Shown: piece by piece, positions 1 through 64,000 of the stretch
How the letters are laid out: each line of letters opens with the position of its first letter
Position numbering within the stretch: position 1 is the stretch's first letter
From: an uncultured SAR116 cluster alpha proteobacterium
GTDB lineage: Bacteria > Pseudomonadota > Alphaproteobacteria > Puniceispirillales > Puniceispirillaceae
DNA: 64,000 nt
Reading direction: 5' to 3'
Assembly (NCBI GenBank): GCA_902520885.1
Contig: CABYPW010000001.1
Coordinates: forward strand, 124,001 to 188,000
The notes under the pieces: model-generated
Database searches by the model: none
Seen by the model: only the letters and a program-made list of their open reading frames with translations
Told to the model about the DNA's origin: nothing
Program-made: the position numbers and the translations under genes

Positions 1-113
1 AGGGCAAGTGCTGTAGTCATATGATTGTAAACGCCAAGCATATAACGGCGCAAACCTATATCAATCTGGCTTGCCTGTGCGGATGAAATATTAGCGTAAT
101 TATTGTCTTGCAT
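1..113 (-). CDS. Bax inhibitor-1 / YccA-family membrane protein (N-terminal part)
   Basis: Only the first 37 codons lie in the window; the gene continues past its left edge. The start codon (ATG at 113-111) follows a perfect AAGGAG ribosome site 7 nt upstream. The visible residues include a stretch reading IDIGLRRYMLGVYNHM, which matches the conserved beginning of BI-1/YccA proteins just before their first membrane segment. The family are seven-helix inner-membrane proteins, some linked to calcium leak or to FtsH. It follows rlmN on the same strand with a 135-nt gap in which I see nothing clear. The call rests on a short stretch. Confidence 0.7.
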   Translation of the reverse strand, partial: MQDNNYANISSAQASQIDIGLRRYMLGVYNHMTTALA

Positions 114-248
114 GTAAATACTCCTTTAACACTGCAAATTTTACTAATACCAATGTATGGTGGCTGGAACTTATGTGCAAGTGTTTGTATTATGTATTTT
201 CCATATTGTTGAAAGTTTATTAGAGTGAATTATGAAATTTTCCCTAAT

Positions 249-1316
249 TTATGCCCTCTGACCAGCACGTGATCGAACGGAATCTGACTTTAATTGTCCA
301 CATGCAGCTAGAATATCACTGCCTCTTGGAGTGCGAATAGGTGAGGCATAACCTGCTTTTAAAAGAATAGCAGCAAATTTCTCTATTTTTTCAGATTTAG
401 AACTAATATAGGTTGACCCCGGCCAAGGATTAAACGGAATTAAATTAATTTTGGAAGGTATGCCTCTGATTAATTTTAAAAGTGCTATTGCATCCTCTTG
501 GCCATCATTAACCCCGTCAAGCATTACGTATTCCCATGTCACTCTCCTAGTATTAGATAATCCCGGATAATTGCGTACTGCGTCTATTAGAGCTCGCAAG
601 TTATATTTTCTGTTTATTGGCACAAGCTCATTACGAAGAGTATCATTTACCGCATGAAGGCTTATAGCTAAATTTACTCCTAAGTCTTCTCCGCAGCGAA
701 TTATTTCAGGAACAATCCCTGATGTAGATAAGGTTATCCTCCTTTTTGATATCCCAACACCATCACCTGACATGACTATTTTTATCGCTTTAGCCACATT
801 TTCATAATTAAATAATGGCTCCCCCATTCCCATCAATACTATATTACTGAGTTTTCTATTGAGCTTTCCAGCAGGCCATTCTCCCAATTCATCCATTGCA
901 AGTAAAATCTGACTACAAATTTCCCCCACAGTTAAATTTCGAACTAATCTTTGTGTGCCTGTATGACAAAAAGAGCAAGTAAGAGTGCATCCAACTTGAC
1001 TAGAGATACATAAAGTACCTCTATCTTCCTCAGGGATATAGACTGTTTCAATCTCGTGCCCGTCTGATAACCTTATGAGCCATTTAATTGTTCCATCATG
1101 AGATTTTTGACGTCTACTTATAGTTGGCCTTGCTATAATGAAATGTTCCGCCAATAACAAGCGGATTGGCTTTGAGATATTACTCATATCTTGGAAGTCG
1201 GTAACCCCATGACACCATATCCAACTCCAAATTTGGTTAGCTCTAAATTTCGGCAATTCTAGTTGCAAAAGAGCTTCGCTTATTTCCGAAAATGAAAAAT
1301 CTGTTAGGTCCTGCAA
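249..1316 (-). CDS. rlmN: 23S rRNA (adenine2503-C2)/tRNA methyltransferase RlmN
   Basis: Radical SAM enzyme that methylates C2 of A2503 in 23S rRNA and A37 in some tRNAs. The radical-SAM cluster motif CxxxCxxC is at C110, C114 and C117. The two cysteines of the methyl-transfer mechanism are present: C103 (LCISSQ) and C339 (ILAACGQ). The length of 355 residues is normal. The start is TTG with a GGGA-like ribosome site about 8 nt upstream; an in-frame stop lies only six codons further up and no ATG intervenes, so TTG (or the ATT just upstream) must be used. It lies downstream of ialB on the same strand, a common alphaproteobacterial arrangement. Confidence 0.96.
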
Positions 1317-1384
1317 ATCTAGTCCCGCAATATTCTAATGTGCCCCGAAAAATACTTCTTTTACAATATATCTAGACCTTTATT

Positions 1385-1912
1385 TTAAGGGCAAATTTTA
1401 TCTAACATTTGCTTTGCTTTAGTAAAACCAGATAGAGAATAAATATCTATTGTTTTATTTCCCCTACTGGAAACGCCCTCAACTGTAAGTTTATTTCCTC
1501 GTTTCATATTTCTAATAATCTTTTTATCCTCATCCGGTCCAAAAGACCACGCTCTGTCCTGCAAAGTAAAAAAGAGTTGCTTAACTCCATCAACATACAA
1601 ACTAACCTCGGACTGTTTTTCAAAAACATACCCAGCAACGATTGAAACTACGTCTCGTTCTGCTTTACCAGGCCCATGGGTTACAAAAACTCTTGTCTCT
1701 CCACGATTATTTTTATCATAGTCTCCTTTTTTTTCAATCGGTTCGCTAGTGATGTAGCATAACCTGCCAGCATCTGTTTCCTGCCGAAGGACCGACCAGT
1801 CATTAAACTTTTCTATCTGAATTTTTTCCGAAGCCATGAGGCTTTTCATTAAAAGACAAATTACAAAAACTTTTAGGAAGAGGACTATTTTTTTAGTCAT
1901 ATTCTGCACCAT
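1385..1912 (-). CDS. Invasion-associated locus B (IalB) family periplasmic protein
   Basis: Small exported protein of the IalB family, widespread in Alphaproteobacteria and of unclear biochemical role; Bartonella IalB is linked to erythrocyte invasion, but free-living species carry homologues too. A signal peptide spans about residues 5-27, followed by the family pattern NDWSVL and LCYITSEP. Two cysteines (C52 and C174) probably form a disulfide. The start could be the ATG at 1912 or at 1900; neither has a strong ribosome site. It is divergent from the ECF sigma gene, and a tandem palindromic repeat lies 18 nt upstream of the distal start, so it is probably controlled there. Confidence 0.8.
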   Translation of the reverse strand: MVQNMTKKIVLFLKVFVICLLMKSLMASEKIQIEKFNDWSVLRQETDAGRLCYITSEPIEKKGDYDKNNRGETRVFVTHGPGKAERDVVSIVAGYVFEKQSEVSLYVDGVKQLFFTLQDRAWSFGPDEDKKIIRNMKRGNKLTVEGVSSRGNKTIDIYSLSGFTKAKQMLDKICP

Positions 1913-1929
1913 GATTAATTTTTCTTTAC

Positions 1930-1989
1930 ATTTTTACCAAATTGTAAAAAGACCTTTAAATTTTTACCGAATTGTAAAAAGACCTATAG
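1930..1989. repeat. Two 30-bp direct repeats, each with a TTTTTAC-N6-GTAAAAA palindrome
   Basis: Two head-to-tail copies start at 1930 and 1960. A 25-nt core (1931-1955 and 1961-1985) differs at one base. Each core opens with an inverted repeat, TTTTTAC, six bases, GTAAAAA, then GACCT. The 30-nt period is close to three helical turns, so two dimers would bind the same DNA face. The copies sit 18-77 nt before the distal ialB start and 178 nt or more before the sigma gene, so ialB is the likelier target. The function as an operator is inferred. Confidence 0.6.
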
Positions 1990-2167
1990 CTAACTCGTTA
2001 TTAAATCGCAAAACTTGGGTAATGATGCAAGCTATATAAAGGATTTATTTAAAATAAATGTGTCAAAAATTTGGTTAACAAAAAGTTCATATATTGAGCA
2101 CGTTTCAAATTTAAATTTTTTGTGCTGATATTATGCAAACATTTTTTTAAATATTTTAGATAATTTA

Positions 2168-2791
2168 ATGAATTTTAGGGTTGTAGAAGAATTAATTTCG
2201 TCGTTAGATATGTCTATGGGATCTGGCTTCTCTAACGATAATCAGAATAGTTTGTCTGAATGGGATTCGTGTTTACTTAAAATAGGTAAATATAGAGATA
2301 AATATGCTTTCAAGTCTTTGTATGAACATTTTACTCCTAGGTTGAAATCGTTTTTATTACGAATTGGTTCGGATGAGTCCGCTGCTGAAGAAATTTGCCA
2401 AGAAACAATGATAATGGTTTGGCGCAGGGCTGAAACATATAATCCAGAAAGTGCGGGTGCAAGCACGTGGATTTTCACTATTGCTCGTAATAAGCGTATC
2501 GATAAATTACGAAAAGATAGCCGCCCTCTACCTAATTTTAATGATCCCTTATTCTACCAAAAACCTATAGACAAAAGCGATGACATATTACAACGAACTG
2601 AGGAAGAGAAAAAAATTAAAAATGTTTTAAAAAATTTACCTCAAGAGCAGGCCAAATTGATTCTTTCAGCGTATTATGATGATAAGTCGCATAGAAAAAT
2701 AGCTGAAGAAACAAATTTACCCTTGGGCACTGTTAAATCACGGATTCGTCTTGCCATTAACCGATTGCGAACACAACTTGAAGATTTTTAA
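2168..2791 (+). CDS. ECF-type RNA polymerase sigma factor
   Basis: An extracytoplasmic-function sigma factor of 207 residues. Region 2 is around residues 45-115 (AAEEICQETMIMVW, then ASTWIFTIARNKRIDKLR) and region 4, with its helix-turn-helix, is around 155-203 (HRKIAEETNLPLGTVKSRI). There is no region 3, as expected for ECF factors. The next gene, 17 nt downstream, is a ChrR-like anti-sigma, so the pair resembles the RpoE-ChrR group that answers singlet oxygen or organic peroxide in Rhodobacter. The start is uncertain: ATG at 2168 has no clear ribosome site and ATG at 2210 is possible. I did not find a promoter of the known RpoE type upstream. Confidence 0.92.
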   Translation: MNFRVVEELISSLDMSMGSGFSNDNQNSLSEWDSCLLKIGKYRDKYAFKSLYEHFTPRLKSFLLRIGSDESAAEEICQETMIMVWRRAETYNPESAGASTWIFTIARNKRIDKLRKDSRPLPNFNDPLFYQKPIDKSDDILQRTEEEKKIKNVLKNLPQEQAKLILSAYYDDKSHRKIAEETNLPLGTVKSRIRLAINRLRTQLEDF

Positions 2792-2808
2792 GGATAATAA
2801 GTAATATA

Positions 2809-3468
2809 ATGAATAAGCAGAACACATTAACCTTAGTAGAAACGTTATTGATTGATTATGCTAATGGTACTCTACCACTAGCACTCGAGGTTCTGGTCGA
2901 AACACATATTTCAATGAATCCAGCGAGCGCTAAAGAAATTCGCATGCTCTTACAGTTAGGTGGTGCACTTTTAGAAAATTCTGAGCCAATTTCCTTATCA
3001 GAGGGCAGCTTTGAGAAATTAATGGCTGAAATCGAATCTGGTTTTGATAACGACCAGGAAATTTACACTAATGTAAGCAATGATAACAATTTGTTACCTT
3101 TCCCATTACGTAATTACGTTCAAGACATAAGTAGACCTAAAAACTGGAAGCGTATTGGCATTGGTCTATCAGAGCAAACCATTAATTTTGGTGATAATTT
3201 TGGTAGCACAAAATTATATAAAATCGCGCCAGGATACAGTGTACCAAGTCATTCTCATGATGGTAACGAGGTAACATTGGTATTGTCTGGAGGTTTTACC
3301 GACGAATACGGAACGTATGGACCAGGCGATATTTCAATTCAGGAAACAGGGGCTGTACACAAACCCGTTGCAGACGAAGATGGGGAATGCATCGTTCTTG
3401 CTGTAAATGAGGGGTCCATAGTATTAACCGGCCCAGTTGGCCGATTATTAAATATGCTTATTAAATGA
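2809..3468 (+). CDS. ChrR-like cupin anti-sigma factor lacking the zinc-binding cysteines
   Basis: Partner of the preceding sigma factor. The first 75 residues align with the ChrR anti-sigma domain (ETLLIDYANG, then LVETHIS) and residues 110-215 form a cupin domain. In Rhodobacter ChrR the anti-sigma domain holds zinc through H6, H31, C35 and C38. Here only the second histidine (H33) remains; the two cysteine positions read N37 and S40, and no histidine occurs earlier. The cupin metal site is kept: H148, H150, E154 and H184. So the sigma-binding domain is probably held without zinc, while sensing through the cupin metal may persist. The role as the anti-sigma of this sigma is inferred from order and fold. 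Confidence 0.82.
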   Translation: MNKQNTLTLVETLLIDYANGTLPLALEVLVETHISMNPASAKEIRMLLQLGGALLENSEPISLSEGSFEKLMAEIESGFDNDQEIYTNVSNDNNLLPFPLRNYVQDISRPKNWKRIGIGLSEQTINFGDNFGSTKLYKIAPGYSVPSHSHDGNEVTLVLSGGFTDEYGTYGPGDISIQETGAVHKPVADEDGECIVLAVNEGSIVLTGPVGRLLNMLIK

Positions 3469-3507
3469 GAGCTATTCAGCAGCTAGGAAAAATGAACTAA
3501 AATATAA

Positions 3508-3987
3508 TTAAAAAAGCAAAAAACTCAAGCTAATACAAGCTATTATAGTAAGATTAAATCGAAGTGAACCCATAAAAGATTTAAAAGTTCCGTCTTTTAT
3601 AAAAAACCTATCCATAAAATAGGATGCAAGAAACCCTAATATAAGCATCCAAGCGGTGTGACTCCAGAAAAATTTTAATAAAAAAGAAAACCAACCAATT
3701 AGTGATGGAACTACTGAATATAACAAAATCCATTTATCAGAGGATATGAATGTTTTCTTAGAAGCTATTCTTCCCCAATGCAGTCCACCTAGAAAACTTA
3801 AAATAATAGCCCCATATAAATATAAAGCTGATTTCGCTATAACAACTGCCTCCACATTTGCTATAGAGATTGTTGCAGCTAATGCAATGAATGGTAAACT
3901 ACCTAAATACCCCAAAACATTTGCTGTAATTGTTAGATATTTTTCTTCTTGATTATTGGTACTTTCATCCATAATTAATATTCTCAT
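3508..3987 (-). CDS. DUF3429 family inner-membrane protein
   Basis: A hydrophobic protein of 159 residues with about five membrane segments and the family signature YGAIILSFLGGLHWG near residues 58-72. Function is unknown for the family; homologues are common in alpha- and gammaproteobacteria. The start at 3987 gives five extra residues before an alternative ATG at 3972 (beginning MDEST), which may be the real one. It converges on the anti-sigma gene and diverges from argG. Confidence 0.75.
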   Translation of the reverse strand: MRILIMDESTNNQEEKYLTITANVLGYLGSLPFIALAATISIANVEAVVIAKSALYLYGAIILSFLGGLHWGRIASKKTFISSDKWILLYSVVPSLIGWFSFLLKFFWSHTAWMLILGFLASYFMDRFFIKDGTFKSFMGSLRFNLTIIACISLSFLLF

Positions 3988-4123
3988 TAATGTACTATTT
4001 AAGATTATTTAAAACTTACAATATAACGAAGTTAAAAAGTATGTGACCTTGAGCTAAAAGTAATCTATACGAAGTTTCATAATATTAGATTATTTTTCTT
4101 ATGATCTTTTTGGAGCAATAATT

Positions 4124-5350
4124 GTGGATAAATCCATTAAAAAAGTAGTTCTTGCATATTCTGGTGGTCTTGATACGTCAGTGATTCTTAAATGGCTGCA
4201 AACTAATTATAATTGCGAGGTTGTAACTTTCACAGCGGATATTGGTCAAGGTGAAGATATCACACAAGTCAAAAATAAGGCTAAACTGCATGGTGTAAAA
4301 CAAATATTTGTTGAAGATTTACGAGAAGAATTCGTATCTGAGTATGTTTTTCCGATGTTTCGTGCAAATGCAATTTATGAGGGTGAATATTTGCTTGGAA
4401 CTTCTATTGCAAGGCCTTTGATTGCGAAGCGCCAAATAGAAATTGCCCAAGAAGTAGGAGCAGATGCAGTGTCACATGGAGCAACCGGAAAAGGTAATGA
4501 CCAGGTTCGATTTGAACTTGGTTATTATGCGCTACAACCTGATATAAAAGTTATATCGCCATGGAGAGAATGGAACCTTAATTCTAGAACTAAGTTAATA
4601 AATTATGCAGAAGCAAATCAAATATCTGTACCTAAAGATAAGAGGGGAGAGGCTCCATTTTCAGTTGACGCTAATCTTCTGCATATATCAGCAGAAGGCA
4701 AAGTTCTTGAGGATCCTAATGTCCCAGCAGAAGAATATGTATTTACTAGAACAGTAGACCCGTCCGATGCACCTAATACTGCTGAGGAGATTAAGATCGA
4801 ATTTGCCACTGGAGACCCAATCGCATTAAACGATAAAAAAATGTCTCCGGCCTTACTTCTTGCGCGCCTAAATGAGTTGGGGGGGAAACATGGTATTGGT
4901 AGATTAGACTTAGTTGAAAATAGATTTATAGGAATGAAATCAAGAGGAATATATGAAACACCTGGAGGGACTATATTACTGAAAGCTAGACGGGCGATGG
5001 AATCACTTACGCTGGACAGAGGTGCAGCGCACCTAAAAGACTCGCTAATGCCCAAATACGCTGAGCTTATATATAATGGCTTCTGGTTTTCTCCAGAACG
5101 AGAAATGTTGCAAGCGGCAATAGACCATAGTCAGACCTCTGTTAATGGAGAGGTTAAACTAAAACTATATAAGGGCAACGTAATGATGATGGGAAGGCAC
5201 TCATCAAGCTCACTTTACTCTGAAGATCTTGTTACTTTTGAGGAGGGTACCGCTGATTACAATCATAGTGATGCGGAAGGATTTATTAAATTAAATGCTC
5301 TTCGATTACGAGTAGCTGAAATGGTTCGACAGAAAAATAAGAATAAGTAA
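4124..5350 (+). CDS. argG: Argininosuccinate synthase
   Basis: Joins citrulline and aspartate with ATP to argininosuccinate, the penultimate step of arginine synthesis. The N-type ATP pyrophosphatase loop YSGGLDTS is at residues 12-19, and the conserved [15 protein letters not shown] stretch follows at about 117-131. The length of 408 residues is typical. The start is GTG, 8 nt after GGAG at 4112-4115; no ATG start fits. It is a single gene here, with no other arg gene nearby. Confidence 0.97.
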
Positions 5351-5355
5351 TACAG

Positions 5356-5583
5356 TTATTTTTTATTCTGGCAAATAATACCAAGTGTTCCCCCTTTACC
5401 TAACTCTTTTAAATATACTTTTTGTTTGATTGGTATTGAATAGCCACTGTCATTTAGTCCTCCCGAGCATTCGACAGATACTATCTGATATTTATTTAGA
5501 TTATTTGAATGTTCCTTATATTCTCTCACCACATCAGTTTGAGCGACTATAGCTAACAATCCAACCAATAATGATAATTCCAT
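5356..5583 (-). CDS. Small predicted exported protein, unknown
   Basis: A 75-residue frame that starts with a short hydrophobic stretch (about residues 3-15), followed by a polar segment with two cysteines (C39 and C71). A GGGGAT ribosome-like site lies 8 nt before the ATG. It fills the gap between argG and sodB, which would otherwise be 378 nt without a gene. I recognise no family. It could be a small periplasmic protein or chance. Confidence 0.4.
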   Translation of the reverse strand: MELSLLVGLLAIVAQTDVVREYKEHSNNLNKYQIVSVECSGGLNDSGYSIPIKQKVYLKELGKGGTLGIICQNKK

Positions 5584-5670
5584 GTTTTAATATCCCCAAT
5601 AAGAATGCTCCACGCTTTAGATAAAATTTAAAACGTGGAATGTGACTTAACAATGGTTAAGTTGGGGCAA

Positions 5671-5700
5671 AAAAGCACATTTTTAGAAAAATGTGCTTTT
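5671..5700 (-). terminator. Rho-independent terminator after sodB (possibly bidirectional)
   Basis: A perfect 14-bp inverted repeat around the two bases AG, with GCACATTTTT and AAAAATGTGC as the stem core. Read on the minus strand it ends in six T residues 28 nt past the sodB stop. On the plus strand it is also followed by a T-rich run, so it could serve both directions. Confidence 0.8.
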
Positions 5701-5728
5701 GCTTTTTATTTTTAATAATATTTTTAAA

Positions 5729-6328
5729 TCATAATCTACTAGCAACATTTTCCCAATTCACCAAATTTTCTAAAAAATTTGAAAGATATGCCGGTCGCTT
5801 ATTTCGAAAATCGATATAATAAGAATGTTCCCAAACATCACAACCTAACAGTGCTGTTTGACCGAAACAAAGAGGATTGACGCCGTTCTCTGTTTTTGTG
5901 ACTTTCAAACTCCCATCTGCTTCTTTAACAAGCCAACACCAACCAGAGCCAAATTGACCAGCCCCAGCGGCACTGAAGGCTTCCTTGAAAGCGTCTACAT
6001 TTCCAAAGCTCTCGTTGATTAATGATTCTAACTCAGAAGGCATACCGGTTTTAGACGGCCCCATCATTTCCCAAAATTGCATATGATTCCAATGCTGTGA
6101 TGCATTATTGAATATACCATTTTGTGCTACCGCATTAGCATCGTAGGTTCCGGTCACAATAGATTCTAACGTTTCTGTTTCCCACTTAGTGCCAGCAATC
6201 AATTTGTTCCCATTATCAACATATGCCTTATGATGTAAATCATGATGATATTCAAGCGTTTCAGCACTCATACCATGTTGAACTAACGCGTCATGAGCAT
6301 AGGGAAGGTCAGGAAGTTCAAAAGCCAT
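5729..6328 (-). CDS. sodB: Iron superoxide dismutase
   Basis: Converts superoxide to oxygen and hydrogen peroxide. Counting from the ATG at 6328, the metal ligands are H28, H82, D164 and H168. The GAGQFGSGW stretch (122-130) with its Q is typical of the iron type, though Fe/Mn choice cannot be proved by eye. I prefer the ATG at 6328 to the one four codons upstream (6340), because GGAG lies about 7 nt before it and the protein then starts MAFELPDLPY as in known homologues. A strong terminator follows. Confidence 0.95.
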   Translation of the reverse strand: MAFELPDLPYAHDALVQHGMSAETLEYHHDLHHKAYVDNGNKLIAGTKWETETLESIVTGTYDANAVAQNGIFNNASQHWNHMQFWEMMGPSKTGMPSELESLINESFGNVDAFKEAFSAAGAGQFGSGWCWLVKEADGSLKVTKTENGVNPLCFGQTALLGCDVWEHSYYIDFRNKRPAYLSNFLENLVNWENVASRL

Positions 6329-6495
6329 TTTAGTCTCCATAAATTTAAATTGTTATCAATTATTTAGGCTAAATTAAAGTAAAAGCCAAACCATCTGATA
6401 AAATAATTTTTTTTTAGGATATTTTTTTGGGGTCGCTTATCATTCGAATATATGAATAAGTTATTTACTATTAAATATTTAAGGACCCACATCTT

Positions 6496-7095
6496 ATGAT
6501 ATCTGAAAAAAATTCCTTACAGCACCATATGTTTATCGAAACTTTTTTAGGACAGACCCCAAAGATTAACCAAACTGCTTTTATATCTAAATCAGCCGCA
6601 ATAATTGGAGCAGTAGAAATTGGCAAAAACTGCTCAGTTTGGCACCATACAACAATCAGAGGAGACGCAAATTTTATAAAAATTGGGGAAGGAACTAATA
6701 TACAAGATAATTCTGTTATACATATCGATTCTGCAAAATTTCCGACAATAATCGGAAACCACGTTACAATTGGACATTCTGCAATCATTCATGCTTGTAC
6801 ACTTGAATCACATAGCTTTATTGGGATGGGTTCAATAATTATGGATGGTGCAATCGTAAACAGTTTTTCAATGGTTGCAGCAGGTGCACTAGTGACCCCA
6901 GGTAAAAAGGTACCCAAAGGAGAGTTGTGGGCAGGGTCACCTGCAAAAAAAATGAGAAACTTAACTGATGAAGAATTCGAGATGATTGAAATTTCTGCTA
7001 TACGGTACATTGAAGTTGGAAAAGCTGCTAGATTAGGAGAAAGTGCAGGACCATTTTCTCATTTTTCCATTAAGCCAATCCCCAATGAAAATTAA
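6496..7095 (+). CDS. Gamma-carbonic anhydrase-like hexapeptide-repeat protein
   Basis: A left-handed beta-helix protein of 199 residues built of hexapeptide turns (about residues 25-150). The three metal-binding histidines of the gamma-class family are present at H76, H94 and H99, and IRGDAN at 54-59 holds the conserved Arg-Asp pair. The family includes YrdA/PaaY and Cam; many members have no measured anhydrase activity, and PaaY is a thioesterase. It stands alone between sodB (divergent) and a permease (convergent). A weak AAGGA lies about 13 nt before the start. Confidence 0.85.
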   Translation: MISEKNSLQHHMFIETFLGQTPKINQTAFISKSAAIIGAVEIGKNCSVWHHTTIRGDANFIKIGEGTNIQDNSVIHIDSAKFPTIIGNHVTIGHSAIIHACTLESHSFIGMGSIIMDGAIVNSFSMVAAGALVTPGKKVPKGELWAGSPAKKMRNLTDEEFEMIEISAIRYIEVGKAARLGESAGPFSHFSIKPIPNEN

Positions 7096-7126
7096 AAATA
7101 TATTGCTGAGTTGGTATTGCTCTTCA

Positions 7127-7972
7127 TTATGCTAAAAATCCAAATCCGCCTGCTACATAACCTGAATAGGCAAGTCTTAAACCAACTATTGATAGCAATA
7201 TACCAAAAATCTTACGAAGCTTATCGCGATTAATCCTATCGGCTGTTTTTGCACCAATTATCGCCATAAAAAAGGATGTGGTTGTAAGACACAATACTCC
7301 TGGAAGCCAGACATAGCCAAAAGAGTGGGTTGGTCTTCCAGGCACATCCATGCCCATTATAACAAAACTTGTCATGCCAGGAATAGCAATCACTAATCCG
7401 ATAAGAGCTGATGTCCCAACAGCTCTGTGCATTTTCCATCCAAAAGAAGTAAGTGAAGGTACCATTAGCGAACCTCCTCCAATGCCAACTAATGAAGATA
7501 ATAGACCAACTGTTCCACCAATCACTGCTCTAAATAAAATATTGGGTAGGCCTTTTCTTAATACGATGTTTTTTAAAAGAAATATAAATCCAAAAATAAC
7601 ACACAAGGAACCAAAAAGAATTTTTAGGGAGGAATTATCCAATAAACGTGCAACCATTGCGCCTCCACACGCACCAATAAATACGTACAAAGCAAACTTT
7701 CGAACGACAAAAAAATCTACATTTCCAAGAGCCATGTGTGTTTTTGCAGATAAAAAAGATGTAGGAATAATTACAGCTAACGATGTGCCGATAGCTGAAT
7801 GCATCGCTGTTAACACCCCTGTCTGAGTTTGCGATAGAATATATGCAACCAATGGAACCATAATAATTCCACCGCCAACACCTAAAAGACCTGCAACAAA
7901 GCCGGCAAATATACCTGTAAGCAATAAAATGAATGCAATACCAAACATATCACTTAAAAATAAATCGAGCAT
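7127..7972 (-). CDS. TauE/SafE-family permease
   Basis: An eight-helix inner-membrane protein of 281 residues with the two repeated glycine-rich motifs of the family: GLLGVGGGIIMVPL (about 28-41) and LVGIGGGSLMVPSL (about 160-173). Members export sulfite, sulfoacetate or other organic anions, mainly after sulfonate breakdown; the substrate here is not readable. There is no sulfonate gene nearby. A distant relative lies at 44009-44773. Confidence 0.85.
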   Translation of the reverse strand: MLDLFLSDMFGIAFILLLTGIFAGFVAGLLGVGGGIIMVPLVAYILSQTQTGVLTAMHSAIGTSLAVIIPTSFLSAKTHMALGNVDFFVVRKFALYVFIGACGGAMVARLLDNSSLKILFGSLCVIFGFIFLLKNIVLRKGLPNILFRAVIGGTVGLLSSLVGIGGGSLMVPSLTSFGWKMHRAVGTSALIGLVIAIPGMTSFVIMGMDVPGRPTHSFGYVWLPGVLCLTTTSFFMAIIGAKTADRINRDKLRKIFGILLSIVGLRLAYSGYVAGGFGFLA

Positions 7973-8170
7973 TTTGCTCCTTTAAAAAGAAATTTGCTAA
8001 TATTTAATAATTGAATTAATTGCTCATGAATGTTTCATGTCGATAGGATAATTTTTAGTATAAAAAATTTTAACATTGTTCTGTTAATATGTCTCTGTTC
8101 TTACTAGTTTTTGCATTTAAAACAAGCTAGCATATTTATGCTCGTGAAATTAAAAAATAAGTGAAAAATA

Positions 8171-8713
8171 ATGGCGGTACTTGTAACAGGCGAAAAACTT
8201 GAAATTCTAATTACGGAAGCAGAAATAGCTTCACGAATTAACACATTATCAGAACAAATCAGCAAAGCCTATGAGCAAACAGACCAACTCGTTGTTATAG
8301 GTCTTTTACGAGGGTCCTTTGTTTTTATTGCTGATTTGGTGCGTTGTCTAGATTTACCAGTTGAGGTAGATTTTATGACAGTTTCAAGTTATGGCAATAA
8401 AATGAAGTCTTCAGGACAATTACGAATTATAAAAGACGTTGAAACAGATTTAAAAAACAGAGATGTTCTTATAATCGAAGACATAATTGATACAGGACAC
8501 ACATTATCACAGGTTGTAAGTCTGCTCGAAACAAGAAAACCAAAGTCTCTTCGAATTTGCACTCTGCTCAACAAGCCATCTCGAAGAGAGGTTAAGGTAG
8601 ATGTTGACTGGGTCGGATTTGATATCCCAGATGAATTTGTCATTGGATATGGTATTGATTATGCGCAACAAGGTCGAAACCTTCAACATATTGCAGTCGT
8701 TAAAAAAACCTGA
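8171..8713 (+). CDS. hpt: Hypoxanthine phosphoribosyltransferase
   Basis: Purine salvage enzyme that makes IMP or GMP from hypoxanthine or guanine and PRPP. The PRPP loop VLIIEDIIDTGHT is at about residues 99-111. The LLRGSF loop (45-50) and the C-terminal VGFDIPDEFVIGYGIDY match the family. The length of 180 residues is normal. It stands alone between a divergent permease and a convergent acuI. The ribosome site is weak. Confidence 0.95.
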   Translation: MAVLVTGEKLEILITEAEIASRINTLSEQISKAYEQTDQLVVIGLLRGSFVFIADLVRCLDLPVEVDFMTVSSYGNKMKSSGQLRIIKDVETDLKNRDVLIIEDIIDTGHTLSQVVSLLETRKPKSLRICTLLNKPSRREVKVDVDWVGFDIPDEFVIGYGIDYAQQGRNLQHIAVVKKT

Positions 8714-8753
8714 TCTTAGGAATAAAGCTAAATTTTGATTTTGACACTCTCCA

Positions 8754-9752
8754 TCAAGCATCTTTAACGTTTACGACCAATCTCCCAAATGTGTTTCCAG
8801 CTAGAATATCTTTACCCGCTTGAATCACCTCTGATAATGTTATTTCTGTGCTAATCAAATCAAGCATATGTGGTGGCAAGTCAGAGGATAAACGCTCCCA
8901 TGCCCGAATTCGCTTTGGCGTTTCTTTGCTTGCAGAGTCAATCCCTATCAATTTTATACCTCTAAGTAAAAACGGAATTACGCTAGCTGGAAGGGAAGAG
9001 TCTCCTGCATTACCAATTGCAGCAACTGCTGTCTCATGTTTCATTTGAGAGAGAATACGAGCAAGCATTATACCACCAACTGAGTCGATGCATCCACCCC
9101 AAAAGGCAGACTCCAATGTCTTATTAGATGGTTCTGCTAAGGATTTTCTCTCAATAATTTTAGTTGCACCTATATCTTTTAGAAATGGAGTATTTTTGTT
9201 TACATTTCCAGTAACACATGCAACTTCATAACCAAGGAAAGCCAATACTGCAACCGCTATAGAGCCTACACCACCTGTAGCGCCTGTAACTAAAACAGGA
9301 CCAGAGTCTGGTTTCATACCATTATCCTCTAACTCAATAATACCAAGCATCGCACTAAGTCCAGCCGTTCCTATAGCCATAGAATTCTTTAATGACATCG
9401 ACTCTGGCAAGGGTACTAACCAGTCTGCTTTTACCTTTGCTTTTTGACTATATCCACCAAACCAAACTTCACCAACACGCCAGCCTGTATTAATTACCTT
9501 ATCACCAGGCTTAAAACGAGGGTCTTTGCTTTCAAGAACTATTCCAGAAAAATCAATGCCAGGAATATGCGGATATTCACGAACTAATCTTCCTTTCCCG
9601 GTCAGACACAGACCATCTTTGAAGTTAACATCAGAATAATGAACTTCTATTGTAACATCCCCCTCCTCAGGAAGTTGAGAATCTTTTACATCTGACAAAT
9701 TTGCATATATCGTGTCATCCTCTGCTTTATTTACGATAATTGCTTTAAACAT
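8754..9752 (-). CDS. acuI: Acryloyl-CoA reductase (AcuI/YhdH family)
   Basis: A zinc-free medium-chain dehydrogenase that reduces toxic acryloyl-CoA to propionyl-CoA with NADPH. The 332 residues hold HIPGIDFSG (62-70), the nucleotide loop GATGGVG (157-163) and the family's C-terminal TFGRLVVNV. In marine alphaproteobacteria AcuI acts in DMSP and acrylate use, but no DMSP lyase or demethylase is present here, so it may serve general detoxification. An AAGGA site lies 8 nt before the ATG. Specificity is inferred from overall similarity. Confidence 0.88.
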   Translation of the reverse strand: MFKAIIVNKAEDDTIYANLSDVKDSQLPEEGDVTIEVHYSDVNFKDGLCLTGKGRLVREYPHIPGIDFSGIVLESKDPRFKPGDKVINTGWRVGEVWFGGYSQKAKVKADWLVPLPESMSLKNSMAIGTAGLSAMLGIIELEDNGMKPDSGPVLVTGATGGVGSIAVAVLAFLGYEVACVTGNVNKNTPFLKDIGATKIIERKSLAEPSNKTLESAFWGGCIDSVGGIMLARILSQMKHETAVAAIGNAGDSSLPASVIPFLLRGIKLIGIDSASKETPKRIRAWERLSSDLPPHMLDLISTEITLSEVIQAGKDILAGNTFGRLVVNVKDA

Positions 9753-9881
9753 GAGTTATATTCCTTTATTATGTTTTTTTACTTCTGAAAAAAATATAGT
9801 TTCAAGTTAGTAAAGCGAGCAATAGATAATTTATTTTTATTCTTTTATTTTTACAGTTTTTAAAAAATATGGAGGTTATAA

Positions 9882-10283
9882 ATGTTTCAAGAGGTAACGC
9901 CCCCCATAGCATATGAGAAATTAAAAGAGACTAAGGATGCTTTATTAATTGACTGCCGCACAGAAGAAGAATGGATAAATATTGGAGTGCCTGACCTCTC
10001 AATAATAAATAAATCTGTTTTGAAAATTGAACTTTTACGTCAAGATCAATCAATAAACCAGGACTTTATAGAGCAGGTTGAGGAATATGCTTCTCATAAA
10101 ACCCCTTTATATTTAATCTGTAGGTCTGGTGCACGCTCTGCAGCTGCTTGTAAAATACTGTTAAAGGCTGGTTTTAATGACGTAACAAACGTAGCAGAGG
10201 GGTTTGAGGGACATTCATATCAGGAGGAAAATCCAAAAGTAATTGAGGGATGGAAATCGCATTCTTTACCTTGGAAAAAATGA
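9882..10283 (+). CDS. Rhodanese-like sulfurtransferase domain protein
   Basis: A single rhodanese domain of 133 residues. The active cysteine is C80 in the loop CRSGAR, which carries the positive residues expected of sulfurtransferases; the LLIDCRTEEEW motif lies at 21-31. A strong GGAGG precedes the ATG by about 9 nt. The sulfur donor and acceptor are unknown and the neighbours give no hint. Confidence 0.88.
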   Translation: MFQEVTPPIAYEKLKETKDALLIDCRTEEEWINIGVPDLSIINKSVLKIELLRQDQSINQDFIEQVEEYASHKTPLYLICRSGARSAAACKILLKAGFNDVTNVAEGFEGHSYQEENPKVIEGWKSHSLPWKK

Positions 10284-10381
10284 TAAGTTTACGATTATAT
10301 TATAACTTTACAAAAATATTTATTTTTATAATGTAAGCTTCTACATCTTGCCTTTTTAAAATTTTTACTCATTTTTGAAAT

Positions 10382-10981
10382 ATGAAGAATATTTTCTATC
10401 AAAAACAATTAAGACATTTTCGCCGATGCTTGCAATTTGGTATTTTTTTAGTTGCTTGTTTTTACATTAGCTCTGGGTCAGCTTTAGCGGATCAACGAAA
10501 TCCAGAATTAGCTAACTTATTTTTAGAACTTAAGACAGCTAAATCACTCGAAGATGGCGAAGTTATTTCGAGTAAGATATGGCAAATATGGACCACCCAT
10601 AACTCAGATCATACGCTGAGCAAACAGATGCAGATGGGTATTGATTTAATGCAGTCTGGTCAATTAAGAGCTGCAAAAGCAGTATTTAGTTATATTATAG
10701 ACCAAGATAATAAATTTGCGGAGGCTTGGAACAAAAGAGCAACTGTTTTGTTCTTTATGGGTGAATTTGAGAAATCTAAAATCGATATTGCTCAGACATT
10801 AGCATTAGAAAGTAATCATTTTGGCGCTTTAGCTGGTCTTGGTATGGTTGAGATTCACCTTGGAAATCCAAAAGCAGCACTTGAGGCTTATAAAAGCGCT
10901 GCTTCTATAAACCCGCATTTATTAGATGTAAAAAAAGCCATTATCAGGCTCGAAGAAGAATTAAAAGGGGTTCTTACATAG
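10382..10981 (+). CDS. Exported TPR protein
   Basis: A 199-residue protein with an N-terminal signal or anchor (about residues 15-36, ending SGSALA) and at least two to three tetratricopeptide repeats between about 80 and 195 (for example AEAWNKRATVLFFMGEFEKS). Such repeats mediate protein contacts, and this protein should act in the periplasm. It converges on pyk with 12 nt between the stops. Its partner is unknown. Confidence 0.82.
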   Translation: MKNIFYQKQLRHFRRCLQFGIFLVACFYISSGSALADQRNPELANLFLELKTAKSLEDGEVISSKIWQIWTTHNSDHTLSKQMQMGIDLMQSGQLRAAKAVFSYIIDQDNKFAEAWNKRATVLFFMGEFEKSKIDIAQTLALESNHFGALAGLGMVEIHLGNPKAALEAYKSAASINPHLLDVKKAIIRLEEELKGVLT

Positions 10982-10993
10982 AATGAGTTACTA

Positions 10994-12421
10994 TTAGATA
11001 TGCTCCACACGAATAGCGTTAGTGCTGCCTGCAAGACCGAATGGGAAACCTGCCACCACCACTATCGCGTCGTTTTTAGCAACAGCATTTTCCTTTATGA
11101 GTATTTTTTTTGTTATAGATAATGCTTTCTCGTAATCTGTTTCAGCCTGACGTATTGTTGTGGCTCCATACAATATAGATAGTCTTCTCTGAACATTTTG
11201 CTCAGGAGTTGAAACGAATAATCTTATAGCTGGTCTTTCTCTCGCAATTCTCACTGCTGTATTTCCTGATGCTGTATAGGCTATAATAGCCTTGGCCTTT
11301 ATTGTTTGTGCAAGCGCAACTGATGCCTTCGCAACGGCATGATATATTGATGGCTCCACTTCCAATGGTGCAGGACCATCAAAAGAAAAATAGTTTATAT
11401 GGTTTTCAGCTGAAATAAGTATATTCGCCATTGTTTCAACTACTTCTACTGGATATTCACCGATCGCTGTTTCAGCAGACAGCATTACTGTATCGGCCCC
11501 ATCAAATACCGCCCCAGCAACATCTGTTGCTTCTGCCCTTGTTGGCGTTGGACTTGCTATCATAGATTCTAACATTTGAGTGGCAACCACAACTGGTTTT
11601 CCCACTTTTCGACATTGATATATCAATCTTTTTTGAACAGATGGTACCTCGGCAGCATCAAGCTCAACCCCCAAATCACCCCTTGCAATCATAATTGCAT
11701 CACTGGCGTTAATAATATCTTCAATTTCTAATAAAGCCGCTGGCTTTTCTATTTTAGCCATCAATTGGGCTCTACCCGCTATTCTTGCTTTAGCTAATAA
11801 AACATCAGATACTGACTGAACAAAGGATAATGCTATCCAGTCAGCGCCATTATCCAGAGCAAACTCTAAATCAATTAAATCTTTGTCTGTTAGGACATTT
11901 GTATTTAATTTAATATCAGGAACATTCACACCTTTTCGACTCAAGACTGGTCCTCCTATCAAGACCTCTGCTGAAAATATATCATTGGAGATAGTCCTTA
12001 CAATTAACTCAAGCTTACCGTCATCCATTAGCAATCTTGCGCCTGGATACAGGGCTTCAAAAATCTCAGGGTGCGGAAGCGGTAATCTTTCTGAATTACC
12101 AATCTTATCATCAAGGTCAAATTGCACTAGATTTCCCTCAATCAAAGATAAGCCCTCTTCAACAATACCAATCCGGTATTTTGGCCCCTGCATATCTGCT
12201 AATATTCCAATTGGTTTAGAGAGTCTTTTCTCAACAGCTCGCACATTCGTTATCCTCATGAGATGTTCCTCATGTGTGCCATGGCTGAAGTTCATTCTGA
12301 ACATATTTACACCAGCTTGAACTAATTTTGTGATTTGCTCTTCACTCTCACTTGCATAGCCTAATGTTGCCAAAATTTTTGTTGCTCTCCAAGATTTTAG
12401 ATTTCTTGTTTCAAAGTTCAT
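10994..12421 (-). CDS. pyk: Pyruvate kinase
   Basis: Makes pyruvate and ATP from phosphoenolpyruvate and ADP. The MAKIEKP motif with the catalytic lysine is at about 222-228, the metal-binding IMIARGDLGVEL is at about 244-255, and the TRAEATDVAGAVFDGAD signature is at about 296-312. The 475 residues include the usual C-terminal regulatory domain. It is transcribed like the liv genes, 87 nt beyond livM, but is probably a separate unit. Confidence 0.97.
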   Translation of the reverse strand: MNFETRNLKSWRATKILATLGYASESEEQITKLVQAGVNMFRMNFSHGTHEEHLMRITNVRAVEKRLSKPIGILADMQGPKYRIGIVEEGLSLIEGNLVQFDLDDKIGNSERLPLPHPEIFEALYPGARLLMDDGKLELIVRTISNDIFSAEVLIGGPVLSRKGVNVPDIKLNTNVLTDKDLIDLEFALDNGADWIALSFVQSVSDVLLAKARIAGRAQLMAKIEKPAALLEIEDIINASDAIMIARGDLGVELDAAEVPSVQKRLIYQCRKVGKPVVVATQMLESMIASPTPTRAEATDVAGAVFDGADTVMLSAETAIGEYPVEVVETMANILISAENHINYFSFDGPAPLEVEPSIYHAVAKASVALAQTIKAKAIIAYTASGNTAVRIARERPAIRLFVSTPEQNVQRRLSILYGATTIRQAETDYEKALSITKKILIKENAVAKNDAIVVVAGFPFGLAGSTNAIRVEHI

Positions 12422-12508
12422 TTAAAATAATTTCTATATGAATTGCTTTTTATTAAATTTTTTGCAGGATAGGATAAATGAGTTTTTTAAGCAATTAATA
12501 ACCAATGT

Positions 12509-13861
12509 TTAATTAGGTGACTTAGAGAGTTTGCTAAGGGTTTTTTCTGGAATTAGACCACGAGGTGCAAATCTCAAAAATAATAGTAAAACCAATCCCA
12601 TAATTAACAATCTTAATTGAGGTGCTGTGTTTAAAAAATGTTCTTTAAGAGAAGAGCTATCAGACAAAGGTAAAGTTAAAATCTGCACTAACGCGTTACC
12701 AATAATTTCAGCTTCTATCCAAAAAAACCAGACGATAAAGCCCCCTAAGATAGCTCCAAAATTATTCCCCGAACCACCAACAATTACCATTACCCATATT
12801 AAGAATGTAAATCTCAAAGGGTGATATATAGTTGGGTTAAACTGCCCATCTAATGTTACAAGCATTGCGCCTGCAATTCCTACAATAGCTGATCCGATAA
12901 CAAAAATCTGCAGATGTCGCGAGGTCACATTTTTACCCATCGCACTTGCTGCTGTTTCGTTATCCCGAATTGCACGCATCATTCTTCCCCAAGGCGAATT
13001 TAAAGCCTTTTCACAAAGCCATAATAGAATAAGCAACACTGACAAAAACAGGGATGTATAACATAATTTCACGAACAGACTTGAGGCTTGTATCACGCCG
13101 ATGCCAATATATTCTGATAGATTTTGAAACCATATGGATGACTGAAGTTCAATCTCATAGGGAACTGGGCGAGGAATACCAGTTACATTTTTAACTCCCC
13201 TAGTTAACCAGTCCTCATTTTTAAATATAAAAATTACTATTTCTGAGATGCCAAGTGTGGCAATAGCAAGATAGTCTGAACGCAAGCCTAACGTAATTCT
13301 ACCTATAAAAAATGCAACTAAAGCCGCTAATAATCCGCCAACAAACCAAGAAAGCAAAACAGGAAGACCCGCACCACCCAAATATCCAGATGAAGATGGT
13401 TCGAAAGACTCAATGCTAATTATTGCTGGCCCTAATACGAAACGAGAAATAATATATCCAATAACTACTATAAATATGACATACCAGTATCGCTTTTTCC
13501 CCCTCCCCTCCAATCTAACCCATACAAAATAAGCTAGAATAGCGCTTACTACCAAGATAAACATTCCTAACAAAATACCAAATCCACCCGCATACCAAGC
13601 CCCTATTACAGGTGCTTTAGTAACCAGCATAGCCGCTAGACCACCAAGGGCAGCAAAACCCATTATTCCGGCATTAAACAAGCCTGCATATCCCCACTGT
13701 AGATTTACACCGAGTGACATAACCGCTGAAATCAGACAAAGGTTTAAAATTGCGAGCATCAAATTCCAGCTTTGAAAGAAACCGACAATTAATAATGCGC
13801 CGCTCATAATTGCAAATAATAAAAACACTTTTTTGTTTGAATTTTGGTTCCATAGATTCAT
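12509..13861 (-). CDS. livM: Branched-chain amino-acid type ABC transporter permease (LivM)
   Basis: Second membrane subunit of a HAAT-family importer, 450 residues and about ten helices; longer than many LivM proteins because of an extended N-terminal half. The family region ALNSPWGRMMRAIRDNE (about 287-303) and the GGSGNNFGAILGG stretch near 362-374 are clear. Its start overlaps the livH stop by 4 nt, indicating translational coupling. It is the last gene of the five-gene unit. Confidence 0.93.
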   Translation of the reverse strand: MNLWNQNSNKKVFLLFAIMSGALLIVGFFQSWNLMLAILNLCLISAVMSLGVNLQWGYAGLFNAGIMGFAALGGLAAMLVTKAPVIGAWYAGGFGILLGMFILVVSAILAYFVWVRLEGRGKKRYWYVIFIVVIGYIISRFVLGPAIISIESFEPSSSGYLGGAGLPVLLSWFVGGLLAALVAFFIGRITLGLRSDYLAIATLGISEIVIFIFKNEDWLTRGVKNVTGIPRPVPYEIELQSSIWFQNLSEYIGIGVIQASSLFVKLCYTSLFLSVLLILLWLCEKALNSPWGRMMRAIRDNETAASAMGKNVTSRHLQIFVIGSAIVGIAGAMLVTLDGQFNPTIYHPLRFTFLIWVMVIVGGSGNNFGAILGGFIVWFFWIEAEIIGNALVQILTLPLSDSSSLKEHFLNTAPQLRLLIMGLVLLLFLRFAPRGLIPEKTLSKLSKSPN

Positions 13862-14871
13862 AGAGTTTTTCCGCGGAATAAACCGGTAGGTCTCACTAGC
13901 AAAACAATTACAAGCAAAACAAACGATATAGCAAATTTATATTCTGTTGATAAAATTTGAACGAGTCCGTCGGGCGCCCACTCTTTAGGCAAAAGATAAG
14001 TTAGGAAACGTTTATATGCAAAGGTTATAAAAGCCTCTGAGAAAGCTATTATATATCCTCCTGCAACCGCTCCTATCGGGTTTCCAACACCTCCAACTAT
14101 AGCCGCGGCAAATATTGGCAAAACAAGTTGGAGGTATACAAAAGGCTTGTAACCTTTATCAAGCCCATATAAAGTGCCTGCCACAGAAGCTAGCACACCA
14201 ACTAAAATCCAAGTAATTATGATCACTCTCTCAGGATTTATTCCCGACAACAAAGCTAGATCCTCATTATCTGAAAAAGCTCGCATTGATTTACCTGTCC
14301 TCGTTTTATTCAAAAACCAAAAAATAAAGATGACGAGCAATATTGTAACAATAACAGTAATAGCTTGAGTTGTTCTGATAGATAATCCCTCAGCCAATCC
14401 TGTCATTTGCTTAAACTGAGAGGCCTTGACGATAAATCGTTCCCCATCATCAAAATTCTTCTTAGATGTGCCAATTAAAAAACGAATAAACCCTGCAAGA
14501 AAAAACATGACCCCAACCGATACAATCATAAAGGTAACTGGCTGAACACGCTGTTTCTGGTAGTATCTAAAAACTGTTTTATCTAAAATCAACAATAAAA
14601 TTATAGTTGCAGTAATTGAAAGTGGAAGCGCCAAAAGAGCCGTTGGCAATGGATTGATTGAAATACCTATAGACTGAAATAACCAAACAATAAAAATACT
14701 AATCATCGTGCCAAAGGACATAATTTCGCCATGAGCAAAATTAGAGAAGCGTAGGACCGCATACACCATTGTAATACCAAGCGCACCAAGTGCTAACTGA
14801 CTTCCATAAGCAAGGGAGGGAACAATTATATAATTTGCAAGAAGCGTAATTGCATTTATATAATCTAGCAT
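13858..14871 (-). CDS. livH: Branched-chain amino-acid type ABC transporter permease (LivH)
   Basis: First membrane subunit of the importer, 337 residues with about eight helices. The LRFSNFAHGEIMSFG motif near residues 41-55 is the LivH signature, and GGVGNPIGAVAGG at about 240-252 is the permease motif facing the ATPase. It starts 5 nt after the livF stop and overlaps livM, as expected for an operon. The substrate could be amino acids, urea or amides; the family does not settle it. Confidence 0.94.
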   Translation of the reverse strand: MLDYINAITLLANYIIVPSLAYGSQLALGALGITMVYAVLRFSNFAHGEIMSFGTMISIFIVWLFQSIGISINPLPTALLALPLSITATIILLLILDKTVFRYYQKQRVQPVTFMIVSVGVMFFLAGFIRFLIGTSKKNFDDGERFIVKASQFKQMTGLAEGLSIRTTQAITVIVTILLVIFIFWFLNKTRTGKSMRAFSDNEDLALLSGINPERVIIITWILVGVLASVAGTLYGLDKGYKPFVYLQLVLPIFAAAIVGGVGNPIGAVAGGYIIAFSEAFITFAYKRFLTYLLPKEWAPDGLVQILSTEYKFAISFVLLVIVLLVRPTGLFRGKTL

Positions 14872-14876
14872 TGCAA

Positions 14877-15581
14877 TCAGCCTCCCAAAAAAGCTTTTCT
14901 AACTTCCGAATTACCGAGAAGGGATGAACCAGTATCTGTAAACTTATTTTCACCTTGGACTAATACAAATCCACTATCTGCTATTTGCAATGCCTGTTTT
15001 GCATTTTGCTCAACCATAACTATGGCAACACCCATTTTTGCAATGTCTATTATCCTGTCAAATAATTCATCCATTACAATAGGTGATACTCCCGCGGTTG
15101 GTTCATCTAGCATTAGAATCTTAGGCTGGGTCATTAGAGCCCTTGCCACAGCAACTTGCTGCCTCTGTCCTCCTGATAACTCTCCAGCAGCTTGCCCCTG
15201 CTTAGTTTTTAAAATTGGAAATAAATCAAAAATATCAGCTATCGTAGAACTTAAATCGTCTACACGGATAAATCCGCCCATCTCTAAGTTTTCTAAAACC
15301 GTCATAGAAGGAAATACATTGCTAGTTTGCGGTACGTAGGCCATTCCCAACATCACTCGTTGTTCAGGACGAAGATTTACTATATCTTTCCCCTCAAAAG
15401 TAATAGACCCTCTTGATAGAGGAAGCATGCCAAATAATACTTTCATTGCTGTGGATTTACCTGCTCCGTTGGGACCAACAATTACAGTAATTTTCCCTTT
15501 ATCAACTGAGATAGAACATCCATTCAATATCATTGTAGCACCATAACCCGCATACATATTTTTCCCTTCAAAAAAGGTCAT
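14877..15581 (-). CDS. livF: Branched-chain amino-acid type ABC transporter ATPase (LivF)
   Basis: ATPase subunit of 234 residues with Walker A GPNGAGKST (about 35-43), signature LSGGQRQQ (about 136-143) and Walker B ILMLDEPTAG (about 156-165). LivF-type proteins are shorter than LivG at the C-terminus, which fits here. It lies between livG (34-nt gap) and livH (5-nt gap). Confidence 0.94.
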   Translation of the reverse strand: MTFFEGKNMYAGYGATMILNGCSISVDKGKITVIVGPNGAGKSTAMKVLFGMLPLSRGSITFEGKDIVNLRPEQRVMLGMAYVPQTSNVFPSMTVLENLEMGGFIRVDDLSSTIADIFDLFPILKTKQGQAAGELSGGQRQQVAVARALMTQPKILMLDEPTAGVSPIVMDELFDRIIDIAKMGVAIVMVEQNAKQALQIADSGFVLVQGENKFTDTGSSLLGNSEVRKAFLGG

Positions 15582-15615
15582 TTGAGACTATCCAATGAAA
15601 TTATATTAACAGAAA

Positions 15616-16386
15616 TCATGATTTATTTTTCATTCCTCTGCCCAGATATGCTTCGATCACATCTGGATTTTCTTTTATAGCTTTTATACTATCTTCTACC
15701 AATACGCTTCCTTCTGCCATCACAACTACGCTGTCACATAATTTACCAATAAATTCCATATCATGCTCTATCATGCAAAAGGTATATCCTCTCTCTTTGT
15801 TAAGGCGAATTATTGCATCGCCAAGATGATTTAGAAGGGTTCTATTCACACCAGCACCAACTTCATCTAAAAATACTATCTTTGCATCAACCATCATACA
15901 TCTTCCAAGCTCAAGCAGTTTCTTCTGGCCACCTGACAAATTTCCTGCCGGCTCATCTGCAAGCATTTCTAAATTGAGAAATGATAATACCTCGTTTGCC
16001 TTCTCTTTTAACTGTTCTTCTTCTTTTTTTATTTTTTTTGAATTTAGCCAGACATTCAATAATCTCTCACCAGTTTGTTGTGAAGGAACCATCATTAAGT
16101 TATCTCTAACAGGCAAAGTTGAAAATTCATGAGCAACCTGAAATGTGCGCATTACTCCTCTTGCAAATAATTGATGAGGTGGAAGTCCTGTGATTTCCTC
16201 TTCCTCAAGGAATACCTTACCGGATGTTGGGAAATGAAGTCCTGCGATGACGTTAAACAGAGTAGTTTTTCCAGCACCATTTGGTCCAATCAGACCTGTA
16301 ATTTTTCCTGTCTCGAAAGTAAGAGATACATTATTTACAGCGTGAATTCCACCAAACCATTTTTCTAAATGTTTTATTGTAAGCAT
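15616..16386 (-). CDS. livG: Branched-chain amino-acid type ABC transporter ATPase (LivG)
   Basis: ATPase subunit of 256 residues with Walker A GPNGAGKTT (about 34-42), signature LSGGQKKLLELGR (about 149-161) and the C-terminal YLGRG that marks LivG. It is separated from the upstream binding-protein gene by a strong terminator hairpin, so it is probably expressed by read-through at a lower level. Confidence 0.94.
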   Translation of the reverse strand: MLTIKHLEKWFGGIHAVNNVSLTFETGKITGLIGPNGAGKTTLFNVIAGLHFPTSGKVFLEEEEITGLPPHQLFARGVMRTFQVAHEFSTLPVRDNLMMVPSQQTGERLLNVWLNSKKIKKEEEQLKEKANEVLSFLNLEMLADEPAGNLSGGQKKLLELGRCMMVDAKIVFLDEVGAGVNRTLLNHLGDAIIRLNKERGYTFCMIEHDMEFIGKLCDSVVVMAEGSVLVEDSIKAIKENPDVIEAYLGRGMKNKS

Positions 16387-16431
16387 TTTATGATCACACG
16401 ATTACTATATTATTTAGAGAAATTTTTCGGT

Positions 16432-16463
16432 AAAAAAAAACGACCCAGTGGTCACTGGGTCGT
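16432..16463 (-). terminator. Strong intrinsic terminator/attenuator between the binding protein and livG
   Basis: A perfect stem CGACCCAGTG with its complement CACTGGGTCG, loop of two bases at 16451-16452, followed on the minus strand by a run of nine T residues. It lies 17 nt after the stop of the binding-protein gene and before livG. It should end most transcripts after the binding protein and let a minority continue, giving excess binding protein over membrane complex. Confidence 0.92.
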
Positions 16464-16479
16464 TAAGAGCATATCTTAA

Positions 16480-17661
16480 TTAACGGTATTTGACGGTCTC
16501 AAATTTTCCATTTTTAACTTCATACTGAAGATACGAACCACCAGACTCACCTGGACCAATTAGCTCAACTGCAGAAGCGCCCACATAATCAATTTGTCCT
16601 CCACCAGCGAGTATCTTCATCGCTTTTGCCAATTCACCAGGATAGATTTTCTCGCCAGGGGCGTTTGCAACGTCCATTACGTGATCTTTCAAGTCTGATG
16701 AGGAGGAAGAACCAGCAGCTTGCATCGCCAACATTATAAGTGCAGCAGCATCATAATATTCACCTGCATAAACATTATACTCGTGTCCAGCATCCGCAAA
16801 TAACGTTTTGAATGTTGCATCACCTGGACTATCTGTTCCCGCAGAAGCTCCAAATGATCCATCAATCTGTGAACCGAAGGTCTTGGTTAAACTATCTGCA
16901 TACATTCCGTCTGGTAGAAAGAACGTTTCGAAGGAACCTCTATCCAATGACTCTTGGATTATGGTTCCACCACCTCCATCAGCATAACCTGCGACAACAA
17001 GAATATCCCCCCCAGCTTGCGCTAGAGCAGCAGCATCTGCACTGTAATCACCTTTATTTTCTTCATGACCAGCATTGATAGTTACAGAGCCACCACCAGC
17101 AACAAAATTACTCTCGATTGCACTACCCAATCCTTTACCATAGTCATTATTGACATAAGTTATAGCAATTGACTTATAACCCTCCTCCTTGAGGATATCA
17201 GCTAGAACTTCTGCAGAACGAGCGTCTGATGGAGCTGTTCTAAAAAATAAGCCATTATCTTCTACTGTTGATAAAACCGGAGCAGTTGCTGAACCAGAAA
17301 TCATAACTATACCATTTGGCATTGCGACGCCTTCTAATACTGCCTGAGTAGCCCCTGAGCACATCGCTCCTACAATTGCATTTACGTTTTCAGCAGTTAC
17401 TAATCTTTCTCCCGTCGCAACAGCGGCAGCAGTATCTGCACATGTCGAGTCACCTGTCACAGCAACAACGTTACTACCACCAAGCAAAGATTTACTCTCA
17501 GCTATCTCTGCGATAGCCATCTGCGCACCATTGTTCATTGCAGGTGCAAGTGATTCTAAAGGTCCTGTAAAACCAAGAGAAATACCAATTTTTATGTCTT
17601 CTGCTATTACTGGAGAGGCCAGCATTAACATAGCAGCAGAAACACCAATAATTTTTTTCAT
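16480..17661 (-). CDS. Branched-chain amino-acid type ABC transporter substrate-binding protein
   Basis: Periplasmic binding protein of the Leu/Ile/Val (type I) fold, 393 residues. A signal peptide ends near residue 20 (SPVIA then EDIKIGI), followed by the family's GISLGFTGPLESLAPAM. The GGGAGA ribosome site before the ATG is strong. It is the first gene of the liv unit and is followed at once by a strong terminator. The ligand is unknown; amino acids, amides or urea are all possible for this family. Confidence 0.93.
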   Translation of the reverse strand: MKKIIGVSAAMLMLASPVIAEDIKIGISLGFTGPLESLAPAMNNGAQMAIAEIAESKSLLGGSNVVAVTGDSTCADTAAAVATGERLVTAENVNAIVGAMCSGATQAVLEGVAMPNGIVMISGSATAPVLSTVEDNGLFFRTAPSDARSAEVLADILKEEGYKSIAITYVNNDYGKGLGSAIESNFVAGGGSVTINAGHEENKGDYSADAAALAQAGGDILVVAGYADGGGGTIIQESLDRGSFETFFLPDGMYADSLTKTFGSQIDGSFGASAGTDSPGDATFKTLFADAGHEYNVYAGEYYDAAALIMLAMQAAGSSSSSDLKDHVMDVANAPGEKIYPGELAKAMKILAGGGQIDYVGASAVELIGPGESGGSYLQYEVKNGKFETVKYR

Positions 17662-17824
17662 ATTTGTCTCCCATTTAAATACGTCTTTTTACATCATAAT
17701 TGATAGTGTAATATTGCAAAAAGCTCCTACCCAGAAAATACCCATGAATTTAGCAAAAAGGAAAGGAAATCTTATCCTATCACGATATTAGAGTAATTTC
17801 AGTACCATAATTACAGCATTACAG

Positions 17825-19138
17825 TTATATTGGCGCTGTGATAGCTTTCACAATATTATGTGATTCGTTTACCCAATCAATCATTCCAATATCATTACAT
17901 TTTGGACAAACCGCTTCATATTGTGCGGTTATTGTATAACAAGAAGAACATCGCCAGGCTTTACCCCTAGGGGCACGAGCAGCCTCCTGAAGAGCATTTT
18001 TAACACGCACTGGATCATTTTGTTTTTCTGCTAATTCCGAAGTAAGCAAATAATCTTCGTTAGTCATTTCATTTGCAGGTATTTCAGATAATAAACTACT
18101 TGCAGGCGGAAGTATATCTGCATCAAGAGAGACTGCAATGACTAACCTGTAAGCATCTATTTTATGCTCACTCTGACGAGCCAGTTTGGTAAGACGAGCA
18201 ATAAATTTTGATGTGTTACCGGTAAAATTAAATCTCAATAAATCAATATAATCCTGATGTGGATTTAAAATAAAACCTCGCTCTGCAACTTTAATCATTT
18301 GCTTTATCATCTCTTTTTTATGGTATAATCGACCTAAAGCAACCCGACAGGCTATATTTAAGTCATTTATATTCAAAGCTCGCTTTAAAAAAATAAATTT
18401 TTCTTTTTCCTCAGAAGCATTATCGGCAACCAGATAGCATAATCCGATTTCCCTATTCTTAAACTGTTCTTTCTGTTCTACAAAATTTGCTAGTTGTGGT
18501 TTTAAAAGTACAATTATTTCTGAGGCCCTTTTCCAATTTCTGGCCTCGATTTCCCTCCAAAAAATATGAATTAGTGCGGCCGTAGAGTCAGGTTGTATTT
18601 TCAATGCTTTTTTAGCTGCTTCCAGACTTCGTTCTGTGTCTTTGTTTTGGAATTGTAAATTCATTATTCCTATTAAACCGTAATAGGCTGTATCTTTCTG
18701 TTTTGATAGTTGGGCAAAATAACGTCTAGCAGCATTTTCATCCCCAGAAAGATGAGCTGCCTGTGCGGCTAGCAAATCCGGGAGAAGTCCTTTTCCTAAC
18801 AATTTCTCTGCCTTTTTTGCCTGCTTTTGTGCAGAACGACTATCTCCGGCGGCTAAAGCGACAAAGCCAAGACTAAGCGCACGTTCTCCATTTGTTTTAC
18901 GTCTAAATTGCCATCCATATGATAACATTTTAGGCCAGTTACGAATAAATCGGAAAATCCTGTCAAATAGCATTACAAAAAAAGCGAACGAGATGACTAA
19001 ACTTACTAAAAGACTTGTTGAAATTTCTATTTGATATCCCAACCATTGTATCTGGCTTGAGCCTGTTTGCTTAGCAAGCCAACTTACTACAAGCGCTACT
19101 AAGGCGATGATAAGAATTAAGCGAAGAATTATTATCAT
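17825..19138 (-). CDS. HemY-like TPR membrane protein
   Basis: The HemY N-terminal domain holds two membrane helices (about residues 3-20 and 42-63). TPR-type helices follow, and the C-terminus carries a small zinc-ribbon-like part with two CxxC pairs (WRCSSC and CPKC, about 401-426), as in other alphaproteobacterial members. It is not the HemY protoporphyrinogen oxidase. Its role beside heme genes is unresolved; it is thought to organise heme or membrane complexes. Its start overlaps the mic60 stop by 4 nt. Confidence 0.88.
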   Translation of the reverse strand: MIIILRLILIIALVALVVSWLAKQTGSSQIQWLGYQIEISTSLLVSLVISFAFFVMLFDRIFRFIRNWPKMLSYGWQFRRKTNGERALSLGFVALAAGDSRSAQKQAKKAEKLLGKGLLPDLLAAQAAHLSGDENAARRYFAQLSKQKDTAYYGLIGIMNLQFQNKDTERSLEAAKKALKIQPDSTAALIHIFWREIEARNWKRASEIIVLLKPQLANFVEQKEQFKNREIGLCYLVADNASEEKEKFIFLKRALNINDLNIACRVALGRLYHKKEMIKQMIKVAERGFILNPHQDYIDLLRFNFTGNTSKFIARLTKLARQSEHKIDAYRLVIAVSLDADILPPASSLLSEIPANEMTNEDYLLTSELAEKQNDPVRVKNALQEAARAPRGKAWRCSSCYTITAQYEAVCPKCNDIGMIDWVNESHNIVKAITAPI

Positions 19139-20391
19139 TTCTCTTCCCTTGAGAATAACATTCCTTGACTTTGATAAATATCATCAATCATTTTATCCAC
19201 CTGCAACCTTGATTTAATTTGCACCAAATAAAAGTTCATTTTGTTAATCTGCTCTGAATTTAATTCCGAGTTGCCATTATCCAAAACAAGTGTAAGGTAA
19301 GAAATTGCCTCGGACATGGTTTCTATCGATTTGGGCTTTAAAGATGTAGAGAGTTTTGCGACGCCTTCCTTAGCTGTCACTATTTCTCTTTCTTTATTTT
19401 TACTTATTTTTGAAGAGTCGTTTTCCTCTGAAATCTTTTGAAATTTTACTAACCCGGCAATATATTGTGCCCAAGAAAAACTATCAGACTCTTGAGCAAT
19501 AAATTCATCTTGTTCTTTTTCGCTGCCTGTATTTTTATTTAAACTTGACACACTTTTTGATGTTTCAGCATTCCCCATATCTTCTAATAAATCACGGTTA
19601 AGATTAAATAGCATAATAGCGTAGCTAGATAAATTTCCGCTCAGCGCCCTATCAATAAGACCAAGATAGTCATAAAGTTCAATTTCATCAGCATAAATTT
19701 TTTTAAGTTTTTGAATAACTAAAGGATATGTAGTTAGGTCTCTTCCAGTTTGACTATCAAGCCATAGAACTTCTATTAAATGAATTATTCTCTTTGCTTT
19801 AAAACTTGAAAGTTCCTCTACTGCAACAGTCTGTATTTGCGGAAGAGCCATGTTTGAATCTAATTCATCAAACATATTTCTCAATTGGCTAAGCTGAGAG
19901 GATACTGAACCTAGCTTATCATCTTGTGTTTGCTGACCAATTTGCTCTTTAAGCATTTCAATCTCTGATTCTAAAATGTTTATTTGCATTTTAAATTCAT
20001 TCAATTGCTTCTCGGTTTCCGATAAACGTTCTGTGGCTTCGTCCAATATGCTTGAGAGTTTCGGGCTTTCTTGAGGTGCAGGAATTAAATTCTTATTAGA
20101 CGTCCATATCCACCCGCCAGCTATTGCAGATATAAAAACAATCAAAACACTAATGTTTCTCAGCGAAAATAATTTCCTAACTTGGGAAGAACCATACTTG
20201 TTTTTCTTAGAATGATTATCTTCATTCTTATCAGTATCCACGTTTTCTGAAAATTCAGACTCTAATGGCTTTTCATTAGCGGAGGTCTTTTTTCTACTAG
20301 GTCTTTTGCTAGACACTTTTTTCCGACCAGGACGTATAACGGCTTCGCCTTCAATCACTGCTTCGGATGCATCTTTTTCATTATCCTTCAT
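19135..20391 (-). CDS. Mic60/mitofilin homologue
   Basis: A charged N-terminus of about 78 residues rich in Lys and Ser precedes one membrane helix (about 80-97), then a long coiled coil (about 111-178) and a helical C-terminal part. This architecture, and the position between hemD and hemY, match the alphaproteobacterial Mic60 proteins, which shape inner-membrane folds and are the ancestors of mitochondrial mitofilin. The length of 418 residues is near the family's usual size. The C-terminal mitofilin signature is too divergent for me to place exactly, so the call rests on architecture and gene order. Confidence 0.8.
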   Translation of the reverse strand: MKDNEKDASEAVIEGEAVIRPGRKKVSSKRPSRKKTSANEKPLESEFSENVDTDKNEDNHSKKNKYGSSQVRKLFSLRNISVLIVFISAIAGGWIWTSNKNLIPAPQESPKLSSILDEATERLSETEKQLNEFKMQINILESEIEMLKEQIGQQTQDDKLGSVSSQLSQLRNMFDELDSNMALPQIQTVAVEELSSFKAKRIIHLIEVLWLDSQTGRDLTTYPLVIQKLKKIYADEIELYDYLGLIDRALSGNLSSYAIMLFNLNRDLLEDMGNAETSKSVSSLNKNTGSEKEQDEFIAQESDSFSWAQYIAGLVKFQKISEENDSSKISKNKEREIVTAKEGVAKLSTSLKPKSIETMSEAISYLTLVLDNGNSELNSEQINKMNFYLVQIKSRLQVDKMIDDIYQSQGMLFSREEK

Positions 20392-20400
20392 TCAATATTT

Positions 20401-21126
20401 CTACCTATTAGGTTCATTAAAAGTAGAATACCAATCTTTTATACAGTTAAACAAGTGTTCAAAGCTTGCGGTATTTGATTTTATTATCCCTGCAAATGAC
20501 GATGTCTCTTCTGCGGTAAAAGGAATTTGCTGAAATGTAAATAATTGCCACCTCTGGTGATGTTCCCAAATACCCTCAGCGATCATCAATTCCCTAAAAC
20601 AATGAAAATTTCTCTTGGATAGAATAACGACCCCTTTTATTTTTTTTAATTTTACCAGGTCTATAAACGACTTATTTAGACGACTGACGGAGGTCATTTG
20701 ATAACTAACGGCTCTTGTAATATTAAACCTCTTTGTGTTCAAATAAGCTTTTATATCAAACGCAATATCAGCACCAGATACCCATAATAACGGACCTTTT
20801 TCACTATCTAAATTATTTGAAATATCATTTGCTAAACTGAGAGCACTACCTGTAGATGAAATAACATTAGTATATCCAATATTTTTAGCGACTTTTGCTG
20901 TTATGTCCCCAACACACCAGGCTGGAAGGTTGAAAAATGAATCATAATTTAAAATACCGTATTTACTTGTGAAAATTATTGCCTGATAAGAGACATTTAA
21001 TACATTAGGTTCCAATTCAATGGGCATATGGGATAAGACGGCAAGCGGAATTGCGTCAATACCAGAGGCTATCAATGAATCAGCGTTATTTGTTGCAGCT
21101 TCAATATCTCGAATAATAACAATCAT
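20401..21126 (-). CDS. hemD: Uroporphyrinogen-III synthase
   Basis: Closes hydroxymethylbilane to uroporphyrinogen III with inversion of ring D. The sequence is divergent, as usual for HemD, but carries QAIIFTSKYGI near 47-57 and the late stretch PFTAEETSSFAGII near 204-217. The length of 241 residues fits. It follows hemC by 35 nt and precedes mic60 by 9 nt, which supports the call as much as the motifs do. Confidence 0.87.
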   Translation of the reverse strand: MIVIIRDIEAATNNADSLIASGIDAIPLAVLSHMPIELEPNVLNVSYQAIIFTSKYGILNYDSFFNLPAWCVGDITAKVAKNIGYTNVISSTGSALSLANDISNNLDSEKGPLLWVSGADIAFDIKAYLNTKRFNITRAVSYQMTSVSRLNKSFIDLVKLKKIKGVVILSKRNFHCFRELMIAEGIWEHHQRWQLFTFQQIPFTAEETSSFAGIIKSNTASFEHLFNCIKDWYSTFNEPNR

Positions 21127-21161
21127 ATAGCTAATTTAATTCCTCAACTAAAATAAATCCC

Positions 21162-22094
21162 TTACCTTGCTATGAATGAAGTACCACCACATTTAAATAG
21201 AAGATCTTTTGCAATCTTTACACCCAATTTTTCAGCGTTTTCCGGCTCATCAGAAGCAAAAGAAGAATAACTTTTATCTCCATTTGGTGAATAAATATGT
21301 GCCTGAAGTTGCAATTTATGAGATTGGTCAATATGAGCATAAGCGGATATCGGTGTTCGGCAGGAACCATCAAGGTAAGACAAAACCGAGCGTTCTGCTG
21401 TAACACACTGACCTGTATTATGACAATGCAAACGTGAAAAAATCTCCTGCAGTCGGTCATGATTTGGATGTTGTCGAAAAATCTGAATTGCTATTGTTCC
21501 CTGAGAGGCGGCAGGTGGCATTTTGTCAATATCAATTGGGTTATAGGATATTTTTATATTTAGTCTCTTTAATCCAGCAACTGCTAAAATTATTGCGTCA
21601 TATTCCTTGTTTTCGAGAGAGGCTATCCTTCGATTGATATTGCCTCTTAAAAGCTGAATGTCTAAATCGGGCCTATACTTTAATAGTTGTGCTTTTCGTC
21701 TGACTGACGCTGTACCAATTTTTGCGTTTATAGGCAATTCATCGAGACTTTTGGCACCCAGAATTGCATCTCTTGGATCTTCTCTTGGCAAAACAGATAT
21801 AATGTGAGTGCCTGATGCGAATTGCGTTTCCATATCTTTAAGTGAATGCACTGCACAGTCCGCTTTACCAGATAATAATGCATGCTCGAGCGTTTTAACA
21901 AAAACACCTTTACCGCCAATTTCAACCAACGGTTTTGAAAGGCTTTTATCTCCTGGTGTTGAAAGGCCAATAAATTCTGCCTCAACAGGTGAAATTAAAT
22001 CACCTACCAGATTAGCTTGTGCCATAGCGAGCTTTGATTTCCGGGTAGCAATCCTTATCGGAGAAGAGTTTTTAGAATTTTTCTTGTCTTGCAT
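21162..22094 (-). CDS. hemC: Porphobilinogen deaminase (hydroxymethylbilane synthase)
   Basis: Joins four porphobilinogens into hydroxymethylbilane. The catalytic aspartate is D87 in HSLKDM, and the dipyrromethane cofactor is carried on C245 in LDGSCRTPI. The conserved IRIATRKSKLAMAQA lies at 13-27. The length of 310 residues is normal. It is divergent from tsaD with only 43 nt between starts, so their promoters must overlap. AGGA precedes the ATG. Confidence 0.96.
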   Translation of the reverse strand: MQDKKNSKNSSPIRIATRKSKLAMAQANLVGDLISPVEAEFIGLSTPGDKSLSKPLVEIGGKGVFVKTLEHALLSGKADCAVHSLKDMETQFASGTHIISVLPREDPRDAILGAKSLDELPINAKIGTASVRRKAQLLKYRPDLDIQLLRGNINRRIASLENKEYDAIILAVAGLKRLNIKISYNPIDIDKMPPAASQGTIAIQIFRQHPNHDRLQEIFSRLHCHNTGQCVTAERSVLSYLDGSCRTPISAYAHIDQSHKLQLQAHIYSPNGDKSYSSFASDEPENAEKLGVKIAKDLLFKCGGTSFIAR

Positions 22095-22137
22095 ATATCC
22101 TGTCTAATAGTATGACAGAAGTTTTCAAAGGAAAAAA

Positions 22138-23205
22138 ATGACAAAACAACCAATCATATTAGGAATTGAGAGCAGTTGTGATGAAACTTGCTGCGCAATA
22201 ATTAACCAAAATGGAGATATTTTAGCCAATGTTATAGCTTCTCAAGCTTCCATTCATGCCCCTAATGGCGGCGTTGTTCCGGAGGTCGCAGCAAGAGAAC
22301 ATTTATCCGCCATAAGGCCCGTGATAACAGAAGCTTTGAAACAGTCAGGGCTTACGCTCGAAAAAATTAATGGCATTGCTGCAACAGGTGGGCCAGGTTT
22401 AATAGGTGGCGTTTTAATTGGAACAATGACAGCCAAAGCATTAGCATTTGCAAGAGACTTGCCATATTATGCAATCAATCATCTTGAAGGGCATGCATTG
22501 ACGGCTCGGTTTACCCATAAGCTGGAATTCCCTTATTTGTTGTTGCTTGTATCTGGTGGTCACACACAACTATTAAGCATCAACTCTTTAGGTCAGTATG
22601 AAAGATATGGCACAACATTAGATGATGCAGTTGGGGAAGCCTTTGATAAAGGAGCAAAACTCTTAGGACTTGGCTATCCTGGTGGGCCAGCAATTGAAAA
22701 ATGCGCTAAAAATGGAAACCCAAAATCAATAAAATTACCTATACCAAGGCAACAATATCGTGATTGTCATTTCTCTTTTTCTGGAATTAAAACCGCCCTT
22801 GCAAATTCAGTATCAAAACATTCAGGACCCATTCCAACCGCTGATTTTGCTGCTAGTCTGCAAGCAACTATATCTAGCTCCCTTATTAGTCGTTCTGAAA
22901 TAGCTATGGAAAGGTTTGCTTCTTCTGCTTCTAGCGAGGAAAACAAAATGACTTTTGTTGTTGCTGGCGGTGTGGCCGCAAACAAGGAAATTAGAAAAAA
23001 CCTTAAAAGCCTCGCTGAATCAAAGAATTTTAATATGATTTTACCCCCCTTAGAATTTTGTACAGATAATGCTGCAATGATTGCATGGGTAGGAATGGAA
23101 TATCATATGATTGGGAAAAAGACAGAATTTGATTTTGCTCCAAAACCACGGTGGCCATTGGACCAAAAAGCTTCACCACCTCCAGGGCGAGGAGTAAGAC
23201 AATGA
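22138..23205 (+). CDS. tsaD: tRNA threonylcarbamoyladenosine (t6A37) transferase subunit
   Basis: Kae1/Gcp/YgjD family ATPase that transfers threonylcarbamoyl to A37 of ANN-decoding tRNAs. The GIESSCDETCCA opening (9-20), the metal-binding H115 and H119 (INHLEGHA), and the late CTDNAAMIAW stretch are all present. The length of 355 residues is typical. AAGGA precedes the ATG. The stop overlaps the gpsA start (ATGA). Confidence 0.97.
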   Translation: MTKQPIILGIESSCDETCCAIINQNGDILANVIASQASIHAPNGGVVPEVAAREHLSAIRPVITEALKQSGLTLEKINGIAATGGPGLIGGVLIGTMTAKALAFARDLPYYAINHLEGHALTARFTHKLEFPYLLLLVSGGHTQLLSINSLGQYERYGTTLDDAVGEAFDKGAKLLGLGYPGGPAIEKCAKNGNPKSIKLPIPRQQYRDCHFSFSGIKTALANSVSKHSGPIPTADFAASLQATISSSLISRSEIAMERFASSASSEENKMTFVVAGGVAANKEIRKNLKSLAESKNFNMILPPLEFCTDNAAMIAWVGMEYHMIGKKTEFDFAPKPRWPLDQKASPPPGRGVRQ

Positions 23206-24197
23206 AAAATAAAATGTCTAAAACTAAGAACATTGTTGTTATTGGCGGCGGAAGCTGGGGTGGCGCGCTTGCAGACCAACTTCTAAAGGCTAACAACAAT
23301 GTTACTGTCCTCACTCGAAGACGAGAAACAGCGGATGCACTAAATCAGGGCAGTCTTATAGCATTACCTCAAGTTCAACTAGAGCACCCTATACCATCAA
23401 CAACAAATCCAGATTGTCTTAGCTTTGCTGATCTTATTGTAATTGCAGTTCCTCTATCGGAAACTGCGCAAGTTGTGGAAATGATTGAGAAATACGCATC
23501 ATTAAATTCAGTAATTCTTTTTTCGGGGAAAGGATTATTTTCACACCCTGAGAAGGGTGGGATATTTCTACCCGAATGGATAGATTCAAATTTTGATAAC
23601 TTTTATTCCTATGGACTAATTAGTGGTCCCTCTTTTGCTGATGAAGTAATATTAAATAAACCAACAGCAGTCATGATAGCCTCTCAGTCTATCACACTCT
23701 CAACTAAAATAGCTGATTATTTCGAAGCAAGCTATTTAAGATGTTACATAGGGGATGACATTACAGGAGTTGCTGTAGGTGGTGCGGTAAAAAATATAAT
23801 TGCGATAGCAGCAGGTATAGCTACCGGACTCGAACTCGGGGATAATGCGCGCGCAGCTTTAGTTTCACGTGGACTTGCTGAAATTACCCGACTTGCTGTT
23901 AAAGTTGGTGGAAGGCCTCAAACACTTAATGGATTGGCAGGTATGGGAGATTTAGTGTTATCTTGCTCTAGTCCTCATTCACGAAATATGGCATTCGGTA
24001 TGGCAATTGCAAAAAACCAAACTCCTGACCAAAAGTTAGCTGAAGGCAAAAAAGCTGCTGAACTTCTTAATGCAAGAGCTCTTTATGAAAATATCGAGTT
24101 GCCTATCGCACAAGCTGTTCATCGTATTTTGCAACGTAAAGAACTTATTGAGAGTGAAATTAACGCCTTATTAGCTCGAGCAGCAAATACAGAATAG
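23202..24197 (+). CDS. gpsA: Glycerol-3-phosphate dehydrogenase, NAD(P)+
   Basis: Makes sn-glycerol 3-phosphate for phospholipid synthesis. From the ATG at 23202 the nucleotide loop GGGSWG lies at 15-20, GPSFADEV in the middle, and the catalytic GGAVKNIIAIAAG with its lysine later. I reject the longer frame starting at 23151: the ATG at 23202 overlaps the tsaD stop as ATGA and has GGAG about 8 nt upstream, and the shorter 331-residue product matches the family. Confidence 0.96.
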   Translation: MKNKMSKTKNIVVIGGGSWGGALADQLLKANNNVTVLTRRRETADALNQGSLIALPQVQLEHPIPSTTNPDCLSFADLIVIAVPLSETAQVVEMIEKYASLNSVILFSGKGLFSHPEKGGIFLPEWIDSNFDNFYSYGLISGPSFADEVILNKPTAVMIASQSITLSTKIADYFEASYLRCYIGDDITGVAVGGAVKNIIAIAAGIATGLELGDNARAALVSRGLAEITRLAVKVGGRPQTLNGLAGMGDLVLSCSSPHSRNMAFGMAIAKNQTPDQKLAEGKKAAELLNARALYENIELPIAQAVHRILQRKELIESEINALLARAANTE

Positions 24198-24254
24198 GAT
24201 AACAAATATTTTTCCAACACAATTAAAAAAAAACAAATAATTAAAGAGGCTTGC

Positions 24255-24674
24255 ATGGCATATTGGCTATTTAAATCAGAACCTAACACCTGGTCATTTA
24301 GCGATCAGTTAGCGAAAGGAGAAGAAGGCGAGGGCTGGGATGGTGTACGAAACTATCAAGCAGGTAATAATATGAAAGCAATGGATATAGGAGATCTTGG
24401 CTTTTTTTATCATTCAGTGATTGAAAAACGTATCGTCGGTATCGTTCGTGTTTCACAAAAATGGCATTTAGACCCTACTGACCCTACGGGACGCTTTGGT
24501 ATGGTGACGGTAGTTGCTGTAAAAGAGGTAGAAAAACCTGTTACACTCTTTGAAATAAAAAGTGAGCCCTTACTAAATAATTTTGCTCTTGTGCGTCAAT
24601 CTCGTCTTTCTGTTGTTCCCGTTTCACAAAATGAATGGAACATCTTGCTTAAGATGAGCAATACTAGTTTGTAA
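24255..24674 (+). CDS. EVE domain protein
   Basis: A 139-residue protein that is a single EVE domain, related to YTH and PUA folds that read modified bases. It begins MAYWLFKSEPNTWS and carries GWDGVRNYQAGNNM, both typical of the human THYN1-like bacterial group. The exact ligand is unknown. The order tsaD-gpsA-EVE is common in Alphaproteobacteria, often with a YciI gene between gpsA and EVE, which is absent here. Confidence 0.9.
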   Translation: MAYWLFKSEPNTWSFSDQLAKGEEGEGWDGVRNYQAGNNMKAMDIGDLGFFYHSVIEKRIVGIVRVSQKWHLDPTDPTGRFGMVTVVAVKEVEKPVTLFEIKSEPLLNNFALVRQSRLSVVPVSQNEWNILLKMSNTSL

Positions 24675-24698
24675 TGTGGTTTTTTTAAATTTAATAAA

Positions 24699-25061
24699 TT
24701 ACCTGGCTGAGTTTCGATATATAAAATACAAATTTCGTGCGTAAATAAAAAGCCCCAAACCTTGACCACAAATAATAACCGGGTCTTTGCGCCAAAGGGC
24801 GTAAAATAAAAGCACTAATCCTCCACCTATCGAAAAATACCAGAATGCAAGGGGAATAACGGACTTTCTTTCTCCTTCAGATTTTATCCATTGAATTATG
24901 AACCTCATAGCAAATAATAACTGCCCTCCAAAACCCACTATAACCATTAATGTTGCTGGGTTTTCTGCTATTGAGACCGGGAGAAATGGAAAAAGGCTGT
25001 ATAAAAAGTTGCCCGCTATTAGTGCGGTACTGCCTATAATTTCTGAAATGATATCCAGCAT
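24699..25061 (-). CDS. Lipid-A-disaccharide synthase N-terminal-like (LAB_N) membrane protein
   Basis: A small membrane protein of 120 residues with about three to four helices and the motif MRFIIQWIKSEGERKSVIP near 52-70, typical of the LAB_N family. Such proteins often accompany DPM1-like and ArnT-like glycosyltransferases. Its start abuts the stop of the glycosyltransferase gene with no gap. Its function is not established; a role in supplying or moving a polyprenyl-linked sugar is inferred. Confidence 0.85.
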   Translation of the reverse strand: MLDIISEIIGSTALIAGNFLYSLFPFLPVSIAENPATLMVIVGFGGQLLFAMRFIIQWIKSEGERKSVIPLAFWYFSIGGGLVLLFYALWRKDPVIICGQGLGLFIYARNLYFIYRNSAR

Positions 25062-25871
25062 CTACTTGATCGTATTATTATTTGAATTTTTCTTTAAAGC
25101 ATTCTGGGTTATTTCCATGACTTCCTCAGGGTGATTTGCTCGCCTGAGTAACCACATGACTCCGATTATATCAGAAATACCCACAAGTAATCTATCTAAA
25201 ATACCATATTTGGATTTACCTTTGTCACGGGCGCGATGACCAACAGGAACTTCGATTACTACACCACCTTCTCGTAGAACTAAAACAGACATAAATCTGT
25301 GCATATGGTTAAAAAAAGGCAGCCTTAAAAAAACTTCCCTATCAATAATCTTAATTCCACAACCTGAGTCTGTGTGGCTATCCTTTAAAAGCCAGCTTCT
25401 AACATTTCTTGCTCTGCGCGATGCAAATTTCTTAATAGCAGAATCTTTTCTATCTTGCCTAACTCCACCTGCCATACCGCTTTTAGGGCGCGAAGAGAGA
25501 AGGGCATCCTCTAATTTAAGTAAATCATGGGGAATATTCTGACCATCTCCGTCTAAAATTGCAATCAAGGGCGCTCTTGATGCCAGCAAACCTGTCCTTA
25601 TTGCAACGCTTTGACCACTCCGCCGTTTATGACGAAAGACACGGAGTTCCTCCACTTGCGACAAGCAAGTTTGCAACTCTAATATAGTTTCATCTGTGCT
25701 TCCATCATCAATATAAATGATCTCAAATTTCCTGTCTCGAAAGGTATCACATATTTCATCAATTAATGCTCGAATGTTTCCCGCCTCATTCATCACGGGG
25801 ACTAGTACCGAAATTTCTGGTGCTTTTATGACGTTAGATTTACTTGCAGAATAAGTTATAAATTGAGCCAT
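25062..25871 (-). CDS. Family 2 glycosyltransferase (DPM1/ArnC-like)
   Basis: A GT-A fold enzyme of 269 residues with IDDGSTD (about 55-61), the metal-binding DGDGQN (about 108-113) and a C-terminal amphipathic stretch without clear membrane helices. Relatives transfer a sugar from a nucleotide to polyprenyl phosphate. Its neighbours, LAB_N and an ArnT-like transferase, suggest it makes the donor lipid for a periplasmic glycan or lipid A change. Confidence 0.9.
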   Translation of the reverse strand: MAQFITYSASKSNVIKAPEISVLVPVMNEAGNIRALIDEICDTFRDRKFEIIYIDDGSTDETILELQTCLSQVEELRVFRHKRRSGQSVAIRTGLLASRAPLIAILDGDGQNIPHDLLKLEDALLSSRPKSGMAGGVRQDRKDSAIKKFASRRARNVRSWLLKDSHTDSGCGIKIIDREVFLRLPFFNHMHRFMSVLVLREGGVVIEVPVGHRARDKGKSKYGILDRLLVGISDIIGVMWLLRRANHPEEVMEITQNALKKNSNNNTIK

Positions 25872-25903
25872 GAAAGAAAATCTTCAGATAGTTTTTATTG
25901 GTC

Positions 25904-27622
25904 TTAGCTGTTCAAATCCTTATCGTCAAACTTAATCGAGGACATTAGGTACAATTCAATAAATTGCCCTTTAGAAATATTAAATCCTTTAATTTGTGAT
26001 GACCGATGAAATGCCACATTTAAATTCAATGCAGCAGACTCGAACTGATCTATTTGCCGAGATTCCACAATTATTAAAGCCTCAGGTGCTTCTGCCAATA
26101 GCAGCGCTGCTTCGTCTGCGTTAAGTAATAATATATCTTCCCCTAATGTAAACACAGATGATGGTTCGTGATAACCAGCTAAGGCAATAATTTTTGTCTC
26201 TACAGGTAGTCTCTCTAATTTCTCTTCGATTAAGGAGGCAACATGTAAATACTTTAGATTCCCAATAATACCAGAAAAAAATATGCAATTAAAAATAATC
26301 CCAAGAATGCATGCCAAAAAGATATATTGACCTCTCGTTGTGACCTCGCGTGTATCATTCCTAATCCATTTAAAGCTAGCAAAGAAAATTCCACCTATTA
26401 AGAGCATTCCAAAAATTACAAAAGCAAAGGCGAAGGCACCATTTTCTGCTCCAAATTTAGCAGAAGCCCACAACCCCCCCACAAGTAGCAAAATCCCAAA
26501 TAAACATGATAAAAGAGACATCACTATTTCAGCCGTTCTGCGCCATTTAATTTTGGATATCGGAATAAAAATAGCTCTTCCAATAAGCATCATTAAGGCA
26601 GGAATAATAGGTAAGATATAATGCGGAAGTTTTGTTGGAATTAATTCGATTATAAGCCAATAACTCAGCAACCAAATAAGGCAAAATCTGCTTGCATCAG
26701 AACGCCAGAATTGCGCATTAGTTCTAAATAAAGCACCAAAAAATATAGATGCAGGAAATACAAAAAGTAGAATAGTTAATAAATATAAACCTGGAGGTGC
26801 TCCGTGTGATTCTTGACCACTTATAAGCTTTGGCAAAAAGTCAGATTGAATTGCCTGAGACAAAAAAACACCATCTGTAGCAAATGAAACTGCCAGCACC
26901 CAAGGAAGGCAAATAATGCCAATAATCACCAAACCAGATAAAAAATTAAGGCGCTTCAACCAACTCCAATCTCGGTCAATTATTATTAATCCGAATATTG
27001 TAACGAAGGCCAAAAATGGTGCAATCGGGCCCTTGACCAAAATGGCAAAAGCCATAGATATCCAAAACCACTTTGTTGCGGGTGAAGCATTAATATTGAA
27101 CCTATTTTTGTAACATAACCAAAGCGACAACTGCTGTGCCAAAATTAAACTCAGCAAAATTGAATCTGTCTTCGCAATATGTGCTTCTGCAAGTATTATT
27201 AAACTGCAGGCCAACAATGAAGACGGAACCATTTGCTGTAAATATCCTGAGTCAGGCCATAAATTTTTTACAAATAAAAAGCTCAGAACAATACTTAAAA
27301 TGTATCCGATCAAACTTGGAAAACGGTAGGATGAAATCTTATCGGAGCCGAATAATGATGCTGAAGCAGATTGAAGCCAATATATACCTATTGGCTTTTT
27401 GGCTCGCAATTCCTCCTGAAATCTAACGGTTATAATGTCAGCCGTTTGGACCATTTGCTTGCTTGCTTGTGCAAAGCGCGCCTCATCGCGGTCCAATACC
27501 TCGATTGAACCATGTCCAATCAAAATCATTATGCTAGCACATATTAATAGTAGCCAAAGACTTATTCGATGATTACTTATTCTTTTTGTGACCTCAACTA
27601 TTTTATAACTAGAATATAACAA
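25904..27622 (-). CDS. ArnT/PMT-like membrane glycosyltransferase (GT39/GT83)
   Basis: A 572-residue membrane protein with about a dozen helices. The first periplasmic loop has the catalytic-type acidic motif LDRDEARFAQASKQM (about 43-57), then KKPIGIYWLQ. These match ArnT, which moves aminoarabinose or another sugar from undecaprenyl phosphate to lipid A. The sugar and acceptor here are unknown. It heads the three-gene set; the exact start is uncertain because several in-frame starts lie near the beginning. Confidence 0.85.
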   Translation of the reverse strand: MLYSSYKIVEVTKRISNHRISLWLLLICASIMILIGHGSIEVLDRDEARFAQASKQMVQTADIITVRFQEELRAKKPIGIYWLQSASASLFGSDKISSYRFPSLIGYILSIVLSFLFVKNLWPDSGYLQQMVPSSLLACSLIILAEAHIAKTDSILLSLILAQQLSLWLCYKNRFNINASPATKWFWISMAFAILVKGPIAPFLAFVTIFGLIIIDRDWSWLKRLNFLSGLVIIGIICLPWVLAVSFATDGVFLSQAIQSDFLPKLISGQESHGAPPGLYLLTILLFVFPASIFFGALFRTNAQFWRSDASRFCLIWLLSYWLIIELIPTKLPHYILPIIPALMMLIGRAIFIPISKIKWRRTAEIVMSLLSCLFGILLLVGGLWASAKFGAENGAFAFAFVIFGMLLIGGIFFASFKWIRNDTREVTTRGQYIFLACILGIIFNCIFFSGIIGNLKYLHVASLIEEKLERLPVETKIIALAGYHEPSSVFTLGEDILLLNADEAALLLAEAPEALIIVESRQIDQFESAALNLNVAFHRSSQIKGFNISKGQFIELYLMSSIKFDDKDLNS

Positions 27623-27803
27623 CTAAACCCGTCCGTTGGCTAACAAATTAAAATACAAATTGGTTTAATCCATTTATAGTTATATCTCTTGGATTTCAAA
27701 AAAATAATTTATAAAATAATAAAAATTTAATTTTAGCACGTTTTCAAATCGCTTAATCTACTAAAAAGAGGTTAAGCTACAAAGTTCTGCTTTAGATAGG
27801 TAA

Positions 27804-29282
27804 ATGATTATGAATTTTTTCGAGGTTGAGACTGGCCTAACAAATGATGACATTGAAAATAGAGTGCTTTATCTAGTACATTCCTCTGAATTTAAGAACT
27901 GGGTTGAAACTCAATCGTCATTTTGGAAATCTTGGATAAACGAAAATGAGTTCAAAGCAGAAACAGGCAATTTTTTGCTACTTCCAAACAAAACTGGTAA
28001 TGTTGAAGCTGCCTTATTGATAATTTCAGAACAAAATTCCTCCAATCTAAACAACGGTGATAAGTTTTTAGATGTAAATGATTGGGCAAACATTTGGCAG
28101 ATAGCTAATGTAGCCAAGAAATGCCCTAGCGGTGTCTGGAAAATTGAGAGTTACAATAAAATTTTACAAAAAGACCAGTTTTACTTGGGATGGGGCTTAG
28201 CACAATATAAATATGACTTTCCAGAGAGCAAATATAATGAGCAGCCAAAACAAAATAAAAGTAATAGAAAAGAAAAACACAAATTAGCAAAATTATACGC
28301 ACCTCGGTCAGAAAATATCACTGCCTTAATTAGGGGAATATCTCTATGCAGAGACCTTATCAATTTGCCAGCAAATTTTTTAAATACAACTCAATTAGCT
28401 GATATTAGTTCTCGGCTTGCAGATAAATTTTCAGCTCAATATGATTTATATTCCGGTGAAGAATTGAAAAAATATGCCCCTGCAATCGATATTGTTGGTA
28501 ATGCTGCAGAGACACCACCTTGCCTAATTGATTTTAACTGGGGAACAAACGGTCCAAAAATTACCATAATTGGAAAGGGCATTACTTTTGATACTGGAGG
28601 CCTTGACCTAAAACCATCAAAGGCTATGGAGATTATGAAAAAGGATATGGGCGGTGCTGCTCATGCATTAGGATTAGCTTCTGCTATCATGGAAACAAAC
28701 CTTCGCGTAAAACTTCGGGTCTTAATTCCCGCAGCAGAAAACTCAGTGTCGGAAAAATCCATGAGACCACTTGATATAATTGAAACCGCTGCTGGTATCC
28801 CTGTAGAGATAGGAAATACTGATGCGGAAGGACGGCTAGTATTGGCAGATGCACTTTTCCATGCCAAGCAAGAAAACCCAGATTTTATAATTGATTTCTC
28901 AACTCTAACTGGGGCAGCAAGAGTAGCCCTTGGAACAGAGTGCCCGGCACTTTTTTGCAATAAGACCGAAACTGCGAACAAACTTGTTTCAATTAGTGAG
29001 AAAATAGATGACCCTCTCTGGCGGCTCCCACTATTTGCTCCTTATGAAAGATTTTTAAAGACTGAAACATCTGCACTTTCAAGTACAGGACAATCAGGTT
29101 ATGGCGGAGCTATAACAGCTGCATTGTTTTTGCAGAAATTCATTGGAAAAGAAATAAATTGGGCACATATTGATTTAATGGCTTGGAATCTAAATAGTAG
29201 GCCGGGTAGACCAAAAGGCGGAGAAGCAATGGGGCTCCGAACTGTTTATCAGTACATTGCAGAACTAGCTAAAAACTATTAG
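27804..29282 (+). CDS. Leucyl aminopeptidase (M17 family)
   Basis: A cytosolic dimetal exopeptidase. The active-site lysine K258 and metal ligand D263 lie in GKGITFDTGG, with K270 and D281 following and the signature NTDAEGRL at 338-345. The 492 residues include an N-terminal regulatory domain that is divergent. Two ATGs (27804 and 27810) are possible starts. It stands alone and diverges from the ArnT-like gene across a 181-nt gap with no further feature seen. Confidence 0.94.
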   Translation: MIMNFFEVETGLTNDDIENRVLYLVHSSEFKNWVETQSSFWKSWINENEFKAETGNFLLLPNKTGNVEAALLIISEQNSSNLNNGDKFLDVNDWANIWQIANVAKKCPSGVWKIESYNKILQKDQFYLGWGLAQYKYDFPESKYNEQPKQNKSNRKEKHKLAKLYAPRSENITALIRGISLCRDLINLPANFLNTTQLADISSRLADKFSAQYDLYSGEELKKYAPAIDIVGNAAETPPCLIDFNWGTNGPKITIIGKGITFDTGGLDLKPSKAMEIMKKDMGGAAHALGLASAIMETNLRVKLRVLIPAAENSVSEKSMRPLDIIETAAGIPVEIGNTDAEGRLVLADALFHAKQENPDFIIDFSTLTGAARVALGTECPALFCNKTETANKLVSISEKIDDPLWRLPLFAPYERFLKTETSALSSTGQSGYGGAITAALFLQKFIGKEINWAHIDLMAWNLNSRPGRPKGGEAMGLRTVYQYIAELAKNY

Positions 29283-29371
29283 CATCAGAAAATATAATAT
29301 CTTAATTACTTTACAATTATGTTTTTTTGTTAAGAATTATATTTTTAGAAAAAATCGGAGTATTCTCAAAA

Positions 29372-30523
29372 ATGAGTGAAATAGGCAAAAAAGAAATAGG
29401 GCTTGCAATAGTTGGATGCGGCGCGATTGGCAGAATAAGAGCCATTATGGCCCGTGATTATCCTGGTATCGGTTGGCTTGGTTTGTGTGACATAGATACA
29501 GGACTTGGGAAAGCATTACAGAAAGACGCAAAGGCCGACTTTTTTACCGATGATTATAATAAACTTCTCTCTAGAAGTGAAGTAGATGCAGTTATTATCG
29601 CCACCGATGAAAACCATCATTTTGGCCCAACGATGGCTGCTGTAGCAGCTAAAGCTAGCTTGTTTATCGAAAAGCCCCTTGCAACAGATATTCAAGAATC
29701 AGCAAAAATTTTATCTGCCATTGAAGAAGCTGGCTTAAATGCTGTGATGGGCTATACACAGAGATTCAGAAGACGCTTTTTAACTGTAAAACAGCGACTT
29801 CAAGAAGGTAGAATTGGAGACGTTACGTCAGTTGTGACGCGTGCTTTTATGAATTCCATGGTACCAATTGCTACGGTCAGACGAACAAATGAAAGACAAA
29901 ATTTAACCCCAATGGTTGTTTCTGGAACCCATAGCTTGGATATGTCTCTGTGGCTATTAGAAGGCAAAAAACCAGCCGAAATTTATGCAAAGTCTGTTGA
30001 TAAGCTTCTTTCACAATATGGCACTAAGGATGCTACTTTCGGTCTGTTCACTATGGATGATGGCACAATTTTTAGCATGAATATTAGCTGGGCTCTGCCA
30101 CAAGTATGGCCTGGTTCTGTATATGGATTAGAGATTGGTATTGTCGGTACGGAGGGAGTAATAGATATTGAAGATACTCATCGTGATTTGGTCCTAGCAA
30201 GTACAAAATCACAAGGTGGTGGATATGTTCCTCATGGTTTTGAACCGCCTCAACGACATGTTGACTTTTTAACCTCTTATCCACCTGGTGATATTTATGA
30301 TGACCAGCTTTGGGGGCCAATGCGCGAAGAGACTAATTCTTGGTATCAAAGTCTGATAACAGGGCAATCAACACCTCACGCCACAGCGAGGGATGGTCAC
30401 AGAAATTTGGTTTTAACAATGGCAATGGATGCCTCTTCTTGGACTGGTAAAGCTATTGATTTGAACGATGATTTAGAGAATCACATATTAGAAATCCAAT
30501 CTTCTATGAAAAATAAGGTATAA
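29372..30523 (+). CDS. Gfo/Idh/MocA family oxidoreductase
   Basis: An NAD(P)-dependent dehydrogenase with the N-terminal nucleotide loop VGCGAIGRIRA and the catalytic-region EKPLA motif. I choose the ATG at 29372 over a TTG at 29327, as GGAG lies about 11 nt upstream and the shorter protein starts just before the Rossmann fold. Members oxidise sugars, inositols or related polyols; the substrate cannot be read. It is followed within 5 nt by an alcohol dehydrogenase, so the three genes to 32481 form an operon. Confidence 0.9.
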   Translation: MSEIGKKEIGLAIVGCGAIGRIRAIMARDYPGIGWLGLCDIDTGLGKALQKDAKADFFTDDYNKLLSRSEVDAVIIATDENHHFGPTMAAVAAKASLFIEKPLATDIQESAKILSAIEEAGLNAVMGYTQRFRRRFLTVKQRLQEGRIGDVTSVVTRAFMNSMVPIATVRRTNERQNLTPMVVSGTHSLDMSLWLLEGKKPAEIYAKSVDKLLSQYGTKDATFGLFTMDDGTIFSMNISWALPQVWPGSVYGLEIGIVGTEGVIDIEDTHRDLVLASTKSQGGGYVPHGFEPPQRHVDFLTSYPPGDIYDDQLWGPMREETNSWYQSLITGQSTPHATARDGHRNLVLTMAMDASSWTGKAIDLNDDLENHILEIQSSMKNKV

Positions 30524-30528
30524 AGATT

Positions 30529-31572
30529 ATGAAGGCACTAGTATCACATGGGCCTAATCAGCCTTTTTCACTTGAAACAGTTGATGACCCAAAACCTGAA
30601 AAAGGTGAAGCTGTTGCAAAAATACTCGCATGTGGCGCGGGACTGACTGTTCAACATGTCAAAGCTGGTCGCACTCCCATACCATTTCCCAGAATTATGG
30701 GACACGAGATTGCAGGTGAGATCGTAGAATTAAATGGTGATTGTGGTGGCCTCTCGATAGGAATGCCCGTGACAGCCTATTTCTATTTAACTTGTGGTCA
30801 TTGCAAATGGTGCCTAATAAACCGTCAAACCCTATGTGAAAATTTTGGAGGATATGTTGGTAGGGCTTGTGATGGAGGATATGCTGAATACATAAAGTTA
30901 CCTGCTAAAAATTTTGTTTCAATACCAGAAACACTAGATATCTATAAAAATCCTGCGGAAATTGGAGTGATTTGCGATGCGATTGCAACTCCCTATAAAG
31001 TTCTCAGGAGGGGCCGGATAGCGCCCCTTGAGCGTGTTGCGGTATTTGGAGCCGGAGGGGGACTGGGAATTCAAATGCTTAAAATGGTTAGATGGGCAAA
31101 TTGTCACGTAACAGCTGTTGAAGTTGACACTAATAAATTTCAAGCGTGTCTTGAGCACGGAGCTGATATCTGTGTTGATGCAAATACTAATGATGCACAT
31201 GAAGCTCTAATGGATGCATCTGGTGGAGGCTTTGATGTGGTTATCGATTTTGTTTCATCTACAAAAAGTCTGGAAATGGGTGTTGCTAGTCTCGGTAGAG
31301 GTGGAAGGCTAATTACTCTAGGTGGCGGCGGCGGCGCTGATTCCGAATTTAAACTAAATGGTATGTCTTTATTATCTAAGGAAATAGAGGTAATGGGCAG
31401 CAGATACTGCTCTTATCAAGAAGTTCTTGAGAGCTTGCAATTAGTTGGTGAACAGATGCATAAAGGTTTAATGCCACTTGTCACTCGCACGTCGGGTTTT
31501 GAAGGGTTAGAAGATATTCACAACGACGTTGAGCATAGTCGGATTACTGGGAGAGCGGCACTTGTTTTGTAG
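30529..31572 (+). CDS. Zinc-dependent medium-chain alcohol dehydrogenase
   Basis: A 347-residue MDR enzyme. Catalytic zinc ligands C35 and H59 (with E60) and the four structural-zinc cysteines C89, C92, C95 and C103 are all present. The nucleotide-binding GAGGGLG follows near residue 175. It is likely to oxidise a polyol or secondary alcohol together with the preceding Gfo/Idh/MocA enzyme. The substrate is unknown. Confidence 0.92.
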   Translation: MKALVSHGPNQPFSLETVDDPKPEKGEAVAKILACGAGLTVQHVKAGRTPIPFPRIMGHEIAGEIVELNGDCGGLSIGMPVTAYFYLTCGHCKWCLINRQTLCENFGGYVGRACDGGYAEYIKLPAKNFVSIPETLDIYKNPAEIGVICDAIATPYKVLRRGRIAPLERVAVFGAGGGLGIQMLKMVRWANCHVTAVEVDTNKFQACLEHGADICVDANTNDAHEALMDASGGGFDVVIDFVSSTKSLEMGVASLGRGGRLITLGGGGGADSEFKLNGMSLLSKEIEVMGSRYCSYQEVLESLQLVGEQMHKGLMPLVTRTSGFEGLEDIHNDVEHSRITGRAALVL

Positions 31573-31587
31573 GTGCAAAGTTCTAAA

Positions 31588-32481
31588 ATGACAAAATCCA
31601 TTGCTATAATAGGACTTGGAGTGCTTGGTTCTGCGATAGCTAAGTTCTTGCTTGAAAACCGGTTTCAGGTATATGGGTTTGATATATCAAAAAAAGCTCT
31701 AGCAAAATTCAATAATAACGAAAAGTTCTATTCATGTGGCAGCATAGATGAGATATTCCACAAGGAGTCAAATATTCTATTATGCCTTCCATCTGCCGGC
31801 AGTCTTCATGAAGTTATGCAGGCAATACCAAACGGGGAAGAAACAAAAAAAAACAGACAACTATTAATTGAACTTTCAACTTTACCCGTTGACTCAAAAG
31901 AAAAAGCCAGAGAAATGGCGTGTGAAAAAAATGTTCGAATTGTAGACTCCCCTTTGTCCGGTAACAGAGTAGTAGCATTACAAGGTAAATTATCAGCTTA
32001 TCTTTCTGGAGATACAGAGGACGTCCAAAGAGCCAAACCTTTTTTAGAAGCTTTTTGTAACAAGGTTACAGAAGTAGGTGATTATGGAAACGGCAGTAAA
32101 ATGAAGCTAATAGGGAATATACTAAATCTTGTTCATAACAGCGTAACTGCCGAAGTTATGGTGCTTGGTATGAAAGTAGGGTTAGAACCGGAATTAATAC
32201 ACAAAGCGATTAGTGGCACATTTTCTAGCTCAGCTGTATTTGAAGGACGTGGAAAGTTAATGGTTGATAATGAATATGCTGTTGAAGGTATGAATTTTTC
32301 TACCCCAATAAAAGATAGTGAATTCATTACCAAACTGGCTAAAGATAATTTTGTGCCATTGCCTATATATCAGGTCGCATTGCAATATTATTTATCTGCA
32401 ATGGCACAGGGGTATCAGGATTTGGACGCAGCTGCTGTCTGTGCTGTACTAGAAAAGAATGCAAATCTTAACCGTAAATAG
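31588..32481 (+). CDS. Beta-hydroxyacid dehydrogenase (HIBADH-like)
   Basis: A 3-hydroxyisobutyrate dehydrogenase-family enzyme. The nucleotide loop IIGLGVLG opens the protein and the catalytic lysine is in GNGSKMKLIGN. The ATG at 31588 is preferred to a GTG at 31573, which directly follows the previous stop. Family members oxidise small 3-hydroxy acids or tartronate semialdehyde. It converges on a second family member on the other strand, 3 nt away. Confidence 0.88.
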   Translation: MTKSIAIIGLGVLGSAIAKFLLENRFQVYGFDISKKALAKFNNNEKFYSCGSIDEIFHKESNILLCLPSAGSLHEVMQAIPNGEETKKNRQLLIELSTLPVDSKEKAREMACEKNVRIVDSPLSGNRVVALQGKLSAYLSGDTEDVQRAKPFLEAFCNKVTEVGDYGNGSKMKLIGNILNLVHNSVTAEVMVLGMKVGLEPELIHKAISGTFSSSAVFEGRGKLMVDNEYAVEGMNFSTPIKDSEFITKLAKDNFVPLPIYQVALQYYLSAMAQGYQDLDAAAVCAVLEKNANLNRK

Positions 32482-32484
32482 TTG

Positions 32485-33351
32485 CTACCCATCTGACAAT
32501 TCTTTTAACTGCGGATAAATAAGCATAAAATCATCGTTTTCGTATAACGGGTCAAGCTTGTTTAGTAGTCTTAAACTATGACTGAGATAAGTCTCTTCAC
32601 CATTTGTTTGCAATAAATCATTTAGTAAGTTTAAATCTTTTTTTAAATTGGAGGGTGTTGATTTTCCATCAAAGGTCCCAGACAAAATATGGTCAGGAAA
32701 ACGCCTCTCTGATATATAACTCCGGGCGTTTGAACAATTAAACACTTCAATCATTTGTTCCAAGTTAAGACCATTCTGTTCTCCCTTAATACAAATTTCA
32801 CTTAACAGCAAAAAGTTTCCATGACAAACAGCGTTATGAAACAGTTTCATAAGTTGGCCTTTACCTGCATCTCCAATATGAAAAATGCGCTCTGAAAAAG
32901 AAGATAAAATCTGCATGTTCATCTGTAACACTTTTTTATCTCCGCCAACCATTAAGGTCAATTTTCCTGCTGCAGCCCCTTTAGCGCCACCAGACATAGC
33001 AGCATCGAGTTGAGATACATTCCTAGTCTCAAAAAGAATTTTTGCTCTTTTAGCCGTAACCCTAGGATCTGAGCTAGTTAGGTCGATAATGGTCGAACCA
33101 ATTTTAGGGTTATATCTTTTTAACAATTCGTCTATTTCTTTTGACGAGGGAACGCAAAATAATACAACATCGCATTTTGTTATAATTTCTTCTGGTGATG
33201 TCTTGTTTAAATTAGAGGTCTGACTATTCAGATTTAGCTGTTTTTTATTTACATCATATATGGATAATGGAATATTAGAAGTAGATATGGAATAAGCAAT
33301 GCCACTACCCATTGCTCCTAAGCCTATTAATCCTATATCTAGTGTAGACAT
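32485..33351 (-). CDS. Beta-hydroxyacid dehydrogenase (HIBADH-like), second copy
   Basis: A 288-residue member of the same family as its convergent neighbour. IGLIGLGAMGSG opens the Rossmann fold, GGAKGAAAGKLTLMVGG is the family's substrate-side motif, and the catalytic lysine is in GKGQLMKLFHN. The two copies differ a lot, so they are not a recent duplication. It is the last gene of the long minus-strand run with the oligopeptide transporter, 53 nt after dppC. Confidence 0.88.
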   Translation of the reverse strand: MSTLDIGLIGLGAMGSGIAYSISTSNIPLSIYDVNKKQLNLNSQTSNLNKTSPEEIITKCDVVLFCVPSSKEIDELLKRYNPKIGSTIIDLTSSDPRVTAKRAKILFETRNVSQLDAAMSGGAKGAAAGKLTLMVGGDKKVLQMNMQILSSFSERIFHIGDAGKGQLMKLFHNAVCHGNFLLLSEICIKGEQNGLNLEQMIEVFNCSNARSYISERRFPDHILSGTFDGKSTPSNLKKDLNLLNDLLQTNGEETYLSHSLRLLNKLDPLYENDDFMLIYPQLKELSDG

Positions 33352-33404
33352 TGAATTAAGAACTTACCTGTTCCACTCCGATGAAAACATTCACTTCTAG
33401 ACTC

Positions 33405-34325
33405 CTATAACTTAAGTTTAGGGTCAAGCCAATCTCGCAAGCTATCACCAAAAAGGTTGAATGAAAAAACGGCTATACTAACTGCCAAACCTGGAAAAAT
33501 TATCATCCATGGTGCTGTTCTATAATAGTCTGTATTCACACCCGAAAGCATGAGTCCCCATGATGGCGTGGGTTCAACAACCCCTAAACCTAGATATGAT
33601 AAACTTGCCTCCAGAAGAATCGCCTGGCCTATGAACGCGGTAATTAATATCAAAAAAGGTGCAGTAACATTTGGTAAAATGTGCCTAAATATAATTCTCA
33701 TTGAGCTAAAACCATTTGTTCTTGCCGCATCTACATAAGGCAAAGTAACGACTGCAAGCGCCTGCGATCTAATTACCCTCGCCGTTTTAGGAATAAACGG
33801 AATAGCAATCGCCACAATAACATTTACATCAACTCCAAGAACAACCGATTTTGGGAAGACTGCAATTACAATAATAGCTAATACGATTATTGGGAACGAC
33901 AACATCAAATCAATAAATCGCTGAACTAGAAGGTCAACTTTTCCGCCAAAAAAAGCAGAACTCGTGCCAATTATTGCTCCAATAGAGCACCCAAAAAAAG
34001 CAGACAAAAAACCGATGGAAAGAGCAGTTCGGGCACCATAAATTAAGCGAGATAAAATATCTCTGCCAAAAGCATCAGCACCAAGTGGATGGGCTAAAGA
34101 CGGAGCTCCACCACCAAAGGCTGGTGATGCTTCAAAATCAACATCCTCTGGATTAAATGGAGCAACGTGCTGCGCAAAAATAGCTGCTAACATCATAGTA
34201 ATTATCAACACTATACCCAAAGACCCTAAAGGCTGTTGACGAATAAAATCTAGTAGAGTTCTTCTGGAAGGTTTTGCGACATCTTTTTCAATGTTGTCGT
34301 CTTTTGTAACGCCTAAATCACTCAT
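33405..34325 (-). CDS. Oligopeptide-type ABC transporter permease (DppC-like)
   Basis: A 306-residue permease with six helices and the OppC/DppC N-terminal extension. HPLGADAFGRDILSRLIYGAR (about residues 79-99) is the family signature, and the ATPase-facing EAA loop is DAARTNGFSSMRIIFRHILP near 201-220. Its start overlaps the DppB stop (ATGA). The transported compound may be a peptide, a nickel chelate or a modified sugar or acid. Confidence 0.93.
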   Translation of the reverse strand: MSDLGVTKDDNIEKDVAKPSRRTLLDFIRQQPLGSLGIVLIITMMLAAIFAQHVAPFNPEDVDFEASPAFGGGAPSLAHPLGADAFGRDILSRLIYGARTALSIGFLSAFFGCSIGAIIGTSSAFFGGKVDLLVQRFIDLMLSFPIIVLAIIVIAVFPKSVVLGVDVNVIVAIAIPFIPKTARVIRSQALAVVTLPYVDAARTNGFSSMRIIFRHILPNVTAPFLILITAFIGQAILLEASLSYLGLGVVEPTPSWGLMLSGVNTDYYRTAPWMIIFPGLAVSIAVFSFNLFGDSLRDWLDPKLKL

Positions 34326-35278
34326 TTTTGATACCTTATCCTAGGATCTAATGCTGCATAGAGAAGATCAATTATCAAGTTAACAAGAACAAAACCTGTT
34401 GCAACCGTTAAAACAAGCCCTTGCAATAAATTCAAATCGTTTCGAACAACAGAATCTACAAATAACTTTCCTATACCGTTTAAGTTGAAGACTGATTCAG
34501 TAACAACCAAGCCTCCAAGAAGAAAAGCGAACTCCAGTCCAATTACAGTTACCGTTGGCAATAACGCGTTTCTCATACCATGTTTTACGATAACTATTCT
34601 TTCAAAAACACCTTTAGCTCTAGCTGTACGAATATAATCTTCTGATAAAACCTCTAATATTGACGATCGCAGCATCCTTGCTACGACTGACGAATATCTG
34701 TAACCCACCGAAAGCGCAGGCCAAATCATCTGATAGAGATTTGTTTTTGGATCATCAAAAATACTTATTGTACCTAATGGCGGCAGATTGCCGAATGTGG
34801 CTAATATCAGCATGATCAATAACATACCAAACCAAAAAGACGGCACAGCAATCCCTCCAATTGTTATGATTCTTATTACATAATCTAGTATGGAACCTCT
34901 GTACAGCGCAGAAATAGTACCTAAAGGGAAAGCAATTAACACGGCTAAGATAGTTGATAATATTGCTAATTCGAAAGATAATCCTATTCTGCTCATTATC
35001 TCTTCAGACACATTATTTTCTGTCCATAAAGAGATACCCAAGTCACCTCTTGGGAGCCCAATCATATATTTATAAAATTGCACCATAATTGGGTCATCTA
35101 ATCCAAGGCGCTCTTTTTCCTTTTGTATCTCTTCGGCTGAAATAATTCCTCCTTCGGCAGCCAGCTTAATTTCAACTATATCACCAGGGACAACTCTCAA
35201 TACAAAGAAAACGAGAACAGCAACTGCAAGGAGGGTAGGTATTACAAGAAGTATTCTTCTTATTGTATAAGCCAGCAT
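34322..35278 (-). CDS. Oligopeptide-type ABC transporter permease (DppB-like)
   Basis: A 318-residue permease with six helices, starting with MLAYTIRRILLVIPTLL as the family does. The EAA loop YIRTARAKGVFERIVIVKHG lies near 214-233 and the family end PRIRYQK is kept. Its start overlaps the ATPase stop by one base, so the two are coupled. Confidence 0.93.
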   Translation of the reverse strand: MLAYTIRRILLVIPTLLAVAVLVFFVLRVVPGDIVEIKLAAEGGIISAEEIQKEKERLGLDDPIMVQFYKYMIGLPRGDLGISLWTENNVSEEIMSRIGLSFELAILSTILAVLIAFPLGTISALYRGSILDYVIRIITIGGIAVPSFWFGMLLIMLILATFGNLPPLGTISIFDDPKTNLYQMIWPALSVGYRYSSVVARMLRSSILEVLSEDYIRTARAKGVFERIVIVKHGMRNALLPTVTVIGLEFAFLLGGLVVTESVFNLNGIGKLFVDSVVRNDLNLLQGLVLTVATGFVLVNLIIDLLYAALDPRIRYQK

Positions 35279-37305
35279 TACTTTCCTCCCTCTATATTTA
35301 TACAGGCTGCCAGATGATTATTATCAAAATCAACCAGCTCAGGACTGACCTTTCTGCAATCTTCAGTTACAAAATTACACCTTGATGAAAAAACACAACC
35401 TTTTGGTGGGTTTAATGGAGAAGGTAACTCCCCCTTTAAAATAATTTTTTCTCTCCCACGCTCTTTTTTCGGATCGGGAATTGGTGCTGCATCTAGTAAC
35501 GCTTTAGTATAGGGATGTTTTGGCTCTCCATAGATAGTGTCACTATCACCAATTTCCATAACCTTACCTAAATACATAACAATAACCTTATGAGAAATAT
35601 GTTTAACAACAGCTAAATCATGAGCAATGAAAAGGTAAGCGATTCCAAGCTCTCTTTGTAAATCTTCCAAAAGGTTAATTATTTGTGCTTGAACCGAAAC
35701 ATCCAATGCCGATACGGGCTCATCACATATTATAATTTTTGGCTCCATACAAAGTGCCCTTGCTATACCTACTCTCTGTCTCTGCCCTCCAGATAATTCA
35801 TGTGGATATCTATCTCTCATATAAGGATATAATCCAACTTTTGTAAGAAGTTCGCTTACTCTTTCCGCTCGAGCGACTTCGTCTGTTTCTATCTTATGGA
35901 CCTTAAGGGGTTCCTCTAGTATTTGGCCAATAGTCATCCTCGGATTTAAAGAAGAGAAAGGGTCTTGAAAAATCACCTGCATATCCTGCCGCACGAGAGC
36001 TACAGATTTTTGATTTAATTCTTTTTCATTAAATTTTAATTCTCCCCCTGTAGGCAGATTTAAATGTAATATCGCCCTTCCAACAGAAGTTTTTCCGCAC
36101 CCTGACTCTCCTACCAGTCCAACAGTTTCGCCTGGGTAAACATCGAATGATATATCATCAACAGCTTTCACTGTTCCCGAAACACTTGACAGCCAACCGC
36201 TTCTGAAAGAAACACCAAAATGTTGTTTTAACCCTCTAACCGATAGTACAGGTTTATCTTTTTTTACCTTAATTGGTTTGAATTTATCTTTGTCAGAAAC
36301 ATAAATTGATGCTCCCTTTTTATTCGCGTCGTCTGAATAGAAGCATGCTGTAAAATGATTTTTACCTTTCGCCCGCTCTTTGAGTTCAGGTGAGCTGTCA
36401 CAAGTATCTGCCGCCATTGGGCACCTAGGCTTGAAACGACACCCACTTGGTGGTGCCATAAGGTTGGGTGGTAAGCCTTCGATGGTTGCTAATCTGCCAC
36501 CTCTCTTTTTATCCATTCTGGGTACAGAACGAAGTAATCCGATTGTATATGGATGGGATGGCTTACCAAAAATATCTGAAGCTCCTCCCTTTTCAACTAT
36601 TCTTGCAGCATACATTACATTAACTTTATCTGCGTATGCAGCAACAACACCCAAATTATGGGTAATCATTATTATTGCTACACCTAGTCTATTACAAATA
36701 TCTTTCAATAATTCCAGTATTTGTGCTTGAATAGTGACGTCTAGAGCTGTGGTTGGTTCATCAGCAATGATCAAATCAGGTTCACATGCAAGTCCAATTG
36801 CAATCATTACTCGTTGTCGCATTCCGCCAGAAAATTGATGCGGATATTGTGTTAAACGTTTTTCGGGCTCTGGTATTCCTACCATATTGAGAAGCTCAAT
36901 TGCTCTATTGTTTGCCTCTTCTTCAGACATTTCTAGATGAGTTATTAATGGTTCAGTGAGCTGATCACCTATGGTCAAAACTGGGTTTAAGCTTGTCATA
37001 GGCTCTTGAAAAATCATTGACATTCGTCGTCCACGAATTTTTCTCATTTCGTTTTCAGACAAGTTTGTAATATCTTGGCCATCAAATTTTACATAGTCTG
37101 CTTTTATCTCAGCAACTCTTTTAGGTAGTAACTTCATTATAGACAAAGCTGTAACAGATTTGCCACAACCAGACTCACCAACGATAGAGAGAAATTCCCC
37201 TCTATTAACTTGGAAGCTTACATTATCGACAGCTCTCACCGTGCCGTTTTTTAATTTGAATTCGACCTGAAGGTTACGCACGTCAAGAAGGGGGAGCTCT
37301 GACAT
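35278..37305 (-). CDS. Fused oligopeptide-type ABC transporter ATPase (DppD-DppF)
   Basis: One 675-residue protein with two complete ATPase halves. The first has Walker A GESGCGKSV (about 42-50), the second GESGCGKTSVG (about 400-410). Each has an LSGG or FSGG signature and a Walker B, and each ends with the cysteine-rich tail typical of peptide transporters (for example CRFKPRCPM and CVFSSRC). Natural fusions of the DppD and DppF subunits occur in many Alphaproteobacteria. Confidence 0.94.
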   Translation of the reverse strand: MSELPLLDVRNLQVEFKLKNGTVRAVDNVSFQVNRGEFLSIVGESGCGKSVTALSIMKLLPKRVAEIKADYVKFDGQDITNLSENEMRKIRGRRMSMIFQEPMTSLNPVLTIGDQLTEPLITHLEMSEEEANNRAIELLNMVGIPEPEKRLTQYPHQFSGGMRQRVMIAIGLACEPDLIIADEPTTALDVTIQAQILELLKDICNRLGVAIIMITHNLGVVAAYADKVNVMYAARIVEKGGASDIFGKPSHPYTIGLLRSVPRMDKKRGGRLATIEGLPPNLMAPPSGCRFKPRCPMAADTCDSSPELKERAKGKNHFTACFYSDDANKKGASIYVSDKDKFKPIKVKKDKPVLSVRGLKQHFGVSFRSGWLSSVSGTVKAVDDISFDVYPGETVGLVGESGCGKTSVGRAILHLNLPTGGELKFNEKELNQKSVALVRQDMQVIFQDPFSSLNPRMTIGQILEEPLKVHKIETDEVARAERVSELLTKVGLYPYMRDRYPHELSGGQRQRVGIARALCMEPKIIICDEPVSALDVSVQAQIINLLEDLQRELGIAYLFIAHDLAVVKHISHKVIVMYLGKVMEIGDSDTIYGEPKHPYTKALLDAAPIPDPKKERGREKIILKGELPSPLNPPKGCVFSSRCNFVTEDCRKVSPELVDFDNNHLAACINIEGGK

Positions 37306-37332
37306 TTTCTATTTCCATTTTGGTTTAAAGAA

Positions 37333-37359
37333 AATGAGCACGATTAAATCGTGCTCATT
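37333..37359 (-). terminator. Hairpin attenuator between the binding protein and ATPase genes
   Basis: A perfect 12-bp stem (AATGAGCACGAT and its complement) with a 3-base loop, 14 nt after the binding-protein stop. On the minus strand it is followed by a TTTTCTTT tail. It should lower expression of the downstream membrane and ATPase genes relative to the binding protein, as in the liv operon. Confidence 0.75.
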
Positions 37360-37373
37360 CTTACATTATTTTA

Positions 37374-38957
37374 TTAGTCTTCCAGATAAATACCGCGGAA
37401 GGTATTGTTAAGGATATGAGAATTAGCAATCACATAACCTTTAACCTTTTTATTTAATGACACCACTCTGTCAGTGTAAGTTATTGGAAGTACGTAGGCT
37501 TCTTCTAGAGCTTTTTTCTCAAACTCGTGAACGATAGCTTTTCGCTTTTCGAAATTAACTTCACCTTTTTGTGCATCAAATAAAGCATCTAATTCGCGAT
37601 TAGTGGCCCTGCTGTAATTTGAAGGATTAACATCCCTTGAAAGATATTTAAAGTGCATGACTGTTGGGTCAGGAAGAAATGATGGTGCCCAATCTATGGT
37701 AGCATCGAAATTACCTTCCTTCCTGATTGTCACAAATTTACTTGTTGGGTTTGTGATCATTTCAGGATTCAGTCCACATTTTTTCCATTCTGACATTAAC
37801 CAAATTGCTATGTGGTCATAAGGGTGTGCAACTGCACGATTACTGTAAGTAAATTTCAGCCCCTCATATCCAGCCTCTTTTAGAAGTTCTTTAGCTTTAG
37901 CTCTGTTAGCTTCTGCATCTTTTCCAAAACCAACCAGCTGATATAATTCATCATCTGGAAGAGCATATTTTGTGTCGTACAACAAATACCCTGATGGCCT
38001 TGGAGCGGTGAAAGTGATCTTTGCTAGTTTTGGCAAGCCACCATGTCTATCTATGCATAGATTAAGAGCTTGTCGGACACGCACATCCTTGAATGGCTCG
38101 GATTCAGAATTTAAAGAGACAACCCACAGTGTCATAAGGGTTTTTGATTGATTTGTGTAATCATCACCCATCTGTTCTTGAAGAGTTTTGACCTCCGGAG
38201 GTGCAGTTGCTCTCCATTCTGCCATAATCTGCCCACCAACTAATGGTTCAACCAATCCTTTAATACGATAACCCTCTGTCCTGTCTAAACAGTTATCTCC
38301 ATGATGAAAATCGTCGTATTTCTCGCCGATGTAGGATTCACCCTTAACGTGCTCAACAAATTTGTATGGACCAGTTCCATTAACATTCTTTTTATGCCAG
38401 TTGGGATCCTTAGCAATGTCTTTAGCCGAATAAATAGCGTTAAAAGGTGATGCAAAACCATCCATCATAAAAGCGTCTGGACTATTTAATTTGAATACCA
38501 CGGTGTAATCGTCAGGTGTTTCAATACTATCCAAGCTTAGGTATAATGCTTTTCTTTGAGATAAAACGCCTTCTGGTGGGAATGCTATTCTTTCATAGCT
38601 AGCCTTTACGTCAGCAGAAGTTAGCGGTGTACCATCGTGAAATTTTACATTTTCATGCAATTTGAATGTATAGCTGAGACCGTCTTCAGCCATTTCCCAG
38701 CTTTTTGCAATGTCACCTTCTAAGTTTGGAAAGTTTTCCCAATCAAAGGTGAGTAATGTTGAGTAGTGTTGAGCTACGAAGTGCATAACAGCATAGGAAT
38801 TTGTTCCATGCATGTCATAGTTAGGCGGCTCTGCTTTGACCCCATACTTCAACGTTCCACCTTGCGTTGGACAAGAAGAATGACTTCCTGCAAAAGCGGT
38901 GGACGAAGCAATACAAGCTATCGCTGCTATCGCCGCTGATCTTAAAATTGATCGCAT
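37374..38957 (-). CDS. Family 5 substrate-binding protein (oligopeptide-type transporter)
   Basis: A 527-residue periplasmic binding protein. The signal peptide ends near residue 23 (SSTAFA then GSHSS), and the family pattern LAKSWE-like DIAKSWEMAEDGLSYTFKL lies near 86-104. A strong GGAGGA precedes the ATG. TATCGATA lies 31 nt upstream of the start. The ligand is unknown; this family binds peptides, glycosides and other solutes. Confidence 0.93.
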   Translation of the reverse strand: MRSILRSAAIAAIACIASSTAFAGSHSSCPTQGGTLKYGVKAEPPNYDMHGTNSYAVMHFVAQHYSTLLTFDWENFPNLEGDIAKSWEMAEDGLSYTFKLHENVKFHDGTPLTSADVKASYERIAFPPEGVLSQRKALYLSLDSIETPDDYTVVFKLNSPDAFMMDGFASPFNAIYSAKDIAKDPNWHKKNVNGTGPYKFVEHVKGESYIGEKYDDFHHGDNCLDRTEGYRIKGLVEPLVGGQIMAEWRATAPPEVKTLQEQMGDDYTNQSKTLMTLWVVSLNSESEPFKDVRVRQALNLCIDRHGGLPKLAKITFTAPRPSGYLLYDTKYALPDDELYQLVGFGKDAEANRAKAKELLKEAGYEGLKFTYSNRAVAHPYDHIAIWLMSEWKKCGLNPEMITNPTSKFVTIRKEGNFDATIDWAPSFLPDPTVMHFKYLSRDVNPSNYSRATNRELDALFDAQKGEVNFEKRKAIVHEFEKKALEEAYVLPITYTDRVVSLNKKVKGYVIANSHILNNTFRGIYLED

Positions 38958-38987
38958 TTTTTTCCTCCAAAATAGATCTTTCTATAA

Positions 38988-38995
38988 TATCGATA
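38988..38995. promoter_or_regulatory. TATCGATA palindrome upstream of the oligopeptide binding protein
   Basis: One of five identical palindromes found between genes in 38.9-59.5 kb. It is 31 nt upstream of the binding-protein start codon and overlaps a possible minus-strand -10 (TATTAT). A regulator-binding role is inferred from the recurrence. Confidence 0.5.
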
Positions 38996-39083
38996 AAGAT
39001 AACCATGAAGATTTAAATTATTCAAACATTTTTTATAATGTTTCTAATATTTTCTGCGATGCATAAAACAATTTATATGGGAT

Positions 39084-40208
39084 TTATGAATAATGACTTT
39101 TTATAAAAGGTTTTAAAATGTCCAAATCCACCTCAGTGCCTAGACCCAATCCCGTTGGTGCTCTTACTCTTCCTTTGTCGATCGTCAAGCTTTCCGAGAC
39201 TGGATCTACATCTAGATATTGATTAGTGATACTTACATCCCAATTAATATTCGGAACCAAACAAGACAGAATCGAAACAGCATTTCCGCTTATACTTGTC
39301 TCAGCCACCTTACCAGCAAGATTAATATTAAGACCTAGCGCATGAGCGTGTTTCGCAGCTTCAAGGACAGCTATCATACCTCCCAATTTAATCGTTTTCA
39401 AACTGCACCCCATGACAGCCGAAGCTTCTACTAACTCTGAAATATCGCTTAGACTGTGGACTCCCTCGTCTGCTCCCAGAGGCACTGAAGTTGAAGATGC
39501 AACATCTTTAATGTCCGAAATATCGTCAGCAGGAACCGGTTGCTCAAAAAAATCAATTCCCGATTCTCCTGCTTCGGAAGCAAATGTTTTTGCCTCAGTC
39601 AGATTAAATCCTTCATTGGCATCTGCAGAAATAAAGGCTGTATTTCCAAGTGCTTTCCTAATCGAGAAGCATCTCATTAAGTCTTCTTTAGCTGAGTTAG
39701 AACCAACTTTTATTTTAAACGCATCAAAACCCTCTTTTTGCTTTTCCTTAGCACGAGCTATTTCCTCATCTATTGTTCCACCTGCTATCATGTAAAGAGC
39801 TCTTGAGGAATCTCTTTTTGGACCTCCAAGAAGTTCTATTAAAGAACAATTATTCGTTCTTGCAAACAAATCTAATATGGCCATTTCTATGGCAGAAATA
39901 GCACCTTGATTCCCATACAAAGGCGTATTCAATAAAACTTTTATATCTGCTAAATTCTTTATATCAGAACCCACTACCATTGATTTGAGAAACTTTGCTG
40001 CTGATACCATTCCTTCGGCAAACTCACCTGTCATTGTAGGCGCAGAAGAAGCTTCTCCCCACCCAATAAGTCCATTATCGCCAGATATTTTTATTATGAG
40101 ATTATCAGCCGTATCAAGAATAACTCCGGCCATTTTTATTCTAGATTTTAAAGGCATTGATACCGAAAAAATTTCTACATTTTGAATGTTAACATTTATA
40201 TAGCTCAT
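39084..40208 (-). CDS. Enolase-superfamily enzyme (MLE/dipeptide epimerase-like)
   Basis: A mandelate racemase/muconate lactonizing enzyme subgroup protein of 374 residues. FKIKVG (about 161-166) gives the first catalytic lysine pair, metal ligands lie in ADANEG, FFEQP and GADEG, and the second lysine is in LKTIKLGG. The subgroup includes dipeptide epimerases, muconate cycloisomerases, o-succinylbenzoate synthases and N-succinylamino-acid racemases. Next to a peptide-type transporter epimerase is plausible; next to CoA and ring enzymes cycloisomerase is too. Confidence 0.85.
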   Translation of the reverse strand: MSYINVNIQNVEIFSVSMPLKSRIKMAGVILDTADNLIIKISGDNGLIGWGEASSAPTMTGEFAEGMVSAAKFLKSMVVGSDIKNLADIKVLLNTPLYGNQGAISAIEMAILDLFARTNNCSLIELLGGPKRDSSRALYMIAGGTIDEEIARAKEKQKEGFDAFKIKVGSNSAKEDLMRCFSIRKALGNTAFISADANEGFNLTEAKTFASEAGESGIDFFEQPVPADDISDIKDVASSTSVPLGADEGVHSLSDISELVEASAVMGCSLKTIKLGGMIAVLEAAKHAHALGLNINLAGKVAETSISGNAVSILSCLVPNINWDVSITNQYLDVDPVSESLTIDKGRVRAPTGLGLGTEVDLDILKPFIKSHYS

Positions 40209-40218
40209 ATAAATAATC

Positions 40219-41409
40219 CTACCTTGTAAATTGCTCGATTTCCTTATCCGACATACCTAAAAATTCTCTCAAAATTTCTTCATTATGTTCTCCCAAAAGT
40301 GGCGGGGGAAGGTTAGTTTCTTTTCCTCTTTTCCCATCAAAAGAGATTGGAAGACCAAGTGATTTTACAATACCGGCAGTTGGATGATCCAAATCTAGAA
40401 CCATACCATTTTCAATTGTCTGTGGGTGTGACAAAGATTGAGTAACTGTTCTAACCACGGCAACTGGAATCCCATTTTTCTGAAGCAGCTTGTGCCAATG
40501 TTCAGCATTCTCTTCAGATAACGCTTTTTCTATCAAATGCTCTAATTCTACCCTATTTTCGACTCTTGACGCATTTGATGAAAATTTTGGGTTTTCGCAC
40601 CATTGAATATTTTCCATAATTTCGCTAAACAGCCTAAATTGACCATCATTTCCGACTGATATTACTAACGCCCCTTCTCCGCATTTAAAGAGATTATAAG
40701 GGACAATATTTGGATGACCATTCCCATAACGTTTTGAGTCTCTTCCGGATATGAGATGATTCGAGGCTACGTTTGCCAGAAGAAAAATACCAGTATTATA
40801 TAGGTTAACGTCAATTAAAGAACCTGCACCAGTTAGATTTCTTTTGTTGAGAGCCGCAAGTATGCCTATAACTGCGTTCATTCCAGTAGCAATATCAACA
40901 ATTGCAACACCAAGTTTCATAGGCTCTCCATCAGCGGAACCAGTTATGGCCATCAATCCAGATTCTGCTTGTAAAAGAAAATCATACCCGGGCATTCCAC
41001 CATTTGGTCCTTTGTTTCCATACCCCGTTATTGAGCATCGAATAACTTGGTTTGCATTTGTTTTAAACCAATCATCAGTTAGACCCAGTTTTCCCAAGAG
41101 ACCCGGTTTAAAGTTATCAATAACAACGTCACTTTTTTTAATTAAATTCTTTAAAATTTTTAAGCCATCTGGAGTTTTGAAATCCAATGCAAGACTTTTT
41201 TTATTCCTATTAACTCCCAGAAAATAGGCTGCTTCTGTATCAGCAAATGGCGGGCCCCAATGTCTAGTGTCATCTCCTCTGGAAGGATGTTCTATTTTAA
41301 TTATGTTTGCTCCCATATCACCCAGCATCTGCGTACATAAGGGCCCAGCTAAAACGCGTGTTAAATCTAAAACAGTAACATTTTCCAATGCATCTTGTTG
41401 TTTATTCAT
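40219..41409 (-). CDS. Class III CoA-transferase (CaiB/BaiF family)
   Basis: Moves CoA between carboxylic acids. The family opening VLDLTRVLAGPLCTQMLGDMGA lies at about 13-34 and the expected catalytic aspartate is D172 in VDIATGM. The length of 396 residues is normal. Its position between an enolase-superfamily enzyme and a hydrolase/crotonase pair suggests it activates or swaps CoA on the imported acid before ring or chain cleavage. The substrate is unknown. Confidence 0.92.
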   Translation of the reverse strand: MNKQQDALENVTVLDLTRVLAGPLCTQMLGDMGANIIKIEHPSRGDDTRHWGPPFADTEAAYFLGVNRNKKSLALDFKTPDGLKILKNLIKKSDVVIDNFKPGLLGKLGLTDDWFKTNANQVIRCSITGYGNKGPNGGMPGYDFLLQAESGLMAITGSADGEPMKLGVAIVDIATGMNAVIGILAALNKRNLTGAGSLIDVNLYNTGIFLLANVASNHLISGRDSKRYGNGHPNIVPYNLFKCGEGALVISVGNDGQFRLFSEIMENIQWCENPKFSSNASRVENRVELEHLIEKALSEENAEHWHKLLQKNGIPVAVVRTVTQSLSHPQTIENGMVLDLDHPTAGIVKSLGLPISFDGKRGKETNLPPPLLGEHNEEILREFLGMSDKEIEQFTR

Positions 41410-41446
41410 ATTCTTTCCGAACTATTAAATAAAAAAATTTTCATTC

Positions 41447-42622
41447 CTATAATTTATCTATTAACCAATCAAACATTTCTGAGTAGGCTAGACTTGCATA
41501 ATCTCTTTGACAATGCTGTGCTCCACCCTCTTCAGGGGTAAAAACTCTTAATGTTTTATCTAGGGAACCTGATGCATTTAACAAAGATTTTGCATCCTCC
41601 AATGGCACCTGTTCATCTGCTGAACCATGGGTAATTAGAAATGGACAGCGCATATTTTGGACAACACCGTCAAGTTTGTAATCTGATAATTTTCCTAAAA
41701 CTTGATGCATGTTATCAACACCCAAAATCCAGCAAATATGATGACCTGGAACGCTCATTGATTCGTTAAACTTGGCTTCAATTCTTTTTTGCCAAGTCTT
41801 CTGATAATCCCATATTGCACCCCAGGCAATACACGCCTTAAGCCTTGGTTCCATAGATGCACATCTCGGGGCGTAATATCCCCCCAAACTTACCGCCATA
41901 ATACCAATTCGGTTTTTATCTACGTCTTCACGCGTTTCCAAATAATCTACGCAGGCTGAACCAGCTACTTCATAATCAGGTCTAAGAAACATTCCCCGAA
42001 ACCTTATTGCTTCACCAGTTCCAGGCCCATCCATCACAAGACATGAAAAACCCCTTTTTATGAGCTCTGGAACCCCTCTTGCATATTGAAGTTCTTTTGT
42101 AATATCTAGCCCATCAAAAAAAATCATGGTCGGATTTTTTGATTTTTTTGTGTTCTCTGCATGAACAAAATAACCCGGAAGAAAATTTCCCTCATAAGGA
42201 ACTTCTACAATCTCTATTTTGGGGGAAATACTTAGCTGCGCATGCTCATGAAAACATTCCACAGATTTTCTGTAAACATTTAACGCATGGTCATCTTTAA
42301 CTGTCCTAAACCTTTCTCCCCACTGATAATAACAAGATGCTCTCAAATAAAAAACGGAAGCAGAAATAGTATGTCCTCTATTTCTACAATCATCCGCTTT
42401 TTGTTTAAGTTCGTCCCCAAGCTCTTGCCAAGTAAAAAACCAAGCCTCATCATCCCCCAGCTTATTTTTTAACTTCCTTGCTGTTCGGTCAATTTCACCC
42501 ATGTCACTCGCGCCAACTACGGCTAGTCCTAGCATTCCACCAATCGCCGCGGACCACCTGTAATCCTCTGGAAAATAGGTAAACCATTCGGTAGTTTTCG
42601 GTCTGATATGTTGCATTTTCAC
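41447..42622 (-). CDS. Alpha/beta hydrolase of the FrsA/DUF1100-like group (copy 1)
   Basis: A 391-residue protein with an N-terminal helical cap (about 1-135) and an alpha/beta core. The catalytic triad is visible: S245 in AVSLGG, D336 in GSADEQVP and H370 in GGAQHCQ. Relatives include 2,6-dihydroxypseudooxynicotine hydrolase and the fungal Ayg1-type enzymes, which cut carbon-carbon bonds beside carbonyls, and also plain esterases. A paralogue of the same build lies at 48930-50153. Confidence 0.82.
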   Translation of the reverse strand: MKMQHIRPKTTEWFTYFPEDYRWSAAIGGMLGLAVVGASDMGEIDRTARKLKNKLGDDEAWFFTWQELGDELKQKADDCRNRGHTISASVFYLRASCYYQWGERFRTVKDDHALNVYRKSVECFHEHAQLSISPKIEIVEVPYEGNFLPGYFVHAENTKKSKNPTMIFFDGLDITKELQYARGVPELIKRGFSCLVMDGPGTGEAIRFRGMFLRPDYEVAGSACVDYLETREDVDKNRIGIMAVSLGGYYAPRCASMEPRLKACIAWGAIWDYQKTWQKRIEAKFNESMSVPGHHICWILGVDNMHQVLGKLSDYKLDGVVQNMRCPFLITHGSADEQVPLEDAKSLLNASGSLDKTLRVFTPEEGGAQHCQRDYASLAYSEMFDWLIDKL

Positions 42623-42661
42623 TCTCCGAAACTGGTTCCTTACTCTTTTAATAAACGCTGA

Positions 42662-43516
42662 TTATTTTTTCATATTATCATCATTCTCCAAACCGCTTAA
42701 GTATTGTTTTACTTCTGCTGCATTTCGATCTCTAAACTTTTTAAAGTCGGGTTTACGTTTTTCAAGAAATGCATGCATACCCTCGAGTGATTCTTCTGAA
42801 CCCCAGACGTGTGCAAGTAACTCCATTCCATGTTGCCAAGATGCATAAAGCTCATCTGATTCCGCATTGAGTGATTTTTTAGTCTGTCGCAATGTCTGGC
42901 CGCTGTGGCTATTAATCCTCTTGACCCATTCAAGTGTTTCCTCATACAATTTATCCTGAGGAACACACTTATTTATAAGACCAACCTTGACTGCCTCATC
43001 TGCTCTAAATGAACGTGCCAAAAATATCATCTCGCGTGCAATTCGTTCTCCAACTATACGGGGTAAATATTGTGTTGCGCCGACTGTTGGACATGCACCA
43101 ACTCGAGCTCCTGTTTGACCTAGTACTGCATTTTCAGATGCAATCACGAGGTCACACCAAAGCGCTAATTCATGGCCACCACCCATGCACCAGCCATTTA
43201 CCATCGCAATGACGGGTATAGGAACACCCCGAATAGCCATGGCAAGGCCTAGCATACGATCATTCCAATGAGCTGCATTTACCCAATTTAATCTTTTCAT
43301 TGCGTAAAAATCACCGCCAGCTGAAAATGCTTGTTCTCCAGCTCCAGTAATCACTATGCATGAGATCGATGGATCGTTTCTTGTTTCAAGGACTGCTTCA
43401 CGCAATTCATCTAATGTTTGTTCGCGAAAAGCGTTTCTTACCTCTGGTCTATTTATCGTAATCCAGGCGGCACTCTCTTTTACTTCAACAAGAATTTCAT
43501 TATATTTAGTTTTCAT
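42662..43516 (-). CDS. Crotonase-superfamily enzyme resembling MenB/BadI
   Basis: A 284-residue crotonase. AWITINRPEVRNAFR, AFSAGGDF and GWCMGGGHELAL mark the CoA and oxyanion site, and the late EKRKPDFKKF is like MenB and BadI, which form or open six-membered rings. After GQTGARVG the MenB/BadI aspartate position reads proline (CPTVGATQYL), so the chemistry is probably not that of either. AAGGA lies upstream of the ATG, which falls within the end of the VOC gene (11-nt overlap). Confidence 0.85.
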   Translation of the reverse strand: MKTKYNEILVEVKESAAWITINRPEVRNAFREQTLDELREAVLETRNDPSISCIVITGAGEQAFSAGGDFYAMKRLNWVNAAHWNDRMLGLAMAIRGVPIPVIAMVNGWCMGGGHELALWCDLVIASENAVLGQTGARVGACPTVGATQYLPRIVGERIAREMIFLARSFRADEAVKVGLINKCVPQDKLYEETLEWVKRINSHSGQTLRQTKKSLNAESDELYASWQHGMELLAHVWGSEESLEGMHAFLEKRKPDFKKFRDRNAAEVKQYLSGLENDDNMKK

Positions 43517-43946
43517 TTTTTATTCCTTTTCCATTTTTGTTTTCCACGATCTCAACTAAAATACTGCTCGTATCTGATGGGTGCATAAAAAACATCTTTC
43601 GACCATGGTGGCCCTTTGACGGTTCGCCAAGCGCCCTCATTTTATTATTTTTAATTTTTTTTGATGATTCTTCCGCATCGGTTGTTAAAGCGCAGAAATG
43701 ATGCATAGCTCCTTTAGGATTGCGCTCCAAAAACTTAGCTATGGGGCTTTGATCATTTAAGGGTTCGATGAGCTCGATTTTTACATTCTGAAAATGAATG
43801 TATGCCATTCTAATTCCTTGTTCAGAAACAATTTTTGGTGATGTAATCTCAGCACCAAAAAGCTTTGAGTACTGTTCTAAAACTGGCTCAATTTTAGGAA
43901 CAGCAATCGCGATGTGATCAAGTACATTTTCTGCAACTTTTTCCAA
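43506..43946 (-). CDS. VOC-family protein, methylmalonyl-CoA epimerase-like
   Basis: A vicinal-oxygen-chelate fold protein with the repeated beta-alpha-beta pattern. DHIAIAVPKIEP is the typical opening and AMHHFCALT the second metal region; the last metal ligand is likely E in ILVEIVE. I choose a TTG start at 43946 because GGGAGGTG lies 5 nt upstream; the longer frame from a TTG at 43964 would put that site inside the gene. It may move a CoA-acid stereocentre or act on another CoA substrate in the same operon. Confidence 0.8.
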   Translation of the reverse strand: MEKVAENVLDHIAIAVPKIEPVLEQYSKLFGAEITSPKIVSEQGIRMAYIHFQNVKIELIEPLNDQSPIAKFLERNPKGAMHHFCALTTDAEESSKKIKNNKMRALGEPSKGHHGRKMFFMHPSDTSSILVEIVENKNGKGIKNEN

Positions 43947-43981
43947 AATCACCTCCCAATACAAATTCCATTAACTAAAAA

Positions 43982-43989
43982 TATCGATA
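43982..43989. promoter_or_regulatory. TATCGATA palindrome upstream of the VOC gene
   Basis: Identical to four other intergenic sites in this region. It lies in the gap between the TauE gene and the VOC gene, 36 nt before the preferred VOC start, so it probably controls the operon from VOC downward. A role as operator is inferred. Confidence 0.5.
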
Positions 43990-44008
43990 ATTATTTGATT
44001 TGCAAGTG

Positions 44009-44773
44009 TTATGAACTTAAAATTAATGCAATGCCAAGACAAAATAGTACCGCATAGGTAATATACCTGAAATAATTTTCAGACACGATGTCAAAGAGAA
44101 ATATCCCAGTTTTTAAACCGATTGAAAGAGGAATAGACAATAGAAAACCTAAAGCAATAAACCTCGAATCAAAGCCTTCTACAAAAATAAAATAAGCAAA
44201 AAAAGATAAAATCGTAAAAATAATTACTAACTGGATATTGCTTTGAATAATATCTTTTTCAACTGGTGATGATAAAAAATAAATTCCTGTAAATGGTCCA
44301 GTAGGGACCCCAAAAAACCCTGAAAAAAGTCCCGTTACCCAACCAAACCCTAGCGAGATAAGTCTAGTTTGCGGGCCATTATATCTCCATCCTGAGAATA
44401 AAATAAACGTGCCGACAAGAATAAAGATACCCATGTAAAAAGTGATTTCTGAAATTTCATTTTGAAAAAGAAAGTTTAGCCCAATGAATGCTCCAACACA
44501 GAGGCCCAGACTGTAAAAAAGAGTGATTCTTTTTTGTGAATATTTTACAGCCCTTCTTATTGTAAAGGTAACTCCGACTAAACCTGATAAGATAATAATG
44601 TTCATTCCTGGGATAGGCCCAAGAAGAAGAGTGTAGCAAGGCAACATAAATAATGACCCTGCAAAACCGGTAAATCCACGAATAACACCTCCAAGAAAAG
44701 CTATTAAAACGCAGATCAAAAGAGTAGCTAATTCTAGCTCAAACAGTTCAAAAAATCCAATGGTCATGGTCAA
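44009..44773 (-). CDS. TauE/SafE-family permease (second)
   Basis: A 254-residue, roughly eight-helix membrane protein with the glycine-rich GGVIRGFTGFAGSLFMLP near 29-46 and GLFSGFFGVPTGPFTGIY near 148-165. These match TauE/SafE repeats loosely. It begins the minus-strand catabolic run; a gap of 62 nt holding TATCGATA follows. It may export an organic anion or take one up. Confidence 0.75.
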   Translation of the reverse strand: MTMTIGFFELFELELATLLICVLIAFLGGVIRGFTGFAGSLFMLPCYTLLLGPIPGMNIIILSGLVGVTFTIRRAVKYSQKRITLFYSLGLCVGAFIGLNFLFQNEISEITFYMGIFILVGTFILFSGWRYNGPQTRLISLGFGWVTGLFSGFFGVPTGPFTGIYFLSSPVEKDIIQSNIQLVIIFTILSFFAYFIFVEGFDSRFIALGFLLSIPLSIGLKTGIFLFDIVSENYFRYITYAVLFCLGIALILSS

Positions 44774-44872
44774 AAACTAGAGGAACAGTTAAAAAATTAG
44801 TTCGTTTTTATATCTTGTAAGTGAATTTATTAATAGTTGTTTTTTACTTTCGAAGTACATTAACATTTTATT

Positions 44873-44894
44873 AAATTAATTAGATAATTAATTT
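44873..44894. promoter_or_regulatory. AT-rich perfect inverted repeat upstream of the cyclase operon
   Basis: AAATTAATTA, two bases GA, then TAATTAATTT. It lies 63 nt before the TTG start of the cyclase gene, in a 183-nt gap between divergent units, where a regulator could bind. All arms are A or T, so chance is more likely than for the mixed-base sites. Confidence 0.3.
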
Positions 44895-44956
44895 TGCATT
44901 GTTAATCATTCGCTATTAGAAAAACTTGTTTTATTCTAAAATAAAGGGAGAAAGAA

Positions 44957-45928
44957 TTGACGAAAAAGAAAATTAACAGAGAGGATTTAAGTATAGCAGC
45001 TGAAAAGTATAAAAATTGGGGTAAATGGGGGCCAGACGATGAAATAGGTACCTTAAATTATACTACAGCAAATGATATTGTTGAAGCATCAAGGTTAGTT
45101 AATAAAGGCAAAGTAATCTCTCTTGCCTTAAATTTTGACTCTCGTGGTCCTCAAGGTGCTAAATCTAAATATCAATCATTAGGCAGAATAAACCCACTTC
45201 ATACAATGTTGAGAACCGGCACTGATGCTTATTCTGGTGTTCTCGACCAGCGTGGTATTCGAGCGGCAGATGATATGATTGTAATGCCACTTCAATCTGG
45301 GACCCAATGGGATGGTCTCGGGCATGTATTTTACGAAAATTTTATGTGGAATGGATATGATTGTAGAGAGGTGACTTCTTCAGGTGCTCAAAAATGTGGA
45401 ATAGAAAAAACCAAAAATAAGATGGTGGGTCGAGGCGTTTTGCTTGACGTTCCAAAAGAAATGGGGATGGCACGTCTTGAGGATGGTTATGGTATCACAT
45501 GCGAAGATTTGGAAAGAACCGCTAAATCTCAGCAGGTAGAAATTAAACGTGGAGATTATGTTATTGTTCGTACTGGTCAAATGGAAGAAATGCTTAAGAC
45601 CGGCAGTTGGGATGGTTACCCAGGCGGTGATGCACCAGGGTTTGCCTTTGAAACGCTGGAATGGTTGCAAGAAAAAGAAATTTCTGCAATAGCATCAGAT
45701 ACTTGGGGGTGTGAGGTGCGACCTAATGAATCAGAAGAAGGTATTAACCAACCATGGCACTGGATTACAATTCCTATAATGGGAATCACAATGGGTGAGA
45801 TTTTTTTTCTTGGTGATTTAGCATCAGATTGTGCAAATGACGGGATTTACGAATTTATGTTTGTTGCACCTGCCTTGCCGATTACGGGTGCAGTTGGTTC
45901 ACCTACTAATCCGCTTGCTATAAAGTAA
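44957..45928 (+). CDS. Cyclase-family metal-dependent hydrolase
   Basis: A 323-residue member of the cyclase/kynurenine formamidase superfamily. The metal motif SGTQWDGLGH is at 114-123 (D119 and H123), in place of the classic HxGTHxD. Relatives open cyclic imides, amides or lactones, or act on kynurenine. It starts at TTG with GGGAG 6 nt upstream and heads a four-gene operon ending at a terminator near 50.2 kb. The substrate is unknown. Confidence 0.82.
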   Translation: MTKKKINREDLSIAAEKYKNWGKWGPDDEIGTLNYTTANDIVEASRLVNKGKVISLALNFDSRGPQGAKSKYQSLGRINPLHTMLRTGTDAYSGVLDQRGIRAADDMIVMPLQSGTQWDGLGHVFYENFMWNGYDCREVTSSGAQKCGIEKTKNKMVGRGVLLDVPKEMGMARLEDGYGITCEDLERTAKSQQVEIKRGDYVIVRTGQMEEMLKTGSWDGYPGGDAPGFAFETLEWLQEKEISAIASDTWGCEVRPNESEEGINQPWHWITIPIMGITMGEIFFLGDLASDCANDGIYEFMFVAPALPITGAVGSPTNPLAIK

Positions 45929-45987
45929 AGTGATGGGTGAGAATCCTACTAACTTAAATTTAGTTTAACATAATGGAATGGTAAAAA

Positions 45988-47664
45988 ATGAAAAAACAAA
46001 CAGGTGCAGTTGTACTAGCAGAATTACTGAAATCCTTGGGTGTGACTCATATTTTTATGGTTCCGGCTGTTTTAAGAAGAACTATGGTTGAGATTGAGAA
46101 AAGGACTAACATCAAAAGAATCCATGTACATTCAGAAAAATCTGCTGCTTATATGGCAGATGGGTATGCACGAGTATCCCACAAACCTGCCATTTGCATG
46201 GCCCAAATAATTGGTGCCTTAAATATTGCAGCTGGGCTCAGAGATGCCTTCCTAGCCCATTCACCAGTAATCGCCCTGACAGGTGGACGTGAACCGAAGA
46301 CAAAATTTAAAAAAGTATATCAAGAAATCGATGATATGCCTGCTTTTGAACCAGTAACAAAATTTAATGCTACGATTGATGATGTAAATCGTTTTTCAGA
46401 CATGATGGAACAAGCCTTTAGAGTTGCAACTTCAGGTTCACCAGGTCCAGTTCACCTGCAGTTTAGAGGAAATGAAGCGCAAATAGACTTAGAAGAAATA
46501 GAAGAAGAGGTTACTGTAAATGAAATTAACATCCAAATTCCTCCTCATCGGCCAATATGTGATGATAGTGTTTTAAAAAAAGCACTTGAGGCCATTCAAA
46601 CAGCTTCTAAGCCTATTATTGTTGCTGGAGGAGGCGCAAGACATTCTGGGTGCTCGAAAGAATTACTAACGTTTGCAGAAAAACTTAGCATACCTATCGC
46701 AACCTCCCTCAATGGAAAAGACTTACTCAACTCAAACCACCCCCTTTCTTGTGGAGTTGTAGGCACTTACTCCCGGGAATCAGCCAATCTATCTGTAAAA
46801 GAAGCAGACCTAGTAATCTTTATTGGCTCCGAAACAGGCTCTATGACAACCCACTTTTGGGCTGTGCCAACAACTAAAGTTAGAGTTATTCAAATTGATA
46901 TTGAACCTGAAAATCTTGGTAGAAATTATAATCTTGAAGTAGCCATTCATGGAGATGCAAAAGTTATTTTAGAAAGAATGACCACACTCGCTGATTCAAA
47001 AAATTTTCCAGAGAGAACAGAATGGCTTTCGCGAATAACAAAATTGCGCAGTGATTGGTATTATAAATATCAACCATTAATGGAGAGTGATGCTAAACCT
47101 ATTAGACCAGAAAGATTATGTCGGGAAATTAGTAATGCTGCCCCAAAAAACGCAGTATTCGTGGTAGATACGGGTCATGCAGGCATGTGGATGGGGGGTA
47201 TGTTTGATTTAACTCATTCAGAACAAACCTACATAAGGAGTGCAGGCCATCTTGGGTGGGCCTTCCCTGCCTCTCTTGGTGCAAAATGTGCTTTACCTAA
47301 CAAACCAGTTATTTGCTTCACTGGAGATGCTGGTTTTTGGTACCATATTGCCGAAATCGAAGTAGCCGTAAGATGGAATATAAATACAATTGTGATTGTA
47401 AATAATAATAGTGGCGGCAATCAATCAAAGAGAGGATTTGATAGAGCCTATGGCGGGGAGCAGACAGAGGAAGGACGCCAACTTTGGACATTTAACAACA
47501 TAAATTTTGCCGCCATAGCTGAAAACATTGGTGCCGTAGGTATAAGGGTGGAAAACGCGAAAGAAATTAAACCAGCCATTGAAAAAGCTATAGAGCTAAA
47601 TAATCCTGTTATTATTGATGTTGTAACTGACATCAATGCATTAGCGCCATTGGCTACTGTTTGA
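45988..47664 (+). CDS. Thiamine-diphosphate enzyme of the acetolactate synthase-like family
   Basis: A 558-residue ThDP enzyme with the three domains of the family. The ThDP-activating glutamate is E50 in VHSEKSAAYMADGYAR, and the pyrophosphate and metal motif starts GDAGFW and ends IVNNN. Family members make acetolactate, split cyclohexane-1,2-dione or act as 2-hydroxyacyl-CoA lyases and oxalyl-CoA decarboxylases. Its position between a ring-opening hydrolase and an OsmC-like protein points to catabolism, not valine synthesis. The ribosome site is GGAATGG. Confidence 0.88.
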   Translation: MKKQTGAVVLAELLKSLGVTHIFMVPAVLRRTMVEIEKRTNIKRIHVHSEKSAAYMADGYARVSHKPAICMAQIIGALNIAAGLRDAFLAHSPVIALTGGREPKTKFKKVYQEIDDMPAFEPVTKFNATIDDVNRFSDMMEQAFRVATSGSPGPVHLQFRGNEAQIDLEEIEEEVTVNEINIQIPPHRPICDDSVLKKALEAIQTASKPIIVAGGGARHSGCSKELLTFAEKLSIPIATSLNGKDLLNSNHPLSCGVVGTYSRESANLSVKEADLVIFIGSETGSMTTHFWAVPTTKVRVIQIDIEPENLGRNYNLEVAIHGDAKVILERMTTLADSKNFPERTEWLSRITKLRSDWYYKYQPLMESDAKPIRPERLCREISNAAPKNAVFVVDTGHAGMWMGGMFDLTHSEQTYIRSAGHLGWAFPASLGAKCALPNKPVICFTGDAGFWYHIAEIEVAVRWNINTIVIVNNNSGGNQSKRGFDRAYGGEQTEEGRQLWTFNNINFAAIAENIGAVGIRVENAKEIKPAIEKAIELNNPVIIDVVTDINALAPLATV

Positions 47665-47718
47665 TTTTATATGATCCATGAAATTATGCTACATATTTAA
47701 AAGCTACAGGAGAATTTT

Positions 47719-48900
47719 TTGAGATATCCCAGTATAGACAAAGATAACTACCCACTTGGTTTTCTGTTTATCAATGGAAGCGAACAACCGAGTATTGTAA
47801 AGGGTGGAAGCGGTAAAACAACCTATAAGACCCATGCCAGACAAATGGCATTATTCCAGAAAGAGGCGCTTGTTCAAGAAGGCGAGAGAGGAAGTAGATG
47901 GAGGCTTTCATCAGATGAAGGAAAACATCTTTCTGGGACTGACCTCGCTCCATTTCCTCTTGGTTTTTTTAATGCTGCTCTTCATGGTGATTTGACAGGA
48001 CGAATTCGTCATTTTGCTAATGTTGATAATCTAGATATCAAACAAATAGATATGGAAGTGTCTAATTTTTACTACATGACTGGCTCTTTTGTAAAAGGAG
48101 ATGCAGCAGGACATGCAGAGCCTCCTTTAATTGAAATGTCTTTCAGTGCAAAAGCAAATCCAGAAGAAATAAACAAAATAGTTGCAAAAGCTTTATTAGC
48201 CTCCCCATTTATCTATGGCTATAAAAATGCACTCCATAGTCGTTTTTCTTTGTTCATAAACGGGACTCAAAAAAAACTCTCAAATTTGCCGAATTGTCCC
48301 GTGGACGCAGCTGAAGATCCATTTATGATTTACAAGACATCTCCTGCGCCCAAAGAAGGGTTTAAATGTATGGAGAACATAATAAGAAAGTCTGGAACTG
48401 AATTAGAAGGTGAAATAACAAAAGCCCCAACTGGTACAACAACAAAAATTATTCGTAATATCTATGGAGAAAGCCACAGTGATTTAAAATCAAGCACTGT
48501 GATTGCAGATACGGTACTTGGTCTTCCTGGGATGACACGCTTTGAGATTGGAAGTGACGAAGGCGGAAATACTGGCCCTTCTGGCTTAAGCCATCTATGT
48601 GCAGGCATATCTTTTTGCTTTTTAACACAGTTGCACAGATACATCGAACATCAAAAATTCTCTATAAATAATATGCGTCTTTCTCAGACAATTGATTTTG
48701 AAGTAAGTGAAAAAGAAAATGTAAAAATAGGAAAGATGGCTGCCGTCGATACGCATCTTTTTATGAATGGTGAAGCCTCTGAAAAAGAATATGAAAGGCT
48801 TTTGGAATTATCTGCAAGGTCCTGTTATCTTCATGCGACTCTTGCAACACCATTAGAACCAAAAGTAGAAATTTGCTTAAATGGAAATTTTATTTCCTAA
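47719..48900 (+). CDS. Tandem OsmC-like protein with one degenerate half
   Basis: A 393-residue protein I read as two OsmC-like modules. The second, about 270-390, carries both redox cysteines: C300 in ISFCFLTQLHRY and C369 in ARSCYLHA. The first, about 58-185, repeats the same pattern (SSDEG, PFPLGFFNAAL, ALLASPFI) but has D91 and S162 at the cysteine positions. OsmC/Ohr proteins are dimers whose active sites use both chains, so this may be a fused, half-active dimer. The start is TTG after AGGAGA. Its function is unknown; peroxide reduction or a thioester-like reaction are possible. Confidence 0.62.
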   Translation: MRYPSIDKDNYPLGFLFINGSEQPSIVKGGSGKTTYKTHARQMALFQKEALVQEGERGSRWRLSSDEGKHLSGTDLAPFPLGFFNAALHGDLTGRIRHFANVDNLDIKQIDMEVSNFYYMTGSFVKGDAAGHAEPPLIEMSFSAKANPEEINKIVAKALLASPFIYGYKNALHSRFSLFINGTQKKLSNLPNCPVDAAEDPFMIYKTSPAPKEGFKCMENIIRKSGTELEGEITKAPTGTTTKIIRNIYGESHSDLKSSTVIADTVLGLPGMTRFEIGSDEGGNTGPSGLSHLCAGISFCFLTQLHRYIEHQKFSINNMRLSQTIDFEVSEKENVKIGKMAAVDTHLFMNGEASEKEYERLLELSARSCYLHATLATPLEPKVEICLNGNFIS

Positions 48901-48929
48901 CAAAAATCTAAAAGGCCAGGAAAATAAAA

Positions 48930-50153
48930 ATGAAATCACTTAGAACAAAACGAGATGAACAACAATGGATGCTTGATCTTGCACTCAATATGCGAGGGAG
49001 AGTCCAAAATTTTGAACGAGATGATTGGGAAACACCAAAGCGTGCCCATAATTATCGGATGCTTCCAAAAATGTGGAAACAAAAAGCAGAACATGATGAA
49101 GCTTTAGCAAAGCAGGCTGAAAAACAAGGATTCCTAATGACCGCGTTAGAGCATTATGAACATGCAGTTGAAGCCTATAGAATGGCACAGCACCCTATTT
49201 ATTTTGACGACAATCCTGTAAAAATATATTTGACTAAAAAACTTGCTGAGATGGTGGATAGAAGAAGCGCCATTTCTCCTTACCCAATAGAACGCATAGA
49301 AGTACCTTTTGATGATGGTAAAACAATTTCCTGTCTTTTGCACTTGCTTCCGGACAGACGTAAAGCTCCTTGTATAATCTACGTGCCGGGAATGGACCAA
49401 ACAAAAGAATATTTTCCAAAGGTAATGAATAATCTAGCTATAAACAGAAGAATGCATGTCATTTCTATGGATGGGCCGGGGCAAGGCAACTCAAATATGC
49501 AGAAAATCCGTGCTGTTGGAAATAATTATGAGCGTGCTGGTGCTGCTGTTATCTCATACCTTCAAACAAGAGAAGAAATAGATAGCGAACGCATTGGTAT
49601 TTATGGAGTAAGTATGGGGAGCTATTGGTCGCTTCGTTTAGCAAGTTATGACCATCGAGCAGCTGCCATAGCGAGTGGTGTTGCGTGTTTTAATCCTAAT
49701 AATACTATTTTTTCTGTCTCTTCACCACGTTTCAAACAAATGTTTATGTATATGGCAGGAATGGAGGATGAAAATGAATTTGACAAAATGTCGTCTGAAA
49801 TGACTGTAAAAGGATATTCGGATAAAATTACTTGTCCAACATTGCTAGCCACAGGTGAGTTTGATCCATTATGCCCGTTAGAAGATGCTATTGAAGTTTT
49901 CGAGGACCTCAGATGTAGAAAAGAAATGTGGGTAATTGAAGACCAATTTCATCCATTATGGGGAATCCCCAATTTAGGTAAACTAGACTGCCATCATTAC
50001 ATTATGGACTGGCTACAACGCGTGCTTTTTTCCAAAAATCCTCAAGAAGGACTAGCAAACGGACGCATTGCCTACGTCGCAAATAATGGTGATGGGCCAT
50101 GGGGTGACTGCCAATGGGAGCCTCCAATTAGTAGTAATGATTCCTATTTTTAA
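48930..50153 (+). CDS. Alpha/beta hydrolase of the FrsA/DUF1100-like group (copy 2)
   Basis: A 407-residue protein with a helical cap and alpha/beta core. The triad is S228 in GVSMGS, D312 in GEFDPLCP and H341 in DQFHPLWG. It has the same build as the hydrolase at 41447-42622, in the opposite operon. It could cut a carbon-carbon bond of a diketone or an ester; the family has both. It is the last gene of the operon, followed 24 nt later by a terminator. Confidence 0.82.
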   Translation: MKSLRTKRDEQQWMLDLALNMRGRVQNFERDDWETPKRAHNYRMLPKMWKQKAEHDEALAKQAEKQGFLMTALEHYEHAVEAYRMAQHPIYFDDNPVKIYLTKKLAEMVDRRSAISPYPIERIEVPFDDGKTISCLLHLLPDRRKAPCIIYVPGMDQTKEYFPKVMNNLAINRRMHVISMDGPGQGNSNMQKIRAVGNNYERAGAAVISYLQTREEIDSERIGIYGVSMGSYWSLRLASYDHRAAAIASGVACFNPNNTIFSVSSPRFKQMFMYMAGMEDENEFDKMSSEMTVKGYSDKITCPTLLATGEFDPLCPLEDAIEVFEDLRCRKEMWVIEDQFHPLWGIPNLGKLDCHHYIMDWLQRVLFSKNPQEGLANGRIAYVANNGDGPWGDCQWEPPISSNDSYF

Positions 50154-50176
50154 AATAGGAAAGAAATAAATAAAGT

Positions 50177-50207
50177 CGGCTTGAATTAACAAGCCGCGCT
50201 TTTTTTT
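50177..50207 (+). terminator. Rho-independent terminator of the cyclase-ThDP-OsmC-hydrolase operon
   Basis: Stem CGGCTTG (50177-50183) and CAAGCCG (50190-50196) with a 6-base loop, followed within a few bases by a run of eight T. It closes the plus-strand operon 24 nt after its last stop. Confidence 0.88.
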
Positions 50208-50218
50208 ATTTATACTAA

Positions 50219-51283
50219 TCAGAGCCCCAAAAGCTTTTCAGCATTACCTCCAACAATTTTTGCAATATCCTCTTCAGTCAAGGAGGTGGTGCCCGTAACA
50301 TGACCTATTGGGTCATCCTCTGCCATATCATACGGATAATCTGTGCCCATTACGATTTTGTCAGAACCATATATTTTGACCAGATAATCTAACTGCTCAT
50401 AAGTAAATACTACTGTGTCAAAATATATTTTCTTTAAGTAGTCAGATGGCTTGTTCTTTATAATTTCACGACAATCCGGACGAGCGCCCCAGGCGTGGTC
50501 TATTCGTCCAGCGTATGCTGGGAGATATCCACCCCCGTGAACGGCAAGAATTTTCAAGCCTGGGTATCTTTCAAGAGTGCCATCAAAAATTAATTGATGA
50601 ATAGCAACCGTTGTATCTAGAGGATTTCCAATAACATTATTAAAATAGTGATTTAAGAAGCGGTCACCTTGTGGATATCCATTAGGGTGCAGAACCATCA
50701 AAGTATCGAGTTTTTCTGCCATCTCCCACATTGGGTCTAGACTTCTATCTGATAATTCAGAACCATTTACTGAACCTAGTACCTGAAATCCTTTTAATCC
50801 TAATTCTTTTACTCCTCGTTCCATCTCTTTAGCAGCAGCGTCTCCATCTTGTAGCGGCAAATGCCCAAGAGCAAGAAATCTATCGGGACGAGATTGAGCA
50901 ATTGAGGATAATTTATTGTTAATTGTTTGTATGGCTTTATGCCCAACAGAATTTCGAACTGAATAATATGCCTGAAAGGGAACAGGAATAAGCACTTGCA
51001 TATCGATACCCTGTCTATCCATATCGCGAAGACGTTGGTCTAAATCTGTTAGGTGGACGATTCTATCTTCTTGGTTTTGTTTTACATTTTGAGCGGTAGT
51101 GCGCGGATTTGAATATCTAACAGCCGGGATAGCCATCGGGTTTAAAATCCCGTCAACTAAATCATGTGCTTCCTGAACGTGTAAATGACAATGTGCATCA
51201 ATTGTAAGACGTGAAGGGCGTGTTTCAGCTCCTGACTTGCCATGTTCTCTGGCAGCGGTTGCGCCATAAGGTCTTAATTCCAT
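50219..51283 (-). CDS. Amidohydrolase 2 family protein (ACMSD-like decarboxylase/hydrolase)
   Basis: A 354-residue TIM-barrel metal enzyme. H31 and H33 of DAHCHLH begin the metal site, a third histidine is in MVLHPNGYP, a fourth in AVHGGG, and the aspartate is in MGTDYP. Members include 2-amino-3-carboxymuconate semialdehyde, gamma-resorcylate and 5-carboxyvanillate decarboxylases, so decarboxylation of an aromatic or unsaturated acid is likely. It diverges from the CoA-transferase operon across 247 nt that hold two palindromes. Confidence 0.87.
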   Translation of the reverse strand: MELRPYGATAAREHGKSGAETRPSRLTIDAHCHLHVQEAHDLVDGILNPMAIPAVRYSNPRTTAQNVKQNQEDRIVHLTDLDQRLRDMDRQGIDMQVLIPVPFQAYYSVRNSVGHKAIQTINNKLSSIAQSRPDRFLALGHLPLQDGDAAAKEMERGVKELGLKGFQVLGSVNGSELSDRSLDPMWEMAEKLDTLMVLHPNGYPQGDRFLNHYFNNVIGNPLDTTVAIHQLIFDGTLERYPGLKILAVHGGGYLPAYAGRIDHAWGARPDCREIIKNKPSDYLKKIYFDTVVFTYEQLDYLVKIYGSDKIVMGTDYPYDMAEDDPIGHVTGTTSLTEEDIAKIVGGNAEKLLGL

Positions 51284-51407
51284 TTTTATCCTCCGAAAAA
51301 ACCAAAAAGTATACCATTTCTATTTTTTGCTTAAATGCCAAAAGAAATAGCCTAATAATATTTATCTGCTTCATATGTAAAGCTTCTAATATTCACATAC
51401 AGCAAAA

Positions 51408-51415
51408 TATCGATA
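51408..51415. promoter_or_regulatory. TATCGATA palindrome between the amidohydrolase and CoA-transferase genes
   Basis: One of the five identical intergenic sites. It sits almost midway, 125 nt from the amidohydrolase start and 116 nt from the CoA-transferase start, so it could serve both divergent units. Its use as an operator is inferred. Confidence 0.5.
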
Positions 51416-51471
51416 ATATGCTACAAACAACACATATAAAACAACAAATATTTTGCATAAAATAAATAAAA

Positions 51472-51494
51472 ATCACATTTAATAAAAATGTGAT
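51472..51494. promoter_or_regulatory. Perfect inverted repeat before the CoA-transferase operon
   Basis: ATCACATTT, loop AATAA, then AAATGTGAT, ending 36 nt before the start codon. It could be an operator or a hairpin in the leader. No T-run follows, so it is not a normal terminator. Confidence 0.4.
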
Positions 51495-51530
51495 CTTGAT
51501 TTAGCAATATGTTTATGGCGTCATCTGAAA

Positions 51531-52406
51531 ATGGTAGATAAAATAATGACTGCTCAACAAGCAGTAAAAAAATACGTAAATAATTCTGATATGGTTTTTG
51601 TTGGTGGTTTTGGTCATGCAATTCCATTTTCAGTGGTACAGGAAATCGTTCGTCAAAAAAAACATGGTCTGCACTTGATAAAAACTGGTGCTGATATTGT
51701 CTTCGATATGCTAGTTGCAGGTGGTTGTGCCCAAGGTTTAACGTGTGGTTGGTATGGCAATCCAGGCATAGGCATGAGTAATGTTATTAGAAATGCGGTT
51801 GAGTCAGGTACACTTGAATTGACCGAAAGCACAAATTTTTCAATGATGTTGCGCTTACACGCAGGAAAACTTGGAGTACCGTTTATTCCTTCTCCTATTC
51901 TTTCCGATGGTGATCTCGCACACACAGTTTCAGAAATAAAATCTATAAAGTGCCCATTTACGGATACTGAACTCCAAGCCCATGGTTCCTTAAATCCAGA
52001 TGTTGCTGTCGTTCATGCGCAACGTTCCGATATAAACGGCAACGTGCAACTATGGGGCTCTATTGGCGATACTGTAGATGGATGCGAGGCGTCAAAAAAA
52101 ATTATTTGTTCCGTTGAAGAAATTTGCCGAGAAGATGAAATTTCTCTTACGCCTCATCTTACAAAATTACCAGCACACAAAGTTGTTGCCGTTATAAAGC
52201 AGCCCTTTGGGGCCTATCCTTCTTATTTACATAGTTTTTATCAAAGAGATGAAAAATATTATGCAAACCATAGCAACAATACCAAAGATGCTTTAAAAAC
52301 TAAGGAATGGCTTCAATCAACTATTTACAATCATAATGATTTTAATAGCTATCTTCACAGCCTGCCAGATGATTTATTGAAAAAGCTAGAATGGGACAAT
52401 TCATGA
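51531..52406 (+). CDS. Two-subunit CoA-transferase, subunit A (GctA-like)
   Basis: A 291-residue family I CoA-transferase subunit. The glycine-rich opening MVFVGGFGHAIPFSVVQEI lies at about 21-39, and the long GCAQGLTCGWYGNPGIG follows. It is closest in shape to glutaconate CoA-transferase and to the IpdA ring-cleaving subunit. Start codon ATG at 51531 or 51546 (MTAQQ). Its stop overlaps subunit B. Confidence 0.87.
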   Translation: MVDKIMTAQQAVKKYVNNSDMVFVGGFGHAIPFSVVQEIVRQKKHGLHLIKTGADIVFDMLVAGGCAQGLTCGWYGNPGIGMSNVIRNAVESGTLELTESTNFSMMLRLHAGKLGVPFIPSPILSDGDLAHTVSEIKSIKCPFTDTELQAHGSLNPDVAVVHAQRSDINGNVQLWGSIGDTVDGCEASKKIICSVEEICREDEISLTPHLTKLPAHKVVAVIKQPFGAYPSYLHSFYQRDEKYYANHSNNTKDALKTKEWLQSTIYNHNDFNSYLHSLPDDLLKKLEWDNS

Positions 52407-53161
52407 AACATAAGGTGGTGAAAGAAAGTGCTCAGAAACAAACTATATCAGATGATTCGATTTCACAAGCAAGAGCAGCTTTCATGGCATCTGGTGAAAT
52501 CTTCGATTGTAAGACAATTTTTGTTGGTATTGGATTGCCCTGTTTAGTTGCCCACATAACCCAGAATTATACATCACCAAACTGTCAACTTGTGTTTGAG
52601 TCAGGACTAATGGAGGTAATGTGCAAAACACAACCTTTATCTACCGCAAGCGCAAATATCGCAAAAGCTTCAAAAATGCATGGTTCTATGCTGGATGTTT
52701 TCAGTATGCTCCAGCGAGGCGAGATTGATGTTGGGTTATTATCTGCAGCTCAAATAGATGTTAACGGAAACCTTAACAGTAGCAAGCTCAATACAAAATC
52801 TGGAAAAACTATATCACTACCAGGTTCAGGAGGGGCTCACGATATTTCAGTGTTGGCAAATAAAGTAGTTGTTGTAATGCCATCCGACCCAAGACGCTTT
52901 GTAAACAATGTCGATTTCATCACTTCACCAAATATACCGTATGGTAACAGAAAGGGTGTAGTTGGCGTTGCTATGCCAGATGGATATTTCAGTTTTGAAA
53001 CAGGAAAGGCTGTCTTACAAAAAATTTATTCTGATAGAAATGCTGAAGAAATCAGAACCTCTTTAAATTGGGATGTAGAAATTTCGTCAACACTAGAAAG
53101 GATTAATCCGCCGTCAAATACGATACTGGAGGGTGCTAATATATTTTTACAGAATAATTAA
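52403..53161 (+). CDS. Two-subunit CoA-transferase, subunit B (GctB-like)
   Basis: The second subunit. The glutamate in LVFESGLMEV, near the residue that forms the CoA thioester in GctB, is kept. The ATG at 52403 overlaps the subunit A stop (ATGA), which I take as the start; the ATG at 52391 adds four residues. The pair may activate a dicarboxylic acid, but relatives such as IpdAB open rings, so the reaction is not fixed. Confidence 0.87.
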   Translation: MKHKVVKESAQKQTISDDSISQARAAFMASGEIFDCKTIFVGIGLPCLVAHITQNYTSPNCQLVFESGLMEVMCKTQPLSTASANIAKASKMHGSMLDVFSMLQRGEIDVGLLSAAQIDVNGNLNSSKLNTKSGKTISLPGSGGAHDISVLANKVVVVMPSDPRRFVNNVDFITSPNIPYGNRKGVVGVAMPDGYFSFETGKAVLQKIYSDRNAEEIRTSLNWDVEISSTLERINPPSNTILEGANIFLQNN

Positions 53162-53249
53162 AATACTATTGAATTTTAAATTAACTTAAAAAGATAAATA
53201 GATTTCTATGGACAAATTTTTCATTATTGTTACACCGTTATAAAGAAAT

Positions 53250-53257
53250 TATCGATA
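53250..53257. promoter_or_regulatory. TATCGATA palindrome upstream of the LigI-like gene
   Basis: Here the palindrome extends to TTATCGATAA. It ends 42 nt before the start codon and lies 5 nt after a possible -10 (TATAAA, 53239-53244), near where transcription would start. I found no convincing -35. Confidence 0.52.
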
Positions 53258-53298
53258 AAATTAATAATCGTTAAGCATAATAAATTTTGGAGAGAGTT

Positions 53299-54192
53299 AT
53301 GACTATCAAAGATTGTATAGCGCCAGATAGAAACCCAAGAAAACCCAACATAACCCTGCCGAAAGGTAGCATCGATACACATGTACATATTTTTGAGAGT
53401 CATTTCCCCTTGTTTGAAGGAAGAGGATACAATCCACCAGATTCTACATTAGAAGATTTAATACATCTCCACCAAACACTTGGAATAGACAGAGTTGTTT
53501 TTACACAGCCATCCGTTTATGGAGTGGATAACTCAGCCATTTTAAAAGGAATGAAGGTCTTGAACGAAAAGATTCCAAATAAAGCACGTGGTGTTTGTGC
53601 CATTAAAATGGATACTTCTGAAAATTTCCTTCAGGAATTGCATGGACAGGGCATCAGAGGAGTTAGACTTAATCTAGATAACAAAGGCGGGATGCCACTT
53701 GAACTAAAAGAGATTTCAAAACTTGAAGATAAAATAAAAAGCCTTGGTTGGCATTTAGAGTATTTGTTTCCAGGCAAAGATATTGTGGAACTAGAGCCGG
53801 TGCTGTCTAATGCATCCGTTCCCATATCGATAGGTCACTTTGCATATCAACCTGCTACAGCTGGTATCAATTCAGATGGTTTCAAAACATTATTGAAACT
53901 TGTAAAAGATGGAAATACATGGATTAAAATATCAGGAGCTAACCGCGTGAGTGAGACAGACCTTCCACCTTATGACGATGTTTTGCCAATGGCCAGAGCA
54001 CTCGTGGAAGCTAATTCTGATAATGTAATGTGGGGTACAGACTGGCCTCATCCAAATAAGTATGAAGTAAATCCAAATGATGGAGACCTGGTAAATTGGT
54101 TTGGTGAATGGATAACTGATGATAGCATGCGAAAGCAAATTATGGTTACCAATTCAGAATTATTTTATGATTTTGGTGATTATCAGGGGTAG
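53299..54192 (+). CDS. Amidohydrolase 2 family protein (LigI/PDC lactonase-like)
   Basis: A TIM-barrel hydrolase with the HxH motif in DTHVHIFESH, a later histidine in ISIGHFAYQP, and the aspartate in WGTDWPHPN. These match 2-pyrone-4,6-dicarboxylate lactonase (LigI) of aromatic breakdown and related sugar lactonases. The ATG at 53299 follows GGAGAG and is preferred to the TTG at 53287. It would open a lactone or pyrone ring. The substrate is inferred. Confidence 0.84.
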   Translation: MTIKDCIAPDRNPRKPNITLPKGSIDTHVHIFESHFPLFEGRGYNPPDSTLEDLIHLHQTLGIDRVVFTQPSVYGVDNSAILKGMKVLNEKIPNKARGVCAIKMDTSENFLQELHGQGIRGVRLNLDNKGGMPLELKEISKLEDKIKSLGWHLEYLFPGKDIVELEPVLSNASVPISIGHFAYQPATAGINSDGFKTLLKLVKDGNTWIKISGANRVSETDLPPYDDVLPMARALVEANSDNVMWGTDWPHPNKYEVNPNDGDLVNWFGEWITDDSMRKQIMVTNSELFYDFGDYQG

Positions 54193-54268
54193 ATGAATTA
54201 ATAAATTTTATTGTAACATACCTTTTTTAAATAAGCCGGTGTGTTCTTCATGAAATTGGAGTAAATTA

Positions 54269-55030
54269 ATGAACCGAACTCAAATAAAGGTCGCACTTAT
54301 TACTGGAGGTGGGACAGGCATTGGGAGATCAGCAGCAATAGCTCTGCAAAATGATAATTATAATGTTATCGTTTGTGGGAGAAGAAAGGAACAGCTTGAA
54401 GAAACCGCATCTGTTGGCGCAACTGATAAGCCAAAAATTCATGCTATTGCTGCCGATGTTACCGATAGTAGCTCAGTTAAATCAGTATTTGCAGAAATAG
54501 AAAAAAACTATGGTAGATTAGATGTGCTATTTAATAATGCAGGTATGGGTGCGCCTCGCGTTGAACTAGACGAATTAAGTGAAGAGGCTTGGCGTCAATG
54601 TGTTGATGTAAATCTCACTGGTAGTTTTTTGTGCGCACAGGCGGCTTTTAAAATAATGAAATCTCAATCTCCACAAGGAGGGAGAATAATAAATAATGGT
54701 TCAATAAGTGCCCACTCACCAAGGCCTAATACAATTGCATATACAGCAACTAAACATGCCATTACAGGAATGACAAAAACAATAGCCCTAGACGGACGTC
54801 CTTACTCTATCGCATGCTCACAACTCGACATAGGTAACGCTGACACAGCGATTGGGAATAGATTTACCAAAGGAGTTCCTCAAGCTAATGGTGACATTAT
54901 GGTTGAGCCAGTAATAGAATCAGATGAGTGTGGCCGCGCGGTAGCTTATATGGCAAGCCTTCCACTTGATACAAATATTCTTAACATGACTATTATGGCA
55001 ACTAACATGCCTTTTGTTGGCAGAGGATGA
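54269..55030 (+). CDS. Short-chain dehydrogenase/reductase
   Basis: A 253-residue SDR with the cofactor loop TGGGTGIGR (about 11-19), NNAG (about 89-92), and the catalytic serine and YTATK tyrosine and lysine near 147-164. It is a classical SDR without a clear substrate. It follows the LigI-like gene by 76 nt on the same strand and precedes the dehydratase, so it probably makes or consumes the same acid. GGAG precedes the ATG. Confidence 0.93.
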   Translation: MNRTQIKVALITGGGTGIGRSAAIALQNDNYNVIVCGRRKEQLEETASVGATDKPKIHAIAADVTDSSSVKSVFAEIEKNYGRLDVLFNNAGMGAPRVELDELSEEAWRQCVDVNLTGSFLCAQAAFKIMKSQSPQGGRIINNGSISAHSPRPNTIAYTATKHAITGMTKTIALDGRPYSIACSQLDIGNADTAIGNRFTKGVPQANGDIMVEPVIESDECGRAVAYMASLPLDTNILNMTIMATNMPFVGRG

Positions 55031-55096
55031 AAATACAGAAAAACTTAAACTTGTATTTTCAAAAAGTTTAATTCATTAGAACAGAGAAATTTTAAT

Positions 55097-56788
55097 ATGG
55101 ATGATAAAAAAACTGGGATAAGACAAAATTTAACAAATTACGGGGATCTCGGTTTTTCCACATTTTTGCGTAAATCTTTTATTAAGGGTCTTGGTTATTC
55201 TGATGAGATGCTTGATAAGCCAATTGTCGGAATAATAAACACATTTAGCAATTACAATTCATGCCATGGAAATGTCCCTGACCTTATTCAAAGTTTAAGA
55301 GCCGGTGTTTTAGCTAAGGGCGCTATACCTCTTGAATTTCCAACAATCTCAGTTCATGAAGCCTTTACATATCCAACTTCCATGTATCTTCGCAATCTTA
55401 TGGCAATGGATACCGAGGAAATGATTAGAGCACAACCAATGGATTCATGTGTTCTCATCGGTGGCTGTGACAAAACAGTTCCTGCCCAATTGATGGGTGC
55501 ATTGAGTGCAGATATGCCGATAGTGCAATTGGTAACTGGCCCTATGCTCACCGGCTCTCATAGAGGAGAGCGTGTCGGCGCCTGCACAGATTGCAGGAGA
55601 CTATGGGCTAAATTCCGAGCAGAGGAAATTGACCAAGTAGAGATAGCGGAAGCAAATAATCAGCTGGTGCCAACCGTCGGGACATGTGGCGTAATGGGTA
55701 CAGCCAGCACAATGGCGATGATCGCTGAAACACTTGGATTGATGCCACCAGATTCTTCCTGTGCGCCTGCTGTCTCTTCTGAAAGACGCAGAATTGCTGA
55801 GTTTACCGGAGAGATAGCAGTTGAAATCGCAACACTGAAACGAAGGCCAAGTAGTATTCTAAGTGCAAAATCATTCGAAAATGCCTTAATTGTTCTTCTT
55901 GCGATTGGAGGTTCTACAAATGGATTAGTTCATCTAACAGCTATTGCGGGACGAATGGGTATCCAATTGGATATGGATTCGTTTGACGCCCTATCAAGGG
56001 ATATCCCGGTAATAGTAGACTTAAAGCCATCTGGTGAGGGGTATATGGAGGACTTGCACAAAGCTGGCGGACTTCCAAGAATACTCATGGAATTGAAAGA
56101 TAAGTTGCATCTAGACACACACACTATTACTGGAAAAACTTTGGGGGAAATTATTGATGAAACTAATTTTTCTTGGAAACAAAAAATTGTAAAATCTGCA
56201 GGGAGCCCTGTATACCGAGAGGGTGGGATAGCTGTTCTTAAGGGAAATCTTGCGCCTAACACAGCTATTATAAAACAATCAGCAGCAAGTGATTCATTAC
56301 TCACCCACACAGGAAGAGCGGTTGTATTTGATGGCCTTGAAGATTTAGCAAAAAGAATAGATAGTGAAGACTTGGATGTAAATGAAGATGATATTCTTGT
56401 TTTAAGATACATTGGACCAAAAGGAGCACCTGGAATGCCGGAGGCAGGATTAATTCCAATTCCTAAAAAGCTTGCTAAAAGAGGTGTAAAAGATATGGTA
56501 CGAATTTCAGATGGTCGAATGAGCGGCACCGCGTCTGGAACCATAATTCTGCATGTTTGTCCTGAAGCAGCAGATGGTGGGCCACTTGCACTCATAAAAA
56601 GTGGAGATATCATTAGCCTTGATGTGGCTGCCAGAAATTTGCACCTTCACGTAGATGAGCAAGAACTTGAAAAACGGAATAAGTCTCTTGACCTTAGCAA
56701 ATTTATAGCAAAACGGGGCTATCATAAATTATATATGGACCATGTTTTGCAAGCGGACAAAGGAGTCGATTTTGATTTTCTTATTTAA
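55097..56788 (+). CDS. IlvD/Edd-family dehydratase (sugar-acid type)
   Basis: A 563-residue iron-sulfur dehydratase. Cluster cysteines C56 (YNSCHGNV), C124 (IGGCDKTVP) and C197 (GTCGVMGTASTM) are present. The third motif is the version seen in pentonate (arabonate/xylonate) dehydratases rather than the GACGGMYTANTM of dihydroxyacid dehydratase, so a sugar acid or a similar hydroxy acid is the likely substrate. No second ilv gene is nearby. Confidence 0.88.
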   Translation: MDDKKTGIRQNLTNYGDLGFSTFLRKSFIKGLGYSDEMLDKPIVGIINTFSNYNSCHGNVPDLIQSLRAGVLAKGAIPLEFPTISVHEAFTYPTSMYLRNLMAMDTEEMIRAQPMDSCVLIGGCDKTVPAQLMGALSADMPIVQLVTGPMLTGSHRGERVGACTDCRRLWAKFRAEEIDQVEIAEANNQLVPTVGTCGVMGTASTMAMIAETLGLMPPDSSCAPAVSSERRRIAEFTGEIAVEIATLKRRPSSILSAKSFENALIVLLAIGGSTNGLVHLTAIAGRMGIQLDMDSFDALSRDIPVIVDLKPSGEGYMEDLHKAGGLPRILMELKDKLHLDTHTITGKTLGEIIDETNFSWKQKIVKSAGSPVYREGGIAVLKGNLAPNTAIIKQSAASDSLLTHTGRAVVFDGLEDLAKRIDSEDLDVNEDDILVLRYIGPKGAPGMPEAGLIPIPKKLAKRGVKDMVRISDGRMSGTASGTIILHVCPEAADGGPLALIKSGDIISLDVAARNLHLHVDEQELEKRNKSLDLSKFIAKRGYHKLYMDHVLQADKGVDFDFLI

Positions 56789-56826
56789 GAACTCCTCATT
56801 GGGTTGAAACTATATCAAAAAACGAC

Positions 56827-57732
56827 ATGAAATCGGATAAAATTATTGGTGCTTTATGGATGGTGGTCACGACCATTTGTTTTTCACTTACGCTGACGTT
56901 TGTAAGATATATTGGCACTGATATGCCAGCTACCCAAGCTGCTTTCATCAGGTATTTATCAGGCGCAATCATGCTAGCACCTTTTTGGGTGCCCGTAGTG
57001 CGCCGATTAATAATCACCGGAAAAAACCAAACGGAAGAGGCTCAGAAGATAAAAAGAAAAAGTCTAGGGTTCTTTATTTTAAGGGGCGCTATTCATAGTA
57101 TAGCTGTAATTTTATGGTTTTATGCCACAATGCATATTCCAATAGCTGAAGTCACTGCAATCGGATATTCAATTCCGCTATATGTAACCATTGGAGCTGC
57201 TTTATTTTTCGGAGAGCAGATAAAGCCGTATCATTTTATGGCACTTGCTATAGGGTTTATCGGAGCTCTAATTATAATCAGACCAGGATTTCAAGAAGTC
57301 TCGCTTGGACAATTAGCTCAAATAGTTGCATCTCCTATTTTCGCTGCATCTTATCTAATGGCAAAGAAACTTTCTTTTAAGGAAAGCTCAATGGTGATTA
57401 TTGGCATGCTAAGTCTATTTGTTTCCATGACTCAAATACCAATGGTTCTATTAGTGTGGGTGCCACCTAATTTTTTTGATGTAATGTGTCTTGGGTTTGT
57501 TGCTATTCTTGCTACAATAGGTCATTACGCAATGACACAATCCTTTCGTCTTACACCGATGACAATCAGCCAACCAGTCACTTATTTACAGCTAGTCTGG
57601 GCTACCATTATGGGAATATATTTATTCGGCGATATGTTTGATATTTATGTAATAATAGGTGGTGCTATGATAACACTGTCAGCAACAGTAATTGCGTATT
57701 TGGATACCAGAAATCTCAGCGAATCAATCTAA
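56827..57732 (+). CDS. EamA/DMT-family transporter
   Basis: A ten-helix drug/metabolite transporter of 301 residues formed by two EamA repeats. It lies 38 nt after the dehydratase, so it may belong to that operon and export a metabolite. Its end overlaps the matB end by 4 nt on the opposite strand. The ribosome site is weak. Confidence 0.88.
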   Translation: MKSDKIIGALWMVVTTICFSLTLTFVRYIGTDMPATQAAFIRYLSGAIMLAPFWVPVVRRLIITGKNQTEEAQKIKRKSLGFFILRGAIHSIAVILWFYATMHIPIAEVTAIGYSIPLYVTIGAALFFGEQIKPYHFMALAIGFIGALIIIRPGFQEVSLGQLAQIVASPIFAASYLMAKKLSFKESSMVIIGMLSLFVSMTQIPMVLLVWVPPNFFDVMCLGFVAILATIGHYAMTQSFRLTPMTISQPVTYLQLVWATIMGIYLFGDMFDIYVIIGGAMITLSATVIAYLDTRNLSESI

Positions 57733-59276
57733 TTCACTTCAAAAAAGCTTTTAAACTGTTCCCTTAAGACATTTTTCTGCACCTTTCCCATACTATTTCT
57801 TGGGAGATTAGATGCAAATGCGACATGTTTTGGGCGTTTATAATTTACAAGTTGGCTCGAAACATATCCAATTATATCTTCCTCAGTTAATGATGCTTGT
57901 TCTTTTTTCACCACAACAGCTACAACTGCCTCTCCAAAATCTGCATGATAAACCCCTATAATAGCGCTCTCTATCACATCGGGCAACTCATCTAAAACGG
58001 CCTCAATCTCCTTTGGATAAATATTAAATCCACCAGAAATAATAAGGTCTTTTCCCCTTCCTACGATAGAGATATAACCATCGTTATCACGGCAGGCTAG
58101 GTCACCAGAGATAAAATACCCATCCTTACGAAATTCTGAGGCCGTCTTCTCTGGATTTTGCCAATAACCAGTAAATAAATTTGCACCTTTGATTTCAAGA
58201 CTGCCCACTTGCCCTTCATCAACCTCTTCCATTGTTTCTTGGGAGGTAATGCGAACTTTAATACCCTCTAGTGGTATGCCGACAGTTCCTGCCTTTCTGA
58301 TACCCTTATAAGGATTTGAAGTAACCATATTGGCCTCTGTCATACCATAACGTTCTAAAATTGCATGACCTGTCTTCTGCTTCCACTCTTCATGAGTTTG
58401 CGCCAATAAAGGTGCTGACCCAGAAATAAACAGTCGCATATGTTTGGCGGCGATAGACAAATCAGCATGCTGTAGAAGCCGTGTGTAGAAAGTAGGTACA
58501 CCCATTAAGGATGTAGCAAATGGCATTGCTTTAATAATTTTATCTGAGTCAAATTTATCTAAGAATAAAAGCTTTGCACCACTTACAAGAGCGACATTTG
58601 TTGCAACAAATAATCCATGGGTATGAAAAACCGGCAGTGCATGAATAAGCACATCTTGACTAGTAAAGCGCCATTCTTTGCGAAGTATTAATGCATTTGA
58701 ACTCAATGCCCTATGAGAAATCATTGCACCTTTAGGTTTTCCTGTTGTACCAGAAGTGTACAAAATTGCTGCTATATCCTCCTCTTCTCTGGGAATGACT
58801 TCTGTGAATTTGGCATCTCTTAGATAAACTTCTTCATAAAATGTACCTATATCTTTTGTGCCAATCGTATAGGTAAACGGTACATCTGATTCGCTTGCAA
58901 TTTTCATCAATGACTCTGCTCGTTCTGGCACACAAATAAATATAGTCGGTTTAGAGTCATTTAAATAATAGGATACCTCTGCGTCTGTAAAATCTGGGTT
59001 CAACGGTATGTATATACCACCAGCCATTATCGCAGAAATATACAAGCATAGACTGTCTGTAGTTTTTGGTGATTGGACTACTATTCTATCGCCAGCTTTG
59101 ATTCCGATTTCCAAAAAAAATGCACAATAACGCTCACATGTAGAAAAAAATGCCTGTCTTGTTATCTCAGTATCATTATCTAAAAATCGAATGAAGGTCT
59201 TATCTGGTGAATCATCTAAACCAATAGATAGAACATTTAGAAGTGCATTAGAAGAATAAAAAGAAGATAATGACAT
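57729..59276 (-). CDS. matB: Malonyl-CoA synthetase (MatB-like acyl-CoA ligase)
   Basis: An AMP-forming ligase that makes malonyl-CoA from malonate. The 515 residues carry YTSGTTGKPKG (173-183), HALPVFHTHGLFVATN, the ERYGMTEANM adenylate motif and the C-terminal lysine K498. Blocks around FHTHGLF and LMGVPTFYTRLLQ agree closely with rhizobial MatB from memory. Malonate or methylmalonate could come from the decarboxylating or ring-opening enzymes nearby. There is no obvious matA or matC here. Confidence 0.9.
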   Translation of the reverse strand: MSLSSFYSSNALLNVLSIGLDDSPDKTFIRFLDNDTEITRQAFFSTCERYCAFFLEIGIKAGDRIVVQSPKTTDSLCLYISAIMAGGIYIPLNPDFTDAEVSYYLNDSKPTIFICVPERAESLMKIASESDVPFTYTIGTKDIGTFYEEVYLRDAKFTEVIPREEEDIAAILYTSGTTGKPKGAMISHRALSSNALILRKEWRFTSQDVLIHALPVFHTHGLFVATNVALVSGAKLLFLDKFDSDKIIKAMPFATSLMGVPTFYTRLLQHADLSIAAKHMRLFISGSAPLLAQTHEEWKQKTGHAILERYGMTEANMVTSNPYKGIRKAGTVGIPLEGIKVRITSQETMEEVDEGQVGSLEIKGANLFTGYWQNPEKTASEFRKDGYFISGDLACRDNDGYISIVGRGKDLIISGGFNIYPKEIEAVLDELPDVIESAIIGVYHADFGEAVVAVVVKKEQASLTEEDIIGYVSSQLVNYKRPKHVAFASNLPRNSMGKVQKNVLREQFKSFFEVN

Positions 59277-59456
59277 GTTAACGTTTTTAAAAACTTTTAA
59301 TTAGGAAAATTATACCGGGATTGTTTATAAGTTTAAAGGGCCATTTTTGATAATTTAATGGTACATAATAATCATATCCAACTAAAACACTATATTCTTT
59401 ATTTCCTGTAAAAATAAAAACATAATTACTTTTTTTAAAAATATTCCATTTTATTG

Positions 59457-59496
59457 TTGATCTACTGGAATGCAGTGCTAAACTTTTTTATCGATA
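59457..59496 (+). promoter_or_regulatory. Predicted promoter with a TATCGATA palindrome at the start site
   Basis: A possible -35 TTGATC (59457-59462) and -10 TAAACT (59479-59484) with a 16-nt spacer, followed 4 nt later by TTATCGATAA (core TATCGATA at 59489-59496). It lies 44 nt before the ATPase start codon. The palindrome would cover the start of transcription, consistent with a repressor. The promoter is weak by consensus. Confidence 0.48.
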
Positions 59497-59539
59497 ATCT
59501 TGGTTTTTCAAACCTAGATAATTCTTTAAGGGGGAAAAT

Positions 59540-60331
59540 ATGGCTGCTACAGCTAAGAAAAAAGTGAAGAACTCGTCATTTGGCCAGACTGTTATAGACG
59601 GAAAAAACGTAACAAAGATTTTTGGTGAAACAGTTACCGCACTTGAAGGAGCTGACTTCAACATTAGAGCAGGCGAATTCATCTCTCTCGTAGGCCCCAG
59701 CGGATGCGGAAAATCCACCCTTCTTCGTTTAGTGGCAGGATTAATCGAAAAAACTAGTGGTGACTTAACCGTTAATAACGAGGTTGTAACAAAACCACGA
59801 ACCGATATCGGAATGATGTTTCAGAAAGCTGTCCTGCTTGATTGGAGAACCGCTATTGAAAACGTTCTTCTTCCGTCAGAAATTCAGCACCGAATCACGC
59901 AAGATGACAAGAATAAAGCAATGGCATCGCTAGATTTAGTAGGCCTAAAAGGTTTTGAATTTCACTTTCCCAAACAATTATCCGGTGGAATGCAGCAACG
60001 AGTTGCACTTGCACGACTTATCCAAACTGGCGCAAATATTATGTTGATGGACGAGCCCTTTGGAGCACTAGACGAATTCACTAGGGAGCGTCTGAATATT
60101 GAGTTAGAGCGTATTGTTGGCGAATTAAAAGCAACAACCCTATTTGTTACACACAATATTCAAGAAGCAATTTTTCTAGCTGATAGAGTGTTAGTCATGA
60201 CACCCCGGCCAGGAAGAATTGCAAAGATTATTGATGTAGATTTTGATCGACCAAGAGATATCTCCATACAGACTAGCCGTGATTTTAATATCATTGTTGA
60301 AGAAGTCAGAGATACACTCGGAGGACATTAA
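59540..60331 (+). CDS. NitT/TauT-type ABC transporter ATPase
   Basis: A 263-residue ATPase with Walker A GPSGCGKST (52-60), signature LSGGMQQRVALAR (about 147-159) and Walker B IMLMDEPFGALDE (about 170-182). The family imports nitrate, sulfonates, thiamine precursors, aromatic acids and others. A GGGGGAA ribosome site precedes the ATG. It begins a four-gene operon. Confidence 0.94.
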   Translation: MAATAKKKVKNSSFGQTVIDGKNVTKIFGETVTALEGADFNIRAGEFISLVGPSGCGKSTLLRLVAGLIEKTSGDLTVNNEVVTKPRTDIGMMFQKAVLLDWRTAIENVLLPSEIQHRITQDDKNKAMASLDLVGLKGFEFHFPKQLSGGMQQRVALARLIQTGANIMLMDEPFGALDEFTRERLNIELERIVGELKATTLFVTHNIQEAIFLADRVLVMTPRPGRIAKIIDVDFDRPRDISIQTSRDFNIIVEEVRDTLGGH

Positions 60332-60334
60332 AAC

Positions 60335-61192
60335 ATGTCATATTCAACAACAGATCAGACTAAACATATTAGTATTTTTAAAACGCTCCCATTCCATTTG
60401 CTAATTTTCGCTGGTCTTATCTTTTTATGGGAAATGGTTAATCTTTATGGGTTTGAAGACCAAATTCAAGCGGACATGATAGCGCCTAGGCCAACTAATA
60501 TAGTACTAGCAATGATTGATATTTTTATCATTGACCAAACAGTTTGGAAACACCTCATATCTACATTTCAAAAAGCTCTCCTTGGAGCTAGTATAGGAAC
60601 AGCGATTGGGATGGGGCTCGCAATATCAGCCACTTTAAGTTTAACATTTAGGAAATACATCAAGCCATGGATTATTCTTATGGAAGCCACACCTAGAATC
60701 GCTGTTGGTCCGATTTTTGTAGCTCTGTTGGGATTCGGTTTATGGGCTGCTGTAGCTTTGGCTGCCCTGGTTGCCTTTTTCGGTCCCTTTGTTAATACCT
60801 TCCAGGGCCTTATGGAGATAGATGAAGAAGCCGAAGAAATGTTTCGTTCTATGGGCGCTTCACGATTTCAAACATTCTGGAAACTTAGATTCGCATCTGC
60901 TATGGAATTGATTTCTGCTGGTTGGAAGCTTGCAACCGCCTCTGCTTTCGGGGGGGCATTAGTTGCAGAATTTATTCAGGCTAGTGAAGGCATGGGAGTT
61001 TTAATTTCTCAATATGTCATAATGATAACTATGGATTATGCATTCGCCGCACTACTTTCAGTAACCATCTTCGGTTTCATTTTATTCAAGATAATGGATT
61101 TTTTGGATTATCGTCTGATATTTTGGAAAAATGATCTTCTCCTGCTTAAAGAAAGTGAAAAAAGAAGAAAGAAAGCGGGTGTTGTATCATGA
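60335..61192 (+). CDS. NitT/TauT-type ABC transporter permease 1
   Basis: A 285-residue permease with six helices. The ATPase-facing EAA-like loop AEEMFRSMGASRFQTFWKLR lies near residues 167-186. It begins 3 nt after the ATPase stop, with GGAGG inside the preceding gene's end. It overlaps the next permease by 4 nt (ATGA). Confidence 0.92.
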   Translation: MSYSTTDQTKHISIFKTLPFHLLIFAGLIFLWEMVNLYGFEDQIQADMIAPRPTNIVLAMIDIFIIDQTVWKHLISTFQKALLGASIGTAIGMGLAISATLSLTFRKYIKPWIILMEATPRIAVGPIFVALLGFGLWAAVALAALVAFFGPFVNTFQGLMEIDEEAEEMFRSMGASRFQTFWKLRFASAMELISAGWKLATASAFGGALVAEFIQASEGMGVLISQYVIMITMDYAFAALLSVTIFGFILFKIMDFLDYRLIFWKNDLLLLKESEKRRKKAGVVS

Positions 61193-62025
61193 AAACAATG
61201 AACTTTGTAATATCGTTTTTAAAATACTCCCTTAGCTTTGTCATTGTATTAGGATTATGGGAAGCATACGCACGTTATGGGGGACTTAATGAATTATTCT
61301 TGCCACGACCATCCAAAATTGGTGATAAACTTTATAATTTATTTTTCAAATTTGAAATTATAGAACAGGGTACTATTTATTGGCACTTCTTTGCAACATT
61401 AGCACAGATGTCAATTGGCTTTTGTTATGGAATAATTATAGGAAATACTCTCGCCATTATAGCGGCTTTTAATGAGACTTTTAGAAGATATATAGCGCCA
61501 TATGCAGTTGTATTTAATGTTACCCCAGGCATTGCTGTTCTGCCTTTAATAATTGCCTGGTTCGGATTTGGATGGGAGTCAAAAATTGCTTTAGCAACAT
61601 TAGTTTGTTTTTTTCCACCTTTTATTAATACATTAACTGGTTTATTGAAAAAAAATGATGAGGCTATTGAATTATTTCAAACAATTGGCGCAACTCATTC
61701 ACAATATTTTTGGAAGCAACAGCTTCCAAACGCCCTTCCAGAAATTTTTGCTGGGCTTAAACTTGCAATTACCACAGCATTACTTGGAACTATTGTAGCC
61801 CAATTTGGATCAGCTACAGAGGGTGTTGGAATTCTAATGCAGCGATTTGCATTCCGGCTAGATATGGCTGGTTCATTTGCTTCATTAGTTACAATGGCAA
61901 TCATGGGACTTTTAGTTTTCACTATTGCAGAGGTCTTGGATAGACGTATTGTTTTTTGGAGAGATACCAAGGGATTAGAGCGTGTTTCCAGAAAGAAGCA
62001 AAGAAAGCTGTCGTCCAATGATTAG
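61189..62025 (+). CDS. NitT/TauT-type ABC transporter permease 2
   Basis: A 278-residue permease of the same family, six helices, with ELFQTIGATHSQYFWKQQLP near 162-181 as the ATPase-contact loop. The two permeases differ, so the membrane channel is probably a heterodimer, where many members of this family use one permease gene. Its start overlaps the previous stop. Confidence 0.92.
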   Translation: MKTMNFVISFLKYSLSFVIVLGLWEAYARYGGLNELFLPRPSKIGDKLYNLFFKFEIIEQGTIYWHFFATLAQMSIGFCYGIIIGNTLAIIAAFNETFRRYIAPYAVVFNVTPGIAVLPLIIAWFGFGWESKIALATLVCFFPPFINTLTGLLKKNDEAIELFQTIGATHSQYFWKQQLPNALPEIFAGLKLAITTALLGTIVAQFGSATEGVGILMQRFAFRLDMAGSFASLVTMAIMGLLVFTIAEVLDRRIVFWRDTKGLERVSRKKQRKLSSND

Positions 62026-62084
62026 TCATTATAAGGGGAAGCCTTGTTTTAAGGCTTTGTAATTGAGCGTAAAGGGAGAGAAAT

Positions 62085-63134
62085 ATGCTTAAAAAACTAT
62101 TGGCGACAGCATTAGCTGTTGCTGTTATCTCGCCTATGTCAGCTATGGCTGGTGGGCATTTAGATAAAATCACTATTATCCAACCATCTTATCCTTCAAT
62201 GATTTTCTGGCCGTCACATATTAGTGCACAGCTTGGTTTTTATGAAGAAATGGGCGTGGATCCAACCTATCTTGATGGTGACACAACAGTACCGTATCAG
62301 GCTTTTCTTTTAAACGGACAAGCTGACTTTGCAATGCTCGACGGACCTCAAGTGTTCCAAGGTGCTTCCGCTGAGATGGGTCTAAAGACTGTTTATTCTG
62401 TTCACAGTTCAGCACCAGAAGGTGTTTATGTTAGTGCTGATAGCCCACTTCAGAGTGTAACAGAACTTAAGGGTAAGACTGTTGGTCTTGCATCTGACCG
62501 TGACCTTGCATCTCTTAAAGTTGCAATGGCCCACGCTGATTCAAACATTGATGGTGTAAGTACTGTTGTTGTTGGTGATGCTGGCCCAACACTGGCAAAC
62601 GTGTTCCTAAAAGGAACAGCTGCTGCATTTGCTGGCTCCATCTCAGACCTTGCTGCACTTGCAACTAAAGGTGTTGTGGTTAGAGATATCACACCTCCAT
62701 CTGCAAAAGTCGCTCCTGCAAATACATATGCAGTAAATGGTGCAACAATGATGGATAATTATGATAAATATTGTCGTTTCTTAAAGGCATACTCAATGGG
62801 TGTTCACGTTGGTCAGTACAACTTGGATATTATTGCAGCTATGTCAAAAGCAAAAGATGGCGCACCTCATCAGTGGGAAGTCGAAGAAGTAGGTAATTCA
62901 TACCTACAAGCAGTTGCTAAGCTTCAATTGCCACCAGAAGGTGATACTTCATATGGTCTAGTTGCTGAGTCAGCATGGCTAACAGTTAACAATGACATGA
63001 AGATGATTGGCGCTGTTGATGCAGATTACGACACTAATGATTATCTTTCACACGTGTTTGAAGGTTGTGCAAATAACTTTGACCGTGCAGCAGTTGAAGC
63101 AGCTGCTGATGCATGGATGGCTAAAAACGGCTAA
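62085..63134 (+). CDS. NitT/TauT-type ABC transporter substrate-binding protein (NMT1/THI5-like)
   Basis: A 349-residue periplasmic binding protein with a signal peptide ending near residue 22 (MSAMA then GGHLD) and NMT1-type features, for example the ADFAMLDGPQVFQGA stretch. The GGGAGAG site before the ATG is strong. Related proteins bind pyrimidine precursors, sulfonates, nitrate or aromatic acids. A terminator follows its stop. Confidence 0.92.
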   Translation: MLKKLLATALAVAVISPMSAMAGGHLDKITIIQPSYPSMIFWPSHISAQLGFYEEMGVDPTYLDGDTTVPYQAFLLNGQADFAMLDGPQVFQGASAEMGLKTVYSVHSSAPEGVYVSADSPLQSVTELKGKTVGLASDRDLASLKVAMAHADSNIDGVSTVVVGDAGPTLANVFLKGTAAAFAGSISDLAALATKGVVVRDITPPSAKVAPANTYAVNGATMMDNYDKYCRFLKAYSMGVHVGQYNLDIIAAMSKAKDGAPHQWEVEEVGNSYLQAVAKLQLPPEGDTSYGLVAESAWLTVNNDMKMIGAVDADYDTNDYLSHVFEGCANNFDRAAVEAAADAWMAKNG

Positions 63135-63153
63135 TTCATATAATTAAAATATT

Positions 63154-63189
63154 AGGGCGTCTTAGTTTACACTAAGGCGCCCTTTTTTT
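63154..63189 (+). terminator. Rho-independent terminator after the NitT/TauT-type operon
   Basis: A 12-bp stem (63154-63165 with 63172-63183) with one wobble pair around a 6-base loop, then a run of seven T. It lies between the stops of the transporter operon and the convergent FAH gene. Confidence 0.9.
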
Positions 63190-63219
63190 ATGAGAGTAAT
63201 TCTATCTTTTTATTACTTA

Positions 63220-64000
63220 TTAAATAACTGGATTCGTTAGAGAACCTAATCCGGTAATATTGATGGTAACTTTATCCCCTGATTTTAAAAACTTTGGTGG
63301 TGAAAAACCTATGCCCACACCAACTGGCGTTCCAGTTGCAATTATATCACCTGCGAGCAGCGTGCCTGTTAGAGTTAGTGTTTCAATTAATGTTGGTATA
63401 TCAAAAATTAGGTCCCTGACTTCTGCCTGCTGCCGGACCTCATCATTTACAAGCGTCTGGATCTGCATAGATGGTAGGTCGTCAATTTCATCTTTAGTAA
63501 CTATATAAGGTCCCATCGGCCCAAAGGTGTCCAGACCTTTACCTATTGTCCATTGATTATGTTTTTTTTGTAATTCTCGCGAAGTTACATCATTAATTAT
63601 AACATATCCAAAAACATAATCCTGCCAATCGTTTTTAGCGACACGACGCGCAGTCTTACTAATTACCACACCAAGCTCTCCCTCATAATCAACTGAACCA
63701 GTTGGGTCTATTGATGTGTCAATAGCATCATCTGGACCAATTAGGGATGTCATAGCCTTAGTAAAAATTATGGGCTCTGATGGAATAGTCTCTTTCTGGG
63801 TTGCATCAAAACCTGAATCAAAAAACTCCTTGGCATGAGCATAATAATTTTTACCTACACAAATCATATCTCGCAACAAGTAAGGTATTGGCGACAGTAT
63901 TCTTATTTCACTTAGTTTTTTCCTAGGAGCTTTATCTAACATTGCTTGCCATTCAGAGACTTTACCAGAACTTATCATAGCTAAAACAGCTGTATTTGCA
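63220..64000 (-). CDS. Fumarylacetoacetate hydrolase (FAH) family protein, start outside the window
   Basis: The C-terminal 260 codons of an FAH-domain enzyme. PIPYLLRDMICVGKNYYAHAKE, the metal motif YEGELGVVI and the late GDIIATGTPVGVG are clear. The frame stays open to the window's right edge past the ATG at 63978, and family members have about 60 residues before this, so the gene starts beyond the window. Members cut 2,4-diketo acids or decarboxylate and isomerise aromatic-derived acids, which suits the region. Confidence 0.92.
   Translation of the reverse strand, partial: ANTAVLAMISSGKVSEWQAMLDKAPRKKLSEIRILSPIPYLLRDMICVGKNYYAHAKEFFDSGFDATQKETIPSEPIIFTKAMTSLIGPDDAIDTSIDPTGSVDYEGELGVVISKTARRVAKNDWQDYVFGYVIINDVTSRELQKKHNQWTIGKGLDTFGPMGPYIVTKDEIDDLPSMQIQTLVNDEVRQQAEVRDLIFDIPTLIETLTLTGTLLAGDIIATGTPVGVGIGFSPPKFLKSGDKVTINITGLGSLTNPVI

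Follow-up and report, generated by a model that had tools for sequence, protein, structure and literature searches.

The 64,000-nucleotide stretch of DNA from a SAR116 cluster alphaproteobacterium that we analyzed (the window) carries four consecutive genes on the plus strand, separated by gaps of 59, 54, and 29 nt. They encode a PF04199 cyclase-family hydrolase of the Gln-Gln type (44957-45928; 323 aa, start TTG), a ThDP-dependent enzyme that is near no curated model (45988-47664; 558 aa, start ATG), a tandem OsmC-like protein (47719-48900; 393 aa, start TTG), and FrsA1, an alpha/beta hydrolase of the FrsA/2,6-dihydroxypseudooxynicotine hydrolase type (48930-50153; 407 aa, start ATG). A bidirectional intrinsic terminator stem with a run of 8 T follows at 50177-50196 (plus strand), between convergent genes. 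We observed a diverged stem-loop directly 3' of the FrsA1 stop codon in the window and in 7/7 orthologous loci; just three T stand behind it at locus L123, and locus L120 has 8 unread bases at this position. The terminator consensus scan found 5 sites vs 6.6 expected and is therefore no proof by itself, and a promoter consensus scan was discarded as evidence, being at chance level (29 promoter-like sites vs 27.5 expected). An earlier sequence-only reading had described a single-strand operon with a terminator at 50177 and good ribosome sites. The open reading frame coordinates, the gaps, and the recurring stem-loop confirmed the strand and the terminator; the ribosome sites, judged by eye, were good for three genes but weaker for the ThDP gene. 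Profile scores over the cut-offs also bore out its four family calls. At the level of sequence, these analyses confirmed the four genes as a real, conserved, predicted operon inside a larger catabolic locus.

The cyclase passed the PF04199 gathering cut-off (79.6 bits vs 23.1), and its sole solved relative at E 0.001 was MGS0169 (PDB 5IBZ, a chain of 323 aa; E 3e-61). In the available text of PMC5341072, MGS0169 is a metal-stimulated esterase for which Mn is the best metal, and alanine changes at its active-site residues lowered activity, except that the His137 change made the protein insoluble. All seven described active-site residues of MGS0169 are present in the cyclase: in our alignments, Gln127, Gln131, Asp133, and His137 correspond to Q113, Q117, D119, and H123, and Arg87, His286, and Glu299 to R77, H268, and E281. 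The two proteins share the motif Gln-x-x-x-Gln-x-Asp-x-x-x-His. Classical PF04199 enzymes have the metal motif HxG[T/A]HxDxPxH, as given in the available portions of PMC6117287 and PMC5341072; Q113 and Q117 replace the first two His, so the cyclase is not of the classical His type represented by KynB and isatin hydrolase. The same Gln motif is described for the trans-dienelactone hydrolase of Pseudomonas reinekei MT1 (PMC5341072, available text), and lactone- and muconate-like genes flank the cyclase operon. MGS0169 is further from the cyclase than the operon's orthologues are, and the available text of PMC5341072 mentions no ThDP partner for it. In a tree of 41 cyclase members, 32 carried two Gln, and two His were found in one clade of 9; the cyclase orthologue of OCS116 is of the His type; of 7 paralogue loci tried for this tree, 4 were dropped because a simple frame walk gave short pieces, and their motif was also Gln-Gln. 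AlphaFold models of the cyclase and of the OsmC protein were poor (mean pLDDT 37.8 and 55.7, respectively).

The ThDP protein contains the three TPP domains of its superfamily (PF02776, PF00205, and PF02775). H48 and E50 are invariant in 27/27 aligned sequences, and E50 presumably occupies the conserved ThDP glutamate position. Although its best solved matches, near full length, were BbmA (PDB 8X3X), glyoxylate carboligase, and acetolactate synthase, the protein fell far under all 25 NCBIfam cut-offs among the matches listed, including that of acetolactate synthase (TIGR00118, 339.6 bits vs 538.35). Cyclohexane-1,2-dione hydrolase, which the sequence-only reading had named as an example from this family, holds no privileged place among solved structures: it came 37th of 161 in the single-sequence search and 34th of 147 in the profile search, with BbmA, glyoxylate carboligase, acetolactate synthase, and 2-hydroxyacyl-CoA lyase/synthase all ahead of it. 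We also considered whether the gene might be the cell's only acetolactate synthase, a concern already raised from the sequence; this was ruled out because the same genome carries a true IlvB (783.5 bits vs a cut-off of 538.35) together with IlvN at G000:C6, both over their cut-offs.

The OsmC-like protein scored above the cut-offs of PF02566 (49.2 bits vs 27.5) and of the OsmC-related (seleno)protein model NF041052 (118.2 bits vs 95). That it is a tandem protein, as first proposed, was upheld by an hhalign comparison of its N and C halves (probability 98.1 and E 1e-13, with 14 sequences and a single-entry library). The OsmC domain and the Cys pair of OsmC/Ohr proteins are both present, the pair (Cys300 and Cys369) being confined to the C half; the N half has neither Cys at the matching positions. 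Its homologues elsewhere have as neighbors either reductive dehalogenase genes or open reading frames that resemble, by eye, CoA-transferase III or dienelactone hydrolase, and not this ThDP enzyme. FrsA1 exceeded the PF06500 FrsA-like gathering cut-off (36.2 bits vs 22), fell short of the FrsA equivalog NF003460 (49.9 bits vs 477), and carries a GVSMG nucleophile motif. Its best solved match, at only E 3e-17, was 2,6-dihydroxypseudooxynicotine hydrolase (2JBW), which aligned over residues 72-336 with the nucleophile Ser in register; FrsA1 probably acts on another substrate. A Cupriavidus plasmid stretch with a FrsA1 relative had no cyclase or ThDP gene listed, and on a Haloarcula plasmid stretch a cyclase with a His-type motif lay ~8 kb from a FrsA1 relative.

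The sequence-only reading had treated the four genes as a system standing alone, but they are embedded in a conserved locus of ~15 genes. On the minus strand, a divergent TauE/SafE permease conserved in the locus (44009-44773) neighbors the cyclase, followed by a VOC protein of the methylmalonyl-CoA epimerase type (43506-43964; TIGR03081, 120.8 bits vs a cut-off of 114.95), a MenB/BadI-like crotonase under the MenB/BadI cut-offs (42662-43516), a second FrsA-type hydrolase that only a part of the related loci carry (41447-42622), a family III CoA-transferase (40219-41409), and an enolase-superfamily protein that is nearest to, but under the cut-off of, a muconate cycloisomerase model (39084-40208; 176.3 of 334.95 bits). 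On the other side, a minus-strand amidohydrolase-2 protein resembling the ACMSD decarboxylase (50219-51283) ranks with the most strongly conserved genes here. The plus strand then carries a CoA-transferase pair whose first subunit is glutaconate CoA-transferase A-like (51531-53161), a 4-sulfomuconolactone hydrolase-like amidohydrolase-2 protein under the cut-off (53287-54192; 200.7 of 500 bits), and an SDR with an IlvD/EDD-type dehydratase (54269-56788). Gene order was kept even though the ThDP and OsmC proteins had diverged to 77-82% in five of six loci.

Gene linkage was followed in 80 of 92 ThDP loci, 73 of them outside the window's close group. This sample leans to nearer relatives because its members were retrieved using patterns derived from the ThDP protein of the window itself, and its counts are not counts of independent lineages because several genomes are near-identical (e.g., nine of OCS116/Rhodobiaceae). 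The flanks reached at least 3.5 kb upstream in 63 loci and 4 kb on both sides in 44; neighbors were counted by tblastn, as picking open reading frames misses genes under antisense frames in GC-rich loci. By record titles, the 80 loci come from Alphaproteobacteria, other Pseudomonadota, Acidimicrobiia, Nitrospinota, SAR324, and a planctomycete. A same-strand cyclase lay within 4 kb upstream of the ThDP gene in 35/80 loci (28/73 outside the close group); any cyclase was found within 4 kb in only 36/80, and within 7 kb in 27 of the 51 loci having at least 6.5 kb upstream. FrsA-family genes occurred within 4 kb in 19/80 loci, and in 12/73 outside the close group (two lineages), where they were only 26-34% identical to FrsA1. 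On a ThDP tree of 79 rows, from which 2 rows shorter than 500 aa had been omitted, the close-cyclase label needed 8 changes, at least 4 of them by well-supported branches. Some other lineages also show the cyclase-ThDP pair and the FrsA-cyclase-ThDP triplet, in a different order; OCS116 reads FrsA-cyclase-ThDP-M24 peptidase-E1a-E1b-E2-hydroxyisobutyrate-dehydrogenase type, a 2-oxoacid-dehydrogenase setting. ThDP loci lacking a cyclase have other neighbors (FAA hydrolase, class II aldolase, PhyH, or a permease), and the ThDP enzyme may therefore have a more general role. Two Ancylobacter records carry the ThDP gene, and no cyclase turned up in the stretches taken from them.

Closer to the window, a ThDP orthologue was present in 7/10 genus genomes, the other three having completeness of 64, 61, and 95%. 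Of 289 class genomes, 4 had a ThDP protein of at least 57%; a close cyclase (E 1e-80 or better) was confined to 3 of these 4, and the same 3 genomes had FrsA1 at 44% or above. In one genome (G102), a cyclase (71%) is next to a protein related to the second FrsA hydrolase (42%), along with an acyl-CoA ligase and a member of the enolase superfamily; here and in G208, the cyclase and ThDP genes are not adjacent. The expectation that the four families are neighbors in other genomes was partly borne out: all four stood together only among close relatives of the window, and two or three members recur in some lineages, but OsmC was beside the ThDP gene in 0/73 loci outside the close group by tblastn, and an even class sample outside the genus had none of the three partners at 13/13 ThDP loci (42-64% identity; tblastn, mostly over ~20 kb). 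We read the OsmC-like protein as a probable lineage-specific accessory.

The recurrence of two or three of these genes together suggests an undescribed ring or lactone breakdown pathway. What the sequences show is the genes in their conserved arrangement, the residues, and, in some of the relatives, recurring cyclase-ThDP(-FrsA) sets; from this we infer a set of reactions, their order, and a role for OsmC. The Gln-Gln cyclase, as a metal-dependent esterase/lactonase, would open a lactone; the FrsA-type hydrolase would then cut the resulting 1,3-dicarbonyl or ester, and the ThDP enzyme would cleave or decarboxylate the 2-oxo acid so formed. The flanking CoA-transferases, crotonase, dehydratase, lactonase-like, and decarboxylase-like proteins could complete the breakdown, and OsmC may be a thiol peroxidase that clears peracids leaked from the ThDP carbanion in air. 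The muconate cycloisomerase-like, 4-sulfomuconolactone hydrolase-like, and ACMSD-like neighbors support the lactone reading, all of them under curated cut-offs. We tentatively favor a catabolic locus for some carboxylated lactone or cyclic enol/diketone compound, with the operon at its core, and give this somewhat less than an even chance of being right. In line with the earlier claim that no described pathway fits the set, literature searches found no account of the four-gene combination, and no relevant account of OsmC with reductive dehalogenase or of pseudooxynicotine hydrolase with a putative cyclase; searches on BbmA and SAR116 gave nothing useful, and one on cyclohexane-1,2-dione hydrolase found nothing, possibly owing to the spelling of the term. 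The pathways that we considered for inositol, phloroglucinol, nicotine, and terpenes gave no match to the locus.

We weighed three other explanations. The ThDP enzyme might be a carboligase or oxo-acid decarboxylase of the acetolactate synthase/glyoxylate carboligase type with a general role, the cyclase and hydrolase being loosely attached helpers. Its nearest models and structures, the dehydrogenase complex downstream of it in OCS116, and its many relatives with no nearby cyclase point that way; however, its scores far under the listed cut-offs, the cell's own IlvBN, and the catabolic flanking genes make this rather unlikely. We judged it unlikely, too, that the ThDP enzyme hydrolyzes a C-C bond in cyclic 1,2-diones and the cyclase, like dihydrophloroglucinol cyclohydrolase, performs a retro-Claisen ring opening on a cyclic 1,3-dione: the low rank of cyclohexane-1,2-dione hydrolase and the two Gln at positions of metal-binding His in isatin hydrolase argue against it. 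FrsA-type hydrolases do include C-C cleaving members, among them the 2JBW enzyme matched by FrsA1. A PF04199 protein acting as such a C-C hydrolase has also been published, in the dihydrophloroglucinol cyclohydrolase cluster of Clostridium scatologenes; nevertheless, the available text of PMC10470551 terms its isatin hydrolase-type, His-based metal site highly conserved and lists a reductase, a dehydrogenase, and a lyase as partners, naming no ThDP enzyme.

The neighborhood could also be a chance gathering of catabolic genes whose linkage reflects nothing more than recent shared ancestry within the genus. This would suit a four-gene set confined to close relatives, a ThDP gene absent from three genus genomes, and class-sample loci devoid of the partners, but it is very unlikely given the order maintained through divergence and the recurrence of two- and three-gene sets in other arrangements. 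Returning to the lactone or cyclic enol/diketone locus, a more elaborate form of it seemed to us improbable: here a metal lactonase of the Gln type and a new ThDP subfamily would act one after the other to cleave a natural lactone, while a half-degenerate tandem OsmC would remove peracids made by the ThDP enzyme in oxygen, as dedicated ThDP protection. Overall, the conserved operon and its catabolic setting stood, whereas the standalone system and a special kinship with cyclohexane-1,2-dione hydrolase did not.

Identifying the substrate of the ThDP enzyme would put one more breakdown route on record for uncultured marine bacteria. This enzyme lies far under every listed curated cut-off, and in some of the lineages a small esterase amenable to assay is linked to it. 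The natural double change in the metal site of the cyclase family (two Gln vs two His) offers a ready test of ligand roles.

The four open reading frames of the operon, their families and its terminator, all assigned in the sequence-only reading, were borne out. A PF04199-family cyclase (44957-45928), a ThDP-dependent enzyme (45988-47664), an OsmC-like protein (47719-48900) and an FrsA-type alpha/beta hydrolase, FrsA1 (48930-50153), follow one another on the forward strand, with intergenic gaps of 59, 54 and 29 nt. Directly 3′ of the FrsA1 stop codon, we observed a stem-loop both in the window (50177-50196) and in 7/7 orthologous loci. Because this element recurs after FrsA1 with a sequence that has diverged between loci, the case for a terminator is stronger than the consensus scan alone gives. 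At locus L123, the stem-loop is trailed by three T only, and unread bases occupy the site at locus L120.

The operon is part of a larger conserved locus. We compared gene order in six same-genus loci up to the limit of each contig and found the conserved block cyclase-ThDP-OsmC-FrsA1 in the middle. Upstream, on one strand, lie genes for an enolase-superfamily protein, a CoA-transferase III, variably a second FrsA-type hydrolase, a crotonase, a VOC protein and TauE; downstream are an amidohydrolase, a CoA-transferase pair, another amidohydrolase, an SDR, an IlvD-type dehydratase and EamA. A seventh locus, L120, has a matching gene order and a ThDP protein that is 80% identical. A ThDP orthologue was present in 7/10 genus genomes searched, including the window's own, and absent from three; one of these three is 95% complete, and therefore some members of the genus do without the locus. 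The second FrsA-type hydrolase (41447-42622, reverse strand) occurs in some related loci and is absent between the same neighbours in L051 and L054. Few genes of the locus are as well conserved as a convergent ACMSD-like amidohydrolase (50219-51283; 95-100% in related loci), which exceeds the ThDP and OsmC genes in this respect.

Scanning the ThDP protein against one genome per species (84,980 species) gave 92 confirmed relatives, 80 of which were kept (45-97% identity to the window protein). In these 80 loci, found using patterns taken from the window's own protein, 35 had a same-family cyclase ≤4 kb upstream of the ThDP gene in the same orientation, and one had a cyclase in the opposite orientation; within 4 kb, 19 had an FrsA-type hydrolase and seven had OsmC, these seven making up the window's close group. 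All four families were neighbours only in the window's close relatives: outside the close group, the same-strand upstream cyclase (28/73) and the FrsA-type hydrolase (12/73) recurred within 4 kb of ThDP, but OsmC did not (0/73). By contrast, tblastn of the stretch around ThDP detected no cyclase, FrsA or OsmC at 13/13 class-sample loci outside the genus (42-64% identical). Given this recurrence among the 80 loci versus the partnerless class-sample loci, cyclase and FrsA are genuinely linked to ThDP in certain lineages and unlinked in others. Two lineages other than the window's, MarineAlpha3-type and OCS116/Rhodobiaceae, have FrsA ahead of the cyclase; in the window's group, it comes after OsmC. 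Across the evenly drawn class sample of 289 genomes, a close cyclase was present in three, ThDP at ≥57% identity in four and FrsA1 at ≥44% identity in three, and all of them co-occur in the same three genomes.

Two genomes, G102 and G208, have no cyclase in the ThDP stretch and carry one elsewhere. In G208, the ThDP relative (61%; G208:C8:25594-27249, locus L102) contains one in-frame TAG, and its contig also carries a cyclase at a distance of about 21 kb. In G102, three cyclase paralogues stand in tandem, with both an FrsA-type hydrolase gene and an SDR gene nearby (L084:11356-14463), and the layout in G208 (L085) is similar. The window's own genome (39 contigs, 2.17 Mb) encodes a second cyclase (54%; G000:C20:642-1589, L206) and a further FrsA-type hydrolase (38%; G000:C3:69178-70323, L068).

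The only solved relative of the cyclase at E 0.001 is 5ibz. The paper on this protein describes a metal-stimulated esterase, most active with Mn, in which Gln-x-x-x-Gln-x-Asp-x-x-x-His replaces the classical His motif, as it also does in trans-dienelactone hydrolase; the crystal was metal-free, and alanine changes in the active site reduced activity, with H137A insoluble (PMC5341072). In sequence alignments, the window cyclase resembles the 5ibz protein in carrying all seven active-site residues named there. A tree of 41 cyclases held 32 Gln-Gln, nine His-His and no mixed members. The nine His-His cyclases (L164:9000-9968 and eight related loci, a natural double change relative to the Gln-Gln window protein) form a single OCS116/Rhodobiaceae clade (support 100/100), nested within Gln-Gln members when rooted on an Acidimicrobiia group, an outgroup of our choice. 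This nesting suggests a single switch of the metal site in OCS116/Rhodobiaceae, made through a double change.

The ThDP protein has all three domains, and E50 and H48 are invariant across 27 aligned members. Cyclohexane-1,2-dione hydrolase, named in the sequence-only reading as a member of this ThDP family, is not an especially close relative: it ranks 34th of 147 solved-structure matches, behind the nearest, BbmA, glyoxylate carboligase, acetolactate synthase and 2-hydroxyacyl-CoA lyase/synthase. Nor is the gene the cell's only acetolactate synthase, since genuine IlvB and IlvN are encoded elsewhere in the genome. In OCS116, the operon extends into genes for an M24 peptidase, the 2-oxoacid dehydrogenase subunits E1 alpha, E1 beta and E2, and a protein of hydroxyisobutyrate-dehydrogenase type; we infer that this setting is consistent with a 2-oxo acid intermediate. 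The nearest solved match of FrsA1 is 2,6-dihydroxypseudooxynicotine hydrolase, a C-C hydrolase.

The OsmC protein, a tandem with the Cys pair kept in the C half only, looks like a mobile accessory. In the class sample, 22/289 genomes gave any match at E 0.001, mostly to the C-terminal part alone; G208, G244 and the window's genome matched across most of the length. In G208, its neighbours are relatives of CoA-transferase III and of the window's second amidohydrolase (53287-54192, forward strand), and a divergent ThDP enzyme. Homologues occur in 4 of 72,556 plasmid records. Of three records examined, two place a tandem homologue near a reductive dehalogenase gene, one listed gene away in Nitratireductor sp. 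OM-1 (L080:7893-9077) and five in Comamonas sp. 7D-2 (L077:9968-11176); the third has no such gene among the listed genes nearby.

We propose that the cyclase would open a lactone, FrsA1 would cleave the chain and the ThDP enzyme would cleave a 2-oxo acid, with the final, CoA-dependent steps left to products of the flanking genes. The muconate/lactone character of the flanking proteins, though under curated cut-offs, supports lactone opening as the proposed role of the cyclase. Each enzyme belongs to an already known family. The view that the set matches no described pathway stands, as a literature search reaching few subscription journals found no paper on the four genes. The ThDP protein falls below the cut-off of all 25 NCBIfam models listed of the 54 matched. 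Overall, the locus is a catabolic gene cluster centred on a ThDP enzyme claimed by none of these 25 curated models.
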